DNA of 64,000 nucleotides, taken from contig NZ_WJXZ01000002.1 of assembly GCF_009668025.1 (NCBI RefSeq), positions 628,069 to 692,068 of the forward strand, written 5' to 3'. This document shows, one piece after another, positions 1 to 64,000 of the stretch. The translations under genes and the position numbers were made by a program. This DNA is from Larkinella terrae. GTDB lineage: Bacteria > Bacteroidota > Bacteroidia > Cytophagales > Spirosomataceae. The notes below the pieces were generated by a model. That model saw only the letters and a list, made by a program, of their open reading frames with translations, was not told where the DNA came from and made no database searches. Each line of letters begins with the position of its first letter. Positions within the stretch are counted from its first letter, which is position 1.

Positions 1-131
1 TCGGGGGCTCACGCTTCAATACACCGCTTGCTACACCCACCCAAAACCGTAAACTGAAAACCATACCCTATAAACGAAAAATCCCAAACCAATTGCTTAG
101 TCTGGGACTCTGGCAAACTATTCATCATAGG

Positions 132-1445
132 TTAGTGAAAATTCTGGGATGCGTCGGTTGGCTGTTTTTCCAGATCAAACAAATCCGTCAGCACGTCGAT
201 CAGCGTATCGGCTTCTCCGCGTTTACAGGCAGCTTTAAGTTGCAAAACCGGTGCTTTCATAATTTTCTGCATGATGCTGCGCGTGATTTTTTCCACTTTT
301 TCGGATTCTTCGGCAGTCATGTTTTTCAAATGGCGGGCAATTTCTTCTTTCCGAATCTGCTCCAGCGCATTTTTAAATTTATTGATCGTGGGCGACACGA
401 TCATCTCCCGCGACCAGTCGTTAAAATCGTCGATGGATTGATCGATGATCGCTTCAACCTGCGGAATGGACGCCATCCGGCGGCTCAGCGCTTCGTCGGC
501 GCGCGTCCGGATGTGGTCGATGTTATAGAGGAGTAAGCCCGGAACCTGCTCGACGTTGACATCGACGCTCCGGGGAACCGACAAATCAAAGAAATACTTG
601 AACGTCAGGGAGTTCAGGCCCGATAACAGGTCGGCGGTAATGAGCGGTTTTTCAACCAGTACCGACGAGATAATCACATCTGCTTTGGCGATCTCTTCCG
701 TCAGATTGGCAAAATCCGCCACCCGGAATCCGTGTTTTTCCGCCAGCGCATCGGCTTTCGAGCGGGTGCGGTTGCAGAGCGTGATCCGGTTTAGCTTGCG
801 GGCGGCCAGGTTTTCGCAGATATCCGCCCCAATTTCTCCCAAACCAATCACCAACACCGACGGACTGGATGCACCGGCTGCCGCCATATACGGACAACCG
901 CTGGAGCCAACCAGTTCTTCGATCAATTCAACGGCGGCATACGAAACCGAAGCGGCTCCGTCGCGGAAACTGGTTTCCTGGGCAACGCGTTTGTTGGTGA
1001 AGAAAATGGTGTGCATCAGGCGGTGCAGAAAAGGCCCCGCCATATCGAGGTCGGCCGACCACTGGTAGGCCTGTTTCACCTGATTCGGAATCTGCATGTC
1101 GCCCACCACCTGGGAGTGCAAACCGGTACAGACTTCGAAGAGATGCCGGACGGAATCGGCCTGGGTATCAAAAAAGTGAAAATAGGGAAGGTAATCTTCC
1201 GTGGAAGTAATTCCTTTTTCGGCGAGCAACAAACGGGCAATTTCCCGGTTCAGATTCTGCGGAGACGAATAATAAACCTCCGTCCGGTTGCAGGTCGAGA
1301 TAACCAGCGATTCCGACGCGCCGAAAAACTCCCGGAGCTTGATCAGGAATTGCCTGGATTCGTCTTCGTTTAATGCAATTAACTCACGAACCGCCAGGGG
1401 AGCGGTTTTATGTGAAAGGCTAATTGATTTAAAGAACTCGTGCAT
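132..1445 (-). CDS. hemA: Glutamyl-tRNA reductase
   Basis: This 437-residue protein reduces glutamyl-tRNA(Glu) to glutamate-1-semialdehyde with NADPH, the first committed step of C5-pathway tetrapyrrole synthesis. The N-terminal catalytic domain shows the family opening SLSHKTAPLAVRE and the STCNRTE segment, whose Cys is the nucleophile in this family. A Rossmann fold follows (VLVIGLGEIGADI), then the helical C-terminal dimerisation region. Length is normal for the family. The ATG at 1445 is the natural start. No other hem gene is in the window. The gene is divergent from the sensor kinase that starts at 1770. Confidence 0.96.
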   Translation of the reverse strand: MHEFFKSISLSHKTAPLAVRELIALNEDESRQFLIKLREFFGASESLVISTCNRTEVYYSSPQNLNREIARLLLAEKGITSTEDYLPYFHFFDTQADSVRHLFEVCTGLHSQVVGDMQIPNQVKQAYQWSADLDMAGPFLHRLMHTIFFTNKRVAQETSFRDGAASVSYAAVELIEELVGSSGCPYMAAAGASSPSVLVIGLGEIGADICENLAARKLNRITLCNRTRSKADALAEKHGFRVADFANLTEEIAKADVIISSVLVEKPLITADLLSGLNSLTFKYFFDLSVPRSVDVNVEQVPGLLLYNIDHIRTRADEALSRRMASIPQVEAIIDQSIDDFNDWSREMIVSPTINKFKNALEQIRKEEIARHLKNMTAEESEKVEKITRSIMQKIMKAPVLQLKAACKRGEADTLIDVLTDLFDLEKQPTDASQNFH

Positions 1446-1769
1446 TGTTACTAATCAAAATATGCCCAAAATTACGATACAATTCTCTTACAGAAAACAC
1501 TGTTGGCACAGATTCAGTTTATCGGATACTTATTTAGAACCGCTATAAACTATTGCAAAGTTCTCTTCTTAATATCCTATTTACAATAATATTCCGTTGA
1601 GACGGGATATTAGGACATTGAATTGCGGAAATCGAGCGTTATGACGTAAATTAGATGCGAAGTTACCACCGCAAACGGTCGTGCCGGGATGAGGATTCTC
1701 AGCCCGTAACGTGATAATTTTCAGGAGATACGCGAAAAACCGCCGTTGGGTTGCTTCAAACCGGAGTCT
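1446..1769. other. Divergent intergenic region, hemA / sensor kinase
   Basis: This is a 324-base spacer between two divergent genes. Apart from the possible hemA -7 element at 1467-1474, I see no convincing ORF, RNA or repeat. It must hold the promoters of both genes. Confidence 0.5.
1467..1474 (-). promoter_or_regulatory. Possible -7 element for hemA
   Basis: The minus strand reads TAATTTTG, a full match to the Bacteroidota -7 consensus TAnnTTTG, about 22 bases before the hemA ATG. Upstream, at 18 bases, there is only TTC rather than TTG, so the -33 box is weak. Confidence 0.35.
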
Positions 1770-3008
1770 ATGTTAAAATCACTGGATATATATGGTCAGC
1801 GGAACACGCTGAAGATTGTCGTTGCGCTAAATCTGTTGCTGGTGGGTACGGCTTCGTTGCTGTATACCAATCGGTTGGTTGAAAAGCTGGAAGCGCGTGA
1901 GGAAAGCAGTGTGAAATTGTACGCGAAGGCCCTGTTTAATGTGTATGAAGTCAATGTCAACGACGACATGACCTTCATGACCGACGAAATTATTTTTGCC
2001 AACAAAAAGCACCAGGTTCCGGCGATTGTCGTTGATCAGAACAACAAAATCGTTTTCAGCAATATTGAGTTTCCGAAGGGCACGCCGGATGAAGAAATCC
2101 GGCGGGTGGAAGAACTGGAACTGGCCGAAATGAAAAAGGAACACCAGCCGATTGTCGTCGAGAAAGATGGCAAAAGGCAGGGCTACGTGTATTACCACAA
2201 TTCTTCCATTCTGCTGCAACTGCGGTTTTTTCCGTACGTCCAGCTGGCGGTGATGTTTACCCTCGGTTTTCTGGCGTATCTGGCGTTCAGTTCGGCGCGT
2301 CGGGCGGAGCAAAACCGGGTTTGGGTCGGTTTGGCGAAGGAGACCGCTCACCAGTTGGGCACACCGCTGTCGTCGCTGATGGCCTGGGTCGACTATTTCC
2401 GCTCCGATCCCGCTATTGATCAGTCCATTGCTGACGAAATCGAGAAAGATGTAAACCGCCTGGAAACCATTGCCACCCGGTTTTCCAGCATCGGTTCCAT
2501 TCCGACCCTGAAGAATGAAGACCTGGCCGAAACCGTTCAGCTTTTTGTTTCTTACCTGGAAAAGCGGATTTCTACCAAAGTAAGCATGCGGGTTGAAAGT
2601 CTCATTCCGGAAGGCAAACAGGTGATGATCAATAAATTATTGTTTGAGTGGGTGATTGAGAATATCTGCAAGAATGCCGTTGACGCCATGAAAGGGGTGG
2701 GGAAACTCACCATCCGAATCCTGCCGCTGCCGCGTAATGAGATCGCCATCGACATCACCGATACGGGCAAAGGCATCGGAAAAGCGAATTTACAGCAGGT
2801 GTTTAATCCGGGTTACAGTACGAAAAAACGGGGTTGGGGCCTGGGACTGACGCTGGCGAAGCGGATTATTGAAGAATACCACGACGGGCGGCTTTTTGTC
2901 AAAAGCTCCGAAGTGGGTAAGGGAACCACATTCCGGATTTTGCTGCGGGATACGGTCGTAAGCGAAGAACCGGTTCTGGAAGAGAATAAAACCGTAAAAA
3001 GTGCCTGA
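1770..3008 (+). CDS. Membrane sensor histidine kinase
   Basis: A 412-residue two-component kinase. It has a membrane segment at about residues 15-33, an extracytoplasmic region of about 120 residues, a second membrane segment at about 155-174, and then a kinase core. The H-box is AKETAHQLGTPLSSL with the likely phospho-acceptor His194. The N-box (NAVDA), G1 (DTGKGIG) and G2 (WGLGLTLAKRI) follow. The reading frame extends back to a TTG at 1746, but the ATG at 1770 gives a normal membrane-protein start. No partner regulator is adjacent. The ligand is unknown. Its stop codon lies inside the terminator hairpin at 2996-3031. Confidence 0.88.
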   Translation: MLKSLDIYGQRNTLKIVVALNLLLVGTASLLYTNRLVEKLEAREESSVKLYAKALFNVYEVNVNDDMTFMTDEIIFANKKHQVPAIVVDQNNKIVFSNIEFPKGTPDEEIRRVEELELAEMKKEHQPIVVEKDGKRQGYVYYHNSSILLQLRFFPYVQLAVMFTLGFLAYLAFSSARRAEQNRVWVGLAKETAHQLGTPLSSLMAWVDYFRSDPAIDQSIADEIEKDVNRLETIATRFSSIGSIPTLKNEDLAETVQLFVSYLEKRISTKVSMRVESLIPEGKQVMINKLLFEWVIENICKNAVDAMKGVGKLTIRILPLPRNEIAIDITDTGKGIGKANLQQVFNPGYSTKKRGWGLGLTLAKRIIEEYHDGRLFVKSSEVGKGTTFRILLRDTVVSEEPVLEENKTVKSA

Positions 3009-3031
3009 TCCGCGCGGATGAGGCACTTTTT
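2996..3031. terminator. Bidirectional rho-independent terminator
   Basis: The arms at 2996-3013 and 3014-3031 are complementary over 18 bases with one mismatch. They begin with AAAAA and end with TTTTT, so the hairpin can stop transcription from both sides. It serves the kinase on the plus strand and the lipoprotein gene on the minus strand, and it overlaps the kinase stop codon. Confidence 0.85.
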
Positions 3032-3038
3032 ACAACGA

Positions 3039-3563
3039 TTAGTTCAGTGGTATTGAAATGGTATCGGTTTCCACCACGTTGCTGACGTTCAGTTTCCGGT
3101 CGCGGATGCGAACCGCAAATTTGACGGGAACCATCTTGGTGTTGCGTGAACGCAGAAAGCTTTGGGAAAAGTCCAGCTTTCCCTCCAGCGGACTATTCTT
3201 GTTGTCAGTTTTCAGTCGCGGAAAAAACAGTTTATTCAAAACCACCAGGTCCACAAACTCGAATTTACCGTTAACAAATTTGTAGGTCTTCAACTCGTAG
3301 TTTCCCCATTGGCGATAGCTTGCCGAGTCTTTTGTCCGTTCCTCCACCGACAAACCCAGGTCACCGTCGCCGTCCTGAAACCGCACCGAAATGACGACCG
3401 AATCCTTGGGAATCTGGGAAAAATCGTCGAAAGCCGGATACGACGTAACCGTGGGTGAACTGATGGCGGGCGTATTATTAAAATCCGGGGGCTCAATACA
3501 CCCAATCACCAGGGCTGAAATCCCGAAAAAAAACAACCCTTGCTGAATAAATCGCGTAGACAT
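3039..3563 (-). CDS. Small lipoprotein of unknown function
   Basis: This 174-residue protein starts with a lipoprotein signal ending at LVIGC, so it is probably lipid-anchored in the envelope. After a short Thr/Ser/Pro linker it has the segment VRFQDGDGDLGL, an acidic motif I know from other uncharacterised Bacteroidota lipoproteins. The C-terminal half has the alternating hydrophobic pattern of a beta-sandwich. No catalytic motif is visible. It is convergent with the upstream kinase and divergent from the LuxE-like gene. I cannot assign a function. Confidence 0.75.
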   Translation of the reverse strand: MSTRFIQQGLFFFGISALVIGCIEPPDFNNTPAISSPTVTSYPAFDDFSQIPKDSVVISVRFQDGDGDLGLSVEERTKDSASYRQWGNYELKTYKFVNGKFEFVDLVVLNKLFFPRLKTDNKNSPLEGKLDFSQSFLRSRNTKMVPVKFAVRIRDRKLNVSNVVETDTISIPLN

Positions 3564-3610
3564 TGTGTTAACAGACTATCGTTACTAAGGTATTTATTCG
3601 GCTTACGTTC

Positions 3611-4729
3611 ATGAATAAGCCCATTTTTTCAATCCATTTGTCGCCTTCAATCATTCGCAATGACCTCCGGAACCGTATTGTCCGGTTACAATCAGAAAAC
3701 CGCTTCGCGTTTGATGCGATCGCGCTGGATGTTTTCCGGTATCAGGCCCATTTCAATCCCATTTATCGGGAATACCTGCGGCACCTGAAGGTTGAGCCTG
3801 AAAAGATACGAACCATCGATCAAATTCCGTTTCTGCCGATCGGTTTTTTCAAGCAGCACCCGATTCTGACGCATTCGTCCGAAACTGAAAAACCGCTTAC
3901 GGATCGATTGTTAACCTTCGAAAGTAGTGGTACGACCGGGGCTGTCACCAGCCGCCATTTCGTTCCGGACCCGGCCTGGTACGATGTCATCAGTCAGCAA
4001 ATCTTTGAGCAGATTTACGGACCACTCGACCGTTTCCACGTTCTGGCCTTGTTACCGTCTTACCTTGAACGAAATAACTCGTCGTTGGTGTATATGGTTC
4101 AGCGGTTTATTGAAAAATCGGGCTCCGATTTGTCCGGTTTTTTCCTGCACAATACCGACGATCTGACGGCCACGCTGCAACGGCTGGCGGCCCATCCCGA
4201 ACCCGATCGCAAGGTGCTCCTGATCGGCGTTACGTTTGCGCTGCTCGACTGGGCCGAGTCCGATACCGACTTTTCGTTTCTGAAGCAACTGCCGGAACTG
4301 ATCGTCATGGAAACCGGTGGGATGAAAGGACGGCGGCAGGAATTGCTCCGCGAAGAAGTGCACGAGTTGCTGATTAACCGCCTGGGTGTTGCCGCCATTC
4401 ATTCGGAATATGGGATGACCGAATTGCTTTCCCAGGCTTACTCAACCGGCGCGGGGATTTTCCAGACCTCACCTACGCTCCGCATTCGGCTCCGCGATGT
4501 GAATGACCCGTTCTACATGTATCCACTTCCCGATAAAACCGCCTTTTCGGAGCGGCCGGTGCGGTTGACGGGGGGCATCAACGTCATCGATCTGGCCAAT
4601 CTGGATTCCTGTAGCTTCATTGAAACGCAGGATTTGGGGCAATACGAAAAAGGTACGCCCGATGCCTTTCGGGTCATCGGGCGGTTTGATAACTCAGATA
4701 TTCGAGGATGTAACCTAATGGTGCTTTAA
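3611..4729 (+). CDS. LuxE/PaaK-type acyl-adenylating protein
   Basis: A 372-residue protein of the ANL-superfamily branch that includes LuxE acyl-protein synthetase. The P-loop-like adenylation motif FESSGTTG is at about residues 103-110, and an acidic SEYGMTEL segment further on matches the ANL A5 region. LuxE enzymes activate a fatty acid with ATP and transfer it to an enzyme or protein. No luxCD, reductase or acyl carrier gene is next to it, so substrate and acceptor are unknown. It overlaps the 3' end of the convergent sigma-54 activator by four bases (TTAA). Confidence 0.8.
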   Translation: MNKPIFSIHLSPSIIRNDLRNRIVRLQSENRFAFDAIALDVFRYQAHFNPIYREYLRHLKVEPEKIRTIDQIPFLPIGFFKQHPILTHSSETEKPLTDRLLTFESSGTTGAVTSRHFVPDPAWYDVISQQIFEQIYGPLDRFHVLALLPSYLERNNSSLVYMVQRFIEKSGSDLSGFFLHNTDDLTATLQRLAAHPEPDRKVLLIGVTFALLDWAESDTDFSFLKQLPELIVMETGGMKGRRQELLREEVHELLINRLGVAAIHSEYGMTELLSQAYSTGAGIFQTSPTLRIRLRDVNDPFYMYPLPDKTAFSERPVRLTGGINVIDLANLDSCSFIETQDLGQYEKGTPDAFRVIGRFDNSDIRGCNLMVL

Positions 4730-5877
4730 GCGTACAATTCTACATCATTCCGATTTATTTCGTCCCCACAAAGAATAACCAATCGTTCGACCACGTTCCG
4801 GAGTTCGCGGACATTACCGGTCCAGGGCAACGACTGGAGATAGTTCATCGCATCCGGCGTAATTTCTTTGGATTGCGCCCCGTATTCCTCCGCAATGTCG
4901 TGGAGAAACTTTTCCGCCAGCAGCGGAATGTCTTCGCGCCGGTCGGCCAGCGGTGGTACGTGGATGCGGATTACGCTCAGCCGGTGGAACAAATCTTCCC
5001 GGAAGGTACCTTCCTGAATCTCTTTGCGCAGGTCTTTGTTGGTTGCCGCAATGACCCGGACGTTGATTTTTATCTCTTTGTCACCGCCCACGCGGGTAAT
5101 TTTACTTTCCTGCAAAGCCCGCAATACCTTGGCCTGAGCCGACAAACTCATGTCGCCGATTTCGTCCAGAAACAGCGTACCGCCATCGGCTTGTTCAAAC
5201 TTGCCGGATCGCCGGGCTGCGGCACCCGTAAAGGCCCCCTTTTCGTGGCCAAACAACTCACTTTCAATTAATTCGCTCGGAATAGCGGCACAGTTGACTT
5301 CGATCAGCGGCATGGCGGCCCGGCTTCCTTTTTCGTGGATCTGTTTGGCAACCATCTCTTTTCCCGACCCGTTGGCGCCTGTAATCAGAACGCGGGCTTC
5401 GGTGGGGGCAACACGATCGATCGTATCCTTCACCCGACGGATCGGGTCGGAATCGCCTACGATCTCGTTGAGCTTGTAGATCCGCCGTTTCAGGGTTTTG
5501 GTTTCCATCACCAGCTTTGCCTTTTCGATGGCGTTGCGAACCGTAACCAGCAGCCGGTTCAGGTCGGGCGGTTTGATAATAAAGTCAAAGGCGCCCCGTT
5601 TGGTGGCTTCTACGGCATTTTCAACATTTCCGTAGGCCGAAATCATGATGAACTGGGTTCCCCGACCGACCTCGGCCGCTTTCAGAAGCAGCTCCAGGCC
5701 GTCCATCTTGGGCATTTTGATGTCACAAAGCGCTACATCATAGCTGTACTGTTTGATCAGTTCCAGCCCTTCTTCACCATCCTTGGCTTCATCAACTTCA
5801 TAGCCTTCATATTCCAGAATATCGCGAAGCGCATCCCGGATACTTTTTTCATCATCAATGATGATTAATCTCGCCAT
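4726..5877 (-). CDS. Sigma-54 response regulator without DNA-binding domain
   Basis: A 383-residue NtrC-class protein. The receiver domain (1-120) has the acidic pair D8/D9, phospho-acceptor D52 in CDIKMPKMDG, and the conserved Lys in IIKPPD. The AAA+ domain has Walker A GANGSGKE (167-174), the sigma-54 contact loop GAFTGA (214-219) and Walker B GGTLFLDEIGD (232-242). The protein ends about 25 residues after NVVERLVIL, so the usual C-terminal Fis-type helix-turn-helix is absent. It should contact sigma-54 holoenzyme, but must act from solution or through a partner. No kinase is adjacent. Confidence 0.93.
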   Translation of the reverse strand: MARLIIIDDEKSIRDALRDILEYEGYEVDEAKDGEEGLELIKQYSYDVALCDIKMPKMDGLELLLKAAEVGRGTQFIMISAYGNVENAVEATKRGAFDFIIKPPDLNRLLVTVRNAIEKAKLVMETKTLKRRIYKLNEIVGDSDPIRRVKDTIDRVAPTEARVLITGANGSGKEMVAKQIHEKGSRAAMPLIEVNCAAIPSELIESELFGHEKGAFTGAAARRSGKFEQADGGTLFLDEIGDMSLSAQAKVLRALQESKITRVGGDKEIKINVRVIAATNKDLRKEIQEGTFREDLFHRLSVIRIHVPPLADRREDIPLLAEKFLHDIAEEYGAQSKEITPDAMNYLQSLPWTGNVRELRNVVERLVILCGDEINRNDVELYA

Positions 5878-6279
5878 AAACCAGTGTTACTTAATCAATA
5901 ATTCCGGTTACATGTCCGGAAAACAACTCATATAAACCTGAATTTTAATGGAAAGTAATAGAAAGACATTTCAATAAGCAAGGTTATGTCTTTTTTTTTA
6001 AATGAATTAGACAAACTTTCATATAAATGTATTTCGGAAGGGGTTTTACGGTAAAAAATGCCTATAGGAGCCAGCAAAAAAATTATACTATAAGAATGAA
6101 TAAAATCACAAAATGAATGGTTTAGTGAAAAATATATAAAAATTGCCTTGTAATATCCTAAAAGTTAGTGCATCTTAGGAAAGTTGATAATTTGGGAGTG
6201 ATTCCGGGTATATTCAATAATATCTTACTCTTTTACCATTTTACTCTTTTACCATCTTTATTTTTTAATCCATCTCTTT
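5878..6279. other. AT-rich upstream region of the SusC gene
   Basis: A 402-base AT-rich spacer between the divergent sigma-54 activator and SusC genes. It contains no convincing ORF. It ends with a 15-base tandem repeat (6225-6255) close to the SusC start. I could not pick a clear -33/-7 promoter. Confidence 0.5.
6225..6255 (+). repeat. 15-base tandem duplication upstream of SusC
   Basis: The sequence TTACTCTTTTACCAT occurs at 6225-6239 and again at 6241-6255, separated by one base. It lies 25-55 bases before the SusC start codon, probably within the mRNA leader. Its role is unknown. Confidence 0.85.
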
Positions 6280-9200
6280 ATGCAGTATTCTACTTTTCTA
6301 CGTAGTTTCCTGGCCGTGTGGCTTGTCGCTTTTCTGGCTGTGGGGGCTCAGGCACAAGACCGAAAGGTTACTGGAACTGTCCTTTCGGGTAAAGATCAAA
6401 TACCCATTGCCGGGGCTTCTGTTCTGATCAAAAACACCACGCTGGGAACCAACACCGATGCGAATGGTAAATTCAGTATCAACGCTCCGGCCAACGCCGT
6501 CCTGATTTTTAGCTCCATCGGTTTTCAGGGCCGGGAAGTGCCCATTGGCAACCAAACCGTCCTGAACGTCACGCTGGATGAAGGTTCGCAGAGCCTGAAC
6601 GAAGTGGTTGTAACCGCACTCGGGATCAAAAAAGAAGCCAAACGGCTGGGCTACGCAACGGCCAACGTCAGCTCCGAACAAATCACGACCAACCGGACCG
6701 TCAATTTTGTGAATGCACTACAGGGCAAGATCGCCGGGGTGAACATTACCAGTCTGGGGACGGGCGCGGCCGGAACGAGTAAAATCCGGATTCGGGGTCA
6801 ATCCTCTTTTTCCGGACAAAACAACCCGCTGATTGTGGTCAATGGCGTGCCGATTGATAACACCAACTTTGGTCAGAACAACGGGAACACGGGGAGCGAC
6901 GGTTCGATTGGAAACCGGGGCTCCAATTATTCCGACGGCGGTGACGGTCTTTCGTCCATCAACCCGGACGATATCGAAGGGATGACGGTTTTGAAAGGAG
7001 GAACAGCAGCGGCTCTTTACGGCTCGCGGGCGAAAGACGGTGTCATCATGATTACGACCAAAACCAAAGGCAGCGGCCAGGGAATTGGCGTGGTGTACAA
7101 CACCAATTTTACGACCGATTCCCCGCTGGACTTTACGGATTACCAGTACGAATACGGTCAGGGCGAATACGGTGTTCGGCCTACGGCTCCCAACCCAACG
7201 TCGGGCGTATGGAGTTTCGGTGAGAAGTTTCAGCCGGGTATGACGCAGGTCCTTTTTGGCGGAATTACGGTTCCGTACCAGCCGGTTCGCAACCGGATTA
7301 AAGGGTTTTACCGCACCGGCTCGACCTGGACCAACTCCGTATCGATGTCGTCGGGAAGCGACAGGGGCGGTTTTAACCTGTCGGTTTCCAACACGGATAA
7401 CAAAGGCATTACGCCGAATAACAGCTTCAACCGGAAAACCATCAACCTCGGCTTTAGCTACAACCTTTCGTCCAAACTGACGGTGACGGGAACCCTCAAC
7501 TACTCCAACGAGTACAATAAAAATCCGCCCCAGATTGCGCAGCAGGACAACAGTACGCCGACGGTTATTTACACTCTGGCGAACTCGATGCCGCTCGATG
7601 TGCTGGAAGCCAACCAGATCAATCCGGCCACCGGCAACGAGTTTCTGTGGTCACGGTTTCAGAACCGGACGAATCCGTACTTCGTCATGACCCAGAAATT
7701 TGAAAACATCCGGCGCGACCGGCTGTTTGGCAACCTGACGGCCCGCTACAATTTTACGGATTGGCTGTATCTGCAAGGCCGGGTAGGGCAGGACTTCTGG
7801 GCGCGTGACCAGGATTATAACTTCCCGACGGGTCAGGCTTCGCTGGCAGCGGCTCCGGCCGGTTTTGTCAACGGGAACTACGTGCAGGAAGCCCGCCGTT
7901 TTCGCGAGCTCAACACCGATTTCCTGATTGGGGTGAACCGCACGTTTGGCAAATTCGGAATCGACGTAACTGCGGGTGGAAACCAGTTGTATCGCCGGAG
8001 CGACCTGAACAGTGTACTGGTAACGGATTTCATCGTGCGCGGGCTTTATATCCCGCAAAACGGCCGCGTGAAAGATCCGACCTACGGCTTGAGCGAACGG
8101 AAAGTGAACTCGCTGTATGGAGCCGCCGAATTTTCGTTCAACAACTTCCTCTACCTGAACGTGACGGCCCGGAACGACTGGTTCTCGACCCTGGCGCCGG
8201 GCAACCGCAGCGTGTTGTATCCGTCCATTACGGGTAGCTTTGTTTTCTCCCAGGCTTTCGATAACCTGCCGACCTGGCTGAATTTTGGTAAACTGCGGGG
8301 TGCCTACGCCGAAGTCGGTAGCGATGGCGACGTAGCGCCGTATTCCAACAACCTGTTCTACAGTGTCGGTGCGAACCTGTTCCCGAACCCGGCGGGTCTG
8401 GGCCAGCCGGTTGGTAACATCACGTCGAATACCGTTCCCAGTGCGACCCTGAAACCCAGCCGCACGGCGGAAGCCGAAGTGGGTCTGGAGTTGAAAATGT
8501 TCAATAACCGGGTGGGGCTGGATCTGGCGTTCTACAATAAGATAACCAGCGACCAGATTGTGGCGGCCCAGTCGTCCGATGCATCCGGTTATACCAATAC
8601 CCTGATTAACAGTGGACAAAGTCGCAACCGGGGCCTTGAAGCCCTGATCAAAGTATCGCCTTTCCGCACGAAAGACTTCTCCTGGGACATTACCCTGAAC
8701 GGTTCGTATAACCAGACCAAACTGCTCCGGTTGCTGACCGACGTTGCCGGCGAACAGATTGTGGTCGGGAACGGGATTTACGTTGGAGACCTCCGTCATG
8801 TGGTTGGGCAGCCGCTGGCCCAGTTATACACCTTCGGGTACGTACGAGATGCGCAGGGACGGACGGTTTACGGGGGCGATGGCCTGCCGATCCGGACGCC
8901 GGCACCCGTTGCTTTCGGATCAGCGTTGCCGAAATACATGGGCGGTATTACCAACTCGTTCACCTACAAAGGCATCAATGTATCGTTCCTGATCGACTTT
9001 AAACTGGGTGGCAAGATGATTTCGGGTACGAACCTCAATGCGTTCCGCCACGGCTTACAGAAAGAAACGCTGGTGGGTCGGGGAGAAGCCGATAACAAAA
9101 TGGTGGGCGTGGGCGTGAATGAAAAAGGCGAAGTCAACACCGTCCGGGCGTTCGTGCAGGATTACTACTCGGTCGGACGCTCCAAGAGTCTGGGTGAGCA

Positions 9201-9459
9201 GGTGGTTTACGATGCCGGTTTCTGGAAACTGCGTCAGATCTCGATTGGTTACGATTTTACAAAAATGCTCCCGGGCAATCTGTTTATCAAAGGCATTCGG
9301 CTGAACGCGGTGGCTAACAACGTCGCCATTCTGAAGAAATGGGTACCCAATATCGATCCTGAACAATTCGGATTTAGTTCCGACAACCTGGTTGGTCTGG
9401 AATCGACGGGCTTGCCCACGACGCGCAGTATTGGTTTCAACCTCAATGTTCGATTCTAA
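6280..9459 (+). CDS. SusC/RagA-family TonB-dependent receptor
   Basis: A 1059-residue outer-membrane active transporter. A signal peptide ends near AVGAQAQ. A carboxypeptidase-regulatory-like domain lies at about 30-110, followed by LNEVVVTALG, which links to the plug. The plug (about 120-260) has the family segments KIRIRGQSS and VLKGGTAAALYGSRAKDGV. The remainder is a 22-strand beta-barrel ending in an aromatic residue (LNVRF). SusC works with a SusD lipoprotein, here the next gene, and takes energy from TonB. No glycosidase or peptidase gene is attached, so the substrate cannot be predicted. Confidence 0.95.
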   Translation: MQYSTFLRSFLAVWLVAFLAVGAQAQDRKVTGTVLSGKDQIPIAGASVLIKNTTLGTNTDANGKFSINAPANAVLIFSSIGFQGREVPIGNQTVLNVTLDEGSQSLNEVVVTALGIKKEAKRLGYATANVSSEQITTNRTVNFVNALQGKIAGVNITSLGTGAAGTSKIRIRGQSSFSGQNNPLIVVNGVPIDNTNFGQNNGNTGSDGSIGNRGSNYSDGGDGLSSINPDDIEGMTVLKGGTAAALYGSRAKDGVIMITTKTKGSGQGIGVVYNTNFTTDSPLDFTDYQYEYGQGEYGVRPTAPNPTSGVWSFGEKFQPGMTQVLFGGITVPYQPVRNRIKGFYRTGSTWTNSVSMSSGSDRGGFNLSVSNTDNKGITPNNSFNRKTINLGFSYNLSSKLTVTGTLNYSNEYNKNPPQIAQQDNSTPTVIYTLANSMPLDVLEANQINPATGNEFLWSRFQNRTNPYFVMTQKFENIRRDRLFGNLTARYNFTDWLYLQGRVGQDFWARDQDYNFPTGQASLAAAPAGFVNGNYVQEARRFRELNTDFLIGVNRTFGKFGIDVTAGGNQLYRRSDLNSVLVTDFIVRGLYIPQNGRVKDPTYGLSERKVNSLYGAAEFSFNNFLYLNVTARNDWFSTLAPGNRSVLYPSITGSFVFSQAFDNLPTWLNFGKLRGAYAEVGSDGDVAPYSNNLFYSVGANLFPNPAGLGQPVGNITSNTVPSATLKPSRTAEAEVGLELKMFNNRVGLDLAFYNKITSDQIVAAQSSDASGYTNTLINSGQSRNRGLEALIKVSPFRTKDFSWDITLNGSYNQTKLLRLLTDVAGEQIVVGNGIYVGDLRHVVGQPLAQLYTFGYVRDAQGRTVYGGDGLPIRTPAPVAFGSALPKYMGGITNSFTYKGINVSFLIDFKLGGKMISGTNLNAFRHGLQKETLVGRGEADNKMVGVGVNEKGEVNTVRAFVQDYYSVGRSKSLGEQVVYDAGFWKLRQISIGYDFTKMLPGNLFIKGIRLNAVANNVAILKKWVPNIDPEQFGFSSDNLVGLESTGLPTTRSIGFNLNVRF

Positions 9460-9499
9460 AAACCGTAGGCGGTTTACGGTATACCATAAATTGAAATTC

Positions 9500-11032
9500 A
9501 TGAAAAAGATTCTCTTATATATTCCGCTGATTGCCCTATTGATCGGTGTCAGCAGTTGCGAAAAAGGGTTCGACGAGATTAACATCAACCCCACGGCAGC
9601 AACCTCCCTGAATCCGCTTTTTACGTTCAATAACGCCATGATCAATACCACCTTCCCCGGTTCGACGATGGTATTTGAGCATCCGATTGTGCAACAGGTG
9701 TTTTCGCCGAACTCCGGGGTACTGGCGGGCGGAAACTTTAACGTCGACAACCGGGGGCCCACCGGCCCCAACACGGGAATCTGGCAGCGATATTACCGGG
9801 ATGCCATCCGGTACCTGGTGGATGTGGTGGCCAAGACGAAAGATGATCCCAACCGCACGAACCTGTACCACATGGCCCGGATCTGGAAAGCGTATGCGTT
9901 TATGGTGTTGACCGACACTTACGGCGACATTCCGTATAAAGAAGCCGGTCAGGGTTTTCTGGCCGCCAATGTGACGCCCAAATACGACACCCAGCAGAGC
10001 ATTTACGATGACATCATCAAGGAGTTGACGGAAGCATCGGCGGCTCTGGATGCCGCTAAACCGACCGAAGCCGGAGATATCATCTACGGCGGTAACATCG
10101 CGAAATGGAAGAAATTTGGCTACTCGATTCTGTTACGGGCCGGTATGCGGCTGACCAAAGTAAATCCAACGCTGGCGCAGGCTACGGTGGTGAAAGCTGT
10201 CGCGGGCGGGGTGATTACCACGAATGCTGACAACGGAATGGTTCGCAACAACGCCAATTTCCAGAACCCGGTCGGAACGATGCTGAACTCGACGGAAGCG
10301 GCTAACTTATATCTGACCCGGTATTTTGTAAACTATCTCACAACGAATGCCGATCCCCGGCTGGCGTCGATTGCGGTCCGGTATGTGGGGGCCAAAAGTG
10401 GAGCCGAGCAAACGGCCGCCAAAGCCAACCGCGATCCGGCCGTTCAGATCGGAATGCCGATGGGCTTCGACAATGGCACCATCCCGGCGCAGGCCACTGC
10501 GGATAAATTGGCGAGCTTCTACGATTATTCCCAACTGGATCGGACGCGTCTGGCGAAACTGGATGCGCCAACGTTTATGGTGACGGCGGCTCAGACGAAT
10601 CTGCTCCTGGCCGAAGCCGTACAACGGGGCTGGATCACGGGGAGTGCGGCCGACTATTACGCAGCGGGGGTAACGGCTCATATGCAGCAATTGGGCGATG
10701 TCGACGCAGCGTCGGCGGTTCCGGCGGCCGCAATCACGGCTTATCTGCAGAAAAATCCCTATGTGGCCGCCAACGGGCTGGAAATGATCAATACGCAGTA
10801 CTGGGTAGCGTCGCTGCTGAATGGCCCGGAGGTTTTCGCCAATTTCCGGCGGAGCGGTTTTCCGAAACTGACGCCGAACCCGTATCCCGGCAAAGAAATC
10901 AAGGGGAATTTTATCAACCGGATTACTTACCCGGATTCTGAACTGTCGGTCAATAAGGCCAACCAGGCAGAAGCACTCAGTCGACAAGGGCCTGACAATC
11001 AGGATACCCGCGTCTGGTGGGACAAACAGTAA
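9500..11032 (+). CDS. SusD/RagB-family surface lipoprotein
   Basis: A 510-residue lipoprotein that should cap the adjacent SusC barrel and help capture substrate. The start is the ATG at 9500; the longer frame back to 9392 overlaps susC and would bury the signal peptide. The signal ends at VSSC, and the mature start CEKGFDEININP is typical of the SusD-like_2 (RagB) subgroup. TPR-like helices follow, including NLYHMARIWKAYAFMVLTD. It lies 40 bases after SusC and is followed by a strong terminator, so the two form a closed operon. Confidence 0.93.
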   Translation: MKKILLYIPLIALLIGVSSCEKGFDEININPTAATSLNPLFTFNNAMINTTFPGSTMVFEHPIVQQVFSPNSGVLAGGNFNVDNRGPTGPNTGIWQRYYRDAIRYLVDVVAKTKDDPNRTNLYHMARIWKAYAFMVLTDTYGDIPYKEAGQGFLAANVTPKYDTQQSIYDDIIKELTEASAALDAAKPTEAGDIIYGGNIAKWKKFGYSILLRAGMRLTKVNPTLAQATVVKAVAGGVITTNADNGMVRNNANFQNPVGTMLNSTEAANLYLTRYFVNYLTTNADPRLASIAVRYVGAKSGAEQTAAKANRDPAVQIGMPMGFDNGTIPAQATADKLASFYDYSQLDRTRLAKLDAPTFMVTAAQTNLLLAEAVQRGWITGSAADYYAAGVTAHMQQLGDVDAASAVPAAAITAYLQKNPYVAANGLEMINTQYWVASLLNGPEVFANFRRSGFPKLTPNPYPGKEIKGNFINRITYPDSELSVNKANQAEALSRQGPDNQDTRVWWDKQ

Positions 11033-11043
11033 CTCAATTCAAT

Positions 11044-11075
11044 AAAAAAACCGGGAGGAAGCTCCCGGTTTTTTT
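11044..11075. terminator. Rho-independent terminator after SusCD
   Basis: A hairpin with stem CCGGGAG/CTCCCGG and loop GAAG is flanked by seven A on one side and seven T on the other, so it can act in both directions. It sits between SusD and the convergent pdhB gene. Confidence 0.9.
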
Positions 11076-11095
11076 ATGCCTTAATAAATCTGAAC

Positions 11096-12076
11096 TTATT
11101 TTTTGTACATCACCGCATCTACAGCCTGCAGGGTCCGTTTTACGTTCGGCAGAATAACCTCAATCAGCGTCGGGGCGTAGGGCAGCGGCAAATCCAGGCT
11201 GTTGACCCGAATCACCGGCGCATCCAGGTAATCGAACGCGTTGCGCTGAATGTTGTACGTCAGTTCCGACGAAATAGCGGCCAGCGGCCAGGCTTCCTCG
11301 ACCACTACACAGCGGTTGGTTTTCTTCACGGAATTGATGATCGTCGCGTAATCGATTGGACGAACCGAACGCAGGTCGATCACCTCCGCCGAAATGCCTT
11401 TCTGGGCCAGTTCATCAGCGGCTTGCAGCGCCACTTTCATGAATTTACCGAATGACACAATCGTTACATCGTTGCCTTCGCGCTTGATATCGGCTTTGCC
11501 AATCGGAATCAGGTATTCTTCTTCCGGAACCTGGCCTTTGTCGCCGTACATCAATTCCGATTCCATGAAAATAACCGGATCGTCGTCGCGGATCGCTGAT
11601 TTCAGCAAACCTTTGGCATCATACGGGTTCGATGGAACGACCACTTTCAGACCGGATGTGTTGGCAAACCAGTTTTCGAAGTTTTGCGAGTGTTGCGACG
11701 ACAGCATCCCGGCGTTTCCCGTTGGCCCCCGAAACACAATCGGGTTGGAATATTGCCCGCCCGACATCGACATAATTTTGGCCGAACCGTTGATAATCTG
11801 GTCAATGGCCACCAGCGAAAAGTTAAACGTCATGAATTCGACGATGGGCCGCAAACCGTTCATGGCTGCGCCAACGCCAATACCCCCAAAACCCAATTCG
11901 GCAATGGGCGTATCGATCACCCGCTCCGGGCCAAACTCGTCGAGCATACCCTGACTGACTTTGTACGCTCCATTATATTCAGCCACTTCTTCGCCCATCA
12001 GAAAGACCTTCTCGTCCCGGCGCATTTCTTCAACCATGGCTTCGCGTAGGGCCTCGCGGAATTGTATTTCTCTCAT
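11096..12076 (-). CDS. pdhB: Pyruvate dehydrogenase E1 component, beta subunit
   Basis: A 326-residue transketolase-like subunit that forms the E1 heterotetramer with PdhA and decarboxylates pyruvate with thiamine diphosphate. The N-terminus MREIQFREALREAM and the cofactor-domain segment VFLMGEEVAEYNGAYKVSQG are typical, as are DTPIAELGFGGIGVGAA and the C-terminal transketolase domain. The frame extends 17 codons further upstream, but the ATG at 12076 matches the family start. The alpha subunit and E2 are not adjacent; separate pdhA and pdhB loci are common in this group. A branched-chain 2-oxoacid dehydrogenase beta subunit is the alternative. Confidence 0.92.
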   Translation of the reverse strand: MREIQFREALREAMVEEMRRDEKVFLMGEEVAEYNGAYKVSQGMLDEFGPERVIDTPIAELGFGGIGVGAAMNGLRPIVEFMTFNFSLVAIDQIINGSAKIMSMSGGQYSNPIVFRGPTGNAGMLSSQHSQNFENWFANTSGLKVVVPSNPYDAKGLLKSAIRDDDPVIFMESELMYGDKGQVPEEEYLIPIGKADIKREGNDVTIVSFGKFMKVALQAADELAQKGISAEVIDLRSVRPIDYATIINSVKKTNRCVVVEEAWPLAAISSELTYNIQRNAFDYLDAPVIRVNSLDLPLPYAPTLIEVILPNVKRTLQAVDAVMYKK

Positions 12077-12152
12077 CGTGTGTGAGTTAGTTATTGTCTG
12101 CTTATAAAAACGGTCAAAAATAGGCAAAACAGGCTAAAAGTACAATTCGATC

Positions 12153-13550
12153 TCACGACACGGGCGATCCGGCCTTCCGACGCGCCTGAACCCGCAACCG
12201 TAAACCGCCTTTCGGACGCAGCGTAATGCCCGGTTCCGGTTCCACGGTTTTCGAATCGGCGGGCCGAAAATCAAATTCCCGGATCAGGAGCGTCAGCACG
12301 ATCTGCATTTCCATCATCGCAAAATTATTGCCGATACACAGCCTTGGCCCGCCCCCAAACGGCAGGTACGCGTACGTCGGCCGGTTTTTAACCCGCTCAG
12401 GCAGAAAATGTTCGGGATCGAACGCTTCCGGTTTTTCCCAGTAACGCGGGTCGCGGTGGAGCAGATACGGGCAAATCAGCATGCCATCGGCTTTCGGAAC
12501 CTCGACGCGGTAGTCACCAAACTGGTCGGAATGCAGCGGCTGGCGACCAAAAATCCACGCGGGCGGATACAGCCGCATCGTTTCCTGAATCACCTGGGTT
12601 GTATACGTCAGTTCGCGCAGCGTCTCCATCGTCGGCAGATCGGTCGGCCCCAGCACCCGGTTTATTTCTTCCCTAAGTTTTTCGGTAACATTTGGATGAT
12701 TGGCCAGCAGGTAAAACGCCCACGACAGCGCGTTGGCGGTGGTTTCGTGGCCCGCCATAAAAATGGTCGTCACCTCGTCGCGCAGTTGCTGATTAGTCAT
12801 CTGCTCACCGGTTTCGTCGTCGCGGGTTTCCATCAGCATGCCCAGCAAATCGTCGTGCCGGGTTTCGGCCGGTTCGCGCCGACGCTGTTCGATGATTTCA
12901 TAAATGATTGCCTCCGTTTTCCGAACCGCCCGGCGGTAGCGGATGGTGCGGGGCGTGGGCCAGTTCCGCGTTGCCGGGAAGAAATTAAAAATCTCCTTGT
13001 AAGCGGTTTGAATAATGATCGTGATGGCCTCCGAAACGTTCTCCAGGTGGTTTTTCACGTCCGAACTGAACAGCGAGCGCGTCACGACGGCCAGCGCCAG
13101 TTGCATCATTTCTTCCGAAATCAGCAGCGGTTCGCTCAGGTCCCGGTTTTTCCAGTTGGCCATTAATCCGGCGGTTTCGCGGTTCATGCCCTCTACGAGC
13201 AAGGCCAGTCGTTGTTTATGAAAAGCCGGTTGGGCCAGTCGGCGCTGGCGTCGCCAGAAATCGCCTTCGCTGTTGAGCAACCCATTACCCAAAAACATCT
13301 TCAGGACGTCGTAAGCTGCGCTTTTGACGTAATTCCTGTTATTTTCCTGAAGAATGTGTTTGGCGTCTTCGGGCGTCAATGTCAGTGTGATCAACCGACC
13401 CACGGCGTCGAACTGCACCAGCCGGTCGTAGTTTTTCTGCAATCCGGTCAGAAACGCCAGCGGGTCGCGGGCGAAATCGAGCGTGCTTCCGAGGAAAGGA
13501 AGCCCTTTCAGTTTCGGAATGGGTTTCGTGGGTTTTTCATCCGTAACCAT
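12153..13550 (-). CDS. Cytochrome P450
   Basis: A 465-residue soluble heme monooxygenase. The I-helix oxygen-binding motif is AGHETTANALSW, the K-helix ExxR motif is in ETMRLYPPAW, and the heme loop FGGGPRLCIGNNFA carries the thiolate ligand Cys405. There is no signal peptide or membrane anchor. The sequence resembles the fatty-acid-hydroxylase-like CYP clan, which is an impression rather than a classification. No ferredoxin or reductase is fused or adjacent, so redox partners must come from elsewhere. The substrate is unknown. It is divergent from purH. Confidence 0.95.
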   Translation of the reverse strand: MVTDEKPTKPIPKLKGLPFLGSTLDFARDPLAFLTGLQKNYDRLVQFDAVGRLITLTLTPEDAKHILQENNRNYVKSAAYDVLKMFLGNGLLNSEGDFWRRQRRLAQPAFHKQRLALLVEGMNRETAGLMANWKNRDLSEPLLISEEMMQLALAVVTRSLFSSDVKNHLENVSEAITIIIQTAYKEIFNFFPATRNWPTPRTIRYRRAVRKTEAIIYEIIEQRRREPAETRHDDLLGMLMETRDDETGEQMTNQQLRDEVTTIFMAGHETTANALSWAFYLLANHPNVTEKLREEINRVLGPTDLPTMETLRELTYTTQVIQETMRLYPPAWIFGRQPLHSDQFGDYRVEVPKADGMLICPYLLHRDPRYWEKPEAFDPEHFLPERVKNRPTYAYLPFGGGPRLCIGNNFAMMEMQIVLTLLIREFDFRPADSKTVEPEPGITLRPKGGLRLRVQARRKAGSPVS

Positions 13551-13655
13551 ACCTCATATTGGAAAGAATTTTATAAAGTTACAAACTGATTCCCAATCAA
13601 AACTCTCCGTTCTGAACCTTTCGGTTATCTTTGCAGGCAATTCATCTAATCTGCC

Positions 13656-13688
13656 AAACCTGCAAGGTCTTTAAGACCTTACAGGTTT
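13656..13688. repeat. 33-base palindrome before purH
   Basis: Two 16-base arms around a single central T (13672) are complementary with one mismatch; the core is GCAAGGTCTTTAAGACCTT. It ends nine bases before the purH ATG, so it would form a hairpin in the mRNA leader. A palindrome of the same style lies at 18499-18531, which suggests a dispersed extragenic palindrome. Confidence 0.85.
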
Positions 13689-13696
13689 TAATCACT

Positions 13697-15211
13697 ATGT
13701 CGAAGACCATTCAATCTGCGCTTATTTCAGTTTTTTACAAAGACGGGCTGGAGCCGCTGGTTCGTCTCCTGCACCAGAACGGTGTTTTGTTGTATTCAAC
13801 GGGTGGAACCCAGACGTTTATCGAGCAACTGGGCATTCCGGTGACGGCCGTGGAAGACATAACCGGTTATCCGTCCATTTTTGGGGGGCGCGTTAAAACG
13901 CTGCATCCGGTGGTTTTTGGCGGAATTCTCTACCGCCGGAATCTGGCCGAAGACGTGGCCCAGGCCAGCCGCCACGACATCAACCCGATCGACCTGGTCG
14001 TCGTTGATCTGTATCCGTTTGAAGAAACCGTCGCTTCGGGCGCTTCCGACGAAGACATTATCGAGAAGATTGACATTGGCGGTATTTCGCTCATCCGGGC
14101 GGCTGCCAAAAATTACGAAGACGTCCTGATCGTTTCATCGCGCGGCCAATATGCCGATGTGGTGAATTTGTTGACGGAAAAAGAAGGCGCTACGGATCTG
14201 GAAGACCGTCGGCGGTTTGCCAAAGAAGCCTTCGCCATGACGTCGTCCTACGACACGGCCATTCATAATTATTTTGCGGGATCGGTTGCGAGCGATGATT
14301 TCCGCCAGCTTCCGGCCCAATCGCTGCGGTACGGCGAAAATCCGCACCAGCAGGCGACTTTCTACGGCGACCTCAACGCCCTGTTCGATCAGTTAAACGG
14401 CAAAGAATTATCCTACAACAACCTGGTCGATGTCGACGCCTGCGTCAGCCTGATCGACGAGTTTACGGATACGACATTTGCCATCATCAAACACACGAAT
14501 GCCTGCGGAGTGGCCACGGCCCCCACGGCGAAGGACGCATACCTGAACGCGCTGGCCTGCGACCCGGTTTCGGCCTTTGGCGGGGTGATTATTACCAACG
14601 CAACGGTCGATCTGTCAACCGCCGAAGAACTCAATAAATTGTTCATGGAAATCCTGATTGCGCCGGATTTTGATGAAGATGCGCTGAGCTTACTCAGCTC
14701 GAAGAAAAACCGGATCCTGCTGAGACGCAAACCGGTCGAATTCAGCCCGAAAATGTTCAAAACACTGCTGAACGGGGTGCTGGAACAGGATAAAGACAAT
14801 CAGGTCGAAACCGTCGAACAATTCAAAACCGTTACGGAAAAAGCGCCCACCGAAGGCGAATTACGGGCGTTGGAATTTGCGCTCAAGATCTGCAAACACA
14901 CCAAATCGAACACGATTGTGCTGGCGAACGACGGTCAGTTGCTGGCGAGTGGTGTCGGGCAGACCAGCCGCGTCGATGCGCTGAAGCAGGCCATTGAAAA
15001 AGCCCGGACGTTCGGCTTCGATCTGAAAGGCGCAGTGATGGCGTCGGATGCGTTTTTCCCGTTCTCCGACTGCGTGGAAATCGCGGGCGAAGCGGGCATT
15101 TCGGCAGTGGTGCAACCCGGCGGTTCCATCCGCGACAAAGACAGTATCGACGCGTGTAACCAGCGCGGGATGGCTATGGTGACCACCGGCGTCCGGCATT
15201 TCAAACATTAA
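13697..15211 (+). CDS. purH: Bifunctional AICAR transformylase / IMP cyclohydrolase
   Basis: A 504-residue enzyme for the last two steps of IMP synthesis. The N-terminal MGS-like cyclohydrolase domain begins SALISVFYKDGLEPLV and has STGGT and GGRVKTLHP. The transformylase domain has RYGENPHQ, AIIKHTNACGVA and the C-terminal DAFFPFSD and VQPGGSIRD segments. The frame extends to 13631, but the ATG at 13697 is the family start. plsC follows after one base, so the two are probably cotranscribed. A -7-like TATCTTTG lies at 13626-13633. Confidence 0.97.
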   Translation: MSKTIQSALISVFYKDGLEPLVRLLHQNGVLLYSTGGTQTFIEQLGIPVTAVEDITGYPSIFGGRVKTLHPVVFGGILYRRNLAEDVAQASRHDINPIDLVVVDLYPFEETVASGASDEDIIEKIDIGGISLIRAAAKNYEDVLIVSSRGQYADVVNLLTEKEGATDLEDRRRFAKEAFAMTSSYDTAIHNYFAGSVASDDFRQLPAQSLRYGENPHQQATFYGDLNALFDQLNGKELSYNNLVDVDACVSLIDEFTDTTFAIIKHTNACGVATAPTAKDAYLNALACDPVSAFGGVIITNATVDLSTAEELNKLFMEILIAPDFDEDALSLLSSKKNRILLRRKPVEFSPKMFKTLLNGVLEQDKDNQVETVEQFKTVTEKAPTEGELRALEFALKICKHTKSNTIVLANDGQLLASGVGQTSRVDALKQAIEKARTFGFDLKGAVMASDAFFPFSDCVEIAGEAGISAVVQPGGSIRDKDSIDACNQRGMAMVTTGVRHFKH

Positions 15212-15212
15212 T

Positions 15213-15947
15213 ATGCTCTACACAATCTGGTGCGGTTTCTGGTTTCTGGCACTTTTCATTGTGCTGTTTCCCTTTATGTTCATTTTTCTGCAACGGGAAG
15301 AATGGAAACCCTACGCGCACAAGGTCAACTACGTCTGGGGCCGGTTATTTTTCTGGATCATTGGCATGCCGATTCGGGTCGACTACCGGTTTCGGCCCGA
15401 TCCGAAGCAGACGTACGTCTTTTGCGCGAACCACTTTTCGTATCTCGATATCGCCGTGATGGGCGTCATTATCCGGAATTATTACGCCTTTGTGGGCAAG
15501 AGCGAAGTGAAACGCGCGCCGTTGTTCGGGTATATGTTTGCCAAACTGCACATTCAGGTGGACCGGAGCCAGGCCAATAGCCGGGCCTACTCGCTCTCGA
15601 AAGGAATCCGGACGTTGAAAGGCGGACGGAGCATCATGATTTTCCCGGAGGGCGGCATCAAGGCCAAACAGCCGCCCAAAATGTTCCATCCGTTCAAAGA
15701 TGGCGCTTTTACGATGGCAGTTCAGCAACAGGTGCCGATTGTGCCGATTTCGCTGCTGAATAATTACCAGATTTTTCCGGACAAGAAGAAACTTCGGATG
15801 TACTGGCGCCCCATTCGGGCGGTGGTACATCCGCCCATCGAAACAAAGGGACTGACACAGGCCGACATCGAACGGCTGAAAGACGAAACGTACCGGACCA
15901 TCGACGAAACGCTGATGAACCAGCCGAGCCGCGTTGCCATGAATTAA
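15213..15947 (+). CDS. plsC: 1-acyl-glycerol-3-phosphate acyltransferase
   Basis: A 244-residue membrane enzyme that acylates lysophosphatidic acid to phosphatidic acid. A hydrophobic N-terminal segment (about 5-27) anchors it. The catalytic HX4D motif is H74-FSYL-D79, and the substrate-binding motif FPEGGIKAK follows. It starts one base after the purH stop and is followed by gatC after eight bases, giving a purH-plsC-gatC transcription unit. Other acyl acceptors, such as lyso-ornithine lipids, are possible for this fold. Confidence 0.92.
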   Translation: MLYTIWCGFWFLALFIVLFPFMFIFLQREEWKPYAHKVNYVWGRLFFWIIGMPIRVDYRFRPDPKQTYVFCANHFSYLDIAVMGVIIRNYYAFVGKSEVKRAPLFGYMFAKLHIQVDRSQANSRAYSLSKGIRTLKGGRSIMIFPEGGIKAKQPPKMFHPFKDGAFTMAVQQQVPIVPISLLNNYQIFPDKKKLRMYWRPIRAVVHPPIETKGLTQADIERLKDETYRTIDETLMNQPSRVAMN

Positions 15948-15955
15948 TTGAGCCT

Positions 15956-16243
15956 ATGAAAGTCGATCACGAAACCTTACATAAAATAGCGCACCTCGCC
16001 CGGCTGGAAGTGCGGCCCGAGGAGGAACAGCCGCTGATTGAGAGCCTGAACGAAGTGCTGACGTGGATGGAGCAGCTCAACGAAATCGATACCACCGGCG
16101 TGGAGCCGCTGACCCACATTTCGGCGGAACTCAACGCGCTGCGCGAGGACGTTGTCGGGCATCAGCTCCCGCGCGATCAGGCGCTGGAAAACGCGCCGGA
16201 AAAAACCGATGCGTATTTTCAGGTACCCAAAGTTATCGAGTAA
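15956..16243 (+). CDS. gatC: Asp/Glu-tRNA amidotransferase subunit C
   Basis: A 95-residue subunit that stabilises the GatAB transamidase, which makes Gln-tRNA(Gln) or Asn-tRNA(Asn) from misacylated tRNA. The whole family profile is present: HKIAHLARLEVRPEE, a central helix ending in WMEQLNEIDTTGVEPL, and the C-terminal PEKTDAYFQVPKVIE. Length is normal. gatA and gatB are not in the window. It is the third gene of the purH-plsC-gatC string. Confidence 0.95.
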   Translation: MKVDHETLHKIAHLARLEVRPEEEQPLIESLNEVLTWMEQLNEIDTTGVEPLTHISAELNALREDVVGHQLPRDQALENAPEKTDAYFQVPKVIE

Positions 16244-16344
16244 AACCGCCAAAACCGTTGCCGAAAATTTAGGTCGGAGATCGTCTTTTCCTACGGACTA
16301 ATGCTTACATTAGGTACCGAAACTCACCTTCCTTTTTGGCAACT

Positions 16345-16872
16345 ATGAAAATCCTGAAAATCGTCGGTATCGTCCTGATGGCACTGATACTGATCGTCTT
16401 AGGCCTTGGCCTCGTCATCTCCAAAGAGTACGCCGTCGAACGTTCGGTGGTCATCAACAAACCCCGCACCGAAGTCTTCCCGCTGGTCAGCACACTCCGC
16501 AATCAGGAAAAATGGTCGCCCTGGCTTGACTACGATCCGCAGGCCAAAGTGACCTACGCCGGTACCGATGGCGCGGTGGGTTCAACCTATGCCTGGGACG
16601 GCAACGATGACATTGGTAAGGGTGAGCAGGAAATCAAGGAGATTGCCCCGGGCGAAATGGTGCACAACGAAGTGCGTTTTGAAAAACCGTTTGCGTCGGT
16701 CGGGCAGGTTTATTTCGTATTGGCCGATGAAGGAGATGCGACAAAAGTAACCTGGAAAATGACGGGCGAACAGGTTTATCCGATGAATGTCATGTCGCTT
16801 TTCATGGACGGAATGCTCGGCAAAGAGTTTGACAAAGGCTTAATTAAATTGAAAACACTGGCCGAAAAATAA
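16345..16872 (+). CDS. SRPBCC-fold protein with N-terminal membrane anchor
   Basis: A 175-residue protein with one hydrophobic helix (about 4-24) and then a START/Bet v1-like (polyketide cyclase 2) domain beginning YAVERSVVINKPRTEVFPLV and including NQEKWSPW. The fold binds hydrophobic ligands. No catalytic residues can be assigned, and the role in Bacteroidota is not established. The ATG at 16345 is chosen over a TTG nine bases upstream. The 101-base gap from gatC makes cotranscription uncertain. Confidence 0.8.
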   Translation: MKILKIVGIVLMALILIVLGLGLVISKEYAVERSVVINKPRTEVFPLVSTLRNQEKWSPWLDYDPQAKVTYAGTDGAVGSTYAWDGNDDIGKGEQEIKEIAPGEMVHNEVRFEKPFASVGQVYFVLADEGDATKVTWKMTGEQVYPMNVMSLFMDGMLGKEFDKGLIKLKTLAEK

Positions 16873-16896
16873 CACAAATCCCATCGCAAAAACCGC

Positions 16897-17388
16897 TTAA
16901 GGAGCCAGCTTCCTCACCGCGCCCAGATCCGGGCATTCGGCCAATAATTGGCGGTTGGTTTTGTGAAAAACCGGATGCACGAACTCCGGCGCAATTTCCG
17001 CCAGCGGAACCAGCGTAAACCGCCGTTCGTGGAGAAACGGATGTGGAACCGTCAGCGTTTCGCTGTTCAGGACGGTTTCATCGACGTAAAGCAGGTCAAT
17101 GTCGATCACGCGGCTGCCCCATTTTTCGCGCCGAACGCGGCCCAGGCGGTTTTCGATGGCCTGCGTTTTTTCCAGCATTTCTTCCGCCGGAAAAACGCTC
17201 AGCACTTTCAACACCTGATTCAGAAATGCCGGTTGATCCGTCACACCCCAGGCTGCGGTTTCGTAGAGCGCTGACTGCTGTAAAACCGGTCCCAGATCGA
17301 CCTGAATCGCTTCGAGTGCGCGTTGCAGCGTAGCTTCCCGATCGCCCAGATTGGCCCCCAGCAGCAGATAAACCGTGTGCATCGTCAT
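16897..17388 (-). CDS. folK: Hydroxymethyldihydropterin pyrophosphokinase
   Basis: A 163-residue folate-pathway enzyme that pyrophosphorylates 6-hydroxymethyl-7,8-dihydropterin. It has the N-terminal YLLLGANLGDRE, the signature RVRREKWGSRVIDIDLLYVD with the metal-binding DIDL, and the C-terminal PHPFLHERRFTLVPLAEIAPE. A second ATG two codons downstream (17382) is equally plausible. It begins three bases after the AAA+ ATPase stop, so the pair is probably one transcript. No folP or folB is nearby. Confidence 0.95.
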   Translation of the reverse strand: MTMHTVYLLLGANLGDREATLQRALEAIQVDLGPVLQQSALYETAAWGVTDQPAFLNQVLKVLSVFPAEEMLEKTQAIENRLGRVRREKWGSRVIDIDLLYVDETVLNSETLTVPHPFLHERRFTLVPLAEIAPEFVHPVFHKTNRQLLAECPDLGAVRKLAP

Positions 17389-17391
17389 GGA

Positions 17392-18438
17392 TTAGAAACC
17401 AATCGTGCGGTTTTCTTTTTTGGCAAAATGAACCTCTTCCTCCAGGTGATAAATGTCGGCCAGCGTCATCGGTTTTTCCGTGCGGAATTCGAGTTGGCGT
17501 TCGTCGAGCAGGCGATTGGCTTTCTCGACGGCCAGTTCGCCAAATTCGTAGCGTGCGATCAGCCGACCTTTCCGGAGCAAAGCCGGGTCGAGTCGTTTGA
17601 TGTCGGTATTGAATGTGCAGATAATCTGGATGGCCAGGCAGTCGGCCAGCAAACCGTCGGTCAGGTTTAGCAGGTTCGAAACGGCGGCATTTCGAACGTC
17701 GGTTTCGCGATCCATCAACACCTGCTCGGCTTCTTCAATGACCAGAATCGAGTTGCGCTGTTCGAGCAGAAACGGAATAAAACCGGGCTGCGTCATCACT
17801 TCCACCAACTGGGGCGGCAACACCAGCACCTGCTTGGAAAGCTGCGTGGTCAGGTGACGAATGAGATTGGTTTTGCCCGTTCCCGGTTTGCCGTGCAGAA
17901 TGATCAAGCCTTTTTCGCCGTTGGTATTCAGGCGGTTAATCAATTTGTCGTAGACCGGCAGCAGATCGTCGTTGTAATGTTTTTCCAGCTCAAGGGGCAG
18001 TAACTTCAACTGGGTTTCTTCCACCACCAGCTCGTTATACTGTTGCGTAATGAGTCCGACCTTGCCCAGCGAATTATCCGGGTCCGGAATTTTATAGGCA
18101 TCTAGCCCCGCTAAAACCCGCTCGAGAATTTCACGACTGGCATACCCGCCCACCAGCGAATACGCCTTCATGGCGGGCAAATAATGCAGCCGGAGCAGAA
18201 CGCCCGCCGGATGCGACCAGAACGAGTGTTCCTCCTGTTTGGTAAACAATTCCGTGCGCTCGTGAACCTTGACAAATTGCTGGTTGAGCAGGAAATCAGG
18301 TAGGGTTAATTCAAACTGATGGCGGCAGATGAGCTGATTCGGGAAGACGCCAAACTGTTGAACAAAATAATAAACGTTGGGAAAATCGTCGTCGTCGGGC
18401 GAAAATTTAAAGAGGTCGGCTGGCAGTTTCCAAGACAT
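17392..18438 (-). CDS. AAA+ ATPase of unknown function
   Basis: A 348-residue protein. The first 150 residues are an uncharacterised domain with many aromatic residues and no motif I recognise. The AAA+ core follows: Walker A GKPGTGKT (183-190), Walker B ILVIEE (231-236), a sensor-1 Asn in CTFNTD, and an arginine-finger segment LLRKGRLIARYEF. That layout matches classic AAA proteins such as the Bcs1/FtsH type rather than Clp. There is no membrane segment or protease domain. The ATG at 18438 is preferred to a TTG at 18465. It is tightly linked to folK, but a shared function is not evident. Confidence 0.82.
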   Translation of the reverse strand: MSWKLPADLFKFSPDDDDFPNVYYFVQQFGVFPNQLICRHQFELTLPDFLLNQQFVKVHERTELFTKQEEHSFWSHPAGVLLRLHYLPAMKAYSLVGGYASREILERVLAGLDAYKIPDPDNSLGKVGLITQQYNELVVEETQLKLLPLELEKHYNDDLLPVYDKLINRLNTNGEKGLIILHGKPGTGKTNLIRHLTTQLSKQVLVLPPQLVEVMTQPGFIPFLLEQRNSILVIEEAEQVLMDRETDVRNAAVSNLLNLTDGLLADCLAIQIICTFNTDIKRLDPALLRKGRLIARYEFGELAVEKANRLLDERQLEFRTEKPMTLADIYHLEEEVHFAKKENRTIGF

Positions 18439-18498
18439 TCCGTAAAAATCGGTGAATGCCCGCAAACGAACAAAAAAACCGGTACGATTTATTAACTG

Positions 18499-18531
18499 AG
18501 CCCTGTCAGGTTTTCAAAACCTGACAGGGCT
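18499..18531. repeat. Perfect 33-base extragenic palindrome
   Basis: Two perfect 16-base arms (AGCCCTGTCAGGTTTT and its complement) flank a single C at 18515. It lies between the TspO-like gene and the AAA+ gene, both on the minus strand. It lacks a T run, so it is more like a dispersed extragenic palindrome than a classic terminator, though it could act as a processing or stop hairpin. Confidence 0.9.
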
Positions 18532-18541
18532 TTGGCAGTTC

Positions 18542-19324
18542 TTAGTTAAACGAAGGAGTCGGATGGGAAGGTGATTGAGGCCGTTGAAAAAAGCTGACGA
18601 GCCACACAATGGCCGCTATAATCGCACCAATTGTTGCCACGAGCGATACCGACCCGTTGCCCTGTTGCCCGACGGCGATGGCGGCATACGCCCAGACGAA
18701 TACCAGTAAATACGAAAAAATTCGCATCCGGCTAAAGACGAATAAGCCGATGGCCAGCCCAACGGCAATCAAAATTTGCGCCCAGACCGGCCCGCTGATG
18801 CCCCAGCCATTCCAGCCACTCGATTCCAGCCAGACGCAAACGTTGGCAATCGTGGCTACGGTTACCCAGCCAAAATACAAGCCAAACGGAACACGGGCCA
18901 GCCATTTTTCGGCGGCTGGCACTTCCGGCGCATTCAACCGAAGGCCAAGATTAATGCTGTACAACGTATATAAAATACCGGAAATGAACAGGACGGAAAC
19001 AAAAAGCCATTCATTCTGGAAAATCGGTAACCACAAACTGTTGAACAAACCGTTCAGCATCACCAGCGGGCCAACCGCCCGAAAACGCGGATTGGTTCGC
19101 TGCGACGGCAGCGCCTGATACACTGCAAAACCGAGTAAGCCCAGGTAAATGACACCCCAGATCGAAAAGGCAAAACCGGCCGGGGTGAAGTCGGTGAAGT
19201 GTTTGTCGGACACCTGCGCATTGGTCTGTCCGCCGAACGGCAGGGCGTTCGACAGGTAATTCATCACAATGGTCGAAACGATGGTGAAAACGACGAGAAA
19301 TTGCCGGAGTTTATCGCTTTTCAT
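18542..19324 (-). CDS. TspO/MBR-related membrane protein
   Basis: A 260-residue integral membrane protein with about seven hydrophobic segments and many Trp residues. The segments TPAGFAFSIWGVIYLGLLG and GLFNSLWLPIFQNEW resemble the tryptophan-rich sensory protein (TspO/peripheral benzodiazepine receptor) family, which binds porphyrins in other organisms. It is longer than typical five-helix TspO (about 160 residues), so it belongs to the extended bacterial variants. No photosensory or carotenoid gene is adjacent. The family assignment is moderate; the function is unknown. Confidence 0.7.
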   Translation of the reverse strand: MKSDKLRQFLVVFTIVSTIVMNYLSNALPFGGQTNAQVSDKHFTDFTPAGFAFSIWGVIYLGLLGFAVYQALPSQRTNPRFRAVGPLVMLNGLFNSLWLPIFQNEWLFVSVLFISGILYTLYSINLGLRLNAPEVPAAEKWLARVPFGLYFGWVTVATIANVCVWLESSGWNGWGISGPVWAQILIAVGLAIGLFVFSRMRIFSYLLVFVWAYAAIAVGQQGNGSVSLVATIGAIIAAIVWLVSFFQRPQSPSHPTPSFN

Positions 19325-19333
19325 ACGTTAAAA

Positions 19334-19430
19334 AAGTTTACGGTTTACGGATTTCCGTTTACGGTGGCTGGCGCAAGCAAAAAACGAATGCGTCAGCCAC
19401 CGTAAACGGAAAACTGTAAACCGTAAACTT
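19334..19430. repeat. 97-base imperfect inverted repeat
   Basis: Arms of 42 bases (19334-19375 and 19389-19430) are complementary with three mismatches around a 13-base loop. Internally they repeat units such as GTTTACGG. It fills the space between the PorE-like gene and the TspO-like gene. Fragments of the same wording occur at about 43-58 (AAAACCGTAAACTG) and near 9467. It may be a MITE-like or REP-type element. Confidence 0.88.
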
Positions 19431-19462
19431 AAATTTTAACCCGTTGTTCGAAATGCCCGGTT

Positions 19463-21451
19463 CTAGAAACTCAGAATCTTGAACTCCGTTCGGCGGTTGC
19501 GCTGGTGCTCGTCTTCGGTTTTGGCGTTTTTAACAATGAGCTGCGTTTCGCCGTAGCCTTTGGCAATCATGCGCTCGGCGTCAATGCCTTTGGAAACGAT
19601 GTAATCGACGGCGGCTTTGGCCCGGTTTTGCGACAGGCGCATGTTGTAGGCGTCGGCAGCCCGGACGTCGGTATGCGAACTGAGCTCAATTTTCAGGGTC
19701 GGATTGTCTTTCAGGATCGTCACGAGCTTGTCCAGTTCCTCCGCAGCGTCGGGGCGGATGGCGTATTTATCCAGGTCGTAATAGATATTCTCGAGTACGA
19801 ACGTTTTGCCCAGCGAAACTTTGTCGAGCAAAACCGGTACGTCGAACGTCGTATCCGTTTCGGCTTTTTTCAGGAAAATTGGCGGAATACTCCGGCCCTG
19901 CATCGTAAACTGCTCACGTTTGGTCAGATAGCCGGGGCGTTCCACCAAAACCGTGTAATCTTTTCCTTCCTTCAGCGGGTATTTCCCGAACGTGCCCGGT
20001 TTGCCCGTCACGGCTTCCGCAATCGGCACTTCTACGCCATCTTCGATAATCCGCACCTTCGCGGAATCCAGCGGAGCCTGCGGTGACGCATTTTCCGAAA
20101 CCGTACCGGCGATAAAATACCGCACGCGCTTGGGCGCTTCGGCGGGGGGCGTCGAGGCCAGTGGCGGTTTGTTGGGGTTCGATTCGGAATCGTCGAAGAA
20201 GTAAATATCGTCGTCGCCCTTGCCGCCTTCGCGGTTCGACGCAAAATAACCTTTCTCGTTATCGATCAGCACCAGTCCGAAATCATCCGCCGGGGAGTTG
20301 ATCGGAACGCCGAGGTTTTCGACGGAAATAATGCCCTGCGAACGGGTAGCCACGAAAATATCGAGCTTGCCCAAACCCGGATGGCCGTCGGAAGCAAAAT
20401 AGAGTTTCCCATCTTCGGCCACGTACGGGAACATTTCGTCGCCCGGCGTGTTGATGTCGCGGCCCATATTGACCGGGCGGCTAAACCGGCCCGATGCGTC
20501 CATGTTGGTGCGGTAGAGGTCGATGCCGCCCACACTTCCGGCGCGGTTTGACGCAAAATAGAGCGTTTTACCGTCGGCCGAAAAAGCCGGGCTGCCGTCC
20601 CAAGCCGTCGAATCGCTGATGGGCAGACGCAGCGGATCGCTCCAGGTATTGCCGTTTAACCGGCTGATATACAGATCGACGTCCAAACCGCCTTTGCGTT
20701 TGCCGTTGTTTCCGCGGGCGAAAATCATGATTTTTCCATCTTTCGAAAACGCGGGCGTTCCTTCGTTGGCGTCTTCCTTGAAGATGTTCGGGCTGAATTT
20801 CTCCGGATTATTACCGGTTTCGTCGGGCTTCTGCGCCAGCTTGATTTTATAAATACCGGTCATCGGCTGACCGTTGTTCTTGTAGACTTTCTCTTTGCGC
20901 GATGAGGTGAAAATCAGTTCGTCTCCGCGCAAAACCGGGGCGTATTCCGAACCCGGCGAGTTGAGCGCGCCGATGTTTTTGGGTTGAAACGCAATTTTCT
21001 TCTGGCTGATCAGGTCAATCGCCCGCAGCGTTTCGGCTTCGCGCCGGGCTTTTTCCAGATTGACTTTGCTGGATGGTTTGGTGGCAACGTACTGATCCAG
21101 TTGCGCCAGCGCTTCGGGGTATTTGCCCTGGGCTTTCAGTGCGTAGGCGTAATACATTTTAGCATTAACCTCCGTAATACCGGCTTCAATGGCTTTCTGG
21201 TAAAAGGGTGCCGCTTGCGGAAACCGGTTCGACAGGCGGTAGGATTCGGCCAGCAAATAGTTCAGGCGGGCCACATCGGTGACGCCTTTGCCATTGGCGG
21301 CTTTCTGTAAATTCTCGATGGCCAGGTTGTATTCGCCTTGTTCGAACTGTCGAACGCCTTTTTTATATACCTGCATGGCAGAGTTGCATCCAGCCAGCCC
21401 GATGGCCAACCCCAGCGCCACCAGCAGGGAATAGGAGGTACTGATTTTCAT
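19463..21451 (-). CDS. porE: PorE-like OmpA-family lipoprotein with TPR and propeller
   Basis: A 662-residue lipoprotein (signal ending LAIGLAGC). In order it has TPR repeats (about 25-140), a WD40/PD40-like propeller with repeated FSADGKTLYFASNR-type blades (about 165-420), a carboxypeptidase-regulatory-like domain (about 440-530), and a C-terminal OmpA peptidoglycan-binding domain containing SQNRAKAAVDYIVSKGI. This order is that of PorE, which anchors the type IX secretion apparatus to peptidoglycan in Porphyromonas gingivalis. Paralogues with similar order exist in Bacteroidota, so the exact role is inferred. The ATG at 21451 precedes the lipoprotein signal. Confidence 0.75.
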   Translation of the reverse strand: MKISTSYSLLVALGLAIGLAGCNSAMQVYKKGVRQFEQGEYNLAIENLQKAANGKGVTDVARLNYLLAESYRLSNRFPQAAPFYQKAIEAGITEVNAKMYYAYALKAQGKYPEALAQLDQYVATKPSSKVNLEKARREAETLRAIDLISQKKIAFQPKNIGALNSPGSEYAPVLRGDELIFTSSRKEKVYKNNGQPMTGIYKIKLAQKPDETGNNPEKFSPNIFKEDANEGTPAFSKDGKIMIFARGNNGKRKGGLDVDLYISRLNGNTWSDPLRLPISDSTAWDGSPAFSADGKTLYFASNRAGSVGGIDLYRTNMDASGRFSRPVNMGRDINTPGDEMFPYVAEDGKLYFASDGHPGLGKLDIFVATRSQGIISVENLGVPINSPADDFGLVLIDNEKGYFASNREGGKGDDDIYFFDDSESNPNKPPLASTPPAEAPKRVRYFIAGTVSENASPQAPLDSAKVRIIEDGVEVPIAEAVTGKPGTFGKYPLKEGKDYTVLVERPGYLTKREQFTMQGRSIPPIFLKKAETDTTFDVPVLLDKVSLGKTFVLENIYYDLDKYAIRPDAAEELDKLVTILKDNPTLKIELSSHTDVRAADAYNMRLSQNRAKAAVDYIVSKGIDAERMIAKGYGETQLIVKNAKTEDEHQRNRRTEFKILSF

Positions 21452-21839
21452 ATACTTACTATAACAGTAGACTGTGTTCGTTGCCAAGTTAACGATTTAT
21501 CGCTTGGCTATGTATTTTAACGAAGAGAAGTTGATTTTATTGGCGGAAAACCGGACCCAAAAACCGGCTGGACGGAAACGAAAAAATCCCGCCGGTGGTC
21601 GGCAGGATTTTGTTGAAAGACGCAATTGAATAGTAAACGCCCGGGCTTGGCAAAAAGTTTACGACCTGAAAAATTATGGTATTATTTTTCAGAATAATCG
21701 CTGGTCTCATTTTCCTCGTGGAACAAACGCCAGAAAGCCGGTTTTTCGCCAAAAAAACGCTTCGAACCAAATCAGTCAGTCACTACAAAAACTCGGAAGG
21801 GTATTGTCGGAAAACCTATCTTTGCGGGAACGAAATCGT
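21452..21839. other. Divergent spacer, PorE-like / flippase
   Basis: A 388-base spacer. It contains a terminator-like hairpin at 21583-21613 oriented leftward and a -7-like TATCTTTG at 21817-21824 ahead of the flippase. A 77-codon minus-strand frame runs through the hairpin and has no recognisable family, so I do not call it a gene. Confidence 0.5.
21583..21613 (-). terminator. Terminator-like hairpin with no assigned gene
   Basis: The arms AAAATCC-C-GCCG (583-594) and CGGC-A-GGATTTT (600-611) pair with one internal mismatch around the loop GTGGT. On the minus strand the hairpin is followed by six T. No annotated gene ends here: it lies between two divergent starts, so it may end a small unannotated transcript or act in the porE leader. 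Confidence 0.55.
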
Positions 21840-23366
21840 ATGAGTGCATTTAAAAAATTGGCGAGCGATACCGCGCTGTATGGGATCAGTACCATTCTGG
21901 GGCGGATGTTGTATTGGTTGATGGTGCCTTTGCACACCCGGGTTTTTCCACGCCCGGAAGAATTGTCCTCGAATGTGGAGTTGTTTTCGTACGTACCGGT
22001 TTTGCTGCTGCTGTATACGTTCAGCCTGGAGACGGCCTTTTTTCGGTATGCGGCCCGGCAAAAAGAAGACCGGCAAAAGGTCTTTAATGAAACCTTAAGC
22101 ATTGTTCTCACCGCGAGTATTCTGGTAACGGCTTTGATTGCGGTTTTGTCGCCCCAGCTTGCAGACTGGCTGGATTATCCCGGTCAGCAGAAATTCATTA
22201 CCTGGGTTGCATTGATTGTAGCGACGGATGCCATCGTGTCGATTCCGTTTGCGCGGCTGCGGATCGAGAACAAGGCCCGGCAGTTCGTGAAAGCCAAATT
22301 GATCAACATTTCCGTCAATGTGCTTTTGAACGTCTTTTTTCTAATCATCTGCCCGCAGATTTACAACGGCGAATACCTGCTGTTTCTGCAACCCGTCGTG
22401 GATTTGTTCTACGATCCGACCATTGGCCCCGGCTACATTTTTCTCGCGAATCTGATTTCCAATCTGGTGTATTTCCCACTGCTGCTGAAAACGTTTGCGG
22501 GCTTCCGGTTTCAACTCGACAAACCGCAGGTACGGCTGTTGCTGGCGTATTCGTTTCCGCTGATGCTGACGGCGCTGGCGGGCAACGTCAATATGCTGAC
22601 CGACCGCTGGTTTCTGCGCCCGCTGTTGCCGGAAGGATTTTATCCGGGCCTGACCTCGGAAGACGCGCTTGGGATTTACGGCAACTGCTACAAACTTTCG
22701 GTTTTTATGGCGCTGGCTATTCAGTCGTTCAAGTTCGCGGCCGATCCGTTCTTTTTCTCCCGCGCCGAAGACAAAAACGCGCCCGGTTTGCTGGCCGAAG
22801 TCAACAAATGGTTCATTATCGTTTGCGTCCTGATCTGGGTCGGGATCAGTTTGAATCTCGACTGGATTGGTTTGTTTATCGGAAAAACCTACCGGCAGGG
22901 GCTGGGCGTCGTGCCGATTCTGCTGCTGGCCAACCTGGTGCTGGGCGTTTATTACAACATTGCCTTCTGGTTTAAACTGAGCGATAAAACCGCTTACGGA
23001 ACGCTGATCACCGCCATCGGGGCAGGGGTTACGGTTTTGCTGAACTTGCTGCTGATTCCGATTATGGGCTATATGGGCTGCGCGGTGGCCTATCTGGTGT
23101 CGAGTGTGGTGATGTGTGTCACCTGTTACGTGTTCGGTGAAAAGCATTATCCGGTTCCGTACGACGTTTCTTCCGCGCTGATTTACCTGTTCAGTGGCGG
23201 TTTATTGATCTACATCGCTTCGCAAATCGAAATTTCCAACCTCTGGGTTTCCATTCCCTACCATTTTGTGCTGTTCGCTCTCTACGTCGGAACCATGCTG
23301 GTGATCGAACGAAAAACATTTGCCCCGCTGCTGGTGAAAGTTCGGAATCGGAGAAGAGCTGTTTAG
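21840..23366 (+). CDS. Polysaccharide flippase, MATE/Wzx type
   Basis: A 508-residue membrane protein with about 14 hydrophobic segments, of the MOP flippase superfamily that moves lipid-linked oligosaccharides across the inner membrane. It begins MSAFKKLASDTALYGISTILGRML, a typical Wzx-like first helix. The ATG at 21840 is chosen over an upstream TTG frame. No glycosyltransferase, wzy or other O-antigen gene is adjacent, so the cargo is unknown; lipid II flipping by a MurJ-like role is less likely from sequence. Confidence 0.85.
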   Translation: MSAFKKLASDTALYGISTILGRMLYWLMVPLHTRVFPRPEELSSNVELFSYVPVLLLLYTFSLETAFFRYAARQKEDRQKVFNETLSIVLTASILVTALIAVLSPQLADWLDYPGQQKFITWVALIVATDAIVSIPFARLRIENKARQFVKAKLINISVNVLLNVFFLIICPQIYNGEYLLFLQPVVDLFYDPTIGPGYIFLANLISNLVYFPLLLKTFAGFRFQLDKPQVRLLLAYSFPLMLTALAGNVNMLTDRWFLRPLLPEGFYPGLTSEDALGIYGNCYKLSVFMALAIQSFKFAADPFFFSRAEDKNAPGLLAEVNKWFIIVCVLIWVGISLNLDWIGLFIGKTYRQGLGVVPILLLANLVLGVYYNIAFWFKLSDKTAYGTLITAIGAGVTVLLNLLLIPIMGYMGCAVAYLVSSVVMCVTCYVFGEKHYPVPYDVSSALIYLFSGGLLIYIASQIEISNLWVSIPYHFVLFALYVGTMLVIERKTFAPLLVKVRNRRRAV

Positions 23367-23384
23367 AAAGAATGATAAATAGTA

Positions 23385-23525
23385 AGAGACCGTCTAAATT
23401 TTATAATTTTCCTTTTCCGCTTTGCCCCCAACCCTCTTTAGGGGGCTTTAATCGGCATTTAAAAGCCCCCTTTAGGGGGTTGGGGGCAAAGCGGAAAGAG
23501 AAAATCTGAATTTTAGACAGTCTCT
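23385..23525. repeat. Long imperfect inverted repeat
   Basis: A 141-base inverted repeat running from AGAGAC to GTCTCT. The arms carry CTTTGCCCCCAACCC...TTTAGGGGGCTTT and its complement. It lies between the flippase stop and the 7TMR kinase stop. A second, nested-style inverted repeat with AAATGATGAATAGTAAATG arms follows at about 23526-23607. The CCCCTAAAGGGG wording recurs in related form at 32466-32546. Confidence 0.8.
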
Positions 23526-23618
23526 AAATGATGAATAGTAAATGTAAAAGGGCCGAATTGGAAACTACTCTTACATTAATCATTCATCATTTACTATTTA
23601 TTATTCCTTTTAAACTGT

Positions 23619-25883
23619 TCATCTGCCACCCGGTAAAACGATAATAAACTCCGAGCCTTTTCCGGGCTGGCTTTCAACCGTTAGCGTTCCGTTGTGGCCT
23701 TTGGCGATGATGTCGTAGCTCAGTGAAAGGCCCAAACCGGTGCCTTCGCCGGTGGGTTTTGTCGTGAAAAAAGGCTGGAACAGTTTTTCTTTTACGGCAT
23801 CGGTCATTCCCAGACCGTTGTCGATCACCCGGATTTCGACCTGACGACCAGTGGTTTTTGTCTGGACCTTGACCTCCGGTCGAAACGACTCCGATGCGGT
23901 TTTCTGTTTGGCCTGAACGGCGTAAAAGGCGTTGTTGAACAGGTTGAGCAAAACGCGTCCGATTTCCTGCGGCACCATTTCCACCAAACCGACTTGGGGA
24001 TCCAGGTCCGTTACTAACGGGCAATTGAAGGAAGTGTCTTTCGCCCGCAAACCGTGGTAAGCCAGCCGCAGGTATTCGTCGCAGAGGGCATTGAGATTCG
24101 TGGCCTGCCGATCGCCCGAACTGCTGCGGGAATGCGCGAGCATATTTTTGACAATCTGGCTGGCCCGGCCACCGTGCAGGGCAATTTTCTGGAGATTCTG
24201 CTTTAAATCCCCCAGCAGTTCCTTTTCCAGTTCGACGTCGCGATCCGGTTTTTGCTGTTCATCTTCGAGTTCGGTTACCAGTTCGGTGCTAACCTCCGAG
24301 AAGTTGTTGACAAAGTTCAAGGGGTTCTGAATCTCGTGCGCAATTCCGGCGGTCAGTTCGCCCAGCGACGCCAGTTTTTCTTTGTGAATGAGTTGATTTT
24401 GAGTTGCTTTCAACTCTTCGAGCGAAGTTTTCAACTGGGCCGTTCGCTCTTCCACCTGTTGTTCCAGCCGTTCGTTCTGGCTGGCGATGATGCGATTTCG
24501 CTCGATTTCGCGCTCTTTTTCGAGTTGTTCCTTTTCGATGGCCTGTTGCGCCACCCGTTTGCGGGCCAGGTTGTAGCGGTTGAGCAGGGCACCGGAGAAG
24601 AAAATGATGAGCCAGGCGAAACACGCGCTTTCGATATATCCAAAATTGTACCACTGCCATTGGGGAGTAGTAATCTTAAAGAAGAGCCCCAGCAGGTGAG
24701 TTGATAGCGTGTAAAGCCAGAACAGAAATAAGGGCGTCGTGGCAATCAGCGCATAACGGGCGTCGAGCGAGCCACGCCGGAGCATTTTCAGCATACCAAT
24801 TGCCAGTAAAACATAGACGACCCGGATCAGGATTTCGATTGTAACGAGCACATCCGACGGCGGCAGTGACGGGAATCGGTACATGATGAATTGGACTCCG
24901 TTGGCCAACGCGGTGAGAATGAGAAAGAACGTGATGGCCTTGTTTAAGCGGGGCAGAGTCGAAGCGAGCGGGATGAATTTCCGAATCGACTGAATGAAAA
25001 AGAAGTAGAAAATAATGAAGAAAAAGATGCTGATCGACTTAAATAAGTAGGGATACTCCGGAAAGAGCGCCAATTGCAGGTTGAACCCGTTGCGTTCGAA
25101 AATGAAAAAAAACAGGCAAATCGCGAAATAGAGATAGACCCGATCTTTGATGGCGAAAAAAATGTAAAGGTTATAACTGACCGCCAGAAGAAGAATGCCG
25201 ATCATGATTCCTTCAAAGAAATACTGTTCCCATTCGCGGTCGACCCGGAAAGATTTGTAAACGGAGTGAATGCGGTTTTCTTCGGTCTGGAGCTGGGGCG
25301 AAAGATAAGTGAGCGGTGAACGCCAGAACGGATTTTCGGAACGCTGATAGAATGTAATCTCCTGGCCGGGAGACAGTTGGAAGAAAAACCGGAACCGTTC
25401 GACATCCGAATTATGGACCGGAAGCTGGCTTTGCGGAATGAGTTCGCCGGTTCGCTGGTATTGCCAGCGGCCGCCGGGCATTGATGCGTACAGATCAAAA
25501 TAGCTACTATTGAAGTCACACAGATGCAACTTCAGATCATGGTCGAGTGCATTTTTGATCCGCATGCGAAGCCAGCAAACGTGGGATTTCCGGTTGGGGT
25601 TGTAGTACGAATCAAAATGAAAAGCCGTACTGCGCTGTACTTCCTCGAACGTCAAAGTGCCAGCGCGATCTTCCAGAACCTGAAAGTGGGTTGTGTCAAG
25701 TCTGAAAAAACCGGAATCCGTCTTGATCTCAAAAACCGGTGGCCAGGCTTGCTGGGCAAAACCGCTGAATGTCAGGGAAATGAATAATGAACAATGAATA
25801 ACGAATAATGAATAACGAACCGGCCACGTCAGGTATCCATTCCGGGCCGCTGGGCGATTCATTGTTAATTGTTCATTATTCAT
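23619..25883 (-). CDS. 7TMR-DISM sensor histidine kinase
   Basis: A 754-residue kinase. After a signal peptide (cleavage near SGFA-QQ) comes a 7TMR-DISM extracellular domain (about 50-200), seven membrane helices, a coiled coil, and the kinase core: H-box GELTAGIAHEIQNPLNFVNN, G1 DNGLGM and G2 GTGLGLSLSYDI. DISM receptors are thought to sense small carbohydrates or carboxylates. No response regulator is adjacent. Its first 30 codons lie in an inverted repeat that also occurs in other spacers, and the repeat encodes the hydrophobic stretch YSLFVIHCSLFI. The in-frame ATG at 25862 is an alternative start. It begins six bases after mlaF. Confidence 0.88.
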   Translation of the reverse strand: MNNEQLTMNRPAARNGYLTWPVRYSLFVIHCSLFISLTFSGFAQQAWPPVFEIKTDSGFFRLDTTHFQVLEDRAGTLTFEEVQRSTAFHFDSYYNPNRKSHVCWLRMRIKNALDHDLKLHLCDFNSSYFDLYASMPGGRWQYQRTGELIPQSQLPVHNSDVERFRFFFQLSPGQEITFYQRSENPFWRSPLTYLSPQLQTEENRIHSVYKSFRVDREWEQYFFEGIMIGILLLAVSYNLYIFFAIKDRVYLYFAICLFFFIFERNGFNLQLALFPEYPYLFKSISIFFFIIFYFFFIQSIRKFIPLASTLPRLNKAITFFLILTALANGVQFIMYRFPSLPPSDVLVTIEILIRVVYVLLAIGMLKMLRRGSLDARYALIATTPLFLFWLYTLSTHLLGLFFKITTPQWQWYNFGYIESACFAWLIIFFSGALLNRYNLARKRVAQQAIEKEQLEKEREIERNRIIASQNERLEQQVEERTAQLKTSLEELKATQNQLIHKEKLASLGELTAGIAHEIQNPLNFVNNFSEVSTELVTELEDEQQKPDRDVELEKELLGDLKQNLQKIALHGGRASQIVKNMLAHSRSSSGDRQATNLNALCDEYLRLAYHGLRAKDTSFNCPLVTDLDPQVGLVEMVPQEIGRVLLNLFNNAFYAVQAKQKTASESFRPEVKVQTKTTGRQVEIRVIDNGLGMTDAVKEKLFQPFFTTKPTGEGTGLGLSLSYDIIAKGHNGTLTVESQPGKGSEFIIVLPGGR

Positions 25884-25893
25884 TGTTCATTAA
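25783..25893. repeat. Inverted repeat overlapping a kinase start
   Basis: Arms built from AATGAACAATGAATAATG-type units flank a GC-rich centre. The same wording occurs at 28380-28440 and 58453-58540 in non-coding spacers. Here both arms are translated as the N-terminus of the 7TMR-DISM kinase. Confidence 0.8.
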
Positions 25894-26636
25894 GCCTTGG
25901 TGTCCCGCAGCAGTTTGTTCGCGTAAATAAACTCGTTGAGTTCCGGCACATTCGAGCTGGTAATGGTCGAACTGCTGCCTTCCCACAATTTTTTGCCCTG
26001 ATAGAGAAACATGATTTTTTCGCCGATTTCCATCATCGAGTTCATGTCGTGGGTGATAACAACGGTCGTGATCTGAAATTCGTCGGTAATTTCCCGAATC
26101 AACTCGTCGATTTTGATGGACGTCAGCGGGTCAAGGCCGGAGTTGGGTTCGTCGCAAAACAGGTACTTGGGGTTCATCACGATGGCCCGGGCAATGCCGA
26201 CGCGCTTTTTCATCCCGCCACTGATTTCCGAGGGCATGCGGTCCGCAGCGGCTTCGAGCCCCACCCGTTGCAGACAGAACCGGGCCCGGTCGATTTTCTC
26301 GGCAGATCCCATGTCGGTCAGCATGTCGAGCGGAAAACCAACATTTTCCAGAACGGTTTTGGAATCGAACAACGCCCCGCCCTGAAACAAAACGCCCATT
26401 TCGCGCCGGATCGCCTTCTGCGTATCTTCGTCACCGATCAGAAAATCGCGGCCGTTGTAGAGCACCTGACCTTCTTCGGGTTTGACGAGGCCGATCATGC
26501 ACTTCAGCAACACACTTTTGCCGGTTCCGCTGCCACCGATGATCAAACTCGTGTCGCCGGGCATGAACTTTCCTGAAACGCCCGCCAGAATCGTTCGGTC
26601 CCCGAAAGTTTTCTGTATGTTTTTAATCTCGATCAT
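25890..26636 (-). CDS. mlaF: Mla-type ABC transporter ATPase
   Basis: A 248-residue ATPase for phospholipid traffic between the membranes. It has Walker A GGSGTGKS, Q-loop VLFQGGALFD, signature EISGGMKKRVGIARAI, Walker B YLFCDEPNSGLDP and the switch His in VITHD. The VLFQGGALFD segment and GMKKR signature are characteristic of MlaF/Ttg2A. The permease mlaE is just upstream on the same strand. No MCE-domain (mlaD) gene is in the window, so the substrate-binding part is elsewhere or follows a different design. Confidence 0.93.
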   Translation of the reverse strand: MIEIKNIQKTFGDRTILAGVSGKFMPGDTSLIIGGSGTGKSVLLKCMIGLVKPEEGQVLYNGRDFLIGDEDTQKAIRREMGVLFQGGALFDSKTVLENVGFPLDMLTDMGSAEKIDRARFCLQRVGLEAAADRMPSEISGGMKKRVGIARAIVMNPKYLFCDEPNSGLDPLTSIKIDELIREITDEFQITTVVITHDMNSMMEIGEKIMFLYQGKKLWEGSSSTITSSNVPELNEFIYANKLLRDTKA

Positions 26637-26654
26637 GAGTGAGATTGAGTCAGT

Positions 26655-26765
26655 TGTTTCGCGGAGTTGAGCGGAGTAAAAGCGGAGTTTAGCAGAGAAA
26701 AAATAGAAAGAATACTCCGCTTAACTCTTTTTACTCCGCTCAACTCCGCGAAATAATCTCTTTTA
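26655..26765. repeat. Inverted repeat between mlaE and mlaF
   Basis: Arms of GCGGAGTTGAGCGGAGTAAAAG type and their complement (ACTCCGCTCAACTCCGCG) face each other across about 30 bases. The element splits two genes expected to be cotranscribed and would form a long hairpin in their mRNA. It could lower mlaF expression relative to mlaE. Confidence 0.8.
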
Positions 26766-27491
26766 CAACAATAACTGCGCTAATAGAAAGTCGGCGGCCA
26801 GGACGGCGATGCAACTGTTGGTCACGGCGGCCGTTGATGCCTGCCCCACTTCCAGGGCGCCCCCCGATGTATAATAGCCTTTAAACGACGAAATGGTTGA
26901 AATCAGAAACGCAAACACCACCGATTTAATCAAGGCAAACGTGATGCTGAACGGTTTGAAGTCGGAGCGCAAACCGCTCACGTAATCTTCAGGCGTGATG
27001 ATGTCGGCGGCTGTTCCGGCGATGTAGCCACCGTAAATGGACAGAAAGCCCGCCAGAATCACCAGCATCGGAAACATGATCATCGAAGCCAGCACTTTGG
27101 GCAGCACCAGATACGAACTGGAATTGATTCCCATAACTTCCAGTGCATCAATCTGTTCAGTAATTCGCATGGTTCCTAAACCGCCCGCGATGTTGGAGCC
27201 GACTTTCCCCGATAGCACCACGCAGGTAATGGTGGGGGCCAGTTCGAGAATGGTGCTGTCGCGGACAATCACCGCAATGATGGAGAGCGGCACCAGCGGG
27301 CTGACCAGGTTATACGCCGTCTGCACGCAGGTTACCGCCCCGATGAAGGTCGAAACGATGGAGACGATGAAGACGGAATTGATGCCGATTTGTACACACT
27401 CTTCCAGAACCAGCCGGGTATACACCCCCAATTTTTCGCGATTCCGGAATAGCGAACCTAAGAAGATAAAATAACGTCCAAGATGATGCAT
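26763..27491 (-). CDS. mlaE: Mla-type ABC transporter permease
   Basis: A 242-residue integral membrane protein of the MlaE/YrbE family, with about five hydrophobic segments. Family segments include ELAPTITCVVLSGKVGSNIA, GTMRITEQIDALEVMGI and the C-terminal AVTNSCIAVLAADFLL. It forms the membrane channel for the MlaF ATPase. The frame reaches back to a TTG at 27551, which would add a hydrophobic leader; the ATG at 27491 fits the family better. Its 3' end is followed by the inverted repeat at 26655-26765. Confidence 0.92.
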   Translation of the reverse strand: MHHLGRYFIFLGSLFRNREKLGVYTRLVLEECVQIGINSVFIVSIVSTFIGAVTCVQTAYNLVSPLVPLSIIAVIVRDSTILELAPTITCVVLSGKVGSNIAGGLGTMRITEQIDALEVMGINSSSYLVLPKVLASMIMFPMLVILAGFLSIYGGYIAGTAADIITPEDYVSGLRSDFKPFSITFALIKSVVFAFLISTISSFKGYYTSGGALEVGQASTAAVTNSCIAVLAADFLLAQLLL

Positions 27492-27637
27492 GAGCACAAA
27501 TAACAACAAAACTACCGTAAAGATAGAACGGTTTTGTGCGTATCTTGCCAAAAAACCTGAAAGAGTCGATAGTCATTAATGAACAATCGTGCGTATTCTA
27601 CACGATGGGCAGGGGCTAATGACGATGAATTGATTCT

Positions 27638-28378
27638 ATGAATCCATTATTGGTAGTCACTGGCGGCACAAAAGGCATCGGTCGGGCCGTGGTTGAACGT
27701 TTTGCGGAAGGCGGTTTTGATGTAGTCGTATGTGCCCGCAACGAAAACGATTTAAGGCAGTTAAAGCACGAAATTGAGGAATCGGTCGCGGAGGTTCTGG
27801 AAGGGTTTGACGATGCGGTGATCCCAACCATTTTTCCGTTTGCGGCCGACCTTGCGCAACGCACCGACGTTAATCTCCTGATCGATTTTATCCGCTCGCT
27901 GGCGCGCCCGGTCAGCGCCTTGGTCAACAATGTGGGCATTTTTCTGCCGGGGCAAATCCATAACGAACCGGAAGGAACGTTCGAGTTGACGATGAATCTG
28001 AACGTGGCCAGTATTTATTACCTGACCCGCGGGCTGATTGGCAATATGATGAAGCAGCGGCACGGCCACATTTTCATGATGGGATCAACGGCCAGCGTAA
28101 CGGCTTATCCGAACGGCGGTTCGTACTGCATTTCCAAGTTTGCGCTGCTGGGTATGGCCAAAGAATTGCGGGAAGAAATGAAACCGTACGGCGTTAAGGT
28201 GACGACCCTGCTGCCCGGGGCCACGTATACGGACAGCTGGGCTGCTTCCGGTTTGCCCGAAGCCCGGTTTATGCAGGCCGCCGACGTTGCCGAGGTAATC
28301 TGGTCTGCCTATAATTTATCGGCGGGAGCGGTTGTCGAAGAAATTTTGCTCAGACCGCAGTTGGGAGACATTAAATAA
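27638..28378 (+). CDS. Short-chain dehydrogenase/reductase
   Basis: A 246-residue classical SDR. The NAD(P)-binding motif is VTGGTKGIGRA, followed by NNVGIF. The catalytic residues are Ser in MGSTAS and the Tyr/Lys pair in YCISK. The Arg after the second strand (CARNEND) hints at NADPH preference. The substrate is unknown. It is a single gene, divergent from mlaE, followed by an inverted repeat. Confidence 0.9.
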   Translation: MNPLLVVTGGTKGIGRAVVERFAEGGFDVVVCARNENDLRQLKHEIEESVAEVLEGFDDAVIPTIFPFAADLAQRTDVNLLIDFIRSLARPVSALVNNVGIFLPGQIHNEPEGTFELTMNLNVASIYYLTRGLIGNMMKQRHGHIFMMGSTASVTAYPNGGSYCISKFALLGMAKELREEMKPYGVKVTTLLPGATYTDSWAASGLPEARFMQAADVAEVIWSAYNLSAGAVVEEILLRPQLGDIK

Positions 28379-28379
28379 A

Positions 28380-28440
28380 ATGAATAATTAACAATGAATA
28401 ATGAAGTCGTTCTGGCTTGTTCATTGTTAATTATTCATTA
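28380..28440. repeat. Inverted repeat, AATGAATAAT family
   Basis: Arms TGAATAATTAACAATGAATA and its near complement flank GAAGTCGTTCTGGCTTG. It begins right after the SDR stop. The arms use the same wording as 25783-25893 and 58453-58540, but the centre differs, so only the arms are shared. Confidence 0.8.
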
Positions 28441-28524
28441 CTCAATCAAATCTTCCTTTGTATCTTGCGCCCTCATCGACAAAAATGAGATAGAAAAGTA
28501 CATTTCAAACATAAAACTCCAGTA

Positions 28525-29439
28525 ATGGAATCAGTTCAATATTTGGGTATTGACGTCGGCGGTACGAATGTCAAAATGGGGGTTGTTGACGCACAAAGCG
28601 GCAATATTACCAATTTCTACAGCCATGATACGGCCAGCTGGCGCGAATCAGGGCATTTTGTCGAACAATTCGCCGACGCCATCGCGCTCCAACTGTATGA
28701 ACACAAGGAGATTAAGAAAGTAGGGATCGGGCTTCCCGGAATGATTAACCGGGAGAGAACCGTCCCGCTCGAGATTACGGCCATCCCCGAATTAAACGGG
28801 GTTCCGATGGTTGAAACCCTCAATAAACGGTTTCCTGACGTACAGTTTTTTCTGGAAAACGACGCCAATGCCGCAGCACTCGGCGAATTTTATTTTGCCG
28901 ACGATACGATCGACGAAAATTATATCTTTATCACCCTCGGAACGGGCGTCGGTGGGGCGGCTATCATCAATAAAAAAGTGTTCCTCGGGGGCGATGGTAA
29001 CGCCATGGAACCCGGGCATTTGCCGTCGCGTAACAACCGTGTGCTCGAACGCAACATCGGTAAAAAAGAGTTGCTGGATTTAGCCAATGACATGCGTCAG
29101 GAGTTTGAAGGAGCAACCCAACTGGCGAATGACGGAAGCATTTCGACCACCAGTCTGGTAGCCGCAGCCGCGGTTGGCGACGAACTGGCGCTGAAAATCT
29201 GGTCGGAAGTGGGCGAAATGCTCGGCGACGGTCTGGTGGCGCTCATCCGGGTGCTGGACATCAAGCAAATCCTGATTGGGGGCGGCCTGTCGGCTTCGTA
29301 CGATTACATTCTGCCCGCTGTTCAGAAACAACTCGACTTCTGGCTGACGCCTTATTACCAGAACGGCCTGTCGCTCAAACGTGCCACGCTGGGCAATGAC
29401 GCGGGCCTGTTAGGCGCGGCCTCGCTGTGTTTTGAGTAA
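28525..29439 (+). CDS. ROK-family sugar kinase lacking the zinc motif
   Basis: A 304-residue ROK protein. The ATP-binding N-terminus is LGIDVGGTNVKMG, the catalytic Asp lies in ENDANAAALGE, and GTGVGGAAI and EPGHLP are present. ROK kinases usually have a CxCGxxGC zinc site just after the EPGH segment; here that region is NNRVLERNIGKKELL with no Cys. Glucokinase or another hexose kinase is likely, but specificity cannot be read. It lacks a helix-turn-helix, so it is an enzyme rather than a NagC-type repressor. Confidence 0.88.
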   Translation: MESVQYLGIDVGGTNVKMGVVDAQSGNITNFYSHDTASWRESGHFVEQFADAIALQLYEHKEIKKVGIGLPGMINRERTVPLEITAIPELNGVPMVETLNKRFPDVQFFLENDANAAALGEFYFADDTIDENYIFITLGTGVGGAAIINKKVFLGGDGNAMEPGHLPSRNNRVLERNIGKKELLDLANDMRQEFEGATQLANDGSISTTSLVAAAAVGDELALKIWSEVGEMLGDGLVALIRVLDIKQILIGGGLSASYDYILPAVQKQLDFWLTPYYQNGLSLKRATLGNDAGLLGAASLCFE

Positions 29440-29452
29440 ATGGTTTTGATTG

Positions 29453-29560
29453 CTGAATGGTTAAAAATGGTTGGATGGTTATTAATCCAGGAGCCGTTTT
29501 TAACCATTCAATCATGTTTAGCCATCCAACCATTTAACCCATCCAGCCATTTTACACAAT
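29453..29560. repeat. Inverted repeat between ROK and murB
   Basis: Units such as AATGGTTGGATGGTTA on one side and AGCCATCCAACCATTTAA on the other form an imperfect inverted repeat around about 20 bases. It fills the space between the two convergent stop codons. Confidence 0.75.
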
Positions 29561-30577
29561 ATTCACTTCCGGATTCAGCCGGATGCCGAACTTGTCTTCA
29601 ACGGATTGCTGCACTTTGCTGGCCAAACTAAGGATTTCGGAACCCGTAGCGCCACCGTGGTTAACCAGCACGAGCGCCTGTTTGGAATGAACGCCCGCGT
29701 TACCGACATGCTTGCCCTTCCAGCCGCATTGCTCGATGAGCCAGCCCGCCGGAACTTTCATCGTCAGGTCGCCGGTCGGAAAACCGGGCATGGCTGGATA
29801 CTCGGTTTTCAAGGTTTCAAACTGATCTTTTGAGATCTCCGGGTTTTTGAAGAAACTGCCCGCGTTACCAATCTCGGCCGGATTGGGCAGTTTGCTCCTC
29901 CGGATGCGGATAACGGCATCGCTAATTGCCTTGATACTCAGCTTGTCTTCCGAAATGCCCATCGTCGCCAGCGTTTCGCGGATGGCGCCGTAGTCGATGT
30001 GAAAAACCGGTTGTTTATTCAGGCGAAACGTCACGTTGCTGATGATGTATTGCCCTTTGGCTTCGTGCTTGAAAACGCTTTCGCGGTAGCCAAACCGGCA
30101 TTCGGCGTGGTTAAAAATCCGGGTTTCGCCCGTTCGGATGTCAACCGCTTCCAGGTGATCGAAAACCTGCTCGATTTCCACGCCGTATGCGCCAATGTTC
30201 TGCATCGGTGCCGCACCCGTCGTGCCCGGAATCAGCGATAGATTTTCAATCCCGGCATAGCCATTCTGAACGCAGAACAGCACCAACTGGTGCCAGTTGA
30301 CGCCCGCACCGGCTTTTACAAAAACATGCGATGCATCTTCCCGAAGCACCTCGATTCCCTGAATCGACATTTTAATGACCAGACCCTCAAAATCACGCGT
30401 GAACAACAGGTTGCTTCCTCCGCCCAAAATCAGCTTGGGAACTGCCAGAAATTCAGTTAATTGGAAAAGTGTTTGTAATTGCGCGTCGGTGTCGATTTCA
30501 ACCCAATAGCGGGCTTTCGCGTCGAAGCCAAACGTGTTATAGGATTTCAGCGATACGTGGCTCTGAATATCTAGCAT
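29552..30577 (-). CDS. murB: UDP-N-acetylenolpyruvoylglucosamine reductase
   Basis: A 341-residue FAD enzyme that reduces UDP-GlcNAc-enolpyruvate to UDP-MurNAc, the second committed step of peptidoglycan synthesis. The FAD-binding segment is LGGGSNLLF, with GAAPMQNIGAYGVE and the catalytic-site GNAGSFFKNP; the C-terminus is of type I (E. coli-like). The frame extends 48 codons upstream, but the ATG at 30577 begins the family sequence MLDIQSHVSLKSYNTFG. It is divergent from the SPOR lipoprotein gene. Confidence 0.96.
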   Translation of the reverse strand: MLDIQSHVSLKSYNTFGFDAKARYWVEIDTDAQLQTLFQLTEFLAVPKLILGGGSNLLFTRDFEGLVIKMSIQGIEVLREDASHVFVKAGAGVNWHQLVLFCVQNGYAGIENLSLIPGTTGAAPMQNIGAYGVEIEQVFDHLEAVDIRTGETRIFNHAECRFGYRESVFKHEAKGQYIISNVTFRLNKQPVFHIDYGAIRETLATMGISEDKLSIKAISDAVIRIRRSKLPNPAEIGNAGSFFKNPEISKDQFETLKTEYPAMPGFPTGDLTMKVPAGWLIEQCGWKGKHVGNAGVHSKQALVLVNHGGATGSEILSLASKVQQSVEDKFGIRLNPEVNIV

Positions 30578-30668
30578 GGGTTGGCGTAATAATGCTACCT
30601 CAAAGTAAGTAAAAAGAAGGGAAAACGTTGGTATATCGATAGGATTGCTCAACAAGCTAGCGGGCAGA

Positions 30669-30699
30669 TTGTTGTATAACCAGATTGTTGCTAAATTTG
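30669..30699 (+). promoter_or_regulatory. Promoter of the SPOR lipoprotein gene
   Basis: TTG (30669-30671), a 20-base spacer and TAAATTTG (30692-30699) match the Bacteroidota -33/-7 consensus. Only ten bases separate the -7 box from the ATG at 30710, so the mRNA leader should be very short or absent. Confidence 0.65.
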
Positions 30700-30709
30700 C
30701 AGGCAAGGA

Positions 30710-31309
30710 ATGGAAGCACACATCAATAGAATTCGGCTGGATAACGCGCTTATCCTGGTAGTTTTGGTCGGGCTATCGGGCTGGTTCAGTTCGTGTGCGT
30801 CGTCGAAAAATACCGGTTCCCGTTCGTCTTCATCGGCGGACTACAATACGTACAATTACGACCTGTCGGCCACCCGACCGACTTTCAGCCCGTCGGCACC
30901 CGTAACGACCAAACCGCCCGCAACGGCACCACCAACGCGCCCGGCTCCGGAAAACCGTCGCCCGATGCCGATGGCCGAACCGCTGCACATCAATAAAAAA
31001 CTTGACGCTATTCTGGATACCATTTCCGTCAAAAACCGCTCGATTCGGTACGCTCAGGGCTACCGTATTCAGGTTTACGTTGGCGAAGAACGCGGGGAAA
31101 TGGATCGGGTCAAGCGGTTTACCTACCAGAATTTTCCGGAATTGAATCCCTATACAACCTTTCGCCAGCCAACGTATCGGTTAAAAGTGGGGGATTTTAT
31201 GCGTAGGCTCGATGCGGAGCGGTATCTGGCGCAACTGCGTCAGCAGTTTTCATCGGCAACCCTGCTGCCCGACCGGATCGAAATCCGGCGGAGTCTGTCG
31301 GTTAAATAG
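30710..31309 (+). CDS. SPOR-domain lipoprotein
   Basis: A 199-residue envelope protein. A signal with the lipobox region GWFSSC is followed by a Ser/Thr/Pro-rich linker (about 35-90). A SPOR domain (about 115-195) has YRIQVYVGEERGEMDRVK and the C-terminal DAERYLAQLRQQFSSA. SPOR domains bind denuded peptidoglycan at division sites. It is divergent from murB, which fits a cell-wall role. The exact function is unknown. Confidence 0.83.
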   Translation: MEAHINRIRLDNALILVVLVGLSGWFSSCASSKNTGSRSSSSADYNTYNYDLSATRPTFSPSAPVTTKPPATAPPTRPAPENRRPMPMAEPLHINKKLDAILDTISVKNRSIRYAQGYRIQVYVGEERGEMDRVKRFTYQNFPELNPYTTFRQPTYRLKVGDFMRRLDAERYLAQLRQQFSSATLLPDRIEIRRSLSVK

Positions 31310-31351
31310 TAAAATCGAGGTATCATTTATTCGTTGCAATTGCAAATAATT

Positions 31352-32464
31352 ATGAAAAAAGCACTTATTACCGGAGTAACCGGCCAGGACGGCGCCTATT
31401 TGGCCGAACTACTTTTATCGAAAGGCTACGAAGTCCACGGGATCAAACGCCGGAGTTCGCTGTTCAATACCCAACGAATTGATAATTTATACGAAGATCC
31501 GCACGAAAAAAACGTTCGTTTTAAACTCCATTACGGCGACTTATCCGATTCGACCAACATCATCCGGATTATCCAGGAAGTACAGCCCGACGAAATTTAC
31601 AACCTCGGGGCTATGTCACACGTGCGGGTGAGTTTTGAGGAACCCGAATACACCGCGCATGTCGACGGGATTGGTACGTTGCGGATTCTGGAGGCCGTCC
31701 GTTTGCTCGGATTGACTAAAAAAACCCGGATCTACCAGGCTTCAACTTCTGAATTATACGGCGGTGTGCAGGGCCACGCGCAGTCGGAAACCACGCCGTT
31801 CTATCCCCGCTCGCCGTATGCCGTGGCTAAATTGTACGGTTACTGGATTACGGTCAACTACCGGGAAGCGTACGACATGTATGCCTGCAACGGGATTCTG
31901 TTTAACCACGAATCACCCCTGCGCGGGGAAACGTTTGTAACCCGCAAAATTACGCGTGCCGTGGCCCGAATTGCGCTCGGGTTGCAGGACAAAGTGTTCA
32001 TGGGAAATCTGGATGCCCAGCGCGACTGGGGCCACGCAAAGGATTACGTGGAAGCGATGTGGTTAATGCTGCAGCAGGACACGCCGGAAGACTTCGTGAT
32101 TGCCACCGGCAAAACCACCCACATCCGTGATTTTATCCGGATGGCATTTGCCGAAGTCGGCGTGGAACTGGAATTCAAAGGTGAGGGGGTCAATGAAACC
32201 GGTGTGGTCGCCAAATCGACTCATCCGGACTATCAACTCGCCGTGGGCAGCGAGGTGGTTTGCATCGATGAGCGGTATTTCCGGCCGACGGAAGTAGATC
32301 TGCTGCTCGGTGATCCGACCAAAGCCATGACCAAACTGGGCTGGAAACCCAAATACGACCTGGCAGCCCTGGTGAAAGAAATGGTAGCTGCAGACATCGA
32401 ACTGTTCCAGCGCGATCAATTGCTGGAAAAAAGCGGCCACCGCGTGATGAATTATTTCGAGTAA
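31352..32464 (+). CDS. gmd: GDP-mannose 4,6-dehydratase
   Basis: A 370-residue extended SDR that converts GDP-mannose to GDP-4-keto-6-deoxymannose, the precursor of GDP-fucose and GDP-rhamnose. It has the NADP motif [15 protein letters not shown], the catalytic Thr/Ser region QASTSELYG, and YxxxK in [28 protein letters not shown] is family-specific. The start is the ATG at 31352, six codons into the open frame. The next-step enzyme (fcl or rmd) is not adjacent. Confidence 0.96.
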
Positions 32465-32465
32465 A

Positions 32466-32546
32466 CTTTATCCCTAAATCCCCTGAAGGGGACTTGGACA
32501 AGGTTATACCGGATTCAAAAAGTCCCCTTCAGGGGATTTAGGGGTA
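32466..32546. repeat. Inverted repeat after gmd
   Basis: Arms CCCTAAATCCCCTGAAGGGG and its complement lie two bases after the gmd stop, just ahead of the terminator at 32551. The wording resembles the CCCTAAAGGGG arms at 23385-23525. Confidence 0.8.
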
Positions 32547-32550
32547 AAAC

Positions 32551-32587
32551 AAAAACCGCCCGTTCTGTTGGAACGGGCGGTTTTTTT
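32551..32587. terminator. Terminator between gmd and htrA
   Basis: The stem AAAAACCGCCCGTTC / GAACGGGCGGTTTTT with loop TGTTG ends in seven T. It is usable in both directions between the convergent gmd and HtrA protease genes. Confidence 0.92.
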
Positions 32588-32610
32588 ATTGAACAACAAC
32601 ACACTTTTCG

Positions 32611-34140
32611 TTAAACCGGTACGGCGTAGTAATACATCCGTGAGCTGTTCGGATACATCCCGATCAGCATCAGGCCTTCGCCTTCTTTGGTGGTAGTCAG
32701 TGCGGTTTGCAGGTCTTTCACCGAGCGAACCAGCTTGCCGTTGGCTTTCACAATGATGAAGCCTTCTTCGATATCGGTTTCGGACATTTTACCTTCGCGG
32801 ATTTTTTTCACCCGAACACCGCCATCAACGCCCAGCCGTTTGGCATCCGTTGCGGTCAGTTCTTCGAAATCAGCACCCAGCGAACCCAGGCTGGAGGCAG
32901 AATTCGAGGCAGAAATGTTGTCGCTTTTCTTGATGATATCACGGCCGCCGTTGCGGTTGCGCAGTTCGACGCGGAAATCACGCATATCACCATTGCGGTT
33001 CACCGTCAGGGCAATGACGTCACCCGGACGACGGCGACCGATGATTTCGCGCATCTGAGCGTCCGAATCCACATCCTGTCCTTCCATTTTCACGATCACG
33101 TCACCTTTCTTCAAACCGGCCGTTGCGGAGGCACCACCCGCCACAACTTCGTTGATGTAGATACCACGGCCAATTTTAGAACCCAGTTCCTGCGCTTTCA
33201 GGCTGTTCAGCTCAACCGGGATAATGCCCAGGTAACCGCGTTGTACGTTACCGTATTTTACTAAATCAGCCGATACTTTTTTCACCAGTGAAACCGGTAC
33301 GGCAAAACCATACCCACTGTAGTAACCCGTTGCGGAAGCGATGGCGGAGTTGATACCGACCAGTTCACCACGCAGGTTCACCAGTGCCCCACCGGAGTTA
33401 CCGGGGTTGATGGCGGCATCCGTTTGGATGAAGGCTTCAACCGGCGCTTCGGGTTTGGCTTCGTTCTGATTGATGTTCTGATCCAGAATACCGATCCGGC
33501 GACCTTTGGCACTCACGATACCGGCCGTAACGGTCGATTCCAGATCCAGCGGATAACCTACTGCCAGAACCCATTCGCCGAGTTTCAGCGCGTCGGAATC
33601 ACCAAGGGTGATCGACGGCAGGTTTTTGGCGTTTACCTGAATAACCGCCAGGTCGGTCAGGGGGTCGGTACCGATTACTTTCGCTTTAAAGCTCCGCTTG
33701 TCGGTCAGAATAACTTCCACTTCGTCGGCACCCTGCACCACGTGGTTGTTGGTGACAATGTAGCCGTCCTGGCTAATGATCACCCCTGAACCGGATGCCT
33801 GACCGCGTTGACGTTGCGGAGCGCTGTTACCACCCCGGCCAAATTCGTCACCGAAAAAGTCGCGGAAAATATCCGGGATCTGTTGCTGGCGGACAGTGCG
33901 GGTAATGGTGGTTTTGATATGAACGACCGCCGGAGTGGTGGCTTCGGCAGCATACGTAAAGTCGCCCGGAGCGCTCTGGGGTCCGGTCAGGGCTGCCAAC
34001 CGACCCGTGGGAGCGGGCGTTGGCGCCGATTCGTTGAATATGACATCCTGCTTATTCAGTCCTAAGAAATTATAAGCGGCCAGGGTGGCAAAGCTTGATA
34101 GCAGAGCGATAATCGCTAAAGTTTTCCAGTTGCTTTTCAT
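32611..34140 (-). CDS. htrA: HtrA/DegP-type periplasmic serine protease
   Basis: A 509-residue protease-chaperone. An N-terminal signal or anchor (about 5-25) precedes a trypsin-like domain with the triad His133 (TNNHVV), Asp163 (LTDLAV) and Ser249 (GNSGGAL). Two PDZ domains follow, at about 300-390 and 410-500. It degrades or refolds damaged envelope proteins in the periplasm. The gene is alone and ends at the 32551 terminator. Confidence 0.95.
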   Translation of the reverse strand: MKSNWKTLAIIALLSSFATLAAYNFLGLNKQDVIFNESAPTPAPTGRLAALTGPQSAPGDFTYAAEATTPAVVHIKTTITRTVRQQQIPDIFRDFFGDEFGRGGNSAPQRQRGQASGSGVIISQDGYIVTNNHVVQGADEVEVILTDKRSFKAKVIGTDPLTDLAVIQVNAKNLPSITLGDSDALKLGEWVLAVGYPLDLESTVTAGIVSAKGRRIGILDQNINQNEAKPEAPVEAFIQTDAAINPGNSGGALVNLRGELVGINSAIASATGYYSGYGFAVPVSLVKKVSADLVKYGNVQRGYLGIIPVELNSLKAQELGSKIGRGIYINEVVAGGASATAGLKKGDVIVKMEGQDVDSDAQMREIIGRRRPGDVIALTVNRNGDMRDFRVELRNRNGGRDIIKKSDNISASNSASSLGSLGADFEELTATDAKRLGVDGGVRVKKIREGKMSETDIEEGFIIVKANGKLVRSVKDLQTALTTTKEGEGLMLIGMYPNSSRMYYYAVPV

Positions 34141-34526
34141 GACTTGATTCTAAAATGGGTCGTTTACTGTACTATTGTTGGTACCAGTTCCCCACGATAA
34201 CGAAATCTACTTTCCCAAAAATTCGCTTTTCTCACGCAATTAACAAATTTTAACAGGCGAATGTTAGTGGACTCGATAACACGATCCGGCTAAAGATAAC
34301 CGCTGGAAAAAGCGGTTTTTAGCTACCCGGTTTTAGATCTGAAATCAGGGATATGCCGACAAATGGACAACATCCGTACCAGCCCTACTGTTTACACAAA
34401 TTTATGTCATTATGGCGGGAATGTTTAGCCCTTTTAGAACAAAATATAGTCAGATTGTCACCTGGCTTTCAAAAAAGCCGGATGATGCAGGTCAGACTGA
34501 CAACATTAAAACGAGGATACGGACCG
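34141..34526. other. Intergenic region upstream of htrA
   Basis: A 386-base spacer between the MacB-like permease stop and the htrA start, both genes being on the minus strand. It holds a small hairpin AACCGCT-GGAAAA-AGCGGTT followed by TTT (34298-34320) and, at 34354-34369, TGCCGACAAATGGACA, which shares 11 bases with a dyad upstream of the permease (37303-37318). I found no clear -33/-7 promoter. Confidence 0.45.
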
Positions 34527-37178
34527 TTATTCCGTGCGCAACGATTTGACCGGATCCAGCAGGGCGGCTTTGATCGCCTGATAACTGACCGTCAGCAGTG
34601 TGATCACCAATGCACTCAAACCGGCCACCGCAAACACCCACCACGCCATGTCGGTGCGGTACTGGTACTTTTCGAGCCAGTTAGTCAGAAGATAATACGC
34701 GATGGGGGAGGCAATGCCGAACGAAATGGCCACCAGAACGACGAAATTCTGGGACAGCAGACTCCACAGATTGAAAACCGACGCGCCCAATACCTTGCGC
34801 ACCCCGATCTCTTTAATGCGCTGGCCAGCCACGAACGACGCCAGGCCGAAAAGCCCCAGGCAGCTAATCAGAATAGCTAAACCGGCAAAAATGCCCGCCA
34901 GTTTGCCCACCCGTTCTTCGGCCGCAAACTTGGCGGCATATTCCTGATCGACAAACTTGTACTCGAACGGAACGCCGGTGTTGTATTTTTTGAAAACCTG
35001 CTCAATGTTACTCACTGCCTGACTCGCGCTCATCGCCGGGTTTATTTTCAAGGTAACTAAACCGCTTTGCTCGGTGGATAAGTGAAAAATTGACGGTTGA
35101 ATGGGCGCGTAAGGCGACCGGACAACCATGTCTTTAATGACGCCGATGATTTTATACGGGCGGCCGTCCCAGCGGATAATTTCGCCGACGGGATTCTTGA
35201 AGCCGATGTATTTAGCGGCAGTCTGGTTAATGATAAAGGCCGAAGAATCGGTGGAAAACGCGGGCGAAAAATCCCGACCCGCGACGAACTGCCAGCCGAT
35301 GGTTTTGCCGTAGTCGTGCGATACTTCCACATTCGGAAAATCGACCGAGAGATTCGGATCTTTGCCTTTCCATTCAAAACCGCCGTTGGTTGACCAGACG
35401 TCGGTGGTTGGGCTACCCGACCGGGCCATTTCGGTCACGGTTCCGGACTTTTTCAGTTCGTCCCGAACCACATCGAACTGTTTATGAAAACCGGATGAAA
35501 GCATTTCGACCGTCACCAGGCCGTCGCGGGTATAGCCGATGGGGCGGTTTTTGGCAAACTGAATCTGGCGAAAAACGATGATGGTGCCAATGATCAACGT
35601 AATGGAAACCGTAAACTGGAGCACCACCAGCACCTGACGGGGAATCGTCGCGAAACGCCCGACCCGAAAGGTTCCTTTCAGAACTTTTACCGGCTGGAAC
35701 GACGACAGGTAAAGCGCCGGATAACTGCCCGCAATCAGGCCTGTAAACACACTGAATCCCAGCCCCAGAAGCCAGAAAGCCGGCTGATTCCACGGAACGG
35801 AGATCTGCTTGGCCGCGACCTCGTTGAAGAGCGGCAGAACGAGCTGGACCAGCGCCAGCGACAGCAGAAAACCGAAAGCAACAACCAGCAGCGATTCACT
35901 GAAAAACTGACCGATCAATTGTGTGCGCACCGAGCCAACGGCTTTGCGGATGCCCACTTCTTTAGCCCGTTTTTCGGAACGGGCCGTCGAAAGATTCATG
36001 AAATTGATGCAGGCCAGCAAAAGGACAAAACCGCCGATCAGGCCAAAAAGCCAGACAAATTCAATGCGTCCGCCGGTGCGAATCCCGTTCTTAAAATCCG
36101 AATACAAATGCCACTGACTCATCGGATTCAGAAAAACCGCCGGTTTATACCGCTGCTCTTCTTCACGGATGTTGTCGACTTTGATGTTTTTGATTCTGGC
36201 CGATACTTTGTCAATATCCACATGGTCAGCCAGTTGTACGAAAGCCTGAAAACAGTTGCAACGCCACGGGTTGTCCGTTTTCGTTATCCAGGGCTCTTTG
36301 ATGAGATGCAGCGCCCAGGGAGCCACAAACGTCATTTCGTTGAAACTCGAATTCGCGGGCAGGTCTTCGTAGACGCCTGTCACTTTGACCGACTCATTGT
36401 TATCGAGTTTCATGACCTGACCCAGCGGGTCTGCTTCGCCAAAAAACGATTTGGCAACCGATTCCGAGAGTAAAATGGACGCCGGATCGTTCAGGCCCGC
36501 GCGGGTTCCCCGGAGCATTTTCAGCGTCAGCATGTCGGGTGCCTGCGGTTCGATGAACAGCCCGGTTTTCGAGAAGGTTTTCTCCCCAACGGTCAAAATA
36601 TGACGGCTCATCCAGGATGCCATCATGACGTATTTAAAGTCACTGCCGTAGCTTTTTTTTAGTTCGTCACCAATCGGAGACGGCACCGAAACCTGGGTGC
36701 CAATGTCGCCGTTGTAGGTTTGATGCTGCATGACCTGCGCAATGCGGTCGTAGTTCTGGTGGTATTTGTCGTACGACAGCTCATCATAAATCCACAAACC
36801 GATGAGCATGGCAACCACCATTCCCGTTGCCAGACCCGCGATGTTGATGAACGAATAGACCTTGTTTTTGGCCAGATTCCGAAGGGCGATTTTAAGATAA
36901 TTGCGTAGCATGTCCGTAGTTGCAGGAGTAGGGTATCGACTCGGTTTTCGTTTAATCGCAAAGGGCTTCATCAAACTGAAGATGTCCCGGACGTAGCGCC
37001 AGCGGGCTTTTCGCAGACCGATCAGCGGAATGCGCTGGTAAAACAGTTCGTCCAGATCGCCTTCCAGCTCTTCCACCAGTTCCGGGGCGCAGAAACCGTG
37101 CAACAGGCGTTTGGCCCAGCGGGGCGGTTGCTGTCGGTCGGTTTTAGCCAGGCGGTTTTGATCGTCGGTCCCGTTCAT
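34527..37178 (-). CDS. MacB/FtsX-type ABC permease with prefix domain
   Basis: An 883-residue membrane protein. The first 70 residues are a 'permease prefix' domain (RLLHGFCAPELVEELEGDLD). A membrane helix, a MacB-type periplasmic domain and an FtsX domain follow (GFVLLLACINFMNLSTARSE), and then a second periplasmic domain and a C-terminal FtsX domain (ASFVAGQRIKEIGVRKVLGA). Cytophagales genomes carry many of these large permeases, and their partner ATPase is often encoded elsewhere. The substrate is unknown. A sigma-54-like promoter and tandem dyads precede it. Confidence 0.88.
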   Translation of the reverse strand: MNGTDDQNRLAKTDRQQPPRWAKRLLHGFCAPELVEELEGDLDELFYQRIPLIGLRKARWRYVRDIFSLMKPFAIKRKPSRYPTPATTDMLRNYLKIALRNLAKNKVYSFINIAGLATGMVVAMLIGLWIYDELSYDKYHQNYDRIAQVMQHQTYNGDIGTQVSVPSPIGDELKKSYGSDFKYVMMASWMSRHILTVGEKTFSKTGLFIEPQAPDMLTLKMLRGTRAGLNDPASILLSESVAKSFFGEADPLGQVMKLDNNESVKVTGVYEDLPANSSFNEMTFVAPWALHLIKEPWITKTDNPWRCNCFQAFVQLADHVDIDKVSARIKNIKVDNIREEEQRYKPAVFLNPMSQWHLYSDFKNGIRTGGRIEFVWLFGLIGGFVLLLACINFMNLSTARSEKRAKEVGIRKAVGSVRTQLIGQFFSESLLVVAFGFLLSLALVQLVLPLFNEVAAKQISVPWNQPAFWLLGLGFSVFTGLIAGSYPALYLSSFQPVKVLKGTFRVGRFATIPRQVLVVLQFTVSITLIIGTIIVFRQIQFAKNRPIGYTRDGLVTVEMLSSGFHKQFDVVRDELKKSGTVTEMARSGSPTTDVWSTNGGFEWKGKDPNLSVDFPNVEVSHDYGKTIGWQFVAGRDFSPAFSTDSSAFIINQTAAKYIGFKNPVGEIIRWDGRPYKIIGVIKDMVVRSPYAPIQPSIFHLSTEQSGLVTLKINPAMSASQAVSNIEQVFKKYNTGVPFEYKFVDQEYAAKFAAEERVGKLAGIFAGLAILISCLGLFGLASFVAGQRIKEIGVRKVLGASVFNLWSLLSQNFVVLVAISFGIASPIAYYLLTNWLEKYQYRTDMAWWVFAVAGLSALVITLLTVSYQAIKAALLDPVKSLRTE

Positions 37179-37212
37179 TATCAGGTAGCAGGGTATTAGT
37201 CCTGTAAATGTA

Positions 37213-37230
37213 TAACAAATGCCTTGCCAA
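37213..37230 (-). promoter_or_regulatory. Sigma-54-like -24/-12 promoter
   Basis: The minus strand reads TTGGCAAGGCATTTGTTA. Against TTGGCACG-N4-TTGCW it keeps TTGGCA and TTG at the exact spacing, but lacks the C after TTG. Transcription would begin near 37203, about 25 bases before the permease ATG. Confidence 0.55.
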
Positions 37231-37281
37231 CTTGGAAAAACCGCCTTGAAGCGCGATCTGTACGCGTTTACCGACTGATCC

Positions 37282-37318
37282 TGTCCAGAAACGGACAGCC
37301 GATGTACACAAATGGACA
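37282..37318. promoter_or_regulatory. Tandem dyads, candidate enhancer site
   Basis: TGTCCAGAAACGGACA (37282-37297) is a perfect 5+5 dyad with a six-base centre. TGTACACAAATGGACA (37303-37318) has the same layout with one half-site change. They start exactly 21 bases apart, two helical turns, and lie about 80-115 bases upstream of the predicted start of the permease transcript, as expected for an NtrC-type enhancer. Confidence 0.6.
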
Positions 37319-37359
37319 GCCTGAAAAGAGGAGGAAATAAAGGAAAGTAAAACCGGTGG

Positions 37360-38136
37360 TTAGTTGGAAACCGGTTTCATCTGCAATTGCTCACAGGCTT
37401 TTTCGGCGGCCGATTGTTCGGCTTTTTTCTTGCTGTAGCCGCTGCCCTGCGCAAACGGTTCGTCGTTGACCGTCACCTGCGAAATGAATTCGCGGAAGTG
37501 GTTGTTTCCGCGTTCCGAAATAATAATAAACTCGACTTTTTTGCCTTCGCGCTGCGCCCATTCGATCAGGCGGCTTTTGTAGTTGGCGTTGTTGCTGATC
37601 AGCGCTTCGAGGTCGTAATGCCCGAGCAATTCTTTCAGGATAAACCGGCGGGTAAACCGGAAGCCTTTATCCAGGTAAATAGCTCCAACCAACGCTTCGA
37701 GGGCGTCGCCGTACATCGACGTGCGGGAAGGCACGATGCCCCGGTTGCGGCTGCCGTCGTATTCGATCAGGTTTTCCAGACCGATTTTGCGCGCAATGCC
37801 GTTCAGGGTTTCGCGATTGACGATCCGGGAGCGGATTTCGGTCAGGAAGCCTTCGTCTTTGTACGGGAATTTTTTGAAGAGAAACTCGGCAATCACCATG
37901 CCCAAAACCGCATCACCCAGGTATTCCAGCCGTTCATTGGATTCTTTAAAACCCTTGATGGCTGTTTCTTTCGAAGCCGACGTATGCCGGAACGCAAGCT
38001 GGTACAAACCAACGTTATTTGGCGCTTCGCCAATGATGTGTTCGACGGAGCGCTTAAATTTTTTGCGTTCGCTGTTTCCAAACCGGAAAAAACTGCGAAT
38101 AGGCTCGAAAAAGGTGTCGGTTAAAGCGGCTTGCAC
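37360..38136 (-). CDS. rnc: Ribonuclease III
   Basis: A 258-residue double-stranded-RNA endonuclease for rRNA and mRNA processing. The catalytic domain has the signature NERLEYLGDAVLGMVIAE, and the C-terminal dsRNA-binding domain ends KKKAEQSAAEKACEQL. The start is a GTG at 38136, ten bases after the fabF stop; no in-frame ATG precedes the catalytic region. The order acpP-fabF-rnc is conserved in many bacteria. Confidence 0.96.
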   Translation of the reverse strand: MQAALTDTFFEPIRSFFRFGNSERKKFKRSVEHIIGEAPNNVGLYQLAFRHTSASKETAIKGFKESNERLEYLGDAVLGMVIAEFLFKKFPYKDEGFLTEIRSRIVNRETLNGIARKIGLENLIEYDGSRNRGIVPSRTSMYGDALEALVGAIYLDKGFRFTRRFILKELLGHYDLEALISNNANYKSRLIEWAQREGKKVEFIIISERGNNHFREFISQVTVNDEPFAQGSGYSKKKAEQSAAEKACEQLQMKPVSN

Positions 38137-38145
38137 GCGGCTGTT

Positions 38146-39399
38146 TCAGGACTCAAGTTTGCGAAATATAACAGAAAAATTGTGACCGCCAAAACCGAAT
38201 GTATTGCTCAGGGCAACATTGATGGTGCGTTTCTGAGCTTCGTTAAACGTAAAATTCAGTTCCGGGTTAAATTGTTCGTCGTCGGTAAAGTGATTGATGG
38301 TGGGTGGAACAATACCGTACTTCATCGCCATCAGGCAGGCAATTGCTTCGATGGCTCCGGCAGCACCCAGCAGGTGACCCGTCATGGACTTGGTCGAACT
38401 GATGTTCACCTTGTACGCATGGTCGCCGAAAACCTTCTCAATCGCAACTGCTTCACTAACGTCGCCGAGAGGGGTGGAGGTTCCATGCACATTGATGTAA
38501 TCGATGGCTTCCGGCCCGATCTGGGCATCGTCGAGCGCATCTTTCATGACATTGATGGCACCCAGGCCTTCCGGGTGGGGCGCCGTAATGTGGTAAGCGT
38601 CGGACGACATGCCGCCCCCGATCAGTTCGGCGTAAATTTTGGCACCCCGCGCTTTGGCGTGTTCGTATTCCTCCAGAATAAGAGCCCCGGCACCTTCGCC
38701 CAACACAAAACCGTCGCGGTCTTTGTCGAACGGCCGCGAAGCGGTTTCCGGGGAGTCGTTCCGCTCCGAAAGCGCGCGCAGCGCATTGAAACCGCCCACA
38801 CCGGCTTCGGTTACGGCCGCTTCGGAACCGCCGGAAATGGCGATGTTCAAACGGCCCAGCCGAATAAAGTTGAAGGCATCGATCATGGCGTTGGTGGCCG
38901 AAGCGCAGGCCGAAACCGTCACGTAATTGACACCGTGAAAACCGTAGCGAATCGAGAGCATGCCCGATGCACTGTCGGCAATCATTTTCGGAATGAAGAA
39001 CGGATTATAACGGGGAGAACCATCGCCGGTTGCGTAATTTTTGACTTCGTCTTCAAAGGTTTTCAGACCTCCGATTCCGGAACCCCAGATGACACCGGCT
39101 TTATTTAAATCGAGCTGCGTAAGGTCGAGCCCGGCATCCTTGACGGCTTCGTCGGCTACAATGAGCGCATACTGCGCGAAAGGATCCATCTTACGAGCGT
39201 CCTGCCGAGGAATAAACTGGTTGATATCCAGATTTTTAACTTCGCAGGCGAATTTTGTCCGAAATTTTTCGGCATTAAATTTAGTAATCGGACCGGCGCC
39301 ACTTACACCGGCAGATAAGCCGCTCCAGAACTCTTGTACTGTGTTACCAATCGGCGTAAGAGCGCCCAGGCCGGTGATTACTACTCGTTTAAAAGGCAT
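38146..39399 (-). CDS. fabF: Beta-ketoacyl-ACP synthase II
   Basis: A 417-residue condensing enzyme that elongates acyl-ACP with malonyl-ACP. The nucleophile is Cys165 in VSACASATNA, and the two catalytic His are in NVHGTSTPLGD and KSMTGHLLGAAG. GFGGHN closes the active site. It lies 23 bases after acpP, with rnc next, in a conserved fatty-acid gene block. Confidence 0.97.
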   Translation of the reverse strand: MPFKRVVITGLGALTPIGNTVQEFWSGLSAGVSGAGPITKFNAEKFRTKFACEVKNLDINQFIPRQDARKMDPFAQYALIVADEAVKDAGLDLTQLDLNKAGVIWGSGIGGLKTFEDEVKNYATGDGSPRYNPFFIPKMIADSASGMLSIRYGFHGVNYVTVSACASATNAMIDAFNFIRLGRLNIAISGGSEAAVTEAGVGGFNALRALSERNDSPETASRPFDKDRDGFVLGEGAGALILEEYEHAKARGAKIYAELIGGGMSSDAYHITAPHPEGLGAINVMKDALDDAQIGPEAIDYINVHGTSTPLGDVSEAVAIEKVFGDHAYKVNISSTKSMTGHLLGAAGAIEAIACLMAMKYGIVPPTINHFTDDEQFNPELNFTFNEAQKRTINVALSNTFGFGGHNFSVIFRKLES

Positions 39400-39422
39400 A
39401 GAATGAACTACAAATGAAAAGC

Positions 39423-39659
39423 TTATTTCACATTCTCTTCCAGATACGTGATGGCTTGCCCAACCGTACCGATGTTTTCCGCCTGATCGTCCGGAATAGA
39501 GATGTTAAACTCTTTTTCAAATTCCATAATCAGTTCAACTGTGTCGAGCGAATCAGCGCCCAGATCGTTGGTGAAGCTGGCTTCCGGCGTTACCTCCGAT
39601 TCCTCAACACCCAGTTTTTCAACAATGATTGCTTTTACTTTGTCTGCAATTTCTGACAT
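39423..39659 (-). CDS. acpP: Acyl carrier protein
   Basis: A 78-residue carrier for acyl chains in fatty-acid synthesis. The phosphopantetheine site is Ser37 in [15 protein letters not shown]. The protein is acidic and of standard length. The open frame continues upstream, but the ATG at 39659 begins the family sequence [18 protein letters not shown]. It is first in acpP-fabF-rnc and has a good promoter at 39692-39722. Confidence 0.97.
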
Positions 39660-40061
39660 TTCGGTATGCGTTTGGGGTTCTAAAAACTGTGCAAAGAAAG
39701 AGATTAAAAACAGTATTGTCAAATAATTTTTTCTACCGAAAATCGTTTAAAAGGGCTTGGTTTTTTTTGTAAAAAGACAGATTAACAGCCTATTACAAAA
39801 TAAAATTGTATTTGACAACCGAACCATATTATCCGTAATTGTTCACACAAAAACCGGCCGAATCAGGGTTATTCCATTTCTTCGGAGATAATATCAGGAT
39901 GTCTGACCGACAATAAACGGTTTAATTTTATTGTCGCCAACCCGGGCGGTGAAATAAACCTGCTGAAAACCGCAAAAGTTATTTTGGAGCCCCATTCGGT
40001 AGATTCGGGTCCTTCAAGATAGGTCAATTGTGTAGCTTTGTACGAAAATTTTAAAACGGCT
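39660..40061. other. Divergent spacer, acpP / kdsA
   Basis: A roughly 400-base AT-rich spacer holding the acpP promoter and, at 40033-40040, a perfect -7 box TAGCTTTG for kdsA. A minus-strand frame of 123 codons overlaps kdsA and has no family resemblance. Nothing else is seen. Confidence 0.5.
39692..39722 (-). promoter_or_regulatory. Promoter of acpP-fabF-rnc
   Basis: On the minus strand: TTG (39722-39720), a 20-base spacer, and TTTCTTTG (39699-39692), which differs from TAnnTTTG at one base. It lies 33 bases before the acpP start codon. Confidence 0.6.
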
Positions 40062-40871
40062 GTGAATATTCCCAAATTGAAACATAGCGGTTCCGGTAAC
40101 TTCTTTCTGATTGCCGGGCCATGTGCCATTGAAAACCGCCCAATGGCGCTGGATATTGCCGCAAAACTGGTCGATATCACGAATCGGCTGGAAATTCCGT
40201 TCCTGTTTAAAGGTTCGTATCGCAAGGCAAACCGCACCAAACTGAACTCGTTTACCGGTATTGGTGACGTTGCTGCGCTGGAAATTCTGAAGGAAGTGGG
40301 CGAGACGTTCGACGTTCCGACGGTTACCGATTTCCACGAATCGCACGAAGCCGCAATGGCGGCCCACTACGTAGACGTATTACAAATACCGGCTTTTCTG
40401 TGCCGCCAGACCGATATGCTCACTGCGGCTGCCGAAACCGGTAAGGTTGTCAATATCAAAAAAGGACAATTTATGTCGGGCGATTCGATGGCATTTGCGG
40501 TCGAAAAAGTGAAATCCGTTAACCCCGATGCAGCGGTTTTTCTGACCGACCGGGGCAATTCGTTCGGCTATGGCGACCTGATTGTCGATTACCGCAATCT
40601 GCCGGTGATGCAGGCCCATGGCGTTCCGGTCGTGATGGACTGCACGCACTCGCTGCAACAGCCCAACCAGTCGTCGGGTGTGACGGGCGGCAAACCGGCG
40701 CTGATTGCTACGATTGCCAAAGCCGCCATTGCGGTGGGCGCCGACGGCTTGTTCATCGAAACGCACCCCAATCCGTCGGAAGCGAAATCGGATGGCGCTA
40801 ATATGTTGCCGTTGAATCAGTTGGAAGAATTGCTGGCGAAACTGGTGCGGATCCGGAAAGCAATATCCTGA
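40062..40871 (+). CDS. kdsA: 3-deoxy-D-manno-octulosonate 8-phosphate synthase
   Basis: A 269-residue TIM-barrel aldolase that condenses phosphoenolpyruvate with arabinose-5-phosphate to give KDO-8-phosphate for lipopolysaccharide. Family segments are FFLIAGPCAIEN, FKGSYRKANRTKLNSF, the Asp-rich TVTDFHE, and MDCTHSLQQPNQ; IETHPNP is also present. Lack of a Cys at PCAIEN+1 does not settle the metal class. I chose the GTG at 40062, because the alternative TTG at 40038 is the last three bases of the -7 box TAGCTTTG. Confidence 0.9.
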   Translation: MNIPKLKHSGSGNFFLIAGPCAIENRPMALDIAAKLVDITNRLEIPFLFKGSYRKANRTKLNSFTGIGDVAALEILKEVGETFDVPTVTDFHESHEAAMAAHYVDVLQIPAFLCRQTDMLTAAAETGKVVNIKKGQFMSGDSMAFAVEKVKSVNPDAAVFLTDRGNSFGYGDLIVDYRNLPVMQAHGVPVVMDCTHSLQQPNQSSGVTGGKPALIATIAKAAIAVGADGLFIETHPNPSEAKSDGANMLPLNQLEELLAKLVRIRKAIS

Positions 40872-40929
40872 CGACAATCAGTAGAAACAGTCGCCCGGAC
40901 GCTCTACCACCAAACTATATCTCATAGCC

Positions 40930-41760
40930 ATGCAAACCCGGTACACAACCAACCCCACCGATTTTAAAAACTACGACACCGACCGCATCCGTCGGGATTT
41001 TCTCATCGAAAATCTGTTTCAGCCCGATGCATTTGAGTTCGTTTATTCCCATTACGACCGGATGATTGTGGGCGGAATCATGCCCGTTGGCCGTCCGCAA
41101 ACCTTGCCTACTTACGACGAGCTGAAAGCCGATTTCTTTCTGGAACGGCGCGAGCTGGGAATTATCAACGTCGCCGGTGACGGTACGGTAACCGTTGATG
41201 GCCAGGAATTTAAGCTGGCGAAAAAAGATTGCTTATACGTTGGACTGGGTAGTCGGAATGTGGTTTTTACCAGCGATCAGGCCGACCAGCCTGCCAAATT
41301 TGCCTTGATTTCAACGCCCGCACACCGCGCCTGTCCGACCGCCAGATTAACCTCTGCCGAAGCCTCGCCGGTTGATCTGGGGGCGCAGGAAACCGCTAAC
41401 CAGCGAACGATTTATAAGTACATTCATGCCGACGGTCTGCAAAGCAGCCAGCTGGTCATGGGCTTGACGACACTGAAGCCTGGAAGCATCTGGAATACCA
41501 TGCCGCCCCACGTGCACGACCGCCGGATGGAAGCCTACATTTATTTCGATATTCCTGAGAATCAGCGGGTCTTTCACCTGATGGGTCATCCGCAGGAGAC
41601 TCGTCACCTGGTGGTTGCCAGCGATCAGGCGATTCTGTCGCCACCCTGGTCGATTCATTCGGGTGCCGGAACCACCAATTACTCGTTTATCTGGGCCATG
41701 GCGGGGGAAAATTACACCTTTACCGATATGGATTTTGTCCAATTGACCGCCATTCGGTGA
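40930..41760 (+). CDS. kduI: 4-deoxy-L-threo-5-hexosulose-uronate isomerase
   Basis: A 276-residue cupin enzyme that isomerises 5-keto-4-deoxyuronate in uronate (pectin or glycosaminoglycan) breakdown. The metal-binding His/Glu cluster lies in MPPHVHDRRMEAYIYF, and a final His is in PPWSIHSGAG. Length and ends match the family. No kduD, lyase or transporter gene is adjacent, so the pathway is scattered or partial here. It follows kdsA by 58 bases. Confidence 0.95.
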   Translation: MQTRYTTNPTDFKNYDTDRIRRDFLIENLFQPDAFEFVYSHYDRMIVGGIMPVGRPQTLPTYDELKADFFLERRELGIINVAGDGTVTVDGQEFKLAKKDCLYVGLGSRNVVFTSDQADQPAKFALISTPAHRACPTARLTSAEASPVDLGAQETANQRTIYKYIHADGLQSSQLVMGLTTLKPGSIWNTMPPHVHDRRMEAYIYFDIPENQRVFHLMGHPQETRHLVVASDQAILSPPWSIHSGAGTTNYSFIWAMAGENYTFTDMDFVQLTAIR

Positions 41761-41940
41761 AAGGGTTCGCTGAGGCAGCTGCGTGTTTTAGTTAGAATAG
41801 AAGAGTGATAGAGATTTAATTTGTATTTAATAATAAAGTTGATTGAACGGGAAAGCCTGATTATCAGCTAGTAGAGTGTTGTTCACTTAACATATTCGTC
41901 GGGTCCGCATGGTGCTGTTATAAAAATGTTACCAGATACA

Positions 41941-41963
41941 GTTACCTTTGATGGTTACCTTTG
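41941..41963 (+). repeat. Duplicated -7-like sequence
   Basis: GTTACCTTTG occurs at 41941-41950 and 41954-41963, so two TACCTTTG boxes sit 13 bases apart just upstream of the PhyH gene start at 41988. Neither has a TTG at the usual -33 distance. Confidence 0.6.
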
Positions 41964-41987
41964 CATGTTATTTCGTCACCTGAAACT

Positions 41988-43010
41988 ATGTCCATCGTAA
42001 ACAAAGCCAGGCAGGCCTATCACAAATTGTTTCCTGCCCCTGTCCTAAAAGATTTTCCAAAAGAGAATTTGCCCTGGATTGACCAGAAAAATCCGGACAT
42101 TGAAGGATTTGTGAAGCAATTCCCGAAAGCCCTTCAATTACCTTATGATCTGACCGAAAAACTCCATTTTTGGAAGGAAAACGGGTATGTCATTCTGGAG
42201 CAGGTTATTTCGGATGATCTGATCGATGCCTACCTTGCCGATGTGCAGGAGCTGATTGAAAAGCACAAAGAATACGACATTACGATTCGGATCGACCGGC
42301 CCGAGTATGTCAAGCATCCGGTGATGAAAGTTCGGGATGTGCCGCGCGAAATCATTGAAGGACAGTATATTAAAGTAATGGACTTCCACAATGCATCGGT
42401 CGCTGGCAAGAAACTAATGCTGCACAAGGCCATCGTGTCTTTTCTGGAGGCCATCTTTAATGAGAAAGTCGTGGCCATGCAAAGCCTGACTTTCCTGTAT
42501 GGTTCGCAGCAGGAAACACACCAGGATTTTCCCTATGTTGTTCCGCAGGTTCCCAGCCACCTGGCGGCAGCCTGGATTGCCCTGGAAGATGTGAAACCCG
42601 GATCGGGCGAACTGCATTATTACGTCGGTTCCCACAAAATCCAGAAGTTTAACTGGGGGAATGGTATTTTTTTCAATGCAGAATCGACCAAAAATCCGAC
42701 GGATTTCGGTAAATACCTGAGTGCGGAATGCGAACGTCTGGGTCTGGAGAAAAAGACGCTTTTAATAAAGAAAGGAGATGTGCTGATCTGGCATGCGGCT
42801 CTGGCCCACGGTGGTGAACCGATTCTGGATGATAATCTGACCCGTAAATCCTACGTCTGCCACTATTCGTCGGCGCTGGGTTATTTCCGTCATCGTCACG
42901 ATCTCGTTAACGAACCCATCCGGATCAACATGAACGGTGCCGATGTGTTTGCTGACCCCAAATTGACCTCTTACGAAGATTCGTTTAAACGCGGGGTGAA
43001 CATTAATTAA
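41988..43010 (+). CDS. Phytanoyl-CoA dioxygenase-family protein
   Basis: A 340-residue Fe(II)/2-oxoglutarate oxygenase. The iron ligands should be His and Asp in QETHQDFPY and the distal His in WHAALAHGGEPI, with Arg in NLTRKSYVCHY binding 2-oxoglutarate. The segment WIALEDVKPGSGELHYYVGSH is typical of PhyH. The substrate is unknown; bacterial members act on lipids and on small natural products. The ATG at 41988 is chosen over a TTG nine codons upstream. It stands alone with its own terminator. Confidence 0.85.
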   Translation: MSIVNKARQAYHKLFPAPVLKDFPKENLPWIDQKNPDIEGFVKQFPKALQLPYDLTEKLHFWKENGYVILEQVISDDLIDAYLADVQELIEKHKEYDITIRIDRPEYVKHPVMKVRDVPREIIEGQYIKVMDFHNASVAGKKLMLHKAIVSFLEAIFNEKVVAMQSLTFLYGSQQETHQDFPYVVPQVPSHLAAAWIALEDVKPGSGELHYYVGSHKIQKFNWGNGIFFNAESTKNPTDFGKYLSAECERLGLEKKTLLIKKGDVLIWHAALAHGGEPILDDNLTRKSYVCHYSSALGYFRHRHDLVNEPIRINMNGADVFADPKLTSYEDSFKRGVNIN

Positions 43011-43032
43011 CCGTTCACGCAGCCGGTTTTAT

Positions 43033-43065
43033 AAAAAAATGCCCGCCAATCCGGCGGGCATTTTT
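43033..43065. terminator. Terminator after the PhyH gene
   Basis: The stem AATGCCCGCC / GGCGGGCATT with loop AATCC is flanked by A and T runs, so it works in both directions between two convergent genes. Confidence 0.92.
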
Positions 43066-43103
43066 CAAATCTACCAATCTCTATTATAACTTCATGAAGT
43101 TCG

Positions 43104-43859
43104 TTAGTTAGCGCTCTTGATCGAGCTGGCACCGGACGTATTGGAGCGAATGGACGCCGAACCCCGGTAAGTCAGGCTGCTGGCTCCGCTGGCTTCGGCA
43201 TCGAGCCGGTCGGTGACGTTCATGCGGGCGCTGCTGGCTCCTGATAAGTCTACGGTGGCATTCGCTACTTTCAAATCATAGGCTTTCAGCGTCGTTGCCC
43301 CCGAAACTTCCCCTTCCAGCCGCTTGGCCTGGCCGGTCAGTGTCACGTTCGATGCGCCGGAAAGATCGACCATCACCCGTTCGGCGTCGACTTCAATGGT
43401 CGAAGTCGATGCGCCGGAAATATCGACGCCGAGTTCCTTGAGGTTCCGGAAACCGGTTACATCGGAACGGGAAGCACCCGAAAAAGAAACACTTTTCAGA
43501 TCCGGCATGGTTACGTTGACCGTCACTCGTTGCCGGTTACGGTTCCAGCCATTTTTATCTTTATACCGAATCTGTAATTTATTGCTGATCACTTTGGCTT
43601 CCAGATCGTCCAGGTCGGAACTACGCCCCGAAGCGGTCACTTTATAACCACTTCCGCGCGAAACGTGAATGGTGAAGGCGCTGCCCAGATCGAGCCGGTT
43701 GAAGTCGCTGACGTTGAAAGTACGGGTTTCGTCCTGCACACTCAGGTTACTCATAATTTCCATCAACTGGCTTCCCGAAGGACTGATGGCGGCAACTGAT
43801 AAAACCGCCACGGATAGCACAAATGGCGTCAATAAGGTGAGGGCAAATGGCCTTTTCAT
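43104..43859 (-). CDS. GIN-domain (DUF2807) exported protein
   Basis: A 251-residue exported protein. The signal peptide (MKRPFALTLLTPFVLSVAV) is followed by a GIN/DUF2807 beta-helix with repeated SGAS steps (VSFSGASRSDV, VDISGASTST, VDLSGASNV, VSGATTL and others). It is the short partner of the larger PspC-GIN gene upstream. The domain was named from putative adhesin heads, but no function is proven. The ATG at 43859 precedes the signal peptide. Confidence 0.85.
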   Translation of the reverse strand: MKRPFALTLLTPFVLSVAVLSVAAISPSGSQLMEIMSNLSVQDETRTFNVSDFNRLDLGSAFTIHVSRGSGYKVTASGRSSDLDDLEAKVISNKLQIRYKDKNGWNRNRQRVTVNVTMPDLKSVSFSGASRSDVTGFRNLKELGVDISGASTSTIEVDAERVMVDLSGASNVTLTGQAKRLEGEVSGATTLKAYDLKVANATVDLSGASSARMNVTDRLDAEASGASSLTYRGSASIRSNTSGASSIKSAN

Positions 43860-43938
43860 ATGCAGATGTTTTGAAGGATTTGCGGTAAAGATGCAACGAA
43901 TCTCCAAAACGTTGCACCCTCACCGCGTACCCACGGAG

Positions 43939-43992
43939 TTTAGTCCGTGATTTTATTCAATCAGGTTAGTGGTAAGGATCTTACGGACTAAA
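43939..43992. repeat. Short inverted repeat between GIN genes
   Basis: TTTAGTCCGT (43939-43948) and its exact complement ACGGACTAAA (43983-43992) face each other across 34 bases in the spacer between the two GIN genes. Confidence 0.7.
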
Positions 43993-44020
43993 GCGGCCGC
44001 GGCCGTCCGACCGAAGGTGC

Positions 44021-46579
44021 TTACTCCTGATTCCGGGGGCCGTTGACGCTGCTGGCTCCGCTGGTTCTGGAGTTCAGATCGGTTACCGTTCCAAACTCGG
44101 CATTGCTGGCTCCCGAGGCATTCACATCGGCACGTCCTACGTTCATCGACGTCGCATCGAGTTTGCAGGCTCCCGATAACTGCGCATCCAGGCTGTTGGT
44201 ACGTCCCCGCAGGGTGGCTTTCGACGCACCCGTCAGGTCCAGATCAAGTTTGTTGGTTTTTACGTCCAGCAATGCTTTGCAGGCGCCGGTCAGGTCCACA
44301 TCCAGGTTATCGATGTTGTCGAAACCGCTCACGATCGACTGGGTTGCGCCTGAGAAATGGATCGAATTTACGTTCGGCATCGAAACGGTGATGCCGATGC
44401 GCTTGCGGTTTTTCCACTTGAAGATTCCTTTGTCGCGGAAATCGACGTGCAGTTCGCCGTTTTCCACCCGAACGCGGAGGTCGTCGATGTCTTCTTCGCG
44501 GCCATCGGCCACTACCCGGAACGCTGAATCCTGTTTGATTCGCACGGCAAAGGCACCACCCATGTCAATCTTCGAGAAGTTGGCGGCTTCAAACTGGCGG
44601 GTATATTCGCCTTTGTGGTTGAAATCATCACCCAGTTCATTGCGGAGAACTTCGTCGATGGCGTCGTTGGTATCAAAATCCCGTTCGTAATGGTCTTCGT
44701 TCAGTTGGCGCGGGCGGTTGAGGGACACCAGACCGTCGGCTTTCGTGAATTTCCAGATGCTGGATTTCATGCGGTCAATTTCCTCATTCCCGAATTCGTT
44801 GCGGATGTGCCGGGCAAAAGCTTCGGTCATGCGGAACGGGCGTTCGTAGGGAATATAAACCGTGAGGTCGATGTCCTGATCCCGGAACCGGGCGCCCGAC
44901 TTGATCTCGTAACTATCATCAAACCGCACCAGCGAGTCTTTCACGGCCCAGTTATAAATCACCGTCTTCGCATTCCGCTGGGCTTCCTGACGGGTTGGAC
45001 CCTGCGCTTCGTATCGTTTTAGCAATTTCCAGGAAGCTCCATCAATGCCTTCCAGTTCGATCGACGTATGAAAATCACCGTCATGGTTGTCGATATCGTT
45101 GATATCGAGCGTCGGAATGGCGGCCGGAAGCTGGATAACTTCGGTTTCTTCGACCACGCCGGTCCGGCTGAACTCACTAACTATCTGCGGAATCGTGGCG
45201 GCCAGACCAACCAGACCCAAAAACCAGATGCACAACAGCGTCAGTGAAATGCCCGTAGTAACCAGCGCCCGCTGTGTGATGATCATAATTCCCAGAATGG
45301 CCAGACCCAGACCCGGCAGAAAAACCGCTACGAAGGCCGACAAAATCATCGGGGGAGAGATTTCACGCTGAAGCATGTACGGAATGTCACTGCCTCCGAA
45401 GTGGATGCCCCGCAACCCGAAAACCGTACCCAATACGCCCAGGGCGCCCATCATGATTGCAAAACCGACCACGACCAGAAACACCCCGGCCAACACCCGT
45501 ACGATCGATACCGTACCCCGCGCCATCGGACCTAATATACTGGCCAGACCGTTGAAAATACTGGCAATGATGCGAAACGGGAACAGTAAAACTTTGGCTA
45601 CGGTGCTTTCTTCGGCGGTTTCGTTGATATCAAGGCTGCGCTTGATATTGCTCTCGATGTTCGAGAGCGTAATGGGCTCCCCCTGCATTTCCATCTTTTC
45701 GGTTAAGGTATTGGCCGTAGGAGAGATGATCCAGAGAACGAGGTAAGCCAGAAAACCGGTACCAAATAGAAAAATGGTCAGCACAAACAACAGGCGAACC
45801 ACGCCGGAATCGGTGCCAAAGTAAGCGGCAATACCCGAAGCAACCCCGCCCAGCACTTTGTCGTCCGGATTTCGGTAAAATTTCTTGACACTTTTGTCAT
45901 CTTCGAGGGTGGTCGAACCCGGAAACGCAATCCACATGGCGATGTACAGGACCACGGTAAAACCGGAAAGGCCGCCAAAAAACTCACCGCCACCACCCAT
46001 GATGCCGCTGAACGGCGGCAGCGCCAGAATGAGCGTTACGAAAACCAGCCGCACCCAAACCGGGTCGATGTTGAAATAATTGGCAATCCCGGCCGCTACT
46101 CCACCGGCGATTTTCCGGCGTAAGTCGCGGTACAGTTTGCGGGGGGCCGTATGGGCGGGGCGCGGAGGCACCGGACCGGTTCCGGCCGAACCACCGGTTT
46201 TCTGCTCCCGGCTTTCGCTGGCGGGGCGGGCGGATTCAAACGCCGATTGCGAACGACCGGCGGCTGAAGAACTGGCTCCGATGCTGTCTTCCTCCTCGAT
46301 CGCTTCAAAATCGGCGACGGTGCCCATCGACTGGATCAATTCGTTGACATCCTCCAGCGTCACCACCTGACGCGGACTGGCCTGTTTTTCGGCGGCTTTG
46401 AGCTTGTTGATCAGTTTTTCGGCAATCCGGTTTTCGATGTCGGTGATGATTTCCTGGCTGTCTTCGTAGGTCGAAAAGTAGTGTTGAATCGACGTGAGAT
46501 AACCCTTTAATTTATCGTAGCCATCCTCCTCGATGTGGAAGATCACTCCGCTTATATTTATACTGATGGTCTTTTTCAT
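44021..46579 (-). CDS. PspC- and GIN-domain membrane protein
   Basis: An 852-residue membrane protein. The N-terminal region (1-100) is acidic, and a Ser/Pro linker follows. Two PspC-like membrane domains come next (RKIAGGVAAGIANYFNIDPVW and KVLGGVASGIAAYFGTDSGVV). Several more membrane helices span about 330-480. The C-terminal GIN/DUF2807 beta-helix (about 670-850) has repeated SGA/TGA steps. PspC proteins elsewhere sense inner-membrane stress. It lies 38 bases after padR, and the small GIN gene follows, so the three form an operon. Confidence 0.87.
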   Translation of the reverse strand: MKKTISINISGVIFHIEEDGYDKLKGYLTSIQHYFSTYEDSQEIITDIENRIAEKLINKLKAAEKQASPRQVVTLEDVNELIQSMGTVADFEAIEEEDSIGASSSAAGRSQSAFESARPASESREQKTGGSAGTGPVPPRPAHTAPRKLYRDLRRKIAGGVAAGIANYFNIDPVWVRLVFVTLILALPPFSGIMGGGGEFFGGLSGFTVVLYIAMWIAFPGSTTLEDDKSVKKFYRNPDDKVLGGVASGIAAYFGTDSGVVRLLFVLTIFLFGTGFLAYLVLWIISPTANTLTEKMEMQGEPITLSNIESNIKRSLDINETAEESTVAKVLLFPFRIIASIFNGLASILGPMARGTVSIVRVLAGVFLVVVGFAIMMGALGVLGTVFGLRGIHFGGSDIPYMLQREISPPMILSAFVAVFLPGLGLAILGIMIITQRALVTTGISLTLLCIWFLGLVGLAATIPQIVSEFSRTGVVEETEVIQLPAAIPTLDINDIDNHDGDFHTSIELEGIDGASWKLLKRYEAQGPTRQEAQRNAKTVIYNWAVKDSLVRFDDSYEIKSGARFRDQDIDLTVYIPYERPFRMTEAFARHIRNEFGNEEIDRMKSSIWKFTKADGLVSLNRPRQLNEDHYERDFDTNDAIDEVLRNELGDDFNHKGEYTRQFEAANFSKIDMGGAFAVRIKQDSAFRVVADGREEDIDDLRVRVENGELHVDFRDKGIFKWKNRKRIGITVSMPNVNSIHFSGATQSIVSGFDNIDNLDVDLTGACKALLDVKTNKLDLDLTGASKATLRGRTNSLDAQLSGACKLDATSMNVGRADVNASGASNAEFGTVTDLNSRTSGASSVNGPRNQE

Positions 46580-46617
46580 GGCAAAAACGCGTGTGAAAGA
46601 GTCGTGATGTGTTTAGG

Positions 46618-47040
46618 TCAGTTTTCCGGAGAAGGTGCGTCGGGATCGTTGTCGACGGCCGGAACCGCTGATTCCACCGTGGTCAATCCGTTGATGGCGG
46701 CCTTGTGTTTATCGGTTTTACTGACAATCGAGTTCACCGAATCGGATAGTTCCTGCCACGTTTCGTTCATTCCTTTCAGAGACGCCTGGCCGGTTTCGGT
46801 CAGCAGGTAGTACTTACGCGGTGGTCCGGAGGTTGATTCAACCCATTTATAATCGAGCAACCCGGCATTCTTGAGCCGGGTGAGCAGGGGGTAGAGCGTG
46901 CCTTCCACGACCATGATGCGGGCAGATGTCAGTTCCTCCAGCATGTCGGAAGCATAAACTTCGCCCCGCGAGATGATGTGCAGAATGCAGAATTCCAGAA
47001 TCCCCTTCCGCATTTGCACTTGTGCATTTTCAATATTCAT
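46618..47040 (-). CDS. PadR-family transcriptional regulator
   Basis: A 140-residue winged-helix regulator. The PadR core runs from KGILEFCILHIISRGEVYAS through EGTLYPLLTRLKNAGLLDY to PRKYYLLTETGQASL. It heads the operon with the PspC-GIN and GIN genes and probably represses it. Its promoter is covered by three AAGGTAC repeats, which are the best candidate operator. The ligand is unknown. Confidence 0.92.
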   Translation of the reverse strand: MNIENAQVQMRKGILEFCILHIISRGEVYASDMLEELTSARIMVVEGTLYPLLTRLKNAGLLDYKWVESTSGPPRKYYLLTETGQASLKGMNETWQELSDSVNSIVSKTDKHKAAINGLTTVESAVPAVDNDPDAPSPEN

Positions 47041-47180
47041 ATCATTGCATGACGTTTAACTAGTTGACGGTGGTGGGAGCTGATCGGGGTGTTCATTAGG
47101 TCCATGTTGTTGTTCATCAGGTGTTGTTTACTTTTTAAAAGTGGTCCAATCAGCTCCTGACCTTTCCAGTTTTGATAGTT

Positions 47181-47216
47181 CAAAGGTACAAAAAGGTACT
47201 ATGCAATGCAAGGTAC
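47181..47216 (-). promoter_or_regulatory. padR operon promoter with AAGGTAC repeats
   Basis: The minus strand has TTG (47211-47209), a 20-base spacer and TACCTTTG (47188-47181), a full -33/-7 match. AAGGTAC on the plus strand occurs at 47183-47189 (over -7), 47193-47199 (spacer) and 47210-47216 (over -33). The predicted leader is about 135 bases. Its last bases carry ATGCAATG, which also occurs at 47201-47208 in the promoter. Confidence 0.65.
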
Positions 47217-47335
47217 TTTAGAAAATTGTATGAGCCGAAATGATAAGCGGAAGAAATACCCAGATGAATGGCGGATTTGGAGGAAGTTCAGATTAATTTG
47301 TAAGTTTATCGAGCCGTACCTTTTTTCATCCCGCC

Positions 47336-50300
47336 ATGCGAACCGTAACGCTGCCTTTTTTGCTCTGTCTGTGTACGCTAAAATTGATTGCACGATCAAC
47401 TGAAAAAGGAAATGAGTGGATCAATTTTTCCCAGACCTATTACCGAATCCCGCTGACGGAGGCCGGTGTTTATCGGCTGACGACGAGCGATTTACAGAAA
47501 GCTGGTATCTCAACGGCGTCCATCAACCCGACTTCGTTACAGTTATTCCGTCGGGGCGTCGAGCAAGCCATTTACGTTGCCGGTGAATCAGACAAGAAAC
47601 TGGATTCCGGCGATTACCTCGAATTCATCGGTGAGCGAAACGACGGGCAGCAGGATTCGCTGCTGTACCGCCCGATGAGTGCCCAGCCGCATCCGTATTA
47701 CAGCATGTATTCCGACACAGCGGCTTATTTTCTGACCTGGCGGCTGGACGGAAAACCGGGCAAGCGGATGGCAGTTTTGACCGAAACCGATCCGAACGGG
47801 CAGGAACCGGAACCGTACCATCTGGCCGAACAGCTCACGGTTCTGACCCATGAAATCTCCACCAATCAGTCGACGAACGCGCCAGCACCTTTTCCCAGCG
47901 CGTATGAACTGTTTTTTGAACAGGGTGAAGGCTATACCGGCCCGCTGCTGAAGAAAGACAGCACCGTCAGTCAGACTTTTTTACTCGACGGCTGGGTGCG
48001 AACGGCATTGCAAAAAATCGAAATGGAAGTGTTGCTGAACGGGCGGGATAATACGTCGCATTTGTTGGATGTGTTTGCGGGAAAAACCGCTCCGGCGCAA
48101 TCGCCAGCGGCAACGACCCGGTTTGAGTGGTTTGATATTTCCAAAGTAGCTTTCGACATTTCCCCGACGGACATTTCGGCGTCCAATGAGCTGGTTCTTT
48201 CAACGCGCTCGCGCGGCCCGTTTGAAACCGACCGGTATTCTGTCAGCTACTATCGGCTCCGGTATCCGCAATCGTTCAGTCTGGCCAATCTTTCCCGGCG
48301 GACGTTCAACCTGCTGCCTAATCCGAAGGGAAAATCCTACATCGAATTCACCGAAGCGCCCGCTGATCCGCTGATCTACGACCTGACCGATCCGGTTCAG
48401 CCGCGCCGGTTGGCAACAACGCGCGATGGTTCTGTTCTGAAACTGCTGGTTCCGGAAACCGCCGTTTCGCGTCGGCTGCTGGTGAGCGCCGTCACCCTGA
48501 CGCCGACCCGGTTGGAGCGTACGGTTTTCCGGAAGATCGATCCAGCGAAACATAATTACCTGATCTTGAGCCACGAAGCTTTGATGAAACCGGTGGGCAA
48601 CGTGCCCGATCCCGTCAGGGAGTATGCGGGCTACCGGGCGTCGCCAGCGGGCGGGAGCCACGATACGCTGGTCGTTACGATGAAGCAGTTGATCAATCAG
48701 TTCAGTTACGGCGAACGGACTCCGCTGGCCATCCGGCGGTTTGCGGATTACATGCTGACGGGAAAAACCGCATCCCGCGATACCACGAAATACATGCTGC
48801 TGATCGGGCGCGCCAACGCCTATTACCCGAATCGGACCAGTCCCGATCAATATTACCGGGATCTGGTTTTAACGATTGGGAACGTGCCCGCTTCTGACCT
48901 GCTGCTGACCGAAGGACTGGCGGGTTACCCCGAAAATGTACCGGCCATTCCGACCGGGCGAATCAACACGCTCAGCCCGCAGGAGATTCTGGTCTACCTC
49001 GCAAAAGTGAAGGAATTTGAACGCGTTCCGGTGAATGAACCCTGGCGGAAGGAGATTCTGCACCTGAGCGGAGGACGTTCGGCCTATGAACTGTCGACCT
49101 TCCGCCGGATTCTGGATCAGGCCAGTGAAACCGCCCGGCAGCAGTACGTTGGCGCGAATGTTATTCTTCGATCAAAACAAACCGACGAGCCCGTGGAGCG
49201 CGTCGACGTCAGTAATATCGTCAATTCCGGAGTTTCCATGATGACGTTTTTCGGGCATTCGTCGCCCATTGTAACCGATCTGGATTTTGGGTATGCGTCG
49301 AAACCAGCCTACGGTTTTCGCAACAAGGGGCGTTATCCGCTGCTGTTTTTCAACGGCTGCGGAGTCGGAAATATCTTTTTTGGAGCCACTAATAACCTCT
49401 CCACCGATTGGTTGCTGGCGCCCGACAAGGGAGCGATTGCGATTCTGGCCCACAGCGGCTCGGGTTTTTCCGGTCCGCTCGAAACCTACACCCGGCAGTT
49501 CTACCAAACGTTATTCGCCGATAGCGCCTTTCTGAATCAACCCATTGGCCTGGTTCAGCAGGAAACCACCCGGCAGGTGCTGGCGGCTTACAACGGCGCG
49601 TACGACATCTCGAATGCCCACCAGATGGTGTTGCAGGGCGACCCGGTTTTGCGGCTGTTCCCGGTTCAAAAACCGGATTTTAGCCTCAATTCGTCCGGGG
49701 TTTTTCAGCGAAGTTCGCAAAAAGATTCGGTGCGGCTTGGCGTTGTGGTGACCAATGCCGGGCGTTTCGATGCCGGGCAGCGGGTGGGGCTGGCCATCCG
49801 GCAGCGACTGGACGACGGAACGATGCGTTCTTATGGCACGAAAATGCACGCGGCCATTGCCTACCGGGATACCCTTTATTACGCCTTCAAACCCGAGTCG
49901 CTTTCCAGCGCCGGCCCGGCCAAAACGCCGAACCGGTTTGAGATTGCGGTTGATCCGGATCTGCAAATCGATGAGTCTGACGAAACCAATAACGTGTTGG
50001 TTTTTGACCTGAAAACCGGTATGGACGGGTATACGGTCGTGTTGCCGGATTCCGGCCAGCGGTTTCCCCTGGACCGGTTGAATCCGCAGCTGGACGTGAC
50101 ATTTGATGGTATTTTGCTGCAGAATGGCGCGCTGGTTTCGGCGAATCCGTTGATTCGGCTGGTCTTGCAGGACGAAGATCCGTATCGAATTCGGCAGGAT
50201 ACCGTCGGAATTGATGTCTTTCTGAAAAAACCGTGTGCCACCTGCGATCTCGAACGCGTTACGCTGAACAGCCCGGACGTCAGCTGGAAACCGGCCCAAT

Positions 50301-50728
50301 CAGACAACCGGTTTGTGCTGGATTATCAGCCGAAAAATCTGGCCGACGGCAACTATGTTTTGCAGGTTTACGCGGCCGATGTCAGCGGAAACCGGGCCGG
50401 GCCGAAGCCCTACGAAATTCAGTTTCGGGTGAAAACCGACGACAGTTTGTCAGTCGTGCAGGCCACGCCCAATCCGGTTTTGACCCACACCCGGTTTCGC
50501 TTTACGGTTTCCGGCCAGGAACCGCCGGGCGACGGTCAGATTCTGATTCGGAACCTGAATGGTCAGCTCGTTCGGACAATCCGGCAGTCCGTGCGCGTTG
50601 GCGAAAATTTCTTTCTGTGGGATGGCACCGATCAGGGTGGGGTGCAACTGCCCAACGGCCTGTATCTGTTTCAGTTAACGTTGGAAGATGGCCGCCGGAA
50701 AACCGGAAAAGTTGTTCTGCATCGCTGA
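47336..50728 (+). CDS. C25-family peptidase with T9SS sorting domain (PorU/PorU2-like)
   Basis: A 1130-residue exported protein. A signal peptide is followed by a PorU-like N-terminal region (YYRIPLTEAGVYRLTTSDL), then a gingipain-type C25 domain with the catalytic pair His641 (FFGHSSP) and Cys675 (FNGCGVGN). Beta-sandwich domains and a C-terminal T9SS type A sorting domain (PNPVLTHTRFRF to GKVVLHR) end it. PorU is the sortase that removes the sorting domain of T9SS cargo. PorU2 or a secreted cysteine protease are alternatives. Its stop abuts the convergent thiN stop without a spacer. Confidence 0.82.
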   Translation: MRTVTLPFLLCLCTLKLIARSTEKGNEWINFSQTYYRIPLTEAGVYRLTTSDLQKAGISTASINPTSLQLFRRGVEQAIYVAGESDKKLDSGDYLEFIGERNDGQQDSLLYRPMSAQPHPYYSMYSDTAAYFLTWRLDGKPGKRMAVLTETDPNGQEPEPYHLAEQLTVLTHEISTNQSTNAPAPFPSAYELFFEQGEGYTGPLLKKDSTVSQTFLLDGWVRTALQKIEMEVLLNGRDNTSHLLDVFAGKTAPAQSPAATTRFEWFDISKVAFDISPTDISASNELVLSTRSRGPFETDRYSVSYYRLRYPQSFSLANLSRRTFNLLPNPKGKSYIEFTEAPADPLIYDLTDPVQPRRLATTRDGSVLKLLVPETAVSRRLLVSAVTLTPTRLERTVFRKIDPAKHNYLILSHEALMKPVGNVPDPVREYAGYRASPAGGSHDTLVVTMKQLINQFSYGERTPLAIRRFADYMLTGKTASRDTTKYMLLIGRANAYYPNRTSPDQYYRDLVLTIGNVPASDLLLTEGLAGYPENVPAIPTGRINTLSPQEILVYLAKVKEFERVPVNEPWRKEILHLSGGRSAYELSTFRRILDQASETARQQYVGANVILRSKQTDEPVERVDVSNIVNSGVSMMTFFGHSSPIVTDLDFGYASKPAYGFRNKGRYPLLFFNGCGVGNIFFGATNNLSTDWLLAPDKGAIAILAHSGSGFSGPLETYTRQFYQTLFADSAFLNQPIGLVQQETTRQVLAAYNGAYDISNAHQMVLQGDPVLRLFPVQKPDFSLNSSGVFQRSSQKDSVRLGVVVTNAGRFDAGQRVGLAIRQRLDDGTMRSYGTKMHAAIAYRDTLYYAFKPESLSSAGPAKTPNRFEIAVDPDLQIDESDETNNVLVFDLKTGMDGYTVVLPDSGQRFPLDRLNPQLDVTFDGILLQNGALVSANPLIRLVLQDEDPYRIRQDTVGIDVFLKKPCATCDLERVTLNSPDVSWKPAQSDNRFVLDYQPKNLADGNYVLQVYAADVSGNRAGPKPYEIQFRVKTDDSLSVVQATPNPVLTHTRFRFTVSGQEPPGDGQILIRNLNGQLVRTIRQSVRVGENFFLWDGTDQGGVQLPNGLYLFQLTLEDGRRKTGKVVLHR

Positions 50729-51391
50729 TCAATCCCAGCATTCCATCAGCAGCAAATCCCCCGTTCGGTACTGAATCCGGACAAAACCGTCTTCGGCGGC
50801 TTCGTTGCTGTTGCCGGTCCGGTAGCCCAGCGTCAGGGCCTCATCATTTAAATTGTACTTCAGGCCTTCGGTAACAATGCCGTCGACCGTGCCGACCGGG
50901 ATGAGGGAAATCGGCGTCCCTTTGGCGTACCATTTTTCGAATGCCCCAACCAGGGGCGTAATTTTCGAATGATCATCGACCATGACAATCTTGATGCGGT
51001 TTTTATGCCGGACCATATTGGTCATGTTGGAAATCGAGTGGTCGGCGCGTCGCCCGGTGGCCCACACGATGTTGACGGCCGGAAAACCGCGTTCGATCAA
51101 AAAAGCGATGCCTTTGTCCAGATCGGTATTGGCCTGGTCGGGCGTGTGAATGATTTCAATCGGGTATTGCCGCTGACGAATCAATTCAAAATCAGGCTGA
51201 TAGTCGAAGTCTCCCAGCAAAACATCCACTTTTATTTCCAGATCCAGCACGCGCCAGATTGCTTTGTCCAGCACCACCACGAACGGATTCCATTCGAGCA
51301 ATTGCCCCAGCAGATCCGGGTCGCAGCTTTCGCCGTTGGCAATCAACAAAGCCGGTTCCTGTTTGTCGCGAACGATGTGGTGGGAAGACAT
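50729..51391 (-). CDS. thiN: Thiamine pyrophosphokinase
   Basis: A 220-residue enzyme that converts thiamine to thiamine diphosphate. The ATP and Mg sites are seen as VDVLLGDFDYQPD, NTDLDKGIAFL and GRRADHSISN; the C-terminal segment GIVTEGLKYNLNDEAL binds thiamine. The central motif has GRRADH where GGRxDH is commoner. It is convergent with the C25 peptidase gene. Thiamine diphosphate feeds enzymes such as PdhB, but no thi operon is here. Confidence 0.92.
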   Translation of the reverse strand: MSSHHIVRDKQEPALLIANGESCDPDLLGQLLEWNPFVVVLDKAIWRVLDLEIKVDVLLGDFDYQPDFELIRQRQYPIEIIHTPDQANTDLDKGIAFLIERGFPAVNIVWATGRRADHSISNMTNMVRHKNRIKIVMVDDHSKITPLVGAFEKWYAKGTPISLIPVGTVDGIVTEGLKYNLNDEALTLGYRTGNSNEAAEDGFVRIQYRTGDLLLMECWD

Positions 51392-51433
51392 AAGGGAGGT
51401 ATGAATTATGGGTTATGAATGATGGACGCTGAA

Positions 51434-52063
51434 TTAGGAGGGGTGTTTTCCGGTTTGTAAATGTTGGCGGATCACGGCCCTATCGTCGGGGGTGTTGGCA
51501 TTGATTAATTCCCGGACGTTGTCAATTTCTACCAACTCAATGTCGTTCGTCATCAGGATGGTTCGGGGAAATGGTGCTCCGGCTTCGATCGCCCGTAAAA
51601 TCGCCGGGTAGGCCGCCGGTTCCCAGATGCAAATAGAGGGGTCGGGAAACCGGTGGTCGCTGTCCCAGAAAACCGTTGCCATTTTATCCGGGTTGCGGTT
51701 TTCGACCAGCTTCCGGATCGATTGTTCGGATAACAGCGGCAAATCACAGACCACCGCCAGCCAGGCATGATGAGCGGATTGCTGCTGGAACGCAGTTAAA
51801 ATACCGACCAATGGACCGGCCACCGACGCCTGATCTTCAATCAACTTAAACCGGCCAACGGCCCATTGGTTTGCCTGCTCCGCGTTGACCGACACAAAAA
51901 CGTCGTCGCAATAGGGACTCAGTAAATCGTGCAGGTATTCAAACTGCGGTTTTCCGTGGTAGTCGATGGTACTTTTGTCCACACCCATGCGCGTGCTGCG
52001 GCCACCGGCCAGCACCAGACCCAGCAGGGCAGGAGTCGGCTCAGGCGGTTTTGTGGAAGTCAT
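51434..52063 (-). CDS. mobA: Molybdenum cofactor guanylyltransferase
   Basis: A 209-residue nucleotidyltransferase that adds GMP to molybdopterin. It has the N-terminal LVLAGGRSTRMGVDKS, PLVGILTAF and the metal-binding VCDLPLLSE. The ATG at 52063 is chosen; a GTG at 52072 is also open. It overlaps the 3' end of moaC by 23 bases, so the two are translationally coupled. No moaA, moaD, moaE or moeA is in the window. Confidence 0.9.
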   Translation of the reverse strand: MTSTKPPEPTPALLGLVLAGGRSTRMGVDKSTIDYHGKPQFEYLHDLLSPYCDDVFVSVNAEQANQWAVGRFKLIEDQASVAGPLVGILTAFQQQSAHHAWLAVVCDLPLLSEQSIRKLVENRNPDKMATVFWDSDHRFPDPSICIWEPAAYPAILRAIEAGAPFPRTILMTNDIELVEIDNVRELINANTPDDRAVIRQHLQTGKHPS

Positions 52064-52511
52064 GCTTGCCACCGGTTTTGTCTAACAACCGGGTTTCTTT
52101 GATCACAATATCGTGCGAAAACGCCTTGCACATGTCGTAAACCGTCAGAGCGGCCACCGACGCGCCCACCAGCGCTTCCATTTCCACCCCGGTTTTGGCT
52201 TCAAGGGCAGTGGTGCATTCGATTATGACTTCGTTGCCTTCGGCCACAATCGTGAACTTGCAGCTATCCAGCCCGAGCGGATGGCAGAGCGGAATCAGGT
52301 CGGAGGTGCGTTTGGCGGCCATTGTTCCGGCAATGATTGCGGTTTGAAAAACCGGGCCTTTTTTCGTCTGAATCTCCTGACCCTGCAAATGCTGCATAAT
52401 ATCGTCGTTCAGGACCACAACGCTCCGGGCGCGGGCCACCCGGCGGGTAATGGCTTTGTCGCCGACATCCACCATCGACGGATTGCCTTTTGAATCTAAG
52501 TGGGAAAACAT
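52041..52511 (-). CDS. moaC: Cyclic pyranopterin monophosphate synthase
   Basis: A 156-residue enzyme that, after MoaA, forms cyclic pyranopterin monophosphate in molybdenum-cofactor synthesis. The family segments MVDVGDKAITRRVARA, LIPLCHPLGLDSC, GVEMEALVGAS and YDMCKAFSHDI are all present. It is coupled to mobA by overlap. The upstream spacer has an inverted repeat shared in style with other spacers. Confidence 0.96.
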   Translation of the reverse strand: MFSHLDSKGNPSMVDVGDKAITRRVARARSVVVLNDDIMQHLQGQEIQTKKGPVFQTAIIAGTMAAKRTSDLIPLCHPLGLDSCKFTIVAEGNEVIIECTTALEAKTGVEMEALVGASVAALTVYDMCKAFSHDIVIKETRLLDKTGGKHDFHKTA

Positions 52512-52514
52512 ATA

Positions 52515-52590
52515 AAGATTCTAAATGATGAATGATGAACGATGGATGATGAATTGAGCGCATCCGCATAATTCATCATCCATCGTTCAT
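52515..52590. repeat. Inverted repeat between maf and moaC
   Basis: ATGATGAATGATGAACGATGG-type units face ATTCATCATCCATCGTTCAT across GAGCGCATCCGC. It is one of the low-complexity inverted repeats found between genes in this window. Confidence 0.75.
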
Positions 52591-53177
52591 TATTTAGGGT
52601 TAACTCTCAACTCATAACTCCTGAGGGCCTGGTAGACGCGGTGGACGGGGAGGCCCATGACGGTGTAGAACGAACCTTCGATGCGCTGGATGCCGATCAT
52701 GCCGATGGGTTCCTGCACGCCGTAGGCACCGGCTTTGTCGAACGGGCGGTATTTTTCCACGTACGACCGGATTTCGTAGTCATCAAGCGGATTGAAAATC
52801 ACCGTCGCAACGTCGGTAAACGAAACGGTTTCCTCGGCTGATAGCAGGCAAACGCCGGTCATGACCTGGTGCGCGCGGCCCGAAAGCCGCCGGAGCATGG
52901 CCACGGCTTCGTCGGCGTCGGACGGTTTATTCAGAATATCGGTATCCACCACCACAATCGTATCGGCGCACAAAACCAGCTGGTCGCCCAGATCGGCACG
53001 AAATTGGTCGACTTTCTGACGGGCCAGAAACGACGGAACGTCGGCAACGGGCATATCCGCCGGGAAGTCTTCATCGGTTGGTCGAACGTCGACGCGGAAC
53101 GTGCAGCCCATTTCCCGCATGAGTTGTTGTCGGCGGGGTGAATTGGAAGCCAGCACCAGGGGGCGGGTCAATTGCAT
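52590..53177 (-). CDS. maf: Maf-family nucleotide pyrophosphatase
   Basis: A 195-residue house-cleaning enzyme of the YhdE type, which hydrolyses dTTP, UTP and modified pyrimidine triphosphates. It has the N-terminal LASNSPRRQQLMREMG, CADTIVVVD, and the C-terminal AGAYGVQEP and GSFYTVMGLP. Length is normal. It is divergent from the GNAT gene. Confidence 0.94.
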   Translation of the reverse strand: MQLTRPLVLASNSPRRQQLMREMGCTFRVDVRPTDEDFPADMPVADVPSFLARQKVDQFRADLGDQLVLCADTIVVVDTDILNKPSDADEAVAMLRRLSGRAHQVMTGVCLLSAEETVSFTDVATVIFNPLDDYEIRSYVEKYRPFDKAGAYGVQEPIGMIGIQRIEGSFYTVMGLPVHRVYQALRSYELRVNPK

Positions 53178-53262
53178 GGATTTTTGAAATATTATTTGTA
53201 TACTTTAAACGCTTAACTGGAAAGAAGCATCTTTTTACCGCAAACATAACAACTAAACCGTC

Positions 53263-53790
53263 TTGAAAACAGACTTTCAGATCCGAACCGCTACGCCGGA
53301 GGATGCCGTTGCGCTGACTGAACTGTCGATCCGCACGATGCGGGAAGCTTTCGGGCCGCCACACAATCCGGCGGAACTGGTGGAAGCGTATATTGAAGAG
53401 ACCTTTTCGGTGGAGAAAATCCGGCGGGAGTTGCTGGACTCCAAAGCGACTTTTTTATTGACTATCGGCCCGGACCAGGAGGTGGTCGGCTACGCAAAAA
53501 TGCGCCGAAACCGCCCTCCCCGGCAGCTCAGTGGTCAACATGCCATCGAAATTCAGCGTTTATATGTATCGGATCGGCAAATCGGGAAAGGATTGGGGCG
53601 AAATTTGATGGAAAGTTGTCTGAATCTGGCCCGGCATGAAGGGTACCAAACCGTCTGGCTGGGTGTGTGGGAACGAAACAAACGGGCGATTGCCTTTTAC
53701 GAAAAAACCGGTTTTCAGCGGTGTGGCTGGCATTATTTCCAGTTTGGCGACGAACGGCAGCGGGATTATTGGATGAAAAAAGAAGTTTAG
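53263..53790 (+). CDS. GNAT-family N-acetyltransferase
   Basis: A 175-residue acetyl-CoA-dependent transferase. The pattern IQRLYVSDRQIGKGLGRNLME is the acetyl-CoA-binding motif A, followed by VWLGVWERNKRAIAFYEKTG. The start is TTG at 53263; no ATG precedes the first conserved segment (IRTATPEDA). The acceptor is unknown. The barrel protein gene begins five bases later, so they share a transcript. Confidence 0.87.
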   Translation: MKTDFQIRTATPEDAVALTELSIRTMREAFGPPHNPAELVEAYIEETFSVEKIRRELLDSKATFLLTIGPDQEVVGYAKMRRNRPPRQLSGQHAIEIQRLYVSDRQIGKGLGRNLMESCLNLARHEGYQTVWLGVWERNKRAIAFYEKTGFQRCGWHYFQFGDERQRDYWMKKEV

Positions 53791-53794
53791 TCGC

Positions 53795-55753
53795 GTGAAA
53801 CAATTGCTACGTCGTCAGATCCATTTCGGTAACACGCCATTCGCTCGAATGAGCTGGCTGGCCGGATTGTGGCTTCTGCTGACGGTTTCGGTTGCGGTTG
53901 CGCAGAAAATTAAAATCCCCGTTCCCGACACCCGCAGCGATACGCTCACCCTGACGGATTCGATTTCAAAAGGCATTCGCGACCAGAAACAGATCGAGCG
54001 GGACAGTCTGTTTTACGTCAAGCTGAAAAACCGGATGTTTAAACACCGCGTGACGCGGGAACTCCACAAGCTGCTGTTTCACGATAATTACAACAGCCGG
54101 ATCAAAACCGGTGATGTCAACGAAATTGAAGTCAATCCGTTCGTGCAGTACCAGGGCCGCGTGATCAATAAAATCTACGTTCGGCGGCTGGGTGTTTTTG
54201 GCCCCAGCGTTTACGATACGCTGCGCCGGCCGCGAAGCTGGCTGGAAAGAACCGCTAACCAGCTTCATGCAGACACGCGGGAGGGCGTCATCCGGCGGTC
54301 GTTTCTGCTGTTCGAGGAGGGTGATCGTGTCAGTCCGGACACGCTGCGCGACAACGAACGGCTGCTGCGGAGCTCCAATGTGTTTCACGATGCCCGGATC
54401 ATTGTTGTGCCTCACGGCGGGAGCCGCGGTTTTGTCGATGTGTACGTCATTACGCAGGACGTCTGGTCGCTGGTGCCATCGGGGAGTGTGGGCGCTTTAA
54501 ACCGGTTTGACCTGCGGCTCGATCAGCGAAACTTTCGCGGCCTTGCGCACACCTTTAGCAATCAGATCGCCTACAACGGCACGGACCCTTTTCAGAAACT
54601 CGAATACCGGGGGCGGTATATCGTTCCTTACATTGGCAAAACCTTTTTTACGGGGCAGGCCGATCTGATTGAGACCCGGGATCTGAAGCAATATTCCCTC
54701 CGGTTTTACCGCCCGTTTCTGACCCCGGATACCAAATGGGCCGGGTCGGCCGAACTGAGCTACAACCGGTTTCCCCGCTACGTGGTTTTTTCGGAAGATA
54801 CCGCGCGACTTACCCGCCTGGGCTATTATTACAACGACATCTGGGCCGGTTATGCGTTCAAACCATTCTTCAGTTTTCTGGGCGAAGGCGACGACCGGAC
54901 GCGGCTGGTCATCGCGGCCCGGTTTACGCGGCTGGCCTTTACCTCCCGCCCGGAGGTGCGGGCCGATACCAATCAGTTGTTTCAGAATACCAATGCCACC
55001 CTGTTCAGCATCGGTTTGTCGCGTCGCCGTTACGTGCGTGACGTCCTGATTTACGGTTTTGGGCGGACGGAAGACGTTCCGTACGGGAGCCTGGCGTCGA
55101 TTGTGGCGGGGTATGACAACGCCGAGCTTGGGCAGCGTAAGTATCTGGGATTCAAGTATTCGAAAGCCCACTATCTGGAATCGTTCGGCTATTTGTATGG
55201 CGCATTGAGCATCGGTAGTTACCTGCGCAGCAAAACCCAGGTGGAGCAGGGAGTGCTTACCCTGGAGTCGAGTTATTTTACGCCCCTTCGAACAACGAAC
55301 TGGGGCAACTGGCGGCATTTCATCAACTTCCGTTATACAATGGGCGCCGAACGGTTTAACAATGAGTACATTACGCTCAGTGGCCGCGACCGGCTTGGAA
55401 TTAACAATGACAATTTGCGCGGAACCCGGTTGTTACTCACCAATATTGAAAACCTGCTTTTTTCGCGTTTGAACATTGTCGGTTTTCGGGTAGCCATCGT
55501 CACGTTCGCCAACCTCGGTCTGGTGAGTTACCAAACCCGAAAACTGTTTCAGGGGCCTCTGTATCAGGGGTATGGCGTGGCTTTCCGGCTGCGGAACGAA
55601 AACCTGACGTTTAACAGTTTTCAGATACGAATCGCCTGGTATCCGAATATTCCAGGGAATGCCGCTCCCTTCCGGCCCGCCTTTGAAGGCGTCCCTACGG
55701 CCCGTTTTCGCGACTTTGACACCTCGGCCCCGGAAATTATTCCATACCGCTGA
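53795..55753 (+). CDS. POTRA and beta-barrel outer-membrane protein
   Basis: A 652-residue Omp85-like protein. A signal peptide ends near VAVAQ. A POTRA-like module is visible as DTLRDNERLLRSSNVFHDAR with VDVYVITQDVW. The remaining 450 residues have alternating beta-strand character. It resembles BamA/TamA relatives used for outer-membrane assembly or lipid transport. The GTG at 53795 gives a basic n-region; the ATG at 53849 is an alternative. It is translationally linked to the GNAT gene. Confidence 0.75.
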   Translation: MKQLLRRQIHFGNTPFARMSWLAGLWLLLTVSVAVAQKIKIPVPDTRSDTLTLTDSISKGIRDQKQIERDSLFYVKLKNRMFKHRVTRELHKLLFHDNYNSRIKTGDVNEIEVNPFVQYQGRVINKIYVRRLGVFGPSVYDTLRRPRSWLERTANQLHADTREGVIRRSFLLFEEGDRVSPDTLRDNERLLRSSNVFHDARIIVVPHGGSRGFVDVYVITQDVWSLVPSGSVGALNRFDLRLDQRNFRGLAHTFSNQIAYNGTDPFQKLEYRGRYIVPYIGKTFFTGQADLIETRDLKQYSLRFYRPFLTPDTKWAGSAELSYNRFPRYVVFSEDTARLTRLGYYYNDIWAGYAFKPFFSFLGEGDDRTRLVIAARFTRLAFTSRPEVRADTNQLFQNTNATLFSIGLSRRRYVRDVLIYGFGRTEDVPYGSLASIVAGYDNAELGQRKYLGFKYSKAHYLESFGYLYGALSIGSYLRSKTQVEQGVLTLESSYFTPLRTTNWGNWRHFINFRYTMGAERFNNEYITLSGRDRLGINNDNLRGTRLLLTNIENLLFSRLNIVGFRVAIVTFANLGLVSYQTRKLFQGPLYQGYGVAFRLRNENLTFNSFQIRIAWYPNIPGNAAPFRPAFEGVPTARFRDFDTSAPEIIPYR

Positions 55754-55773
55754 AACTTTTTTTGGTTATAGTG

Positions 55774-55809
55774 TTGTTACATTAAATGTATAGACATTAT
55801 ATTTGTAAC
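55774..55809 (+). promoter_or_regulatory. marR promoter with dyads
   Basis: TTG (55774-55776), a 21-base spacer and TATATTTG (55798-55805) match the -33/-7 consensus. GTTACA (55776-55781) and TGTAAC (55804-55809) form an outer dyad, and AATGT-ATAG-ACATT lies between the boxes, so an autoregulating MarR dimer is likely to bind here. Confidence 0.6.
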
Positions 55810-55886
55810 GTTAAATGGAAATGGGAATTAGAGGTTAAATAGTTATTTTGCAACTGAACCGACAAAGCCGTTCCCTTTTAGCCCTA

Positions 55887-56354
55887 ATGACAATGCCAAT
55901 CGAAAATGACATAAAACAAACCACCTCGTTCAGGTCGCCCTATCATCGGATGACGGTAAACCTGATGTATACCAACGGCTGGGTATGCGACGAGCAGATG
56001 TATCTATTGAAGCCGTATGGGTTAACCATTCAGCAATACAATGTGCTGCGTATTTTGCGCGGGCAGTACCCCAATCCGGTTAAAGTAGCGGACATTACCG
56101 AGCGGATGCTGGATAAAATGTCGAATGCATCGCGTTTGGTCGATAAATTGCTGGCTAAAGAATTAGCCCAGCGTACCGAATGCCCGAATGATCGCCGGGC
56201 CGTCGATGTGGTGATTACGGAAAAAGGACTGGAGCTGCTGAAAATCATGGATCAGCATCAGAATCAGTGGGAAACGCGGTTTCATAACCTGACCGAAGCC
56301 GAAGCCGACGAACTGAACCGCCTGCTGGACAAACTCCGCGGATCGACCGAATAG
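55887..56354 (+). CDS. MarR-family transcriptional regulator
   Basis: A 155-residue winged-helix regulator. The core is YGLTIQQYNVLRILRGQYP, the recognition region DKMSNASRLVDKLLAKELAQR and the wing CPNDRRAVDVVITEKG. The ATG at 55887 is chosen over an upstream TTG frame. YceI follows by 68 bases, and MarR-YceI pairing is common in Bacteroidota. The ligand is unknown. Confidence 0.9.
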   Translation: MTMPIENDIKQTTSFRSPYHRMTVNLMYTNGWVCDEQMYLLKPYGLTIQQYNVLRILRGQYPNPVKVADITERMLDKMSNASRLVDKLLAKELAQRTECPNDRRAVDVVITEKGLELLKIMDQHQNQWETRFHNLTEAEADELNRLLDKLRGSTE

Positions 56355-56422
56355 AATTACCAGTTTTTTAAGTTTATAAGTTAATCAATTTACAACCAAC
56401 CAACTTCCCTCAAGTTAATCTC

Positions 56423-57100
56423 ATGTACAAGCAAATTTTAGTAGGATTCGTGGCCGCAACCGTGGCACTGAGTAATCCCGTAGCAGCAAACGGAACGTCT
56501 GATCGTGGTACTGACAAAAATGCCAAAAAGAACGTCGCCAAAACGACGACCTACAACATCGACGTCGACAAAAGTGTATTGACCTGGAATGGTAAAAAAG
56601 TAACCGGCGAACACACCGGCCCGGTAAAAGCCGAAAAAGGGTATTTGACCCTGAGTGGCAACCAGTTGAAAGGCGGTGTCGTATCGATCGACCTGCGGAC
56701 TATCACCAGCACCGACCTCAAAGACAACAAGGAATACCACGACAAGCTGATCAATCACCTGAAATCAGACGATTTCTTCTCGGTTGAAAAACACCCGGTT
56801 GCGACCTTTAAAATTACCAAAGTAAAACCGGTGAACGGAAATGTATCGGATGTAACCGGTGACCTGACCATCAAGGGAATTACGAATCCCGTCACTTTCC
56901 CGGTAACGGTTGCGGTTTCCGGCAACACGCTGAATGCCACCGGTAAAGCGACCATCAACCGCGCGAAATTCGATATCCGCTACGGTTCGAAATCCTTCTT
57001 CGATAACCTCGGCGACAAAGTGATCTACGACGATTTTACCGTTGATCTGAACATTGTTGCCACTGCCGACAACGCTTCATCAGCCGTTAAGACTAAATAA
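56423..57100 (+). CDS. YceI-family periplasmic protein
   Basis: A 225-residue exported lipocalin-like protein. The signal peptide ends near PVAAN. The YceI barrel has TTYNIDVDKSVLTWNGKKV, a central HLKSDDFFSVEKHPVATFKI and the C-terminal FDIRYGSKSF. YceI proteins bind isoprenoid-type lipids. It probably belongs to the MarR regulon and is followed by a terminator. Confidence 0.93.
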   Translation: MYKQILVGFVAATVALSNPVAANGTSDRGTDKNAKKNVAKTTTYNIDVDKSVLTWNGKKVTGEHTGPVKAEKGYLTLSGNQLKGGVVSIDLRTITSTDLKDNKEYHDKLINHLKSDDFFSVEKHPVATFKITKVKPVNGNVSDVTGDLTIKGITNPVTFPVTVAVSGNTLNATGKATINRAKFDIRYGSKSFFDNLGDKVIYDDFTVDLNIVATADNASSAVKTK

Positions 57101-57121
57101 GTTCTTAGTCTGCTTTTGATC

Positions 57122-57160
57122 AAAACCGCACCTCCGGCAACGGAGGGCGGTTTTAATTTT
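57122..57160. terminator. Terminator after yceI
   Basis: The stem AAAACCGC-A-CCTCCG / CGGAGG-GCGGTTTT has one bulged base and loop GCAA, with T-rich sequence after it. It lies between two convergent genes. Confidence 0.85.
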
Positions 57161-57604
57161 TTAGGCAAATCGGGGTAGATCGTCCAGAAAATCAACGGTT
57201 TGGAGCTGGTAATCGACGCAGCAGCAGAAGTGCGTCAGGCCATTGGTGACCACGATGTAGGGTGCCTGGTGAACGTGGTTGTAGCGCGCAATCTGATCGA
57301 ACACCTGCTGAGTGACGGTCACCTGGGGAGCTTTGCATTCCACCAGCAAAAACGGTTTCCCCAGCCGGTCGAACACCAGAATGTCCGTGCGTTTCCGGAG
57401 CTGATTCAGTTTCAAACCTCCTTCCGACCGGATCAGTGCTTTCGGATAGCCATACTGGTTCAGCAGCAGATGCACGACGTGTTGCCGGACCCATTCTTCC
57501 GGGGTGATCAGCACATACTTTTTCCGCAACACATCGAAAATGTAGGGTTTCCCTTCGATCTGCTTCGTATTGTAATCAAAAACCGGTAGGTTTAGCGATT
57601 CCAT
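57161..57604 (-). CDS. Stand-alone HSDR_N-type nuclease-like protein
   Basis: A 147-residue protein resembling the N-terminal domain of type I restriction R subunits (HSDR_N_2). The PD-(D/E)xK residues are visible as D74 (RTDILVFD) and E89/K91 (LLVECKAP), with Gln in TQQVFDQIARY. No helicase, methylase or specificity gene is nearby, and the protein has no other domain. It may be an orphan nuclease or DNA-binding protein. Its role is unknown. Confidence 0.85.
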   Translation of the reverse strand: MESLNLPVFDYNTKQIEGKPYIFDVLRKKYVLITPEEWVRQHVVHLLLNQYGYPKALIRSEGGLKLNQLRKRTDILVFDRLGKPFLLVECKAPQVTVTQQVFDQIARYNHVHQAPYIVVTNGLTHFCCCVDYQLQTVDFLDDLPRFA

Positions 57605-57681
57605 TCTCCAAAAATAAGGAATCTGGCGGATTAACGAACCAATCCGTCCTCCTTCGGTTCATTCATCACGCACTTCATACC

Positions 57682-58452
57682 ATGAAAACGAAAGAAGAAA
57701 TTGTTCGGAACTGGCTACCGCGCTATACCGGAACACCCATCGAAGTGTTTGGCGAGTATATTCTGCTGACGAATTTTATCAACTACGTCGAGCTGTTTGC
57801 CCAAAAATACGGTACGGAAATTTACGGGATGGGCCGGGCCATGCAAACCGCGACGGCCGACAACATCACGATTATCAACTTCGGAATGGGCAGCGCGATG
57901 GCGGCCACCGTCATGGATCTGCTGACCGCCGTGAATCCCAAGGCGGTTTTGTTTCTGGGCAAATGCGGAGGGCTGAAAAAGACGCTCGTCGGGGATCTGG
58001 TTTTGCCGATTGCGGCCATTCGGGGCGACGGAACGAGCAACGATTACATGCGGCCCGAGATCCCGGCCCTGCCGTCGTTCCGATTACAGCGGGCGGTTTC
58101 GTCCATGATCAAAAAACACGAGCTGGATTACTGGACCGGCACGGTTTATACGACCAACCGGCGCATCTGGGAACACGACGAAACCTTCAAGGACTATCTG
58201 CGCGAAATCCGGGCGCTGGCCATCGATATGGAAACCGCCACCATTTTTATCGTCGGATTTGCCAACGCCATTCCGCACGGCGCGTTGTTGCTGGTGTCTG
58301 ACAATCCGATGGTTCCGGAAGGTGTCAAAACGGAAGAAAGCGACAAACGCGTCACCGGCACTTTCGTCGAAAAACACCTCCAGATCGGCATCGACTCCCT
58401 CCGCGAACTCGCCACCTCCGGCGAATCCGTTAAACACTTACGGTTTGAATAA
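57682..58452 (+). CDS. amn: AMP nucleosidase
   Basis: A 256-residue nucleoside phosphorylase-fold enzyme. It has FGMGSAMAATVMDLL, FLGKCGGLKK, and the substrate loop ALAIDMETATIF, and ends in LLLVSDNPMVPEG. The Bacteroidota form lacks the N-terminal regulatory domain of E. coli Amn (about 480 residues). It removes ribose-5-phosphate from AMP. It is a single gene followed by a repeat. Confidence 0.88.
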   Translation: MKTKEEIVRNWLPRYTGTPIEVFGEYILLTNFINYVELFAQKYGTEIYGMGRAMQTATADNITIINFGMGSAMAATVMDLLTAVNPKAVLFLGKCGGLKKTLVGDLVLPIAAIRGDGTSNDYMRPEIPALPSFRLQRAVSSMIKKHELDYWTGTVYTTNRRIWEHDETFKDYLREIRALAIDMETATIFIVGFANAIPHGALLLVSDNPMVPEGVKTEESDKRVTGTFVEKHLQIGIDSLRELATSGESVKHLRFE

Positions 58453-58540
58453 AAGAATGAATAATTAACAATGAACAATGAAAACGTGCGTCAGTCTCTT
58501 CATTGTTAATTGTTCATTTCATTAATTGTTCATTATTTTA
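58453..58540. repeat. Inverted repeat, AATGAATAAT family
   Basis: AATGAATAATTAACAATGAA and its near complement flank AACGTGCGTCAGTC. It runs from the amn stop to the TPR gene stop. The same units occur at 25783-25893 and 28380-28440. Confidence 0.8.
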
Positions 58541-59890
58541 TCAATTACAATAATCACTAATCGCCTTATACGCAGGTGTGTAGCCTAGTTCACCGGATTT
58601 GCTGAGGTCGAGGCAGCCGCCGTTTTCGTCGCCCAGGCTGTGGCGGATGATGCCGCGCACGTAGTAAACTTCGGAATATTTCGGATTGAGCTGGAGGGCG
58701 CTGTTGCAGTCGAGGATGGCGCCTTTCTGATCGCCCTGCTGCGAGCGGATCAGACCCCGGGTGAAATACGCTTCGGAATACGTCGGATTCAATTCAATGG
58801 CTTTGTTCAAATCGAGTGTCGCACCTCTGATGTCCGTTATTTTGCTGCGGCTGACGGCCCGGTTAAAGTACGCTTCGGCGCGGTCGGTCGACAGGGCGTC
58901 GATGACATTTTTCTGTTGCACCGCATTCCGCAAACCGTCCAGCACCGCCCGGGAAATTTTGCCGGCGTAAACCAGTTTTGTTTCGACCACATTGTCATTG
59001 TTGGTTTCAATGGCCGTGTTAAAGTCCTGAATGGCTCCGCGCTGGTCACCTAATTTACCCCGGCTAAAACCCCGTCCGTAAAAAGCGCGGTAATTGGCGG
59101 CTTCAATGGCGATGGCGCGGTCGAAGTCACCCATCGACCCTTTGTAGTCTTCCAGCTTGCTTTTGGCAAAGCCCCGGTTGTAGAACGATTCGCCGTCTTC
59201 AGGAGCCAGTTCAACGGCTTTGTTCAGATCGTCGATGGCTTTTTGGTACTGACCCAGGTGGATCAGCGAAGCGCCCCGACCCGCATACGCCTGAGCCCGT
59301 TTGGGATTCAGCTCAATTACTTTGGAAAAATCGGCCAGACTGCCCGAAAAATCGTCCAGTTTCTGTTTGGTAATGCCCCGGGCGTAGAGCGAAGGGACAT
59401 TATTCGGATCTAACTCAATGGTTTTGGAAAAATCCTGCAAAGCGCCCCGGTATTGCTCCAGACGGGTCCGGCTAACGCCCCGGTTGTAATACGCCTGCGG
59501 ATCATCGGGGGCCAGTTCGATGGCCCGGCTAAAATCCATCAAGGCTGCCCTGTGGTCGTCCTGCTTGCTCTTGCTCACGCCACGGCTGAGGTAAGCGAGT
59601 GCATCTTTCCCGTTCAGTTCAATGGCGCGGTCGTAGTCCAGAATGGCTCCGCGGTGATCTTTCAAATTGGCTTTGGCGAGGCCCCGGTTGTAATAACTGG
59701 GGGCATTTTCGGGGTTGGCGCCGATGGCCATGCTGAATGCCTGCAAAGCGCCCATGTAATCGCCCGATTTACTCTTCGAAATTCCAGCGTCAAAAAAATT
59801 GGCCGCGACCTGCTGCGTCTGTGCCTGTGTGAGGGAGATATTCAGTAAAACGCAAAGGAAGAAGAACAGAGGACGGTAAAATTTGAACAT
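58541..59890 (-). CDS. TPR repeat protein
   Basis: A 449-residue exported protein with a signal peptide (MFKFYRPLFFFLCVLLNISL) and about twelve TPR units of the type AYYNRGxxKxxLxDxxGAIxDFxxAIELxP. One unit near residues 290-340 is interrupted by a helix-rich insert (VLDGLRNAVQQKNVIDAL). TPR arrays bind protein partners. No partner is adjacent. Confidence 0.9.
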   Translation of the reverse strand: MFKFYRPLFFFLCVLLNISLTQAQTQQVAANFFDAGISKSKSGDYMGALQAFSMAIGANPENAPSYYNRGLAKANLKDHRGAILDYDRAIELNGKDALAYLSRGVSKSKQDDHRAALMDFSRAIELAPDDPQAYYNRGVSRTRLEQYRGALQDFSKTIELDPNNVPSLYARGITKQKLDDFSGSLADFSKVIELNPKRAQAYAGRGASLIHLGQYQKAIDDLNKAVELAPEDGESFYNRGFAKSKLEDYKGSMGDFDRAIAIEAANYRAFYGRGFSRGKLGDQRGAIQDFNTAIETNNDNVVETKLVYAGKISRAVLDGLRNAVQQKNVIDALSTDRAEAYFNRAVSRSKITDIRGATLDLNKAIELNPTYSEAYFTRGLIRSQQGDQKGAILDCNSALQLNPKYSEVYYVRGIIRHSLGDENGGCLDLSKSGELGYTPAYKAISDYCN

Positions 59891-60152
59891 AAGTAAAATT
59901 ACGGTTGAGAGGAAGGTTCAGAGGCCTAAAAATAAGACTTGATTGTCGATGCATCAACATTCAGTTACATTAAATTTTCCCACCTACTTACTCCAAAAGG
60001 CAAGACTTACCTTTTCGTTTCCGTAAATTCTGTAATTGAAAAGAACGTAAAGCCTGTGTCGGCCTGCTAATACCGCTTGAGCAGCTCGGGTCTCGTCAGC
60101 TTTAAACGACAGAGAATTTGAAAATCATTCTGCCAATATTTCTGCTTATAAA

Positions 60153-60204
60153 GACAAAATGTCATAAAAACTGAGAAAAAAGAGAATTTTTATGACAAAA
60201 TGGC
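60153..60204. promoter_or_regulatory. Candidate enhancer site for hsp20
   Basis: GACAAAATGTC (60153-60163) is a dyad around AAA, and GACAAAATGGC (60194-60204) is a near copy 41 bases away, about four helical turns. TGTCATAAAAA and its exact complement at 60160-60170 and 60187-60197 join them. The block lies about 50-100 bases upstream of the predicted hsp20 transcript start. Confidence 0.5.
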
Positions 60205-60226
60205 GGTAAATTTAAGTTTTTTTCGA

Positions 60227-60243
60227 TTGGTACACAAGTTGAA
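60227..60243 (+). promoter_or_regulatory. Sigma-54-like -24/-12 promoter of hsp20
   Basis: TTGGTACACAAGTTGAA matches TTGGCACG-N4-TTGCW at TTGG, A, C and TTG with exact spacing. As in the permease promoter, the C after TTG is replaced. The start would be near 60254, about 38 bases before the ATG. Confidence 0.5.
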
Positions 60244-60291
60244 TAAGAGGAGATGTAGTTAAGAAATTAAAAAATAACCAACATAAAAGTC

Positions 60292-60726
60292 ATGAGAACC
60301 TTAGTGCATTACAACCAATTTCCTTCTTTCTTTAACAATTTGGTAACCAACGAATTTAGCCGTCATTTCAACACGCCGGGTGGCAAAACCGCTCATACGG
60401 TCGTTCCTGCCGTGAATGTGAAAGAAGATGAAACCGCTTATCACATTGAATTAGCCGCTCCCGGTTTGAAGAAAGAAGATTTCGCGATTAACCTGACTAA
60501 CAATCAGTTGACTATCTCGGCTAAACTGGAACAATCGGAAGAAGACAAAACGGAAAACTATACCCGCAAGGAGTTCAGTTACAGTTCCTTCGAACGGAGT
60601 TTCCGGTTACCGAAAAACGTAAACAACGAACAAATCCAGGCCGCTTATACGGATGGTATTTTGAAAATTGATCTGCCGAAAGTTGAAAAACCGGTGATCG
60701 AACCCAAACAAATTGCAATCGCGTAA
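60292..60726 (+). CDS. Small heat-shock protein, Hsp20 family
   Basis: A 144-residue alpha-crystallin chaperone. The crystallin domain runs from VPAVNVKEDETAYHIELAAP to the hallmark AxxxxGxLxIxLPK motif seen in YTDGILKIDLPK. It holds unfolded proteins in solution under stress. It is a single gene with a terminator at 60748-60776 and a probable sigma-54 promoter. Confidence 0.95.
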   Translation: MRTLVHYNQFPSFFNNLVTNEFSRHFNTPGGKTAHTVVPAVNVKEDETAYHIELAAPGLKKEDFAINLTNNQLTISAKLEQSEEDKTENYTRKEFSYSSFERSFRLPKNVNNEQIQAAYTDGILKIDLPKVEKPVIEPKQIAIA

Positions 60727-60747
60727 GTTGAGTCGACGCATAGAAAG

Positions 60748-60776
60748 AAACCCCGATCAAATTGGTCGGGGTTTTT
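60748..60776. terminator. Terminator between hsp20 and trpF-like
   Basis: The stem AAACCCCGA / TCGGGGTTT closes a loop of about 11 bases, with further T following on the plus strand. The genes on both sides converge on it. Confidence 0.8.
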
Positions 60777-60780
60777 ATTT

Positions 60781-61428
60781 TTAAAGACTATGGATGTTGG
60801 CGAAAAACCGCTCCAGTTTTTCGGGATCCAGCTTTCCGTTCGTCCGAACACCGTTGCAGATATCGAGTCCGAACGGTTGCACGGTGTCGATGGCCTGTCG
60901 GACATTCTCCGGATTGAGGCCGCCCGCCAGAAAAACCGGCACCCGGCTTTGTTCCACAATCCGGCGACTCAGCGTCCAGTCGTGTCGGCGGCCCGTTCCG
61001 CCGAGTTCTTTCACCGCCAGTTTTGGATTCCCCGAATCGAGCAGTAACGCATCCGCTTCTTCGGCCGACGCCAGCGCTTCGTCGATGCTGAGTTCGTCGA
61101 GCACGTGGATCACCTGCACCAGTTTGATACCCGGTAAAGCCGCCCGTAAAAGCCGGTAACTTCCTGAAGGTAAGCCGTCAACAAGCTGAATCGTATTGGT
61201 GAAAACCCGCCGGTGGTGGTCGATAACCGCTTCGGCACCTGGCTCACTCGTCAGGAGGAAAGTAGCAATGGGGGGCGGTACGGTTTGCGCAATGGTTCGG
61301 ATCAGCTCATCGCCGATGACACCCGGTCCGCTGGGCATTTTCCCCACCAAACCCACCGCCGACGCACCGGCACCTACCGCCATCCGGGCTTCTTCCACGC
61401 TGCTGATGCAGCAGATTTTAACGTGCAT
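60781..61428 (-). CDS. trpF: Divergent phosphoribosylanthranilate isomerase-like protein
   Basis: A 215-residue (beta/alpha)8 protein. TrpF landmarks are the N-terminal KICCISSVEEA (catalytic Cys6), D131 in LLLDSGNP, GTGRRHDW and the phosphate loop FLAGGLNPENV. It departs from canonical TrpF: KICG is KICC, the SPR segment with the conserved Arg is MPSGPG, and the final loop reads CNGVRTNGKLD. No trp gene is adjacent. It may be a true TrpF or a paralogue with another substrate. The ATG at 61428 is the family start. Confidence 0.72.
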   Translation of the reverse strand: MHVKICCISSVEEARMAVGAGASAVGLVGKMPSGPGVIGDELIRTIAQTVPPPIATFLLTSEPGAEAVIDHHRRVFTNTIQLVDGLPSGSYRLLRAALPGIKLVQVIHVLDELSIDEALASAEEADALLLDSGNPKLAVKELGGTGRRHDWTLSRRIVEQSRVPVFLAGGLNPENVRQAIDTVQPFGLDICNGVRTNGKLDPEKLERFFANIHSL

Positions 61429-61527
61429 GTCGAAGGTAATTTTCGGGTTGAACGATAAAAATTGCAAAATAATGAACAAAGAATTTATAGTTTGCCTTAC
61501 TAATCAAGAGAGTTCTGGTTCAACAGT

Positions 61528-61535
61528 TATTTTTG
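61528..61535 (+). promoter_or_regulatory. -7 box of the MFS gene
   Basis: TATTTTTG fits TAnnTTTG and ends five bases before the ATG at 61540, so the transcript would be leaderless or nearly so. No TTG occurs at the usual -33 distance. Confidence 0.4.
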
Positions 61536-61539
61536 CGGT

Positions 61540-62784
61540 ATGAATACAACGAATGATCCATACGCGGCCCTTCGTTACCCTGAGTTTCGCTTTTTTGCCG
61601 CCAATAGTTTCCTGATTACGGCCACGCTTTTGATTCAGGAAGTTATTCTGGGGTATGAATTATACAAAATGACGCACGATCCGCTGGCGCTGGGTCTGGT
61701 TGGGCTGGCCGAAGCGCTGCCGTTCATCTCCTTATCGCTTTTTGGTGGTCACGTGGCCGACCGGCGTGAAAAACGGTCAATTCTGCAAATCAGTTTATCG
61801 GTCATCATCTTCGGTTCCATCATTCTGTACCTCGTATTTCAGCCGTCGGTGGTGGCGCATCTGTCGAAAACCGCGCAACTGGTTGTGATTTACGGCGTTT
61901 TTGTGCTGATCGGAACGGCGAAGGGATTTTATTCGCCCACCAGTTCGTCGCTGAAACCGTTTCTGGTGCCGCGCGAGTTATACGCCAATTCCTCGACCTG
62001 GAGCGGTTCGTTCTGGCAGGCTGGTGCCATTGCCGGGCCGGGCATTGCCGGTTTTCTCTACGTCTGGCTGGGCCTGGACAATTCGCTGCTGGTGGTGATC
62101 GGACTGTTACTCATCTGTCTGGTATTGCTGTCGTTCATCAAGAAAAAACCGGTTCCGGTTATGGAAGGCCCGCAGGACAGTCTGTGGAACAGTCTGCGCG
62201 AAGGCATCCGGTTTGTGTTCAAAACCAAGATCATTCTCTATTCTATTTCGCTGGATTTGTTTTCGGTTTTGTTCGGTGGCGTGGTGGCTATGTTGCCCAT
62301 CTTTGCTGAAGACATTCTGAAAGTCGGTGCGCAGGGCCTGGGCGTTCTGCGGGCTGCTCCGGCCATTGGTGCCATCGGGACGATGATCCTCCTGACCCGG
62401 TTTCCACCCACGCACAACGCCTGGCGCAACATGCTGATTGCGGTATTGGGCTTCGGCATTTTCACGCTGGTTTTCGCTTTCTCGACCAACTTTTTGCTGT
62501 CGGTTTTTGCCCTGTTTGTGACGGGTGCGTTCGACAGCGTCAGCGTAGTGATCCGGAACACGGTTTTACAAATTTTTCCGCCCGACCACATGCGGGGGCG
62601 GGTGGCGTCGGTCAACGGTATTTTTGTCAGTTCGTCGAACGAAATTGGCGCTTTTGAATCCGGCGTGGCCGCCCGGCTGCTGGGCGTGGTGCCATCGGTG
62701 GCGCTGGGCGGAGTTGTTACGCTGATTGTGGTGGCGTATGTGTATTACAATTCCAAGGAATTGTTCGCGGTTCGTTTGAGTTAA
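61540..62784 (+). CDS. Major facilitator transporter, EntS-like
   Basis: A 414-residue membrane protein with 12 predicted helices. The first helix region and GGHVADRREKRSIL (the loop 2-3 motif), the TAKGFYSPTSSSLKPFLVPRE segment and FPPDHMRGRVASVNGIF match the MFS_3/EntS group, which exports enterobactin-like molecules or drugs. No siderophore gene is adjacent. The substrate is unknown. Confidence 0.9.
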   Translation: MNTTNDPYAALRYPEFRFFAANSFLITATLLIQEVILGYELYKMTHDPLALGLVGLAEALPFISLSLFGGHVADRREKRSILQISLSVIIFGSIILYLVFQPSVVAHLSKTAQLVVIYGVFVLIGTAKGFYSPTSSSLKPFLVPRELYANSSTWSGSFWQAGAIAGPGIAGFLYVWLGLDNSLLVVIGLLLICLVLLSFIKKKPVPVMEGPQDSLWNSLREGIRFVFKTKIILYSISLDLFSVLFGGVVAMLPIFAEDILKVGAQGLGVLRAAPAIGAIGTMILLTRFPPTHNAWRNMLIAVLGFGIFTLVFAFSTNFLLSVFALFVTGAFDSVSVVIRNTVLQIFPPDHMRGRVASVNGIFVSSSNEIGAFESGVAARLLGVVPSVALGGVVTLIVVAYVYYNSKELFAVRLS

Positions 62785-62879
62785 AACCTATTGCCTGTCA
62801 AACCGGTTAAGCCGTTGGAATAACGGCAGCGGTGTCGTTACTTACTACGTAAAACCGTAAATTCATCTGCTATCGAATC

Positions 62880-63740
62880 ATGCGTCTACTAAACCTGCTT
62901 TTAGGCGGCAGTTTGCTGCTGTTCATCACTTTGTCGGCGTTTGAATCGCCCAAAAAAGAAAAGAAATTAGTAAAAGTCTGGGAAACCGATTCCACCTTGC
63001 GGACGCCCGAATCCGTGCTGTACGACCCGAAAGGGGATGTTTTATACGTTGCCAATATCTCCGGCAAATCCGATTCGCTGGATGGCGACGGTTTTATTTC
63101 GAAAGTATCGCTCGACGGCAAAATTGAAAGCATCAAGTGGACCACCGGCCTGAATGCGCCCAAAGGCATGGGAATCCACAAAAACCGCCTGTATGTAACG
63201 GATGTTTACCGGCTGGTAGCTATTAACCTGAGCAATGGGCAGGCCGAGCAAACCTGGGATGCGATTGATAAAAAGGCGTTTTTGAACGACGTAACGATCG
63301 ACAAAGACGGGACGGTTTATGTGTCGGACAACCGCAACAACAAGATTTACCGCCTGAAAGACAGCAAGTGGGACGTTTGGGTCGATGGCGGGGAAATTAA
63401 TAATCCGAACGGTTTACTGGCGGTTGGCACGAAAAAACTGATGGTGGGCAGCACCAAAATCGGCGCATTGCAGGCGATGGACGTCGAAACCAAAGCCCTG
63501 ACGAAACTGGCCGACGGCATGGCCAACACCGACGGTATTGTGGCGGTTAAAAAAGATTTCATCGTCTCCGACTGGAATGGCCGCCTTTTCTACATCACGG
63601 CCGATGGCCAGCAGCAGTTGTTACTCGACACCCGGAAAGAAAAAGTAAATGCCGCCGATATCACCTACGTTCCCGGCAAAAAACTACTGGTCGTACCGAC
63701 GTTTTTAAAGAATAAACTGGTAGCGTATCGGCTTGAATAA
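62880..63740 (+). CDS. SMP-30/gluconolactonase-like exported propeller
   Basis: A 286-residue exported protein. The signal peptide (MRLLNLLLGGSLLLFITLS) is followed by a six-bladed propeller with TPESVLYDPKGDVLYVANI, FLNDVTIDKDGTVYVSD and NNPNGLLA, which resemble the metal-binding loops of SMP-30 lactonases. The last blade reads IVSDWNGRLFYI. The hydrolase activity is not proven. It is a single gene. Confidence 0.85.
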   Translation: MRLLNLLLGGSLLLFITLSAFESPKKEKKLVKVWETDSTLRTPESVLYDPKGDVLYVANISGKSDSLDGDGFISKVSLDGKIESIKWTTGLNAPKGMGIHKNRLYVTDVYRLVAINLSNGQAEQTWDAIDKKAFLNDVTIDKDGTVYVSDNRNNKIYRLKDSKWDVWVDGGEINNPNGLLAVGTKKLMVGSTKIGALQAMDVETKALTKLADGMANTDGIVAVKKDFIVSDWNGRLFYITADGQQQLLLDTRKEKVNAADITYVPGKKLLVVPTFLKNKLVAYRLE

Positions 63741-64000
63741 GCGATTATAAAAAGGAGGTTCTAATACGAAATAGAATTTTTAAAGTCCCAGCGGGACGTA
63801 CTATTTGTAGAAAATCGGTGGCTTTTGACCTATCAGCGTGCCGGAAGTACGTTCGGTTACGTACCTCCGGCACGCTGGCAATTTTGGGCAGTTTTTTTGC
63901 TACAAAGATTTCATCCCTACGGGATTTTATTGACTGATAATCAGCAGCATAATCTTGCAGTTTACGCTGGTTTAATACAGAATTCCTTCTTCTTCCAATA
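63741..64000. other. Repeat-rich spacer at the window end
   Basis: A 260-base region after the propeller gene. It carries a perfect-style inverted repeat at 63835-63876 and the flanking words AAGTCCCAGCGGGACGTACT and CATCCCTACGGGATTTT, which resemble dispersed spacer repeats of related genomes. No ORF is seen before the window ends. Confidence 0.55.
63835..63876. repeat. 42-base inverted repeat
   Basis: Arms AGCGTGCCGGAAGTACGT and ACGTACCTCCGGCACGCT pair with one mismatch around TCGGTT. It lacks a T run, so it looks like a repeat rather than a terminator. Confidence 0.85.

Follow-up and report, generated by a model that had tools for sequence, protein, structure and literature searches.

A tandem pair of TGTCC-N6-GGACA dyads and a −24/−12 promoter site, which together are a repeated cis-element, stand upstream of a large MacB/FtsX-type permease gene in Larkinella terrae. 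The comparisons described below make it very likely that this region is an enhancer with a sigma-54 promoter that switches on the permease and is worked by the NtrC-type response regulator encoded at C6:230751-232148. The dyad pair is probably the repeated switch of this one two-component regulator and RpoN, placed before many permease genes of L. terrae and related bacteria.

In the window (the whole 64,000-nucleotide stretch of DNA analyzed), the elements follow one another on the minus strand in the order ribonuclease III stop codon, distal dyad, proximal dyad, 51 bases, TTGGCAAGGCATTTGTT, and permease ATG (Table 1). Both dyads reported in the preliminary description of this locus, TGTCCAGAAACGGACA at 37282-37297 and TGTACACAAATGGACA at 37303-37318, are present with starts exactly 21 bases apart, and the promoter-like site given there, TTGGCAAGGCATTTGTTA, is the minus strand from 37230 to 37213, containing TTGGCA-N6-TTG (37216-37230) at 51 bases from the near dyad. 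The C after the −12 TTG is missing, as had been remarked, and the window reads GT at positions −13/−12. No Rfam family was detected at the gathering score in window positions 30000-45000, and no PadR gene lies between promoter and permease at this locus.

Table 1. Elements and genes at the permease locus of the window
Feature	Position	Strand	Remarks
Distal enhancer dyad (candidate)	37303..37318	-	TGTCCATTTGTGTACA in transcription sense; 1 mismatch to TGTCC-N6-GGACA; predicted centre ~−108
Proximal enhancer dyad (candidate)	37282..37297	-	TGTCCGTTTCTGGACA; perfect match; predicted centre ~−87
Sigma-54-type promoter	37214..37230	-	TTGGCAAGGCATTTGTT; GG (−25/−24) at 37228-37227; G (−13) at 37216; T replaces C at −12
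Transcription start (A), predicted	37203	-	counted from the −13 G; ~25 nt before the start codon
MacB/FtsX-type permease, duplicated, 883 aa	34527..37178	-	ATG at 37178
Ribonuclease III gene (rnc)	37360..38136	-	upstream neighbour, outside the switch

The window permease contains two MacB_PCD and two FtsX matches and resembles the ADOP and DarB models with scores below their cut-offs. ADOP stands for acidobacterial duplicated orphan permease. The ADOP (TIGR03434) and associated PadR (TIGR03433) models describe a similar arrangement, namely a duplicated permease without an ATPase domain, present in many copies and with PadR neighbours. In contrast to these models, the body of the window permease scored 290 bits against the curated ADOP cut-off of 622.3, one tested PadR protein scored 33.6 against 101.8, and the proteins form a Bacteroidota branch with permease prefix domain 2 (NF038404), for which the window permease scored 87.5 bits against a curated cut-off of 35.

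We assessed the individual elements and their combination against chance. With up to two mismatches, the single dyad was not enriched in the window (14 matches versus 26 expected) and occurred 2036 times in the genome compared to 2378 times for the reversed pattern, while 168 loose TTGGCA-N6-TTGCA matches in the window, with 196 expected, correspond to chance level. Since they are at or below chance, single dyads and single loose −24/−12 matches were rejected as evidence. Dyad pairs 21 bp apart with up to three mismatches were found at 17 places in the 7.85-Mb genome, and the reversed control gave 0. The tighter promoter pattern TTGGCA-N4-ATTTG occurred 23 times genome-wide (10 times when reversed), and 13 of these 23 sites stand behind a dyad pair by hand comparison. 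Dyad spacing is 21-23 bp in the host genome and 20 bp in the Dyadobacter loci.

Among 291 genomes of the order, hand-counted, at least one pair was present in 81 and a reversed match in 26; at least three pairs (up to 21) were present in 32 genomes, and the reversed control never exceeded two. The pair-rich genomes belong to families f1, f5, and f17 and one genus of f9. Prefix-type permeases were found in 28 of the 32 genomes with at least three pairs, with no match in the other four, and ten genomes of families f18 and f19 carry from 10 to at least 20 prefix-type permeases each and no TGTCC pair. At the level of the class, a pair was found in 14 and the reversed pattern in 22 of 247 genomes (also counted by hand), so that pairs are not enriched in number outside the order. 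Extension of the pair pattern to the whole class was rejected because fewer genomes matched than in the reversed control, and only some of the hit positions there are informative.

The promoter architecture was evaluated on 65 oriented promoters from four families, 28 from the host genome and 37 from other genomes. The promoter script returned 30 host pairs, from which C6:360633 and C19:337669 were excluded as having no called lead; C19:336664 was retained though oriented to the wrong gene and is the sole row at +67. Three of the 40 out-of-family sites (L153, L160, and L165) had no permease, PadR, or ATPase match and were also excluded. The best −24/−12 score reached at least 19 in 58 of the 65 promoters and in 5 of the 65 regions when reversed. 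GG at −25/−24 and, 12 bases away, G at −13 are each found in 64 of the 65 promoters, including the window site; selection of the site by score accounts for part of this frequency. The −24/−12 site lies 50-54 bp from the proximal dyad in 22 promoters and 61-67 bp in 40; three lie elsewhere and none at 55-60 bp, and the two distance classes are thus approximately one helical turn apart. At a period of 10.5 bp the phase was concentrated (R = 0.76; none of 20000 uniform draws was as high), a draw-based figure that overstates the effect, since related promoters do not count as independent cases; the stronger argument is the occurrence of two separate distance classes in several families. The two dyads lie upstream on one helix face and in phase with the promoter, the layout expected for the enhancer of an NtrC-type activator. 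The proximal dyad is the better conserved (0.43 mismatches on average over the 65 promoters, compared to 1.29 for the distal dyad), and the same trend is seen in the window. Shuffles used in the promoter, 30-locus regulator, and half-site scans preserve base composition only.

The base following TTG over the 65 promoters is T in 28, A in 18, C in 10, and G in 9; the window site lacks the GC doublet at −13/−12, and C at −12 is present in only 10 of 65. The canonical YTGGCAY-N5-TTGCW pattern showed no enrichment genome-wide (7 versus 9 reversed). As TTGCW is unenriched, a specific link between the missing −12 C and targets of activators with a GAFTDA loop (see below) is unsupported. The upstream region of groES, read by eye, contains a CTGGCACAATAAGTGA stretch without the C, and the missing C may be characteristic of sigma-54 in this lineage. 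In the ATTTG class (33 promoters), a T-run directly precedes the −24 element, and a conserved AactAAT follows the start of this element by approximately 33 bases, within the predicted leader. Only 4 of 65 promoters had a TGATnATCA-like repeat in the interval from dyads to promoter, and the repeat was dropped.

The L. terrae genome contains 74 matches to the window permease at E ≤ 1e-10. Searched for across the genome, as the preliminary description had proposed, dyad pairs recur, often before permease operons: with up to four mismatches, a pair was found at 25 of the 46 script-called permease or PadR transcription-unit leads, and two more pair-bearing units (C3:89958 and C6:360633) were found by hand behind miscalled starts. 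Dyads are lacking at 19 of the 46 called leads, including some doubtful ones; because some called leads are not real (for example, a permease following an ATPase gene), the true dyad-bearing fraction is uncertain. No pair was found upstream of 40 operon-internal rows (39 distinct genes, one counted twice) or upstream of 136 control genes from the window and six other stretches. The earlier proposal that a sigma-54 activator switches the large permeases of Cytophagales is largely supported in motif, phasing, and gene association, but not in full breadth, given the 19 leads and some permease-rich relatives without dyads.

In families f5, f17, and f9, a permease, PadR, or ATPase gene lies downstream of 37 of 40 pairs, and for 35 pairs on one side only. 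These 40 sites were drawn from at least 49 listed with up to two mismatches outside f1, leaving out six sites of genome G024, two of G017, and one of G228; L170 and L184 have a panel match on both sides, and in L162, L166, and L168 the match is more than 1 kb away. Another 20 sites of the order, mostly with three mismatches, come from pair-poor genomes that, where listed, lie outside f1; a panel gene was nearby in 4 and none was within ~1.5 kb in 16, which is the outcome to be expected if many single weak pairs are due to chance.

Targets other than permeases include a MacA gene, ATPase genes, and a few small secreted proteins. Pairs with good −24/−12 sites precede non-permease genes, mostly for small secreted proteins, in loci L035, L038, L039, and L040; one of these proteins is near DUF3244, just under its cut-off. 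A 152-kb region of the host genome (G000 C6:234947-386910; L054, L066-L073) holds approximately 43 MacB/FtsX-type permease genes on one strand, as 45 ORFs with two genes split, some separated by small genes on the opposite strand, and is followed at 387-392 kb by a second ATPase-TolC-like-MacA set.

An ordinary −33/−7 promoter of Bacteroidota, with the dyads as repressor or activator operators for the primary sigma factor, for example for an operon-encoded PadR, is an improbable explanation of these regions. PadR operators are TGT/ACA-like dyads. A PadR gene lies between promoter and permease at several targets, the promoters contain TTTG, and a subset has ACTAAT approximately 33 bases after the site start. 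However, TAnnTTTG, described as the −7 box of the primary sigma factor (PMC9723704), occurs downstream of the −24/−12 site only at shuffle level, and a −33/−7 promoter is also at odds with the two helical phases of spacing and the near-constant GG and −13 G. Dyads are also found in front of MacA genes, ATPase genes, and permeases that lack a PadR, they accompany a sigma-54-type regulator across genera, and distal dyads near −108 would be far for a repressor.

The genome has one match to rpoN and eight strong Sigma54_activat genes. A perfect dyad pair lies between one of these, the response regulator gene C6:230751-232148 (L054:8752-10149), and a divergent MacA gene. The regulator has a receiver-AAA+-Fis-type HTH (HTH_8) architecture, with PF00072, PF00158, and PF02954 all above cut-offs, and is adjoined by a kinase gene (C6:228821-230149), an ATPase gene, and the permease array. 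Among the best 30 regulator loci of the order (the host and 29 relatives, many from few genera), the pair was found between the genes in all 15 with a divergent MacA and in none of the 15 without it, at a shuffle rate of 8/600. In 80 regulator loci from named genomes, of which the nearest is that of Larkinella arboricola with 91% identity over the regulator, a pair was present in 44 and the reversed control in 1. Genome G223, with 12 pairs, contains the regulator (68% identical) split over contig ends, and in the pair-bearing f1 genomes G223, G207, and G251 the regulator is in pieces with 55-69% identity. Of the 13 pairs inspected outside the order, this regulator flanks four, a MacA gene follows two, and an ATPase gene follows one; six have no panel gene.

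It is similarly unlikely that one of the genome's seven other activators acts on these enhancers and the sigma-54 promoter. The number of candidates, the variant GAFTDA loop of the flanking regulator, and the presence of its family in many genomes without TGTCC pairs would fit such an assignment, whereas in many genera the pairs adjoin the gene of this regulator, and the operator is different where the regulator sequence is. Moreover, 17-kb stretches around six of the other activators contain no dyad pair, and because no window gene except the permease has an upstream pair, the seventh is covered as well. A paralogue at C6:910 kb has another repeat, CGCACAACCCGTGCG, near its MacA gene. The window itself encodes, at 4729-5886 on the minus strand, a 386-codon open frame with receiver and sigma-54 activator domains and a GAFTGA loop, in which no C-terminal HTH was seen in the alignment.

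The sigma-54 contact loop of the regulator reads GAFTDA or GSFTDA in 36 of 36 loci; it was readable in 78 of the 80 loci, as GAFTDA in 71, GAYTDA in 6, and GSFTDA in 1. Apart from one paralogue, the remaining activators encoded in the genome carry GAFTGA or GSFTGA, as does E. coli GlrR. GAFTDA is listed among the variants that would maintain activity, and a GAFTDA regulator with target operons, DVU2106, is described in the same article (PMC4641369); sigma-54 was not recovered in a pull-down with one GAFTDA protein in another study, where the matter was left open (PMC10714721). A paralogous GAFTDA response regulator is encoded at C6:910-918 kb (L059:8260-9642) near a MacA/TolC-like/permease set, and its nearby MacA gene has the site CTGGCACACCATTTGAA with the different repeat before a −24/−12-like site (L059 15830-16000); this paralogue and its own repeat probably form a sister regulon.

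Regulator and operator sequences vary in parallel. When the regulator is 62-91% identical to that of the host (L240-L280), the pair was found in 31 of 32 loci with a divergent MacA, compared to 3 of 25 such loci when it is 51-59% identical (L281-L319), with the division by identity made by hand. We also conducted an unbiased scan of all 5-base half-sites with spacers of 4-10 bases. In the 62-91% set the highest rank went to TGTCC-N6 (31 of 32 regions), on a par with a register-shifted form of this dyad, and for the 51-53% identical regulators the scan gave TGTAC-N7-GTACA in 14 of 17 loci (L302-L319 comprises 18 loci, of which L310 was excluded); the best score in 10 shuffles of each set was 2-5. 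In L302-L319 (Mucilaginibacter, Hymenobacter, and others), the interval separating MacA from the orthologous regulator contains TGTAC-N7-GTACA dyads in tandem, mostly 22 bp apart. A different operator thus accompanies a different regulator sequence, suggesting that the two have changed together. That the pattern merely reflects chance or shared ancestry, with promoters copied along with the duplicated permeases and conservation uninformative on function, is very improbable: the permeases are paralogues, often in tandem, but the sequences between the motifs differ, two distances keep the same phase, unrelated genes (MacA, small secreted proteins, and ATPase genes) are also among the targets, and the link between pair and regulator holds across families.

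The switch by the C6:230751-232148 regulator and RpoN would operate as follows, starting from motifs, phasing, gene associations, an rpoN gene, regulator domains, and operator differences accompanying regulator differences that are evident in the DNA itself. The phosphorylated regulator would bind the tandem dyads, ~87 and ~108 bp upstream of the start, as two dimers, assemble an ATPase ring there, and reach the closed complex of RpoN-RNA polymerase at −24/−12. The distance of whole helical turns between dyads and promoter fits a contact over short, stiff DNA. The MacA-ATPase-permease operon divergent from the regulator gene and numerous permease units in other parts of the genome may be under its control as well, in which case a single envelope or export signal would induce the whole set. 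Within this scheme, binding by the regulator and its phosphorylation, dependence on RpoN, the inducing signal, and the substrate transported are putative.

The predicted system shares with the NtrC, ZraR, and GlrR systems a response regulator with AAA+ and Fis-type HTH domains, palindromes 80-150 bp upstream, and a −24/−12 promoter, in the general NtrC-type layout (PMC4987338). It differs from NtrC-type systems in the TGTCC-N6-GGACA sequence, dyads 20-23 bp apart, the GAFTDA loop, a −12 C that is mostly absent, and targets that are mostly export-type permeases. A similar half-site is that of enterobacterial GlrR (QseF), also a two-component sigma-54 activator, with TGTC-N10-GACA (PMC4987338, Table 1) versus TGTC-N8-GACA here; GlrR differs in its HTH in the alignment, in its GAFTGA loop, and in its targets, which are listed as small RNAs in PMC4987338. 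According to a prediction in a 2025 survey (PMC12316311), COG0577/FtsX-type permeases of Bacteroidia are under sigma-54 control, which the survey presents as the first evidence of such a link; its excerpted text provides promoter matrices and names no enhancer or activator for these permeases. As that survey is described as keeping only GAFTGA-containing activators, a GAFTDA regulator would have been left out. In the same phylum, motif SM4 of Flavobacterium psychrophilum represents −24/−12 promoters, and its selected targets in the excerpts of PMC9723704 are chaperones, gliding, and exported proteins, with no permease among them. Among the matches listed in searches of titles and abstract openings of the open-access literature, we recognized no paper on this enhancer, activator, or permease array, and nothing on point was found in open-access work on ADOP and Spirosoma permeases.

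For a sigma-54 regulon of Larkinella-like Cytophagales and of Chitinophaga, the analysis supplies the sequence of an enhancer, a likely activator, and a list of targets; earlier sigma-54 papers on the phylum give promoters, and no enhancer sequence was found in the excerpts of them consulted. In a wider proposal, which we offer tentatively and regard as somewhat doubtful, a GAFTDA-subclass activator would be the master switch of a modular exporter in which one MacA-ATPase module serves dozens of ATPase-less, interchangeable permeases, with regulator and operator (TGTCC-N6-GGACA and TGTAC-N7-GTACA) drifting together across Bacteroidota and the permease regulon growing in some lineages only. The sister operator TGTAC-N7-GTACA provides a natural series for joint change of regulator and site. 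The question of whether GAFTDA activators work with sigma-54 becomes testable, as does the purpose of very large orphan-permease families, for which a shared switch would mean a shared signal.
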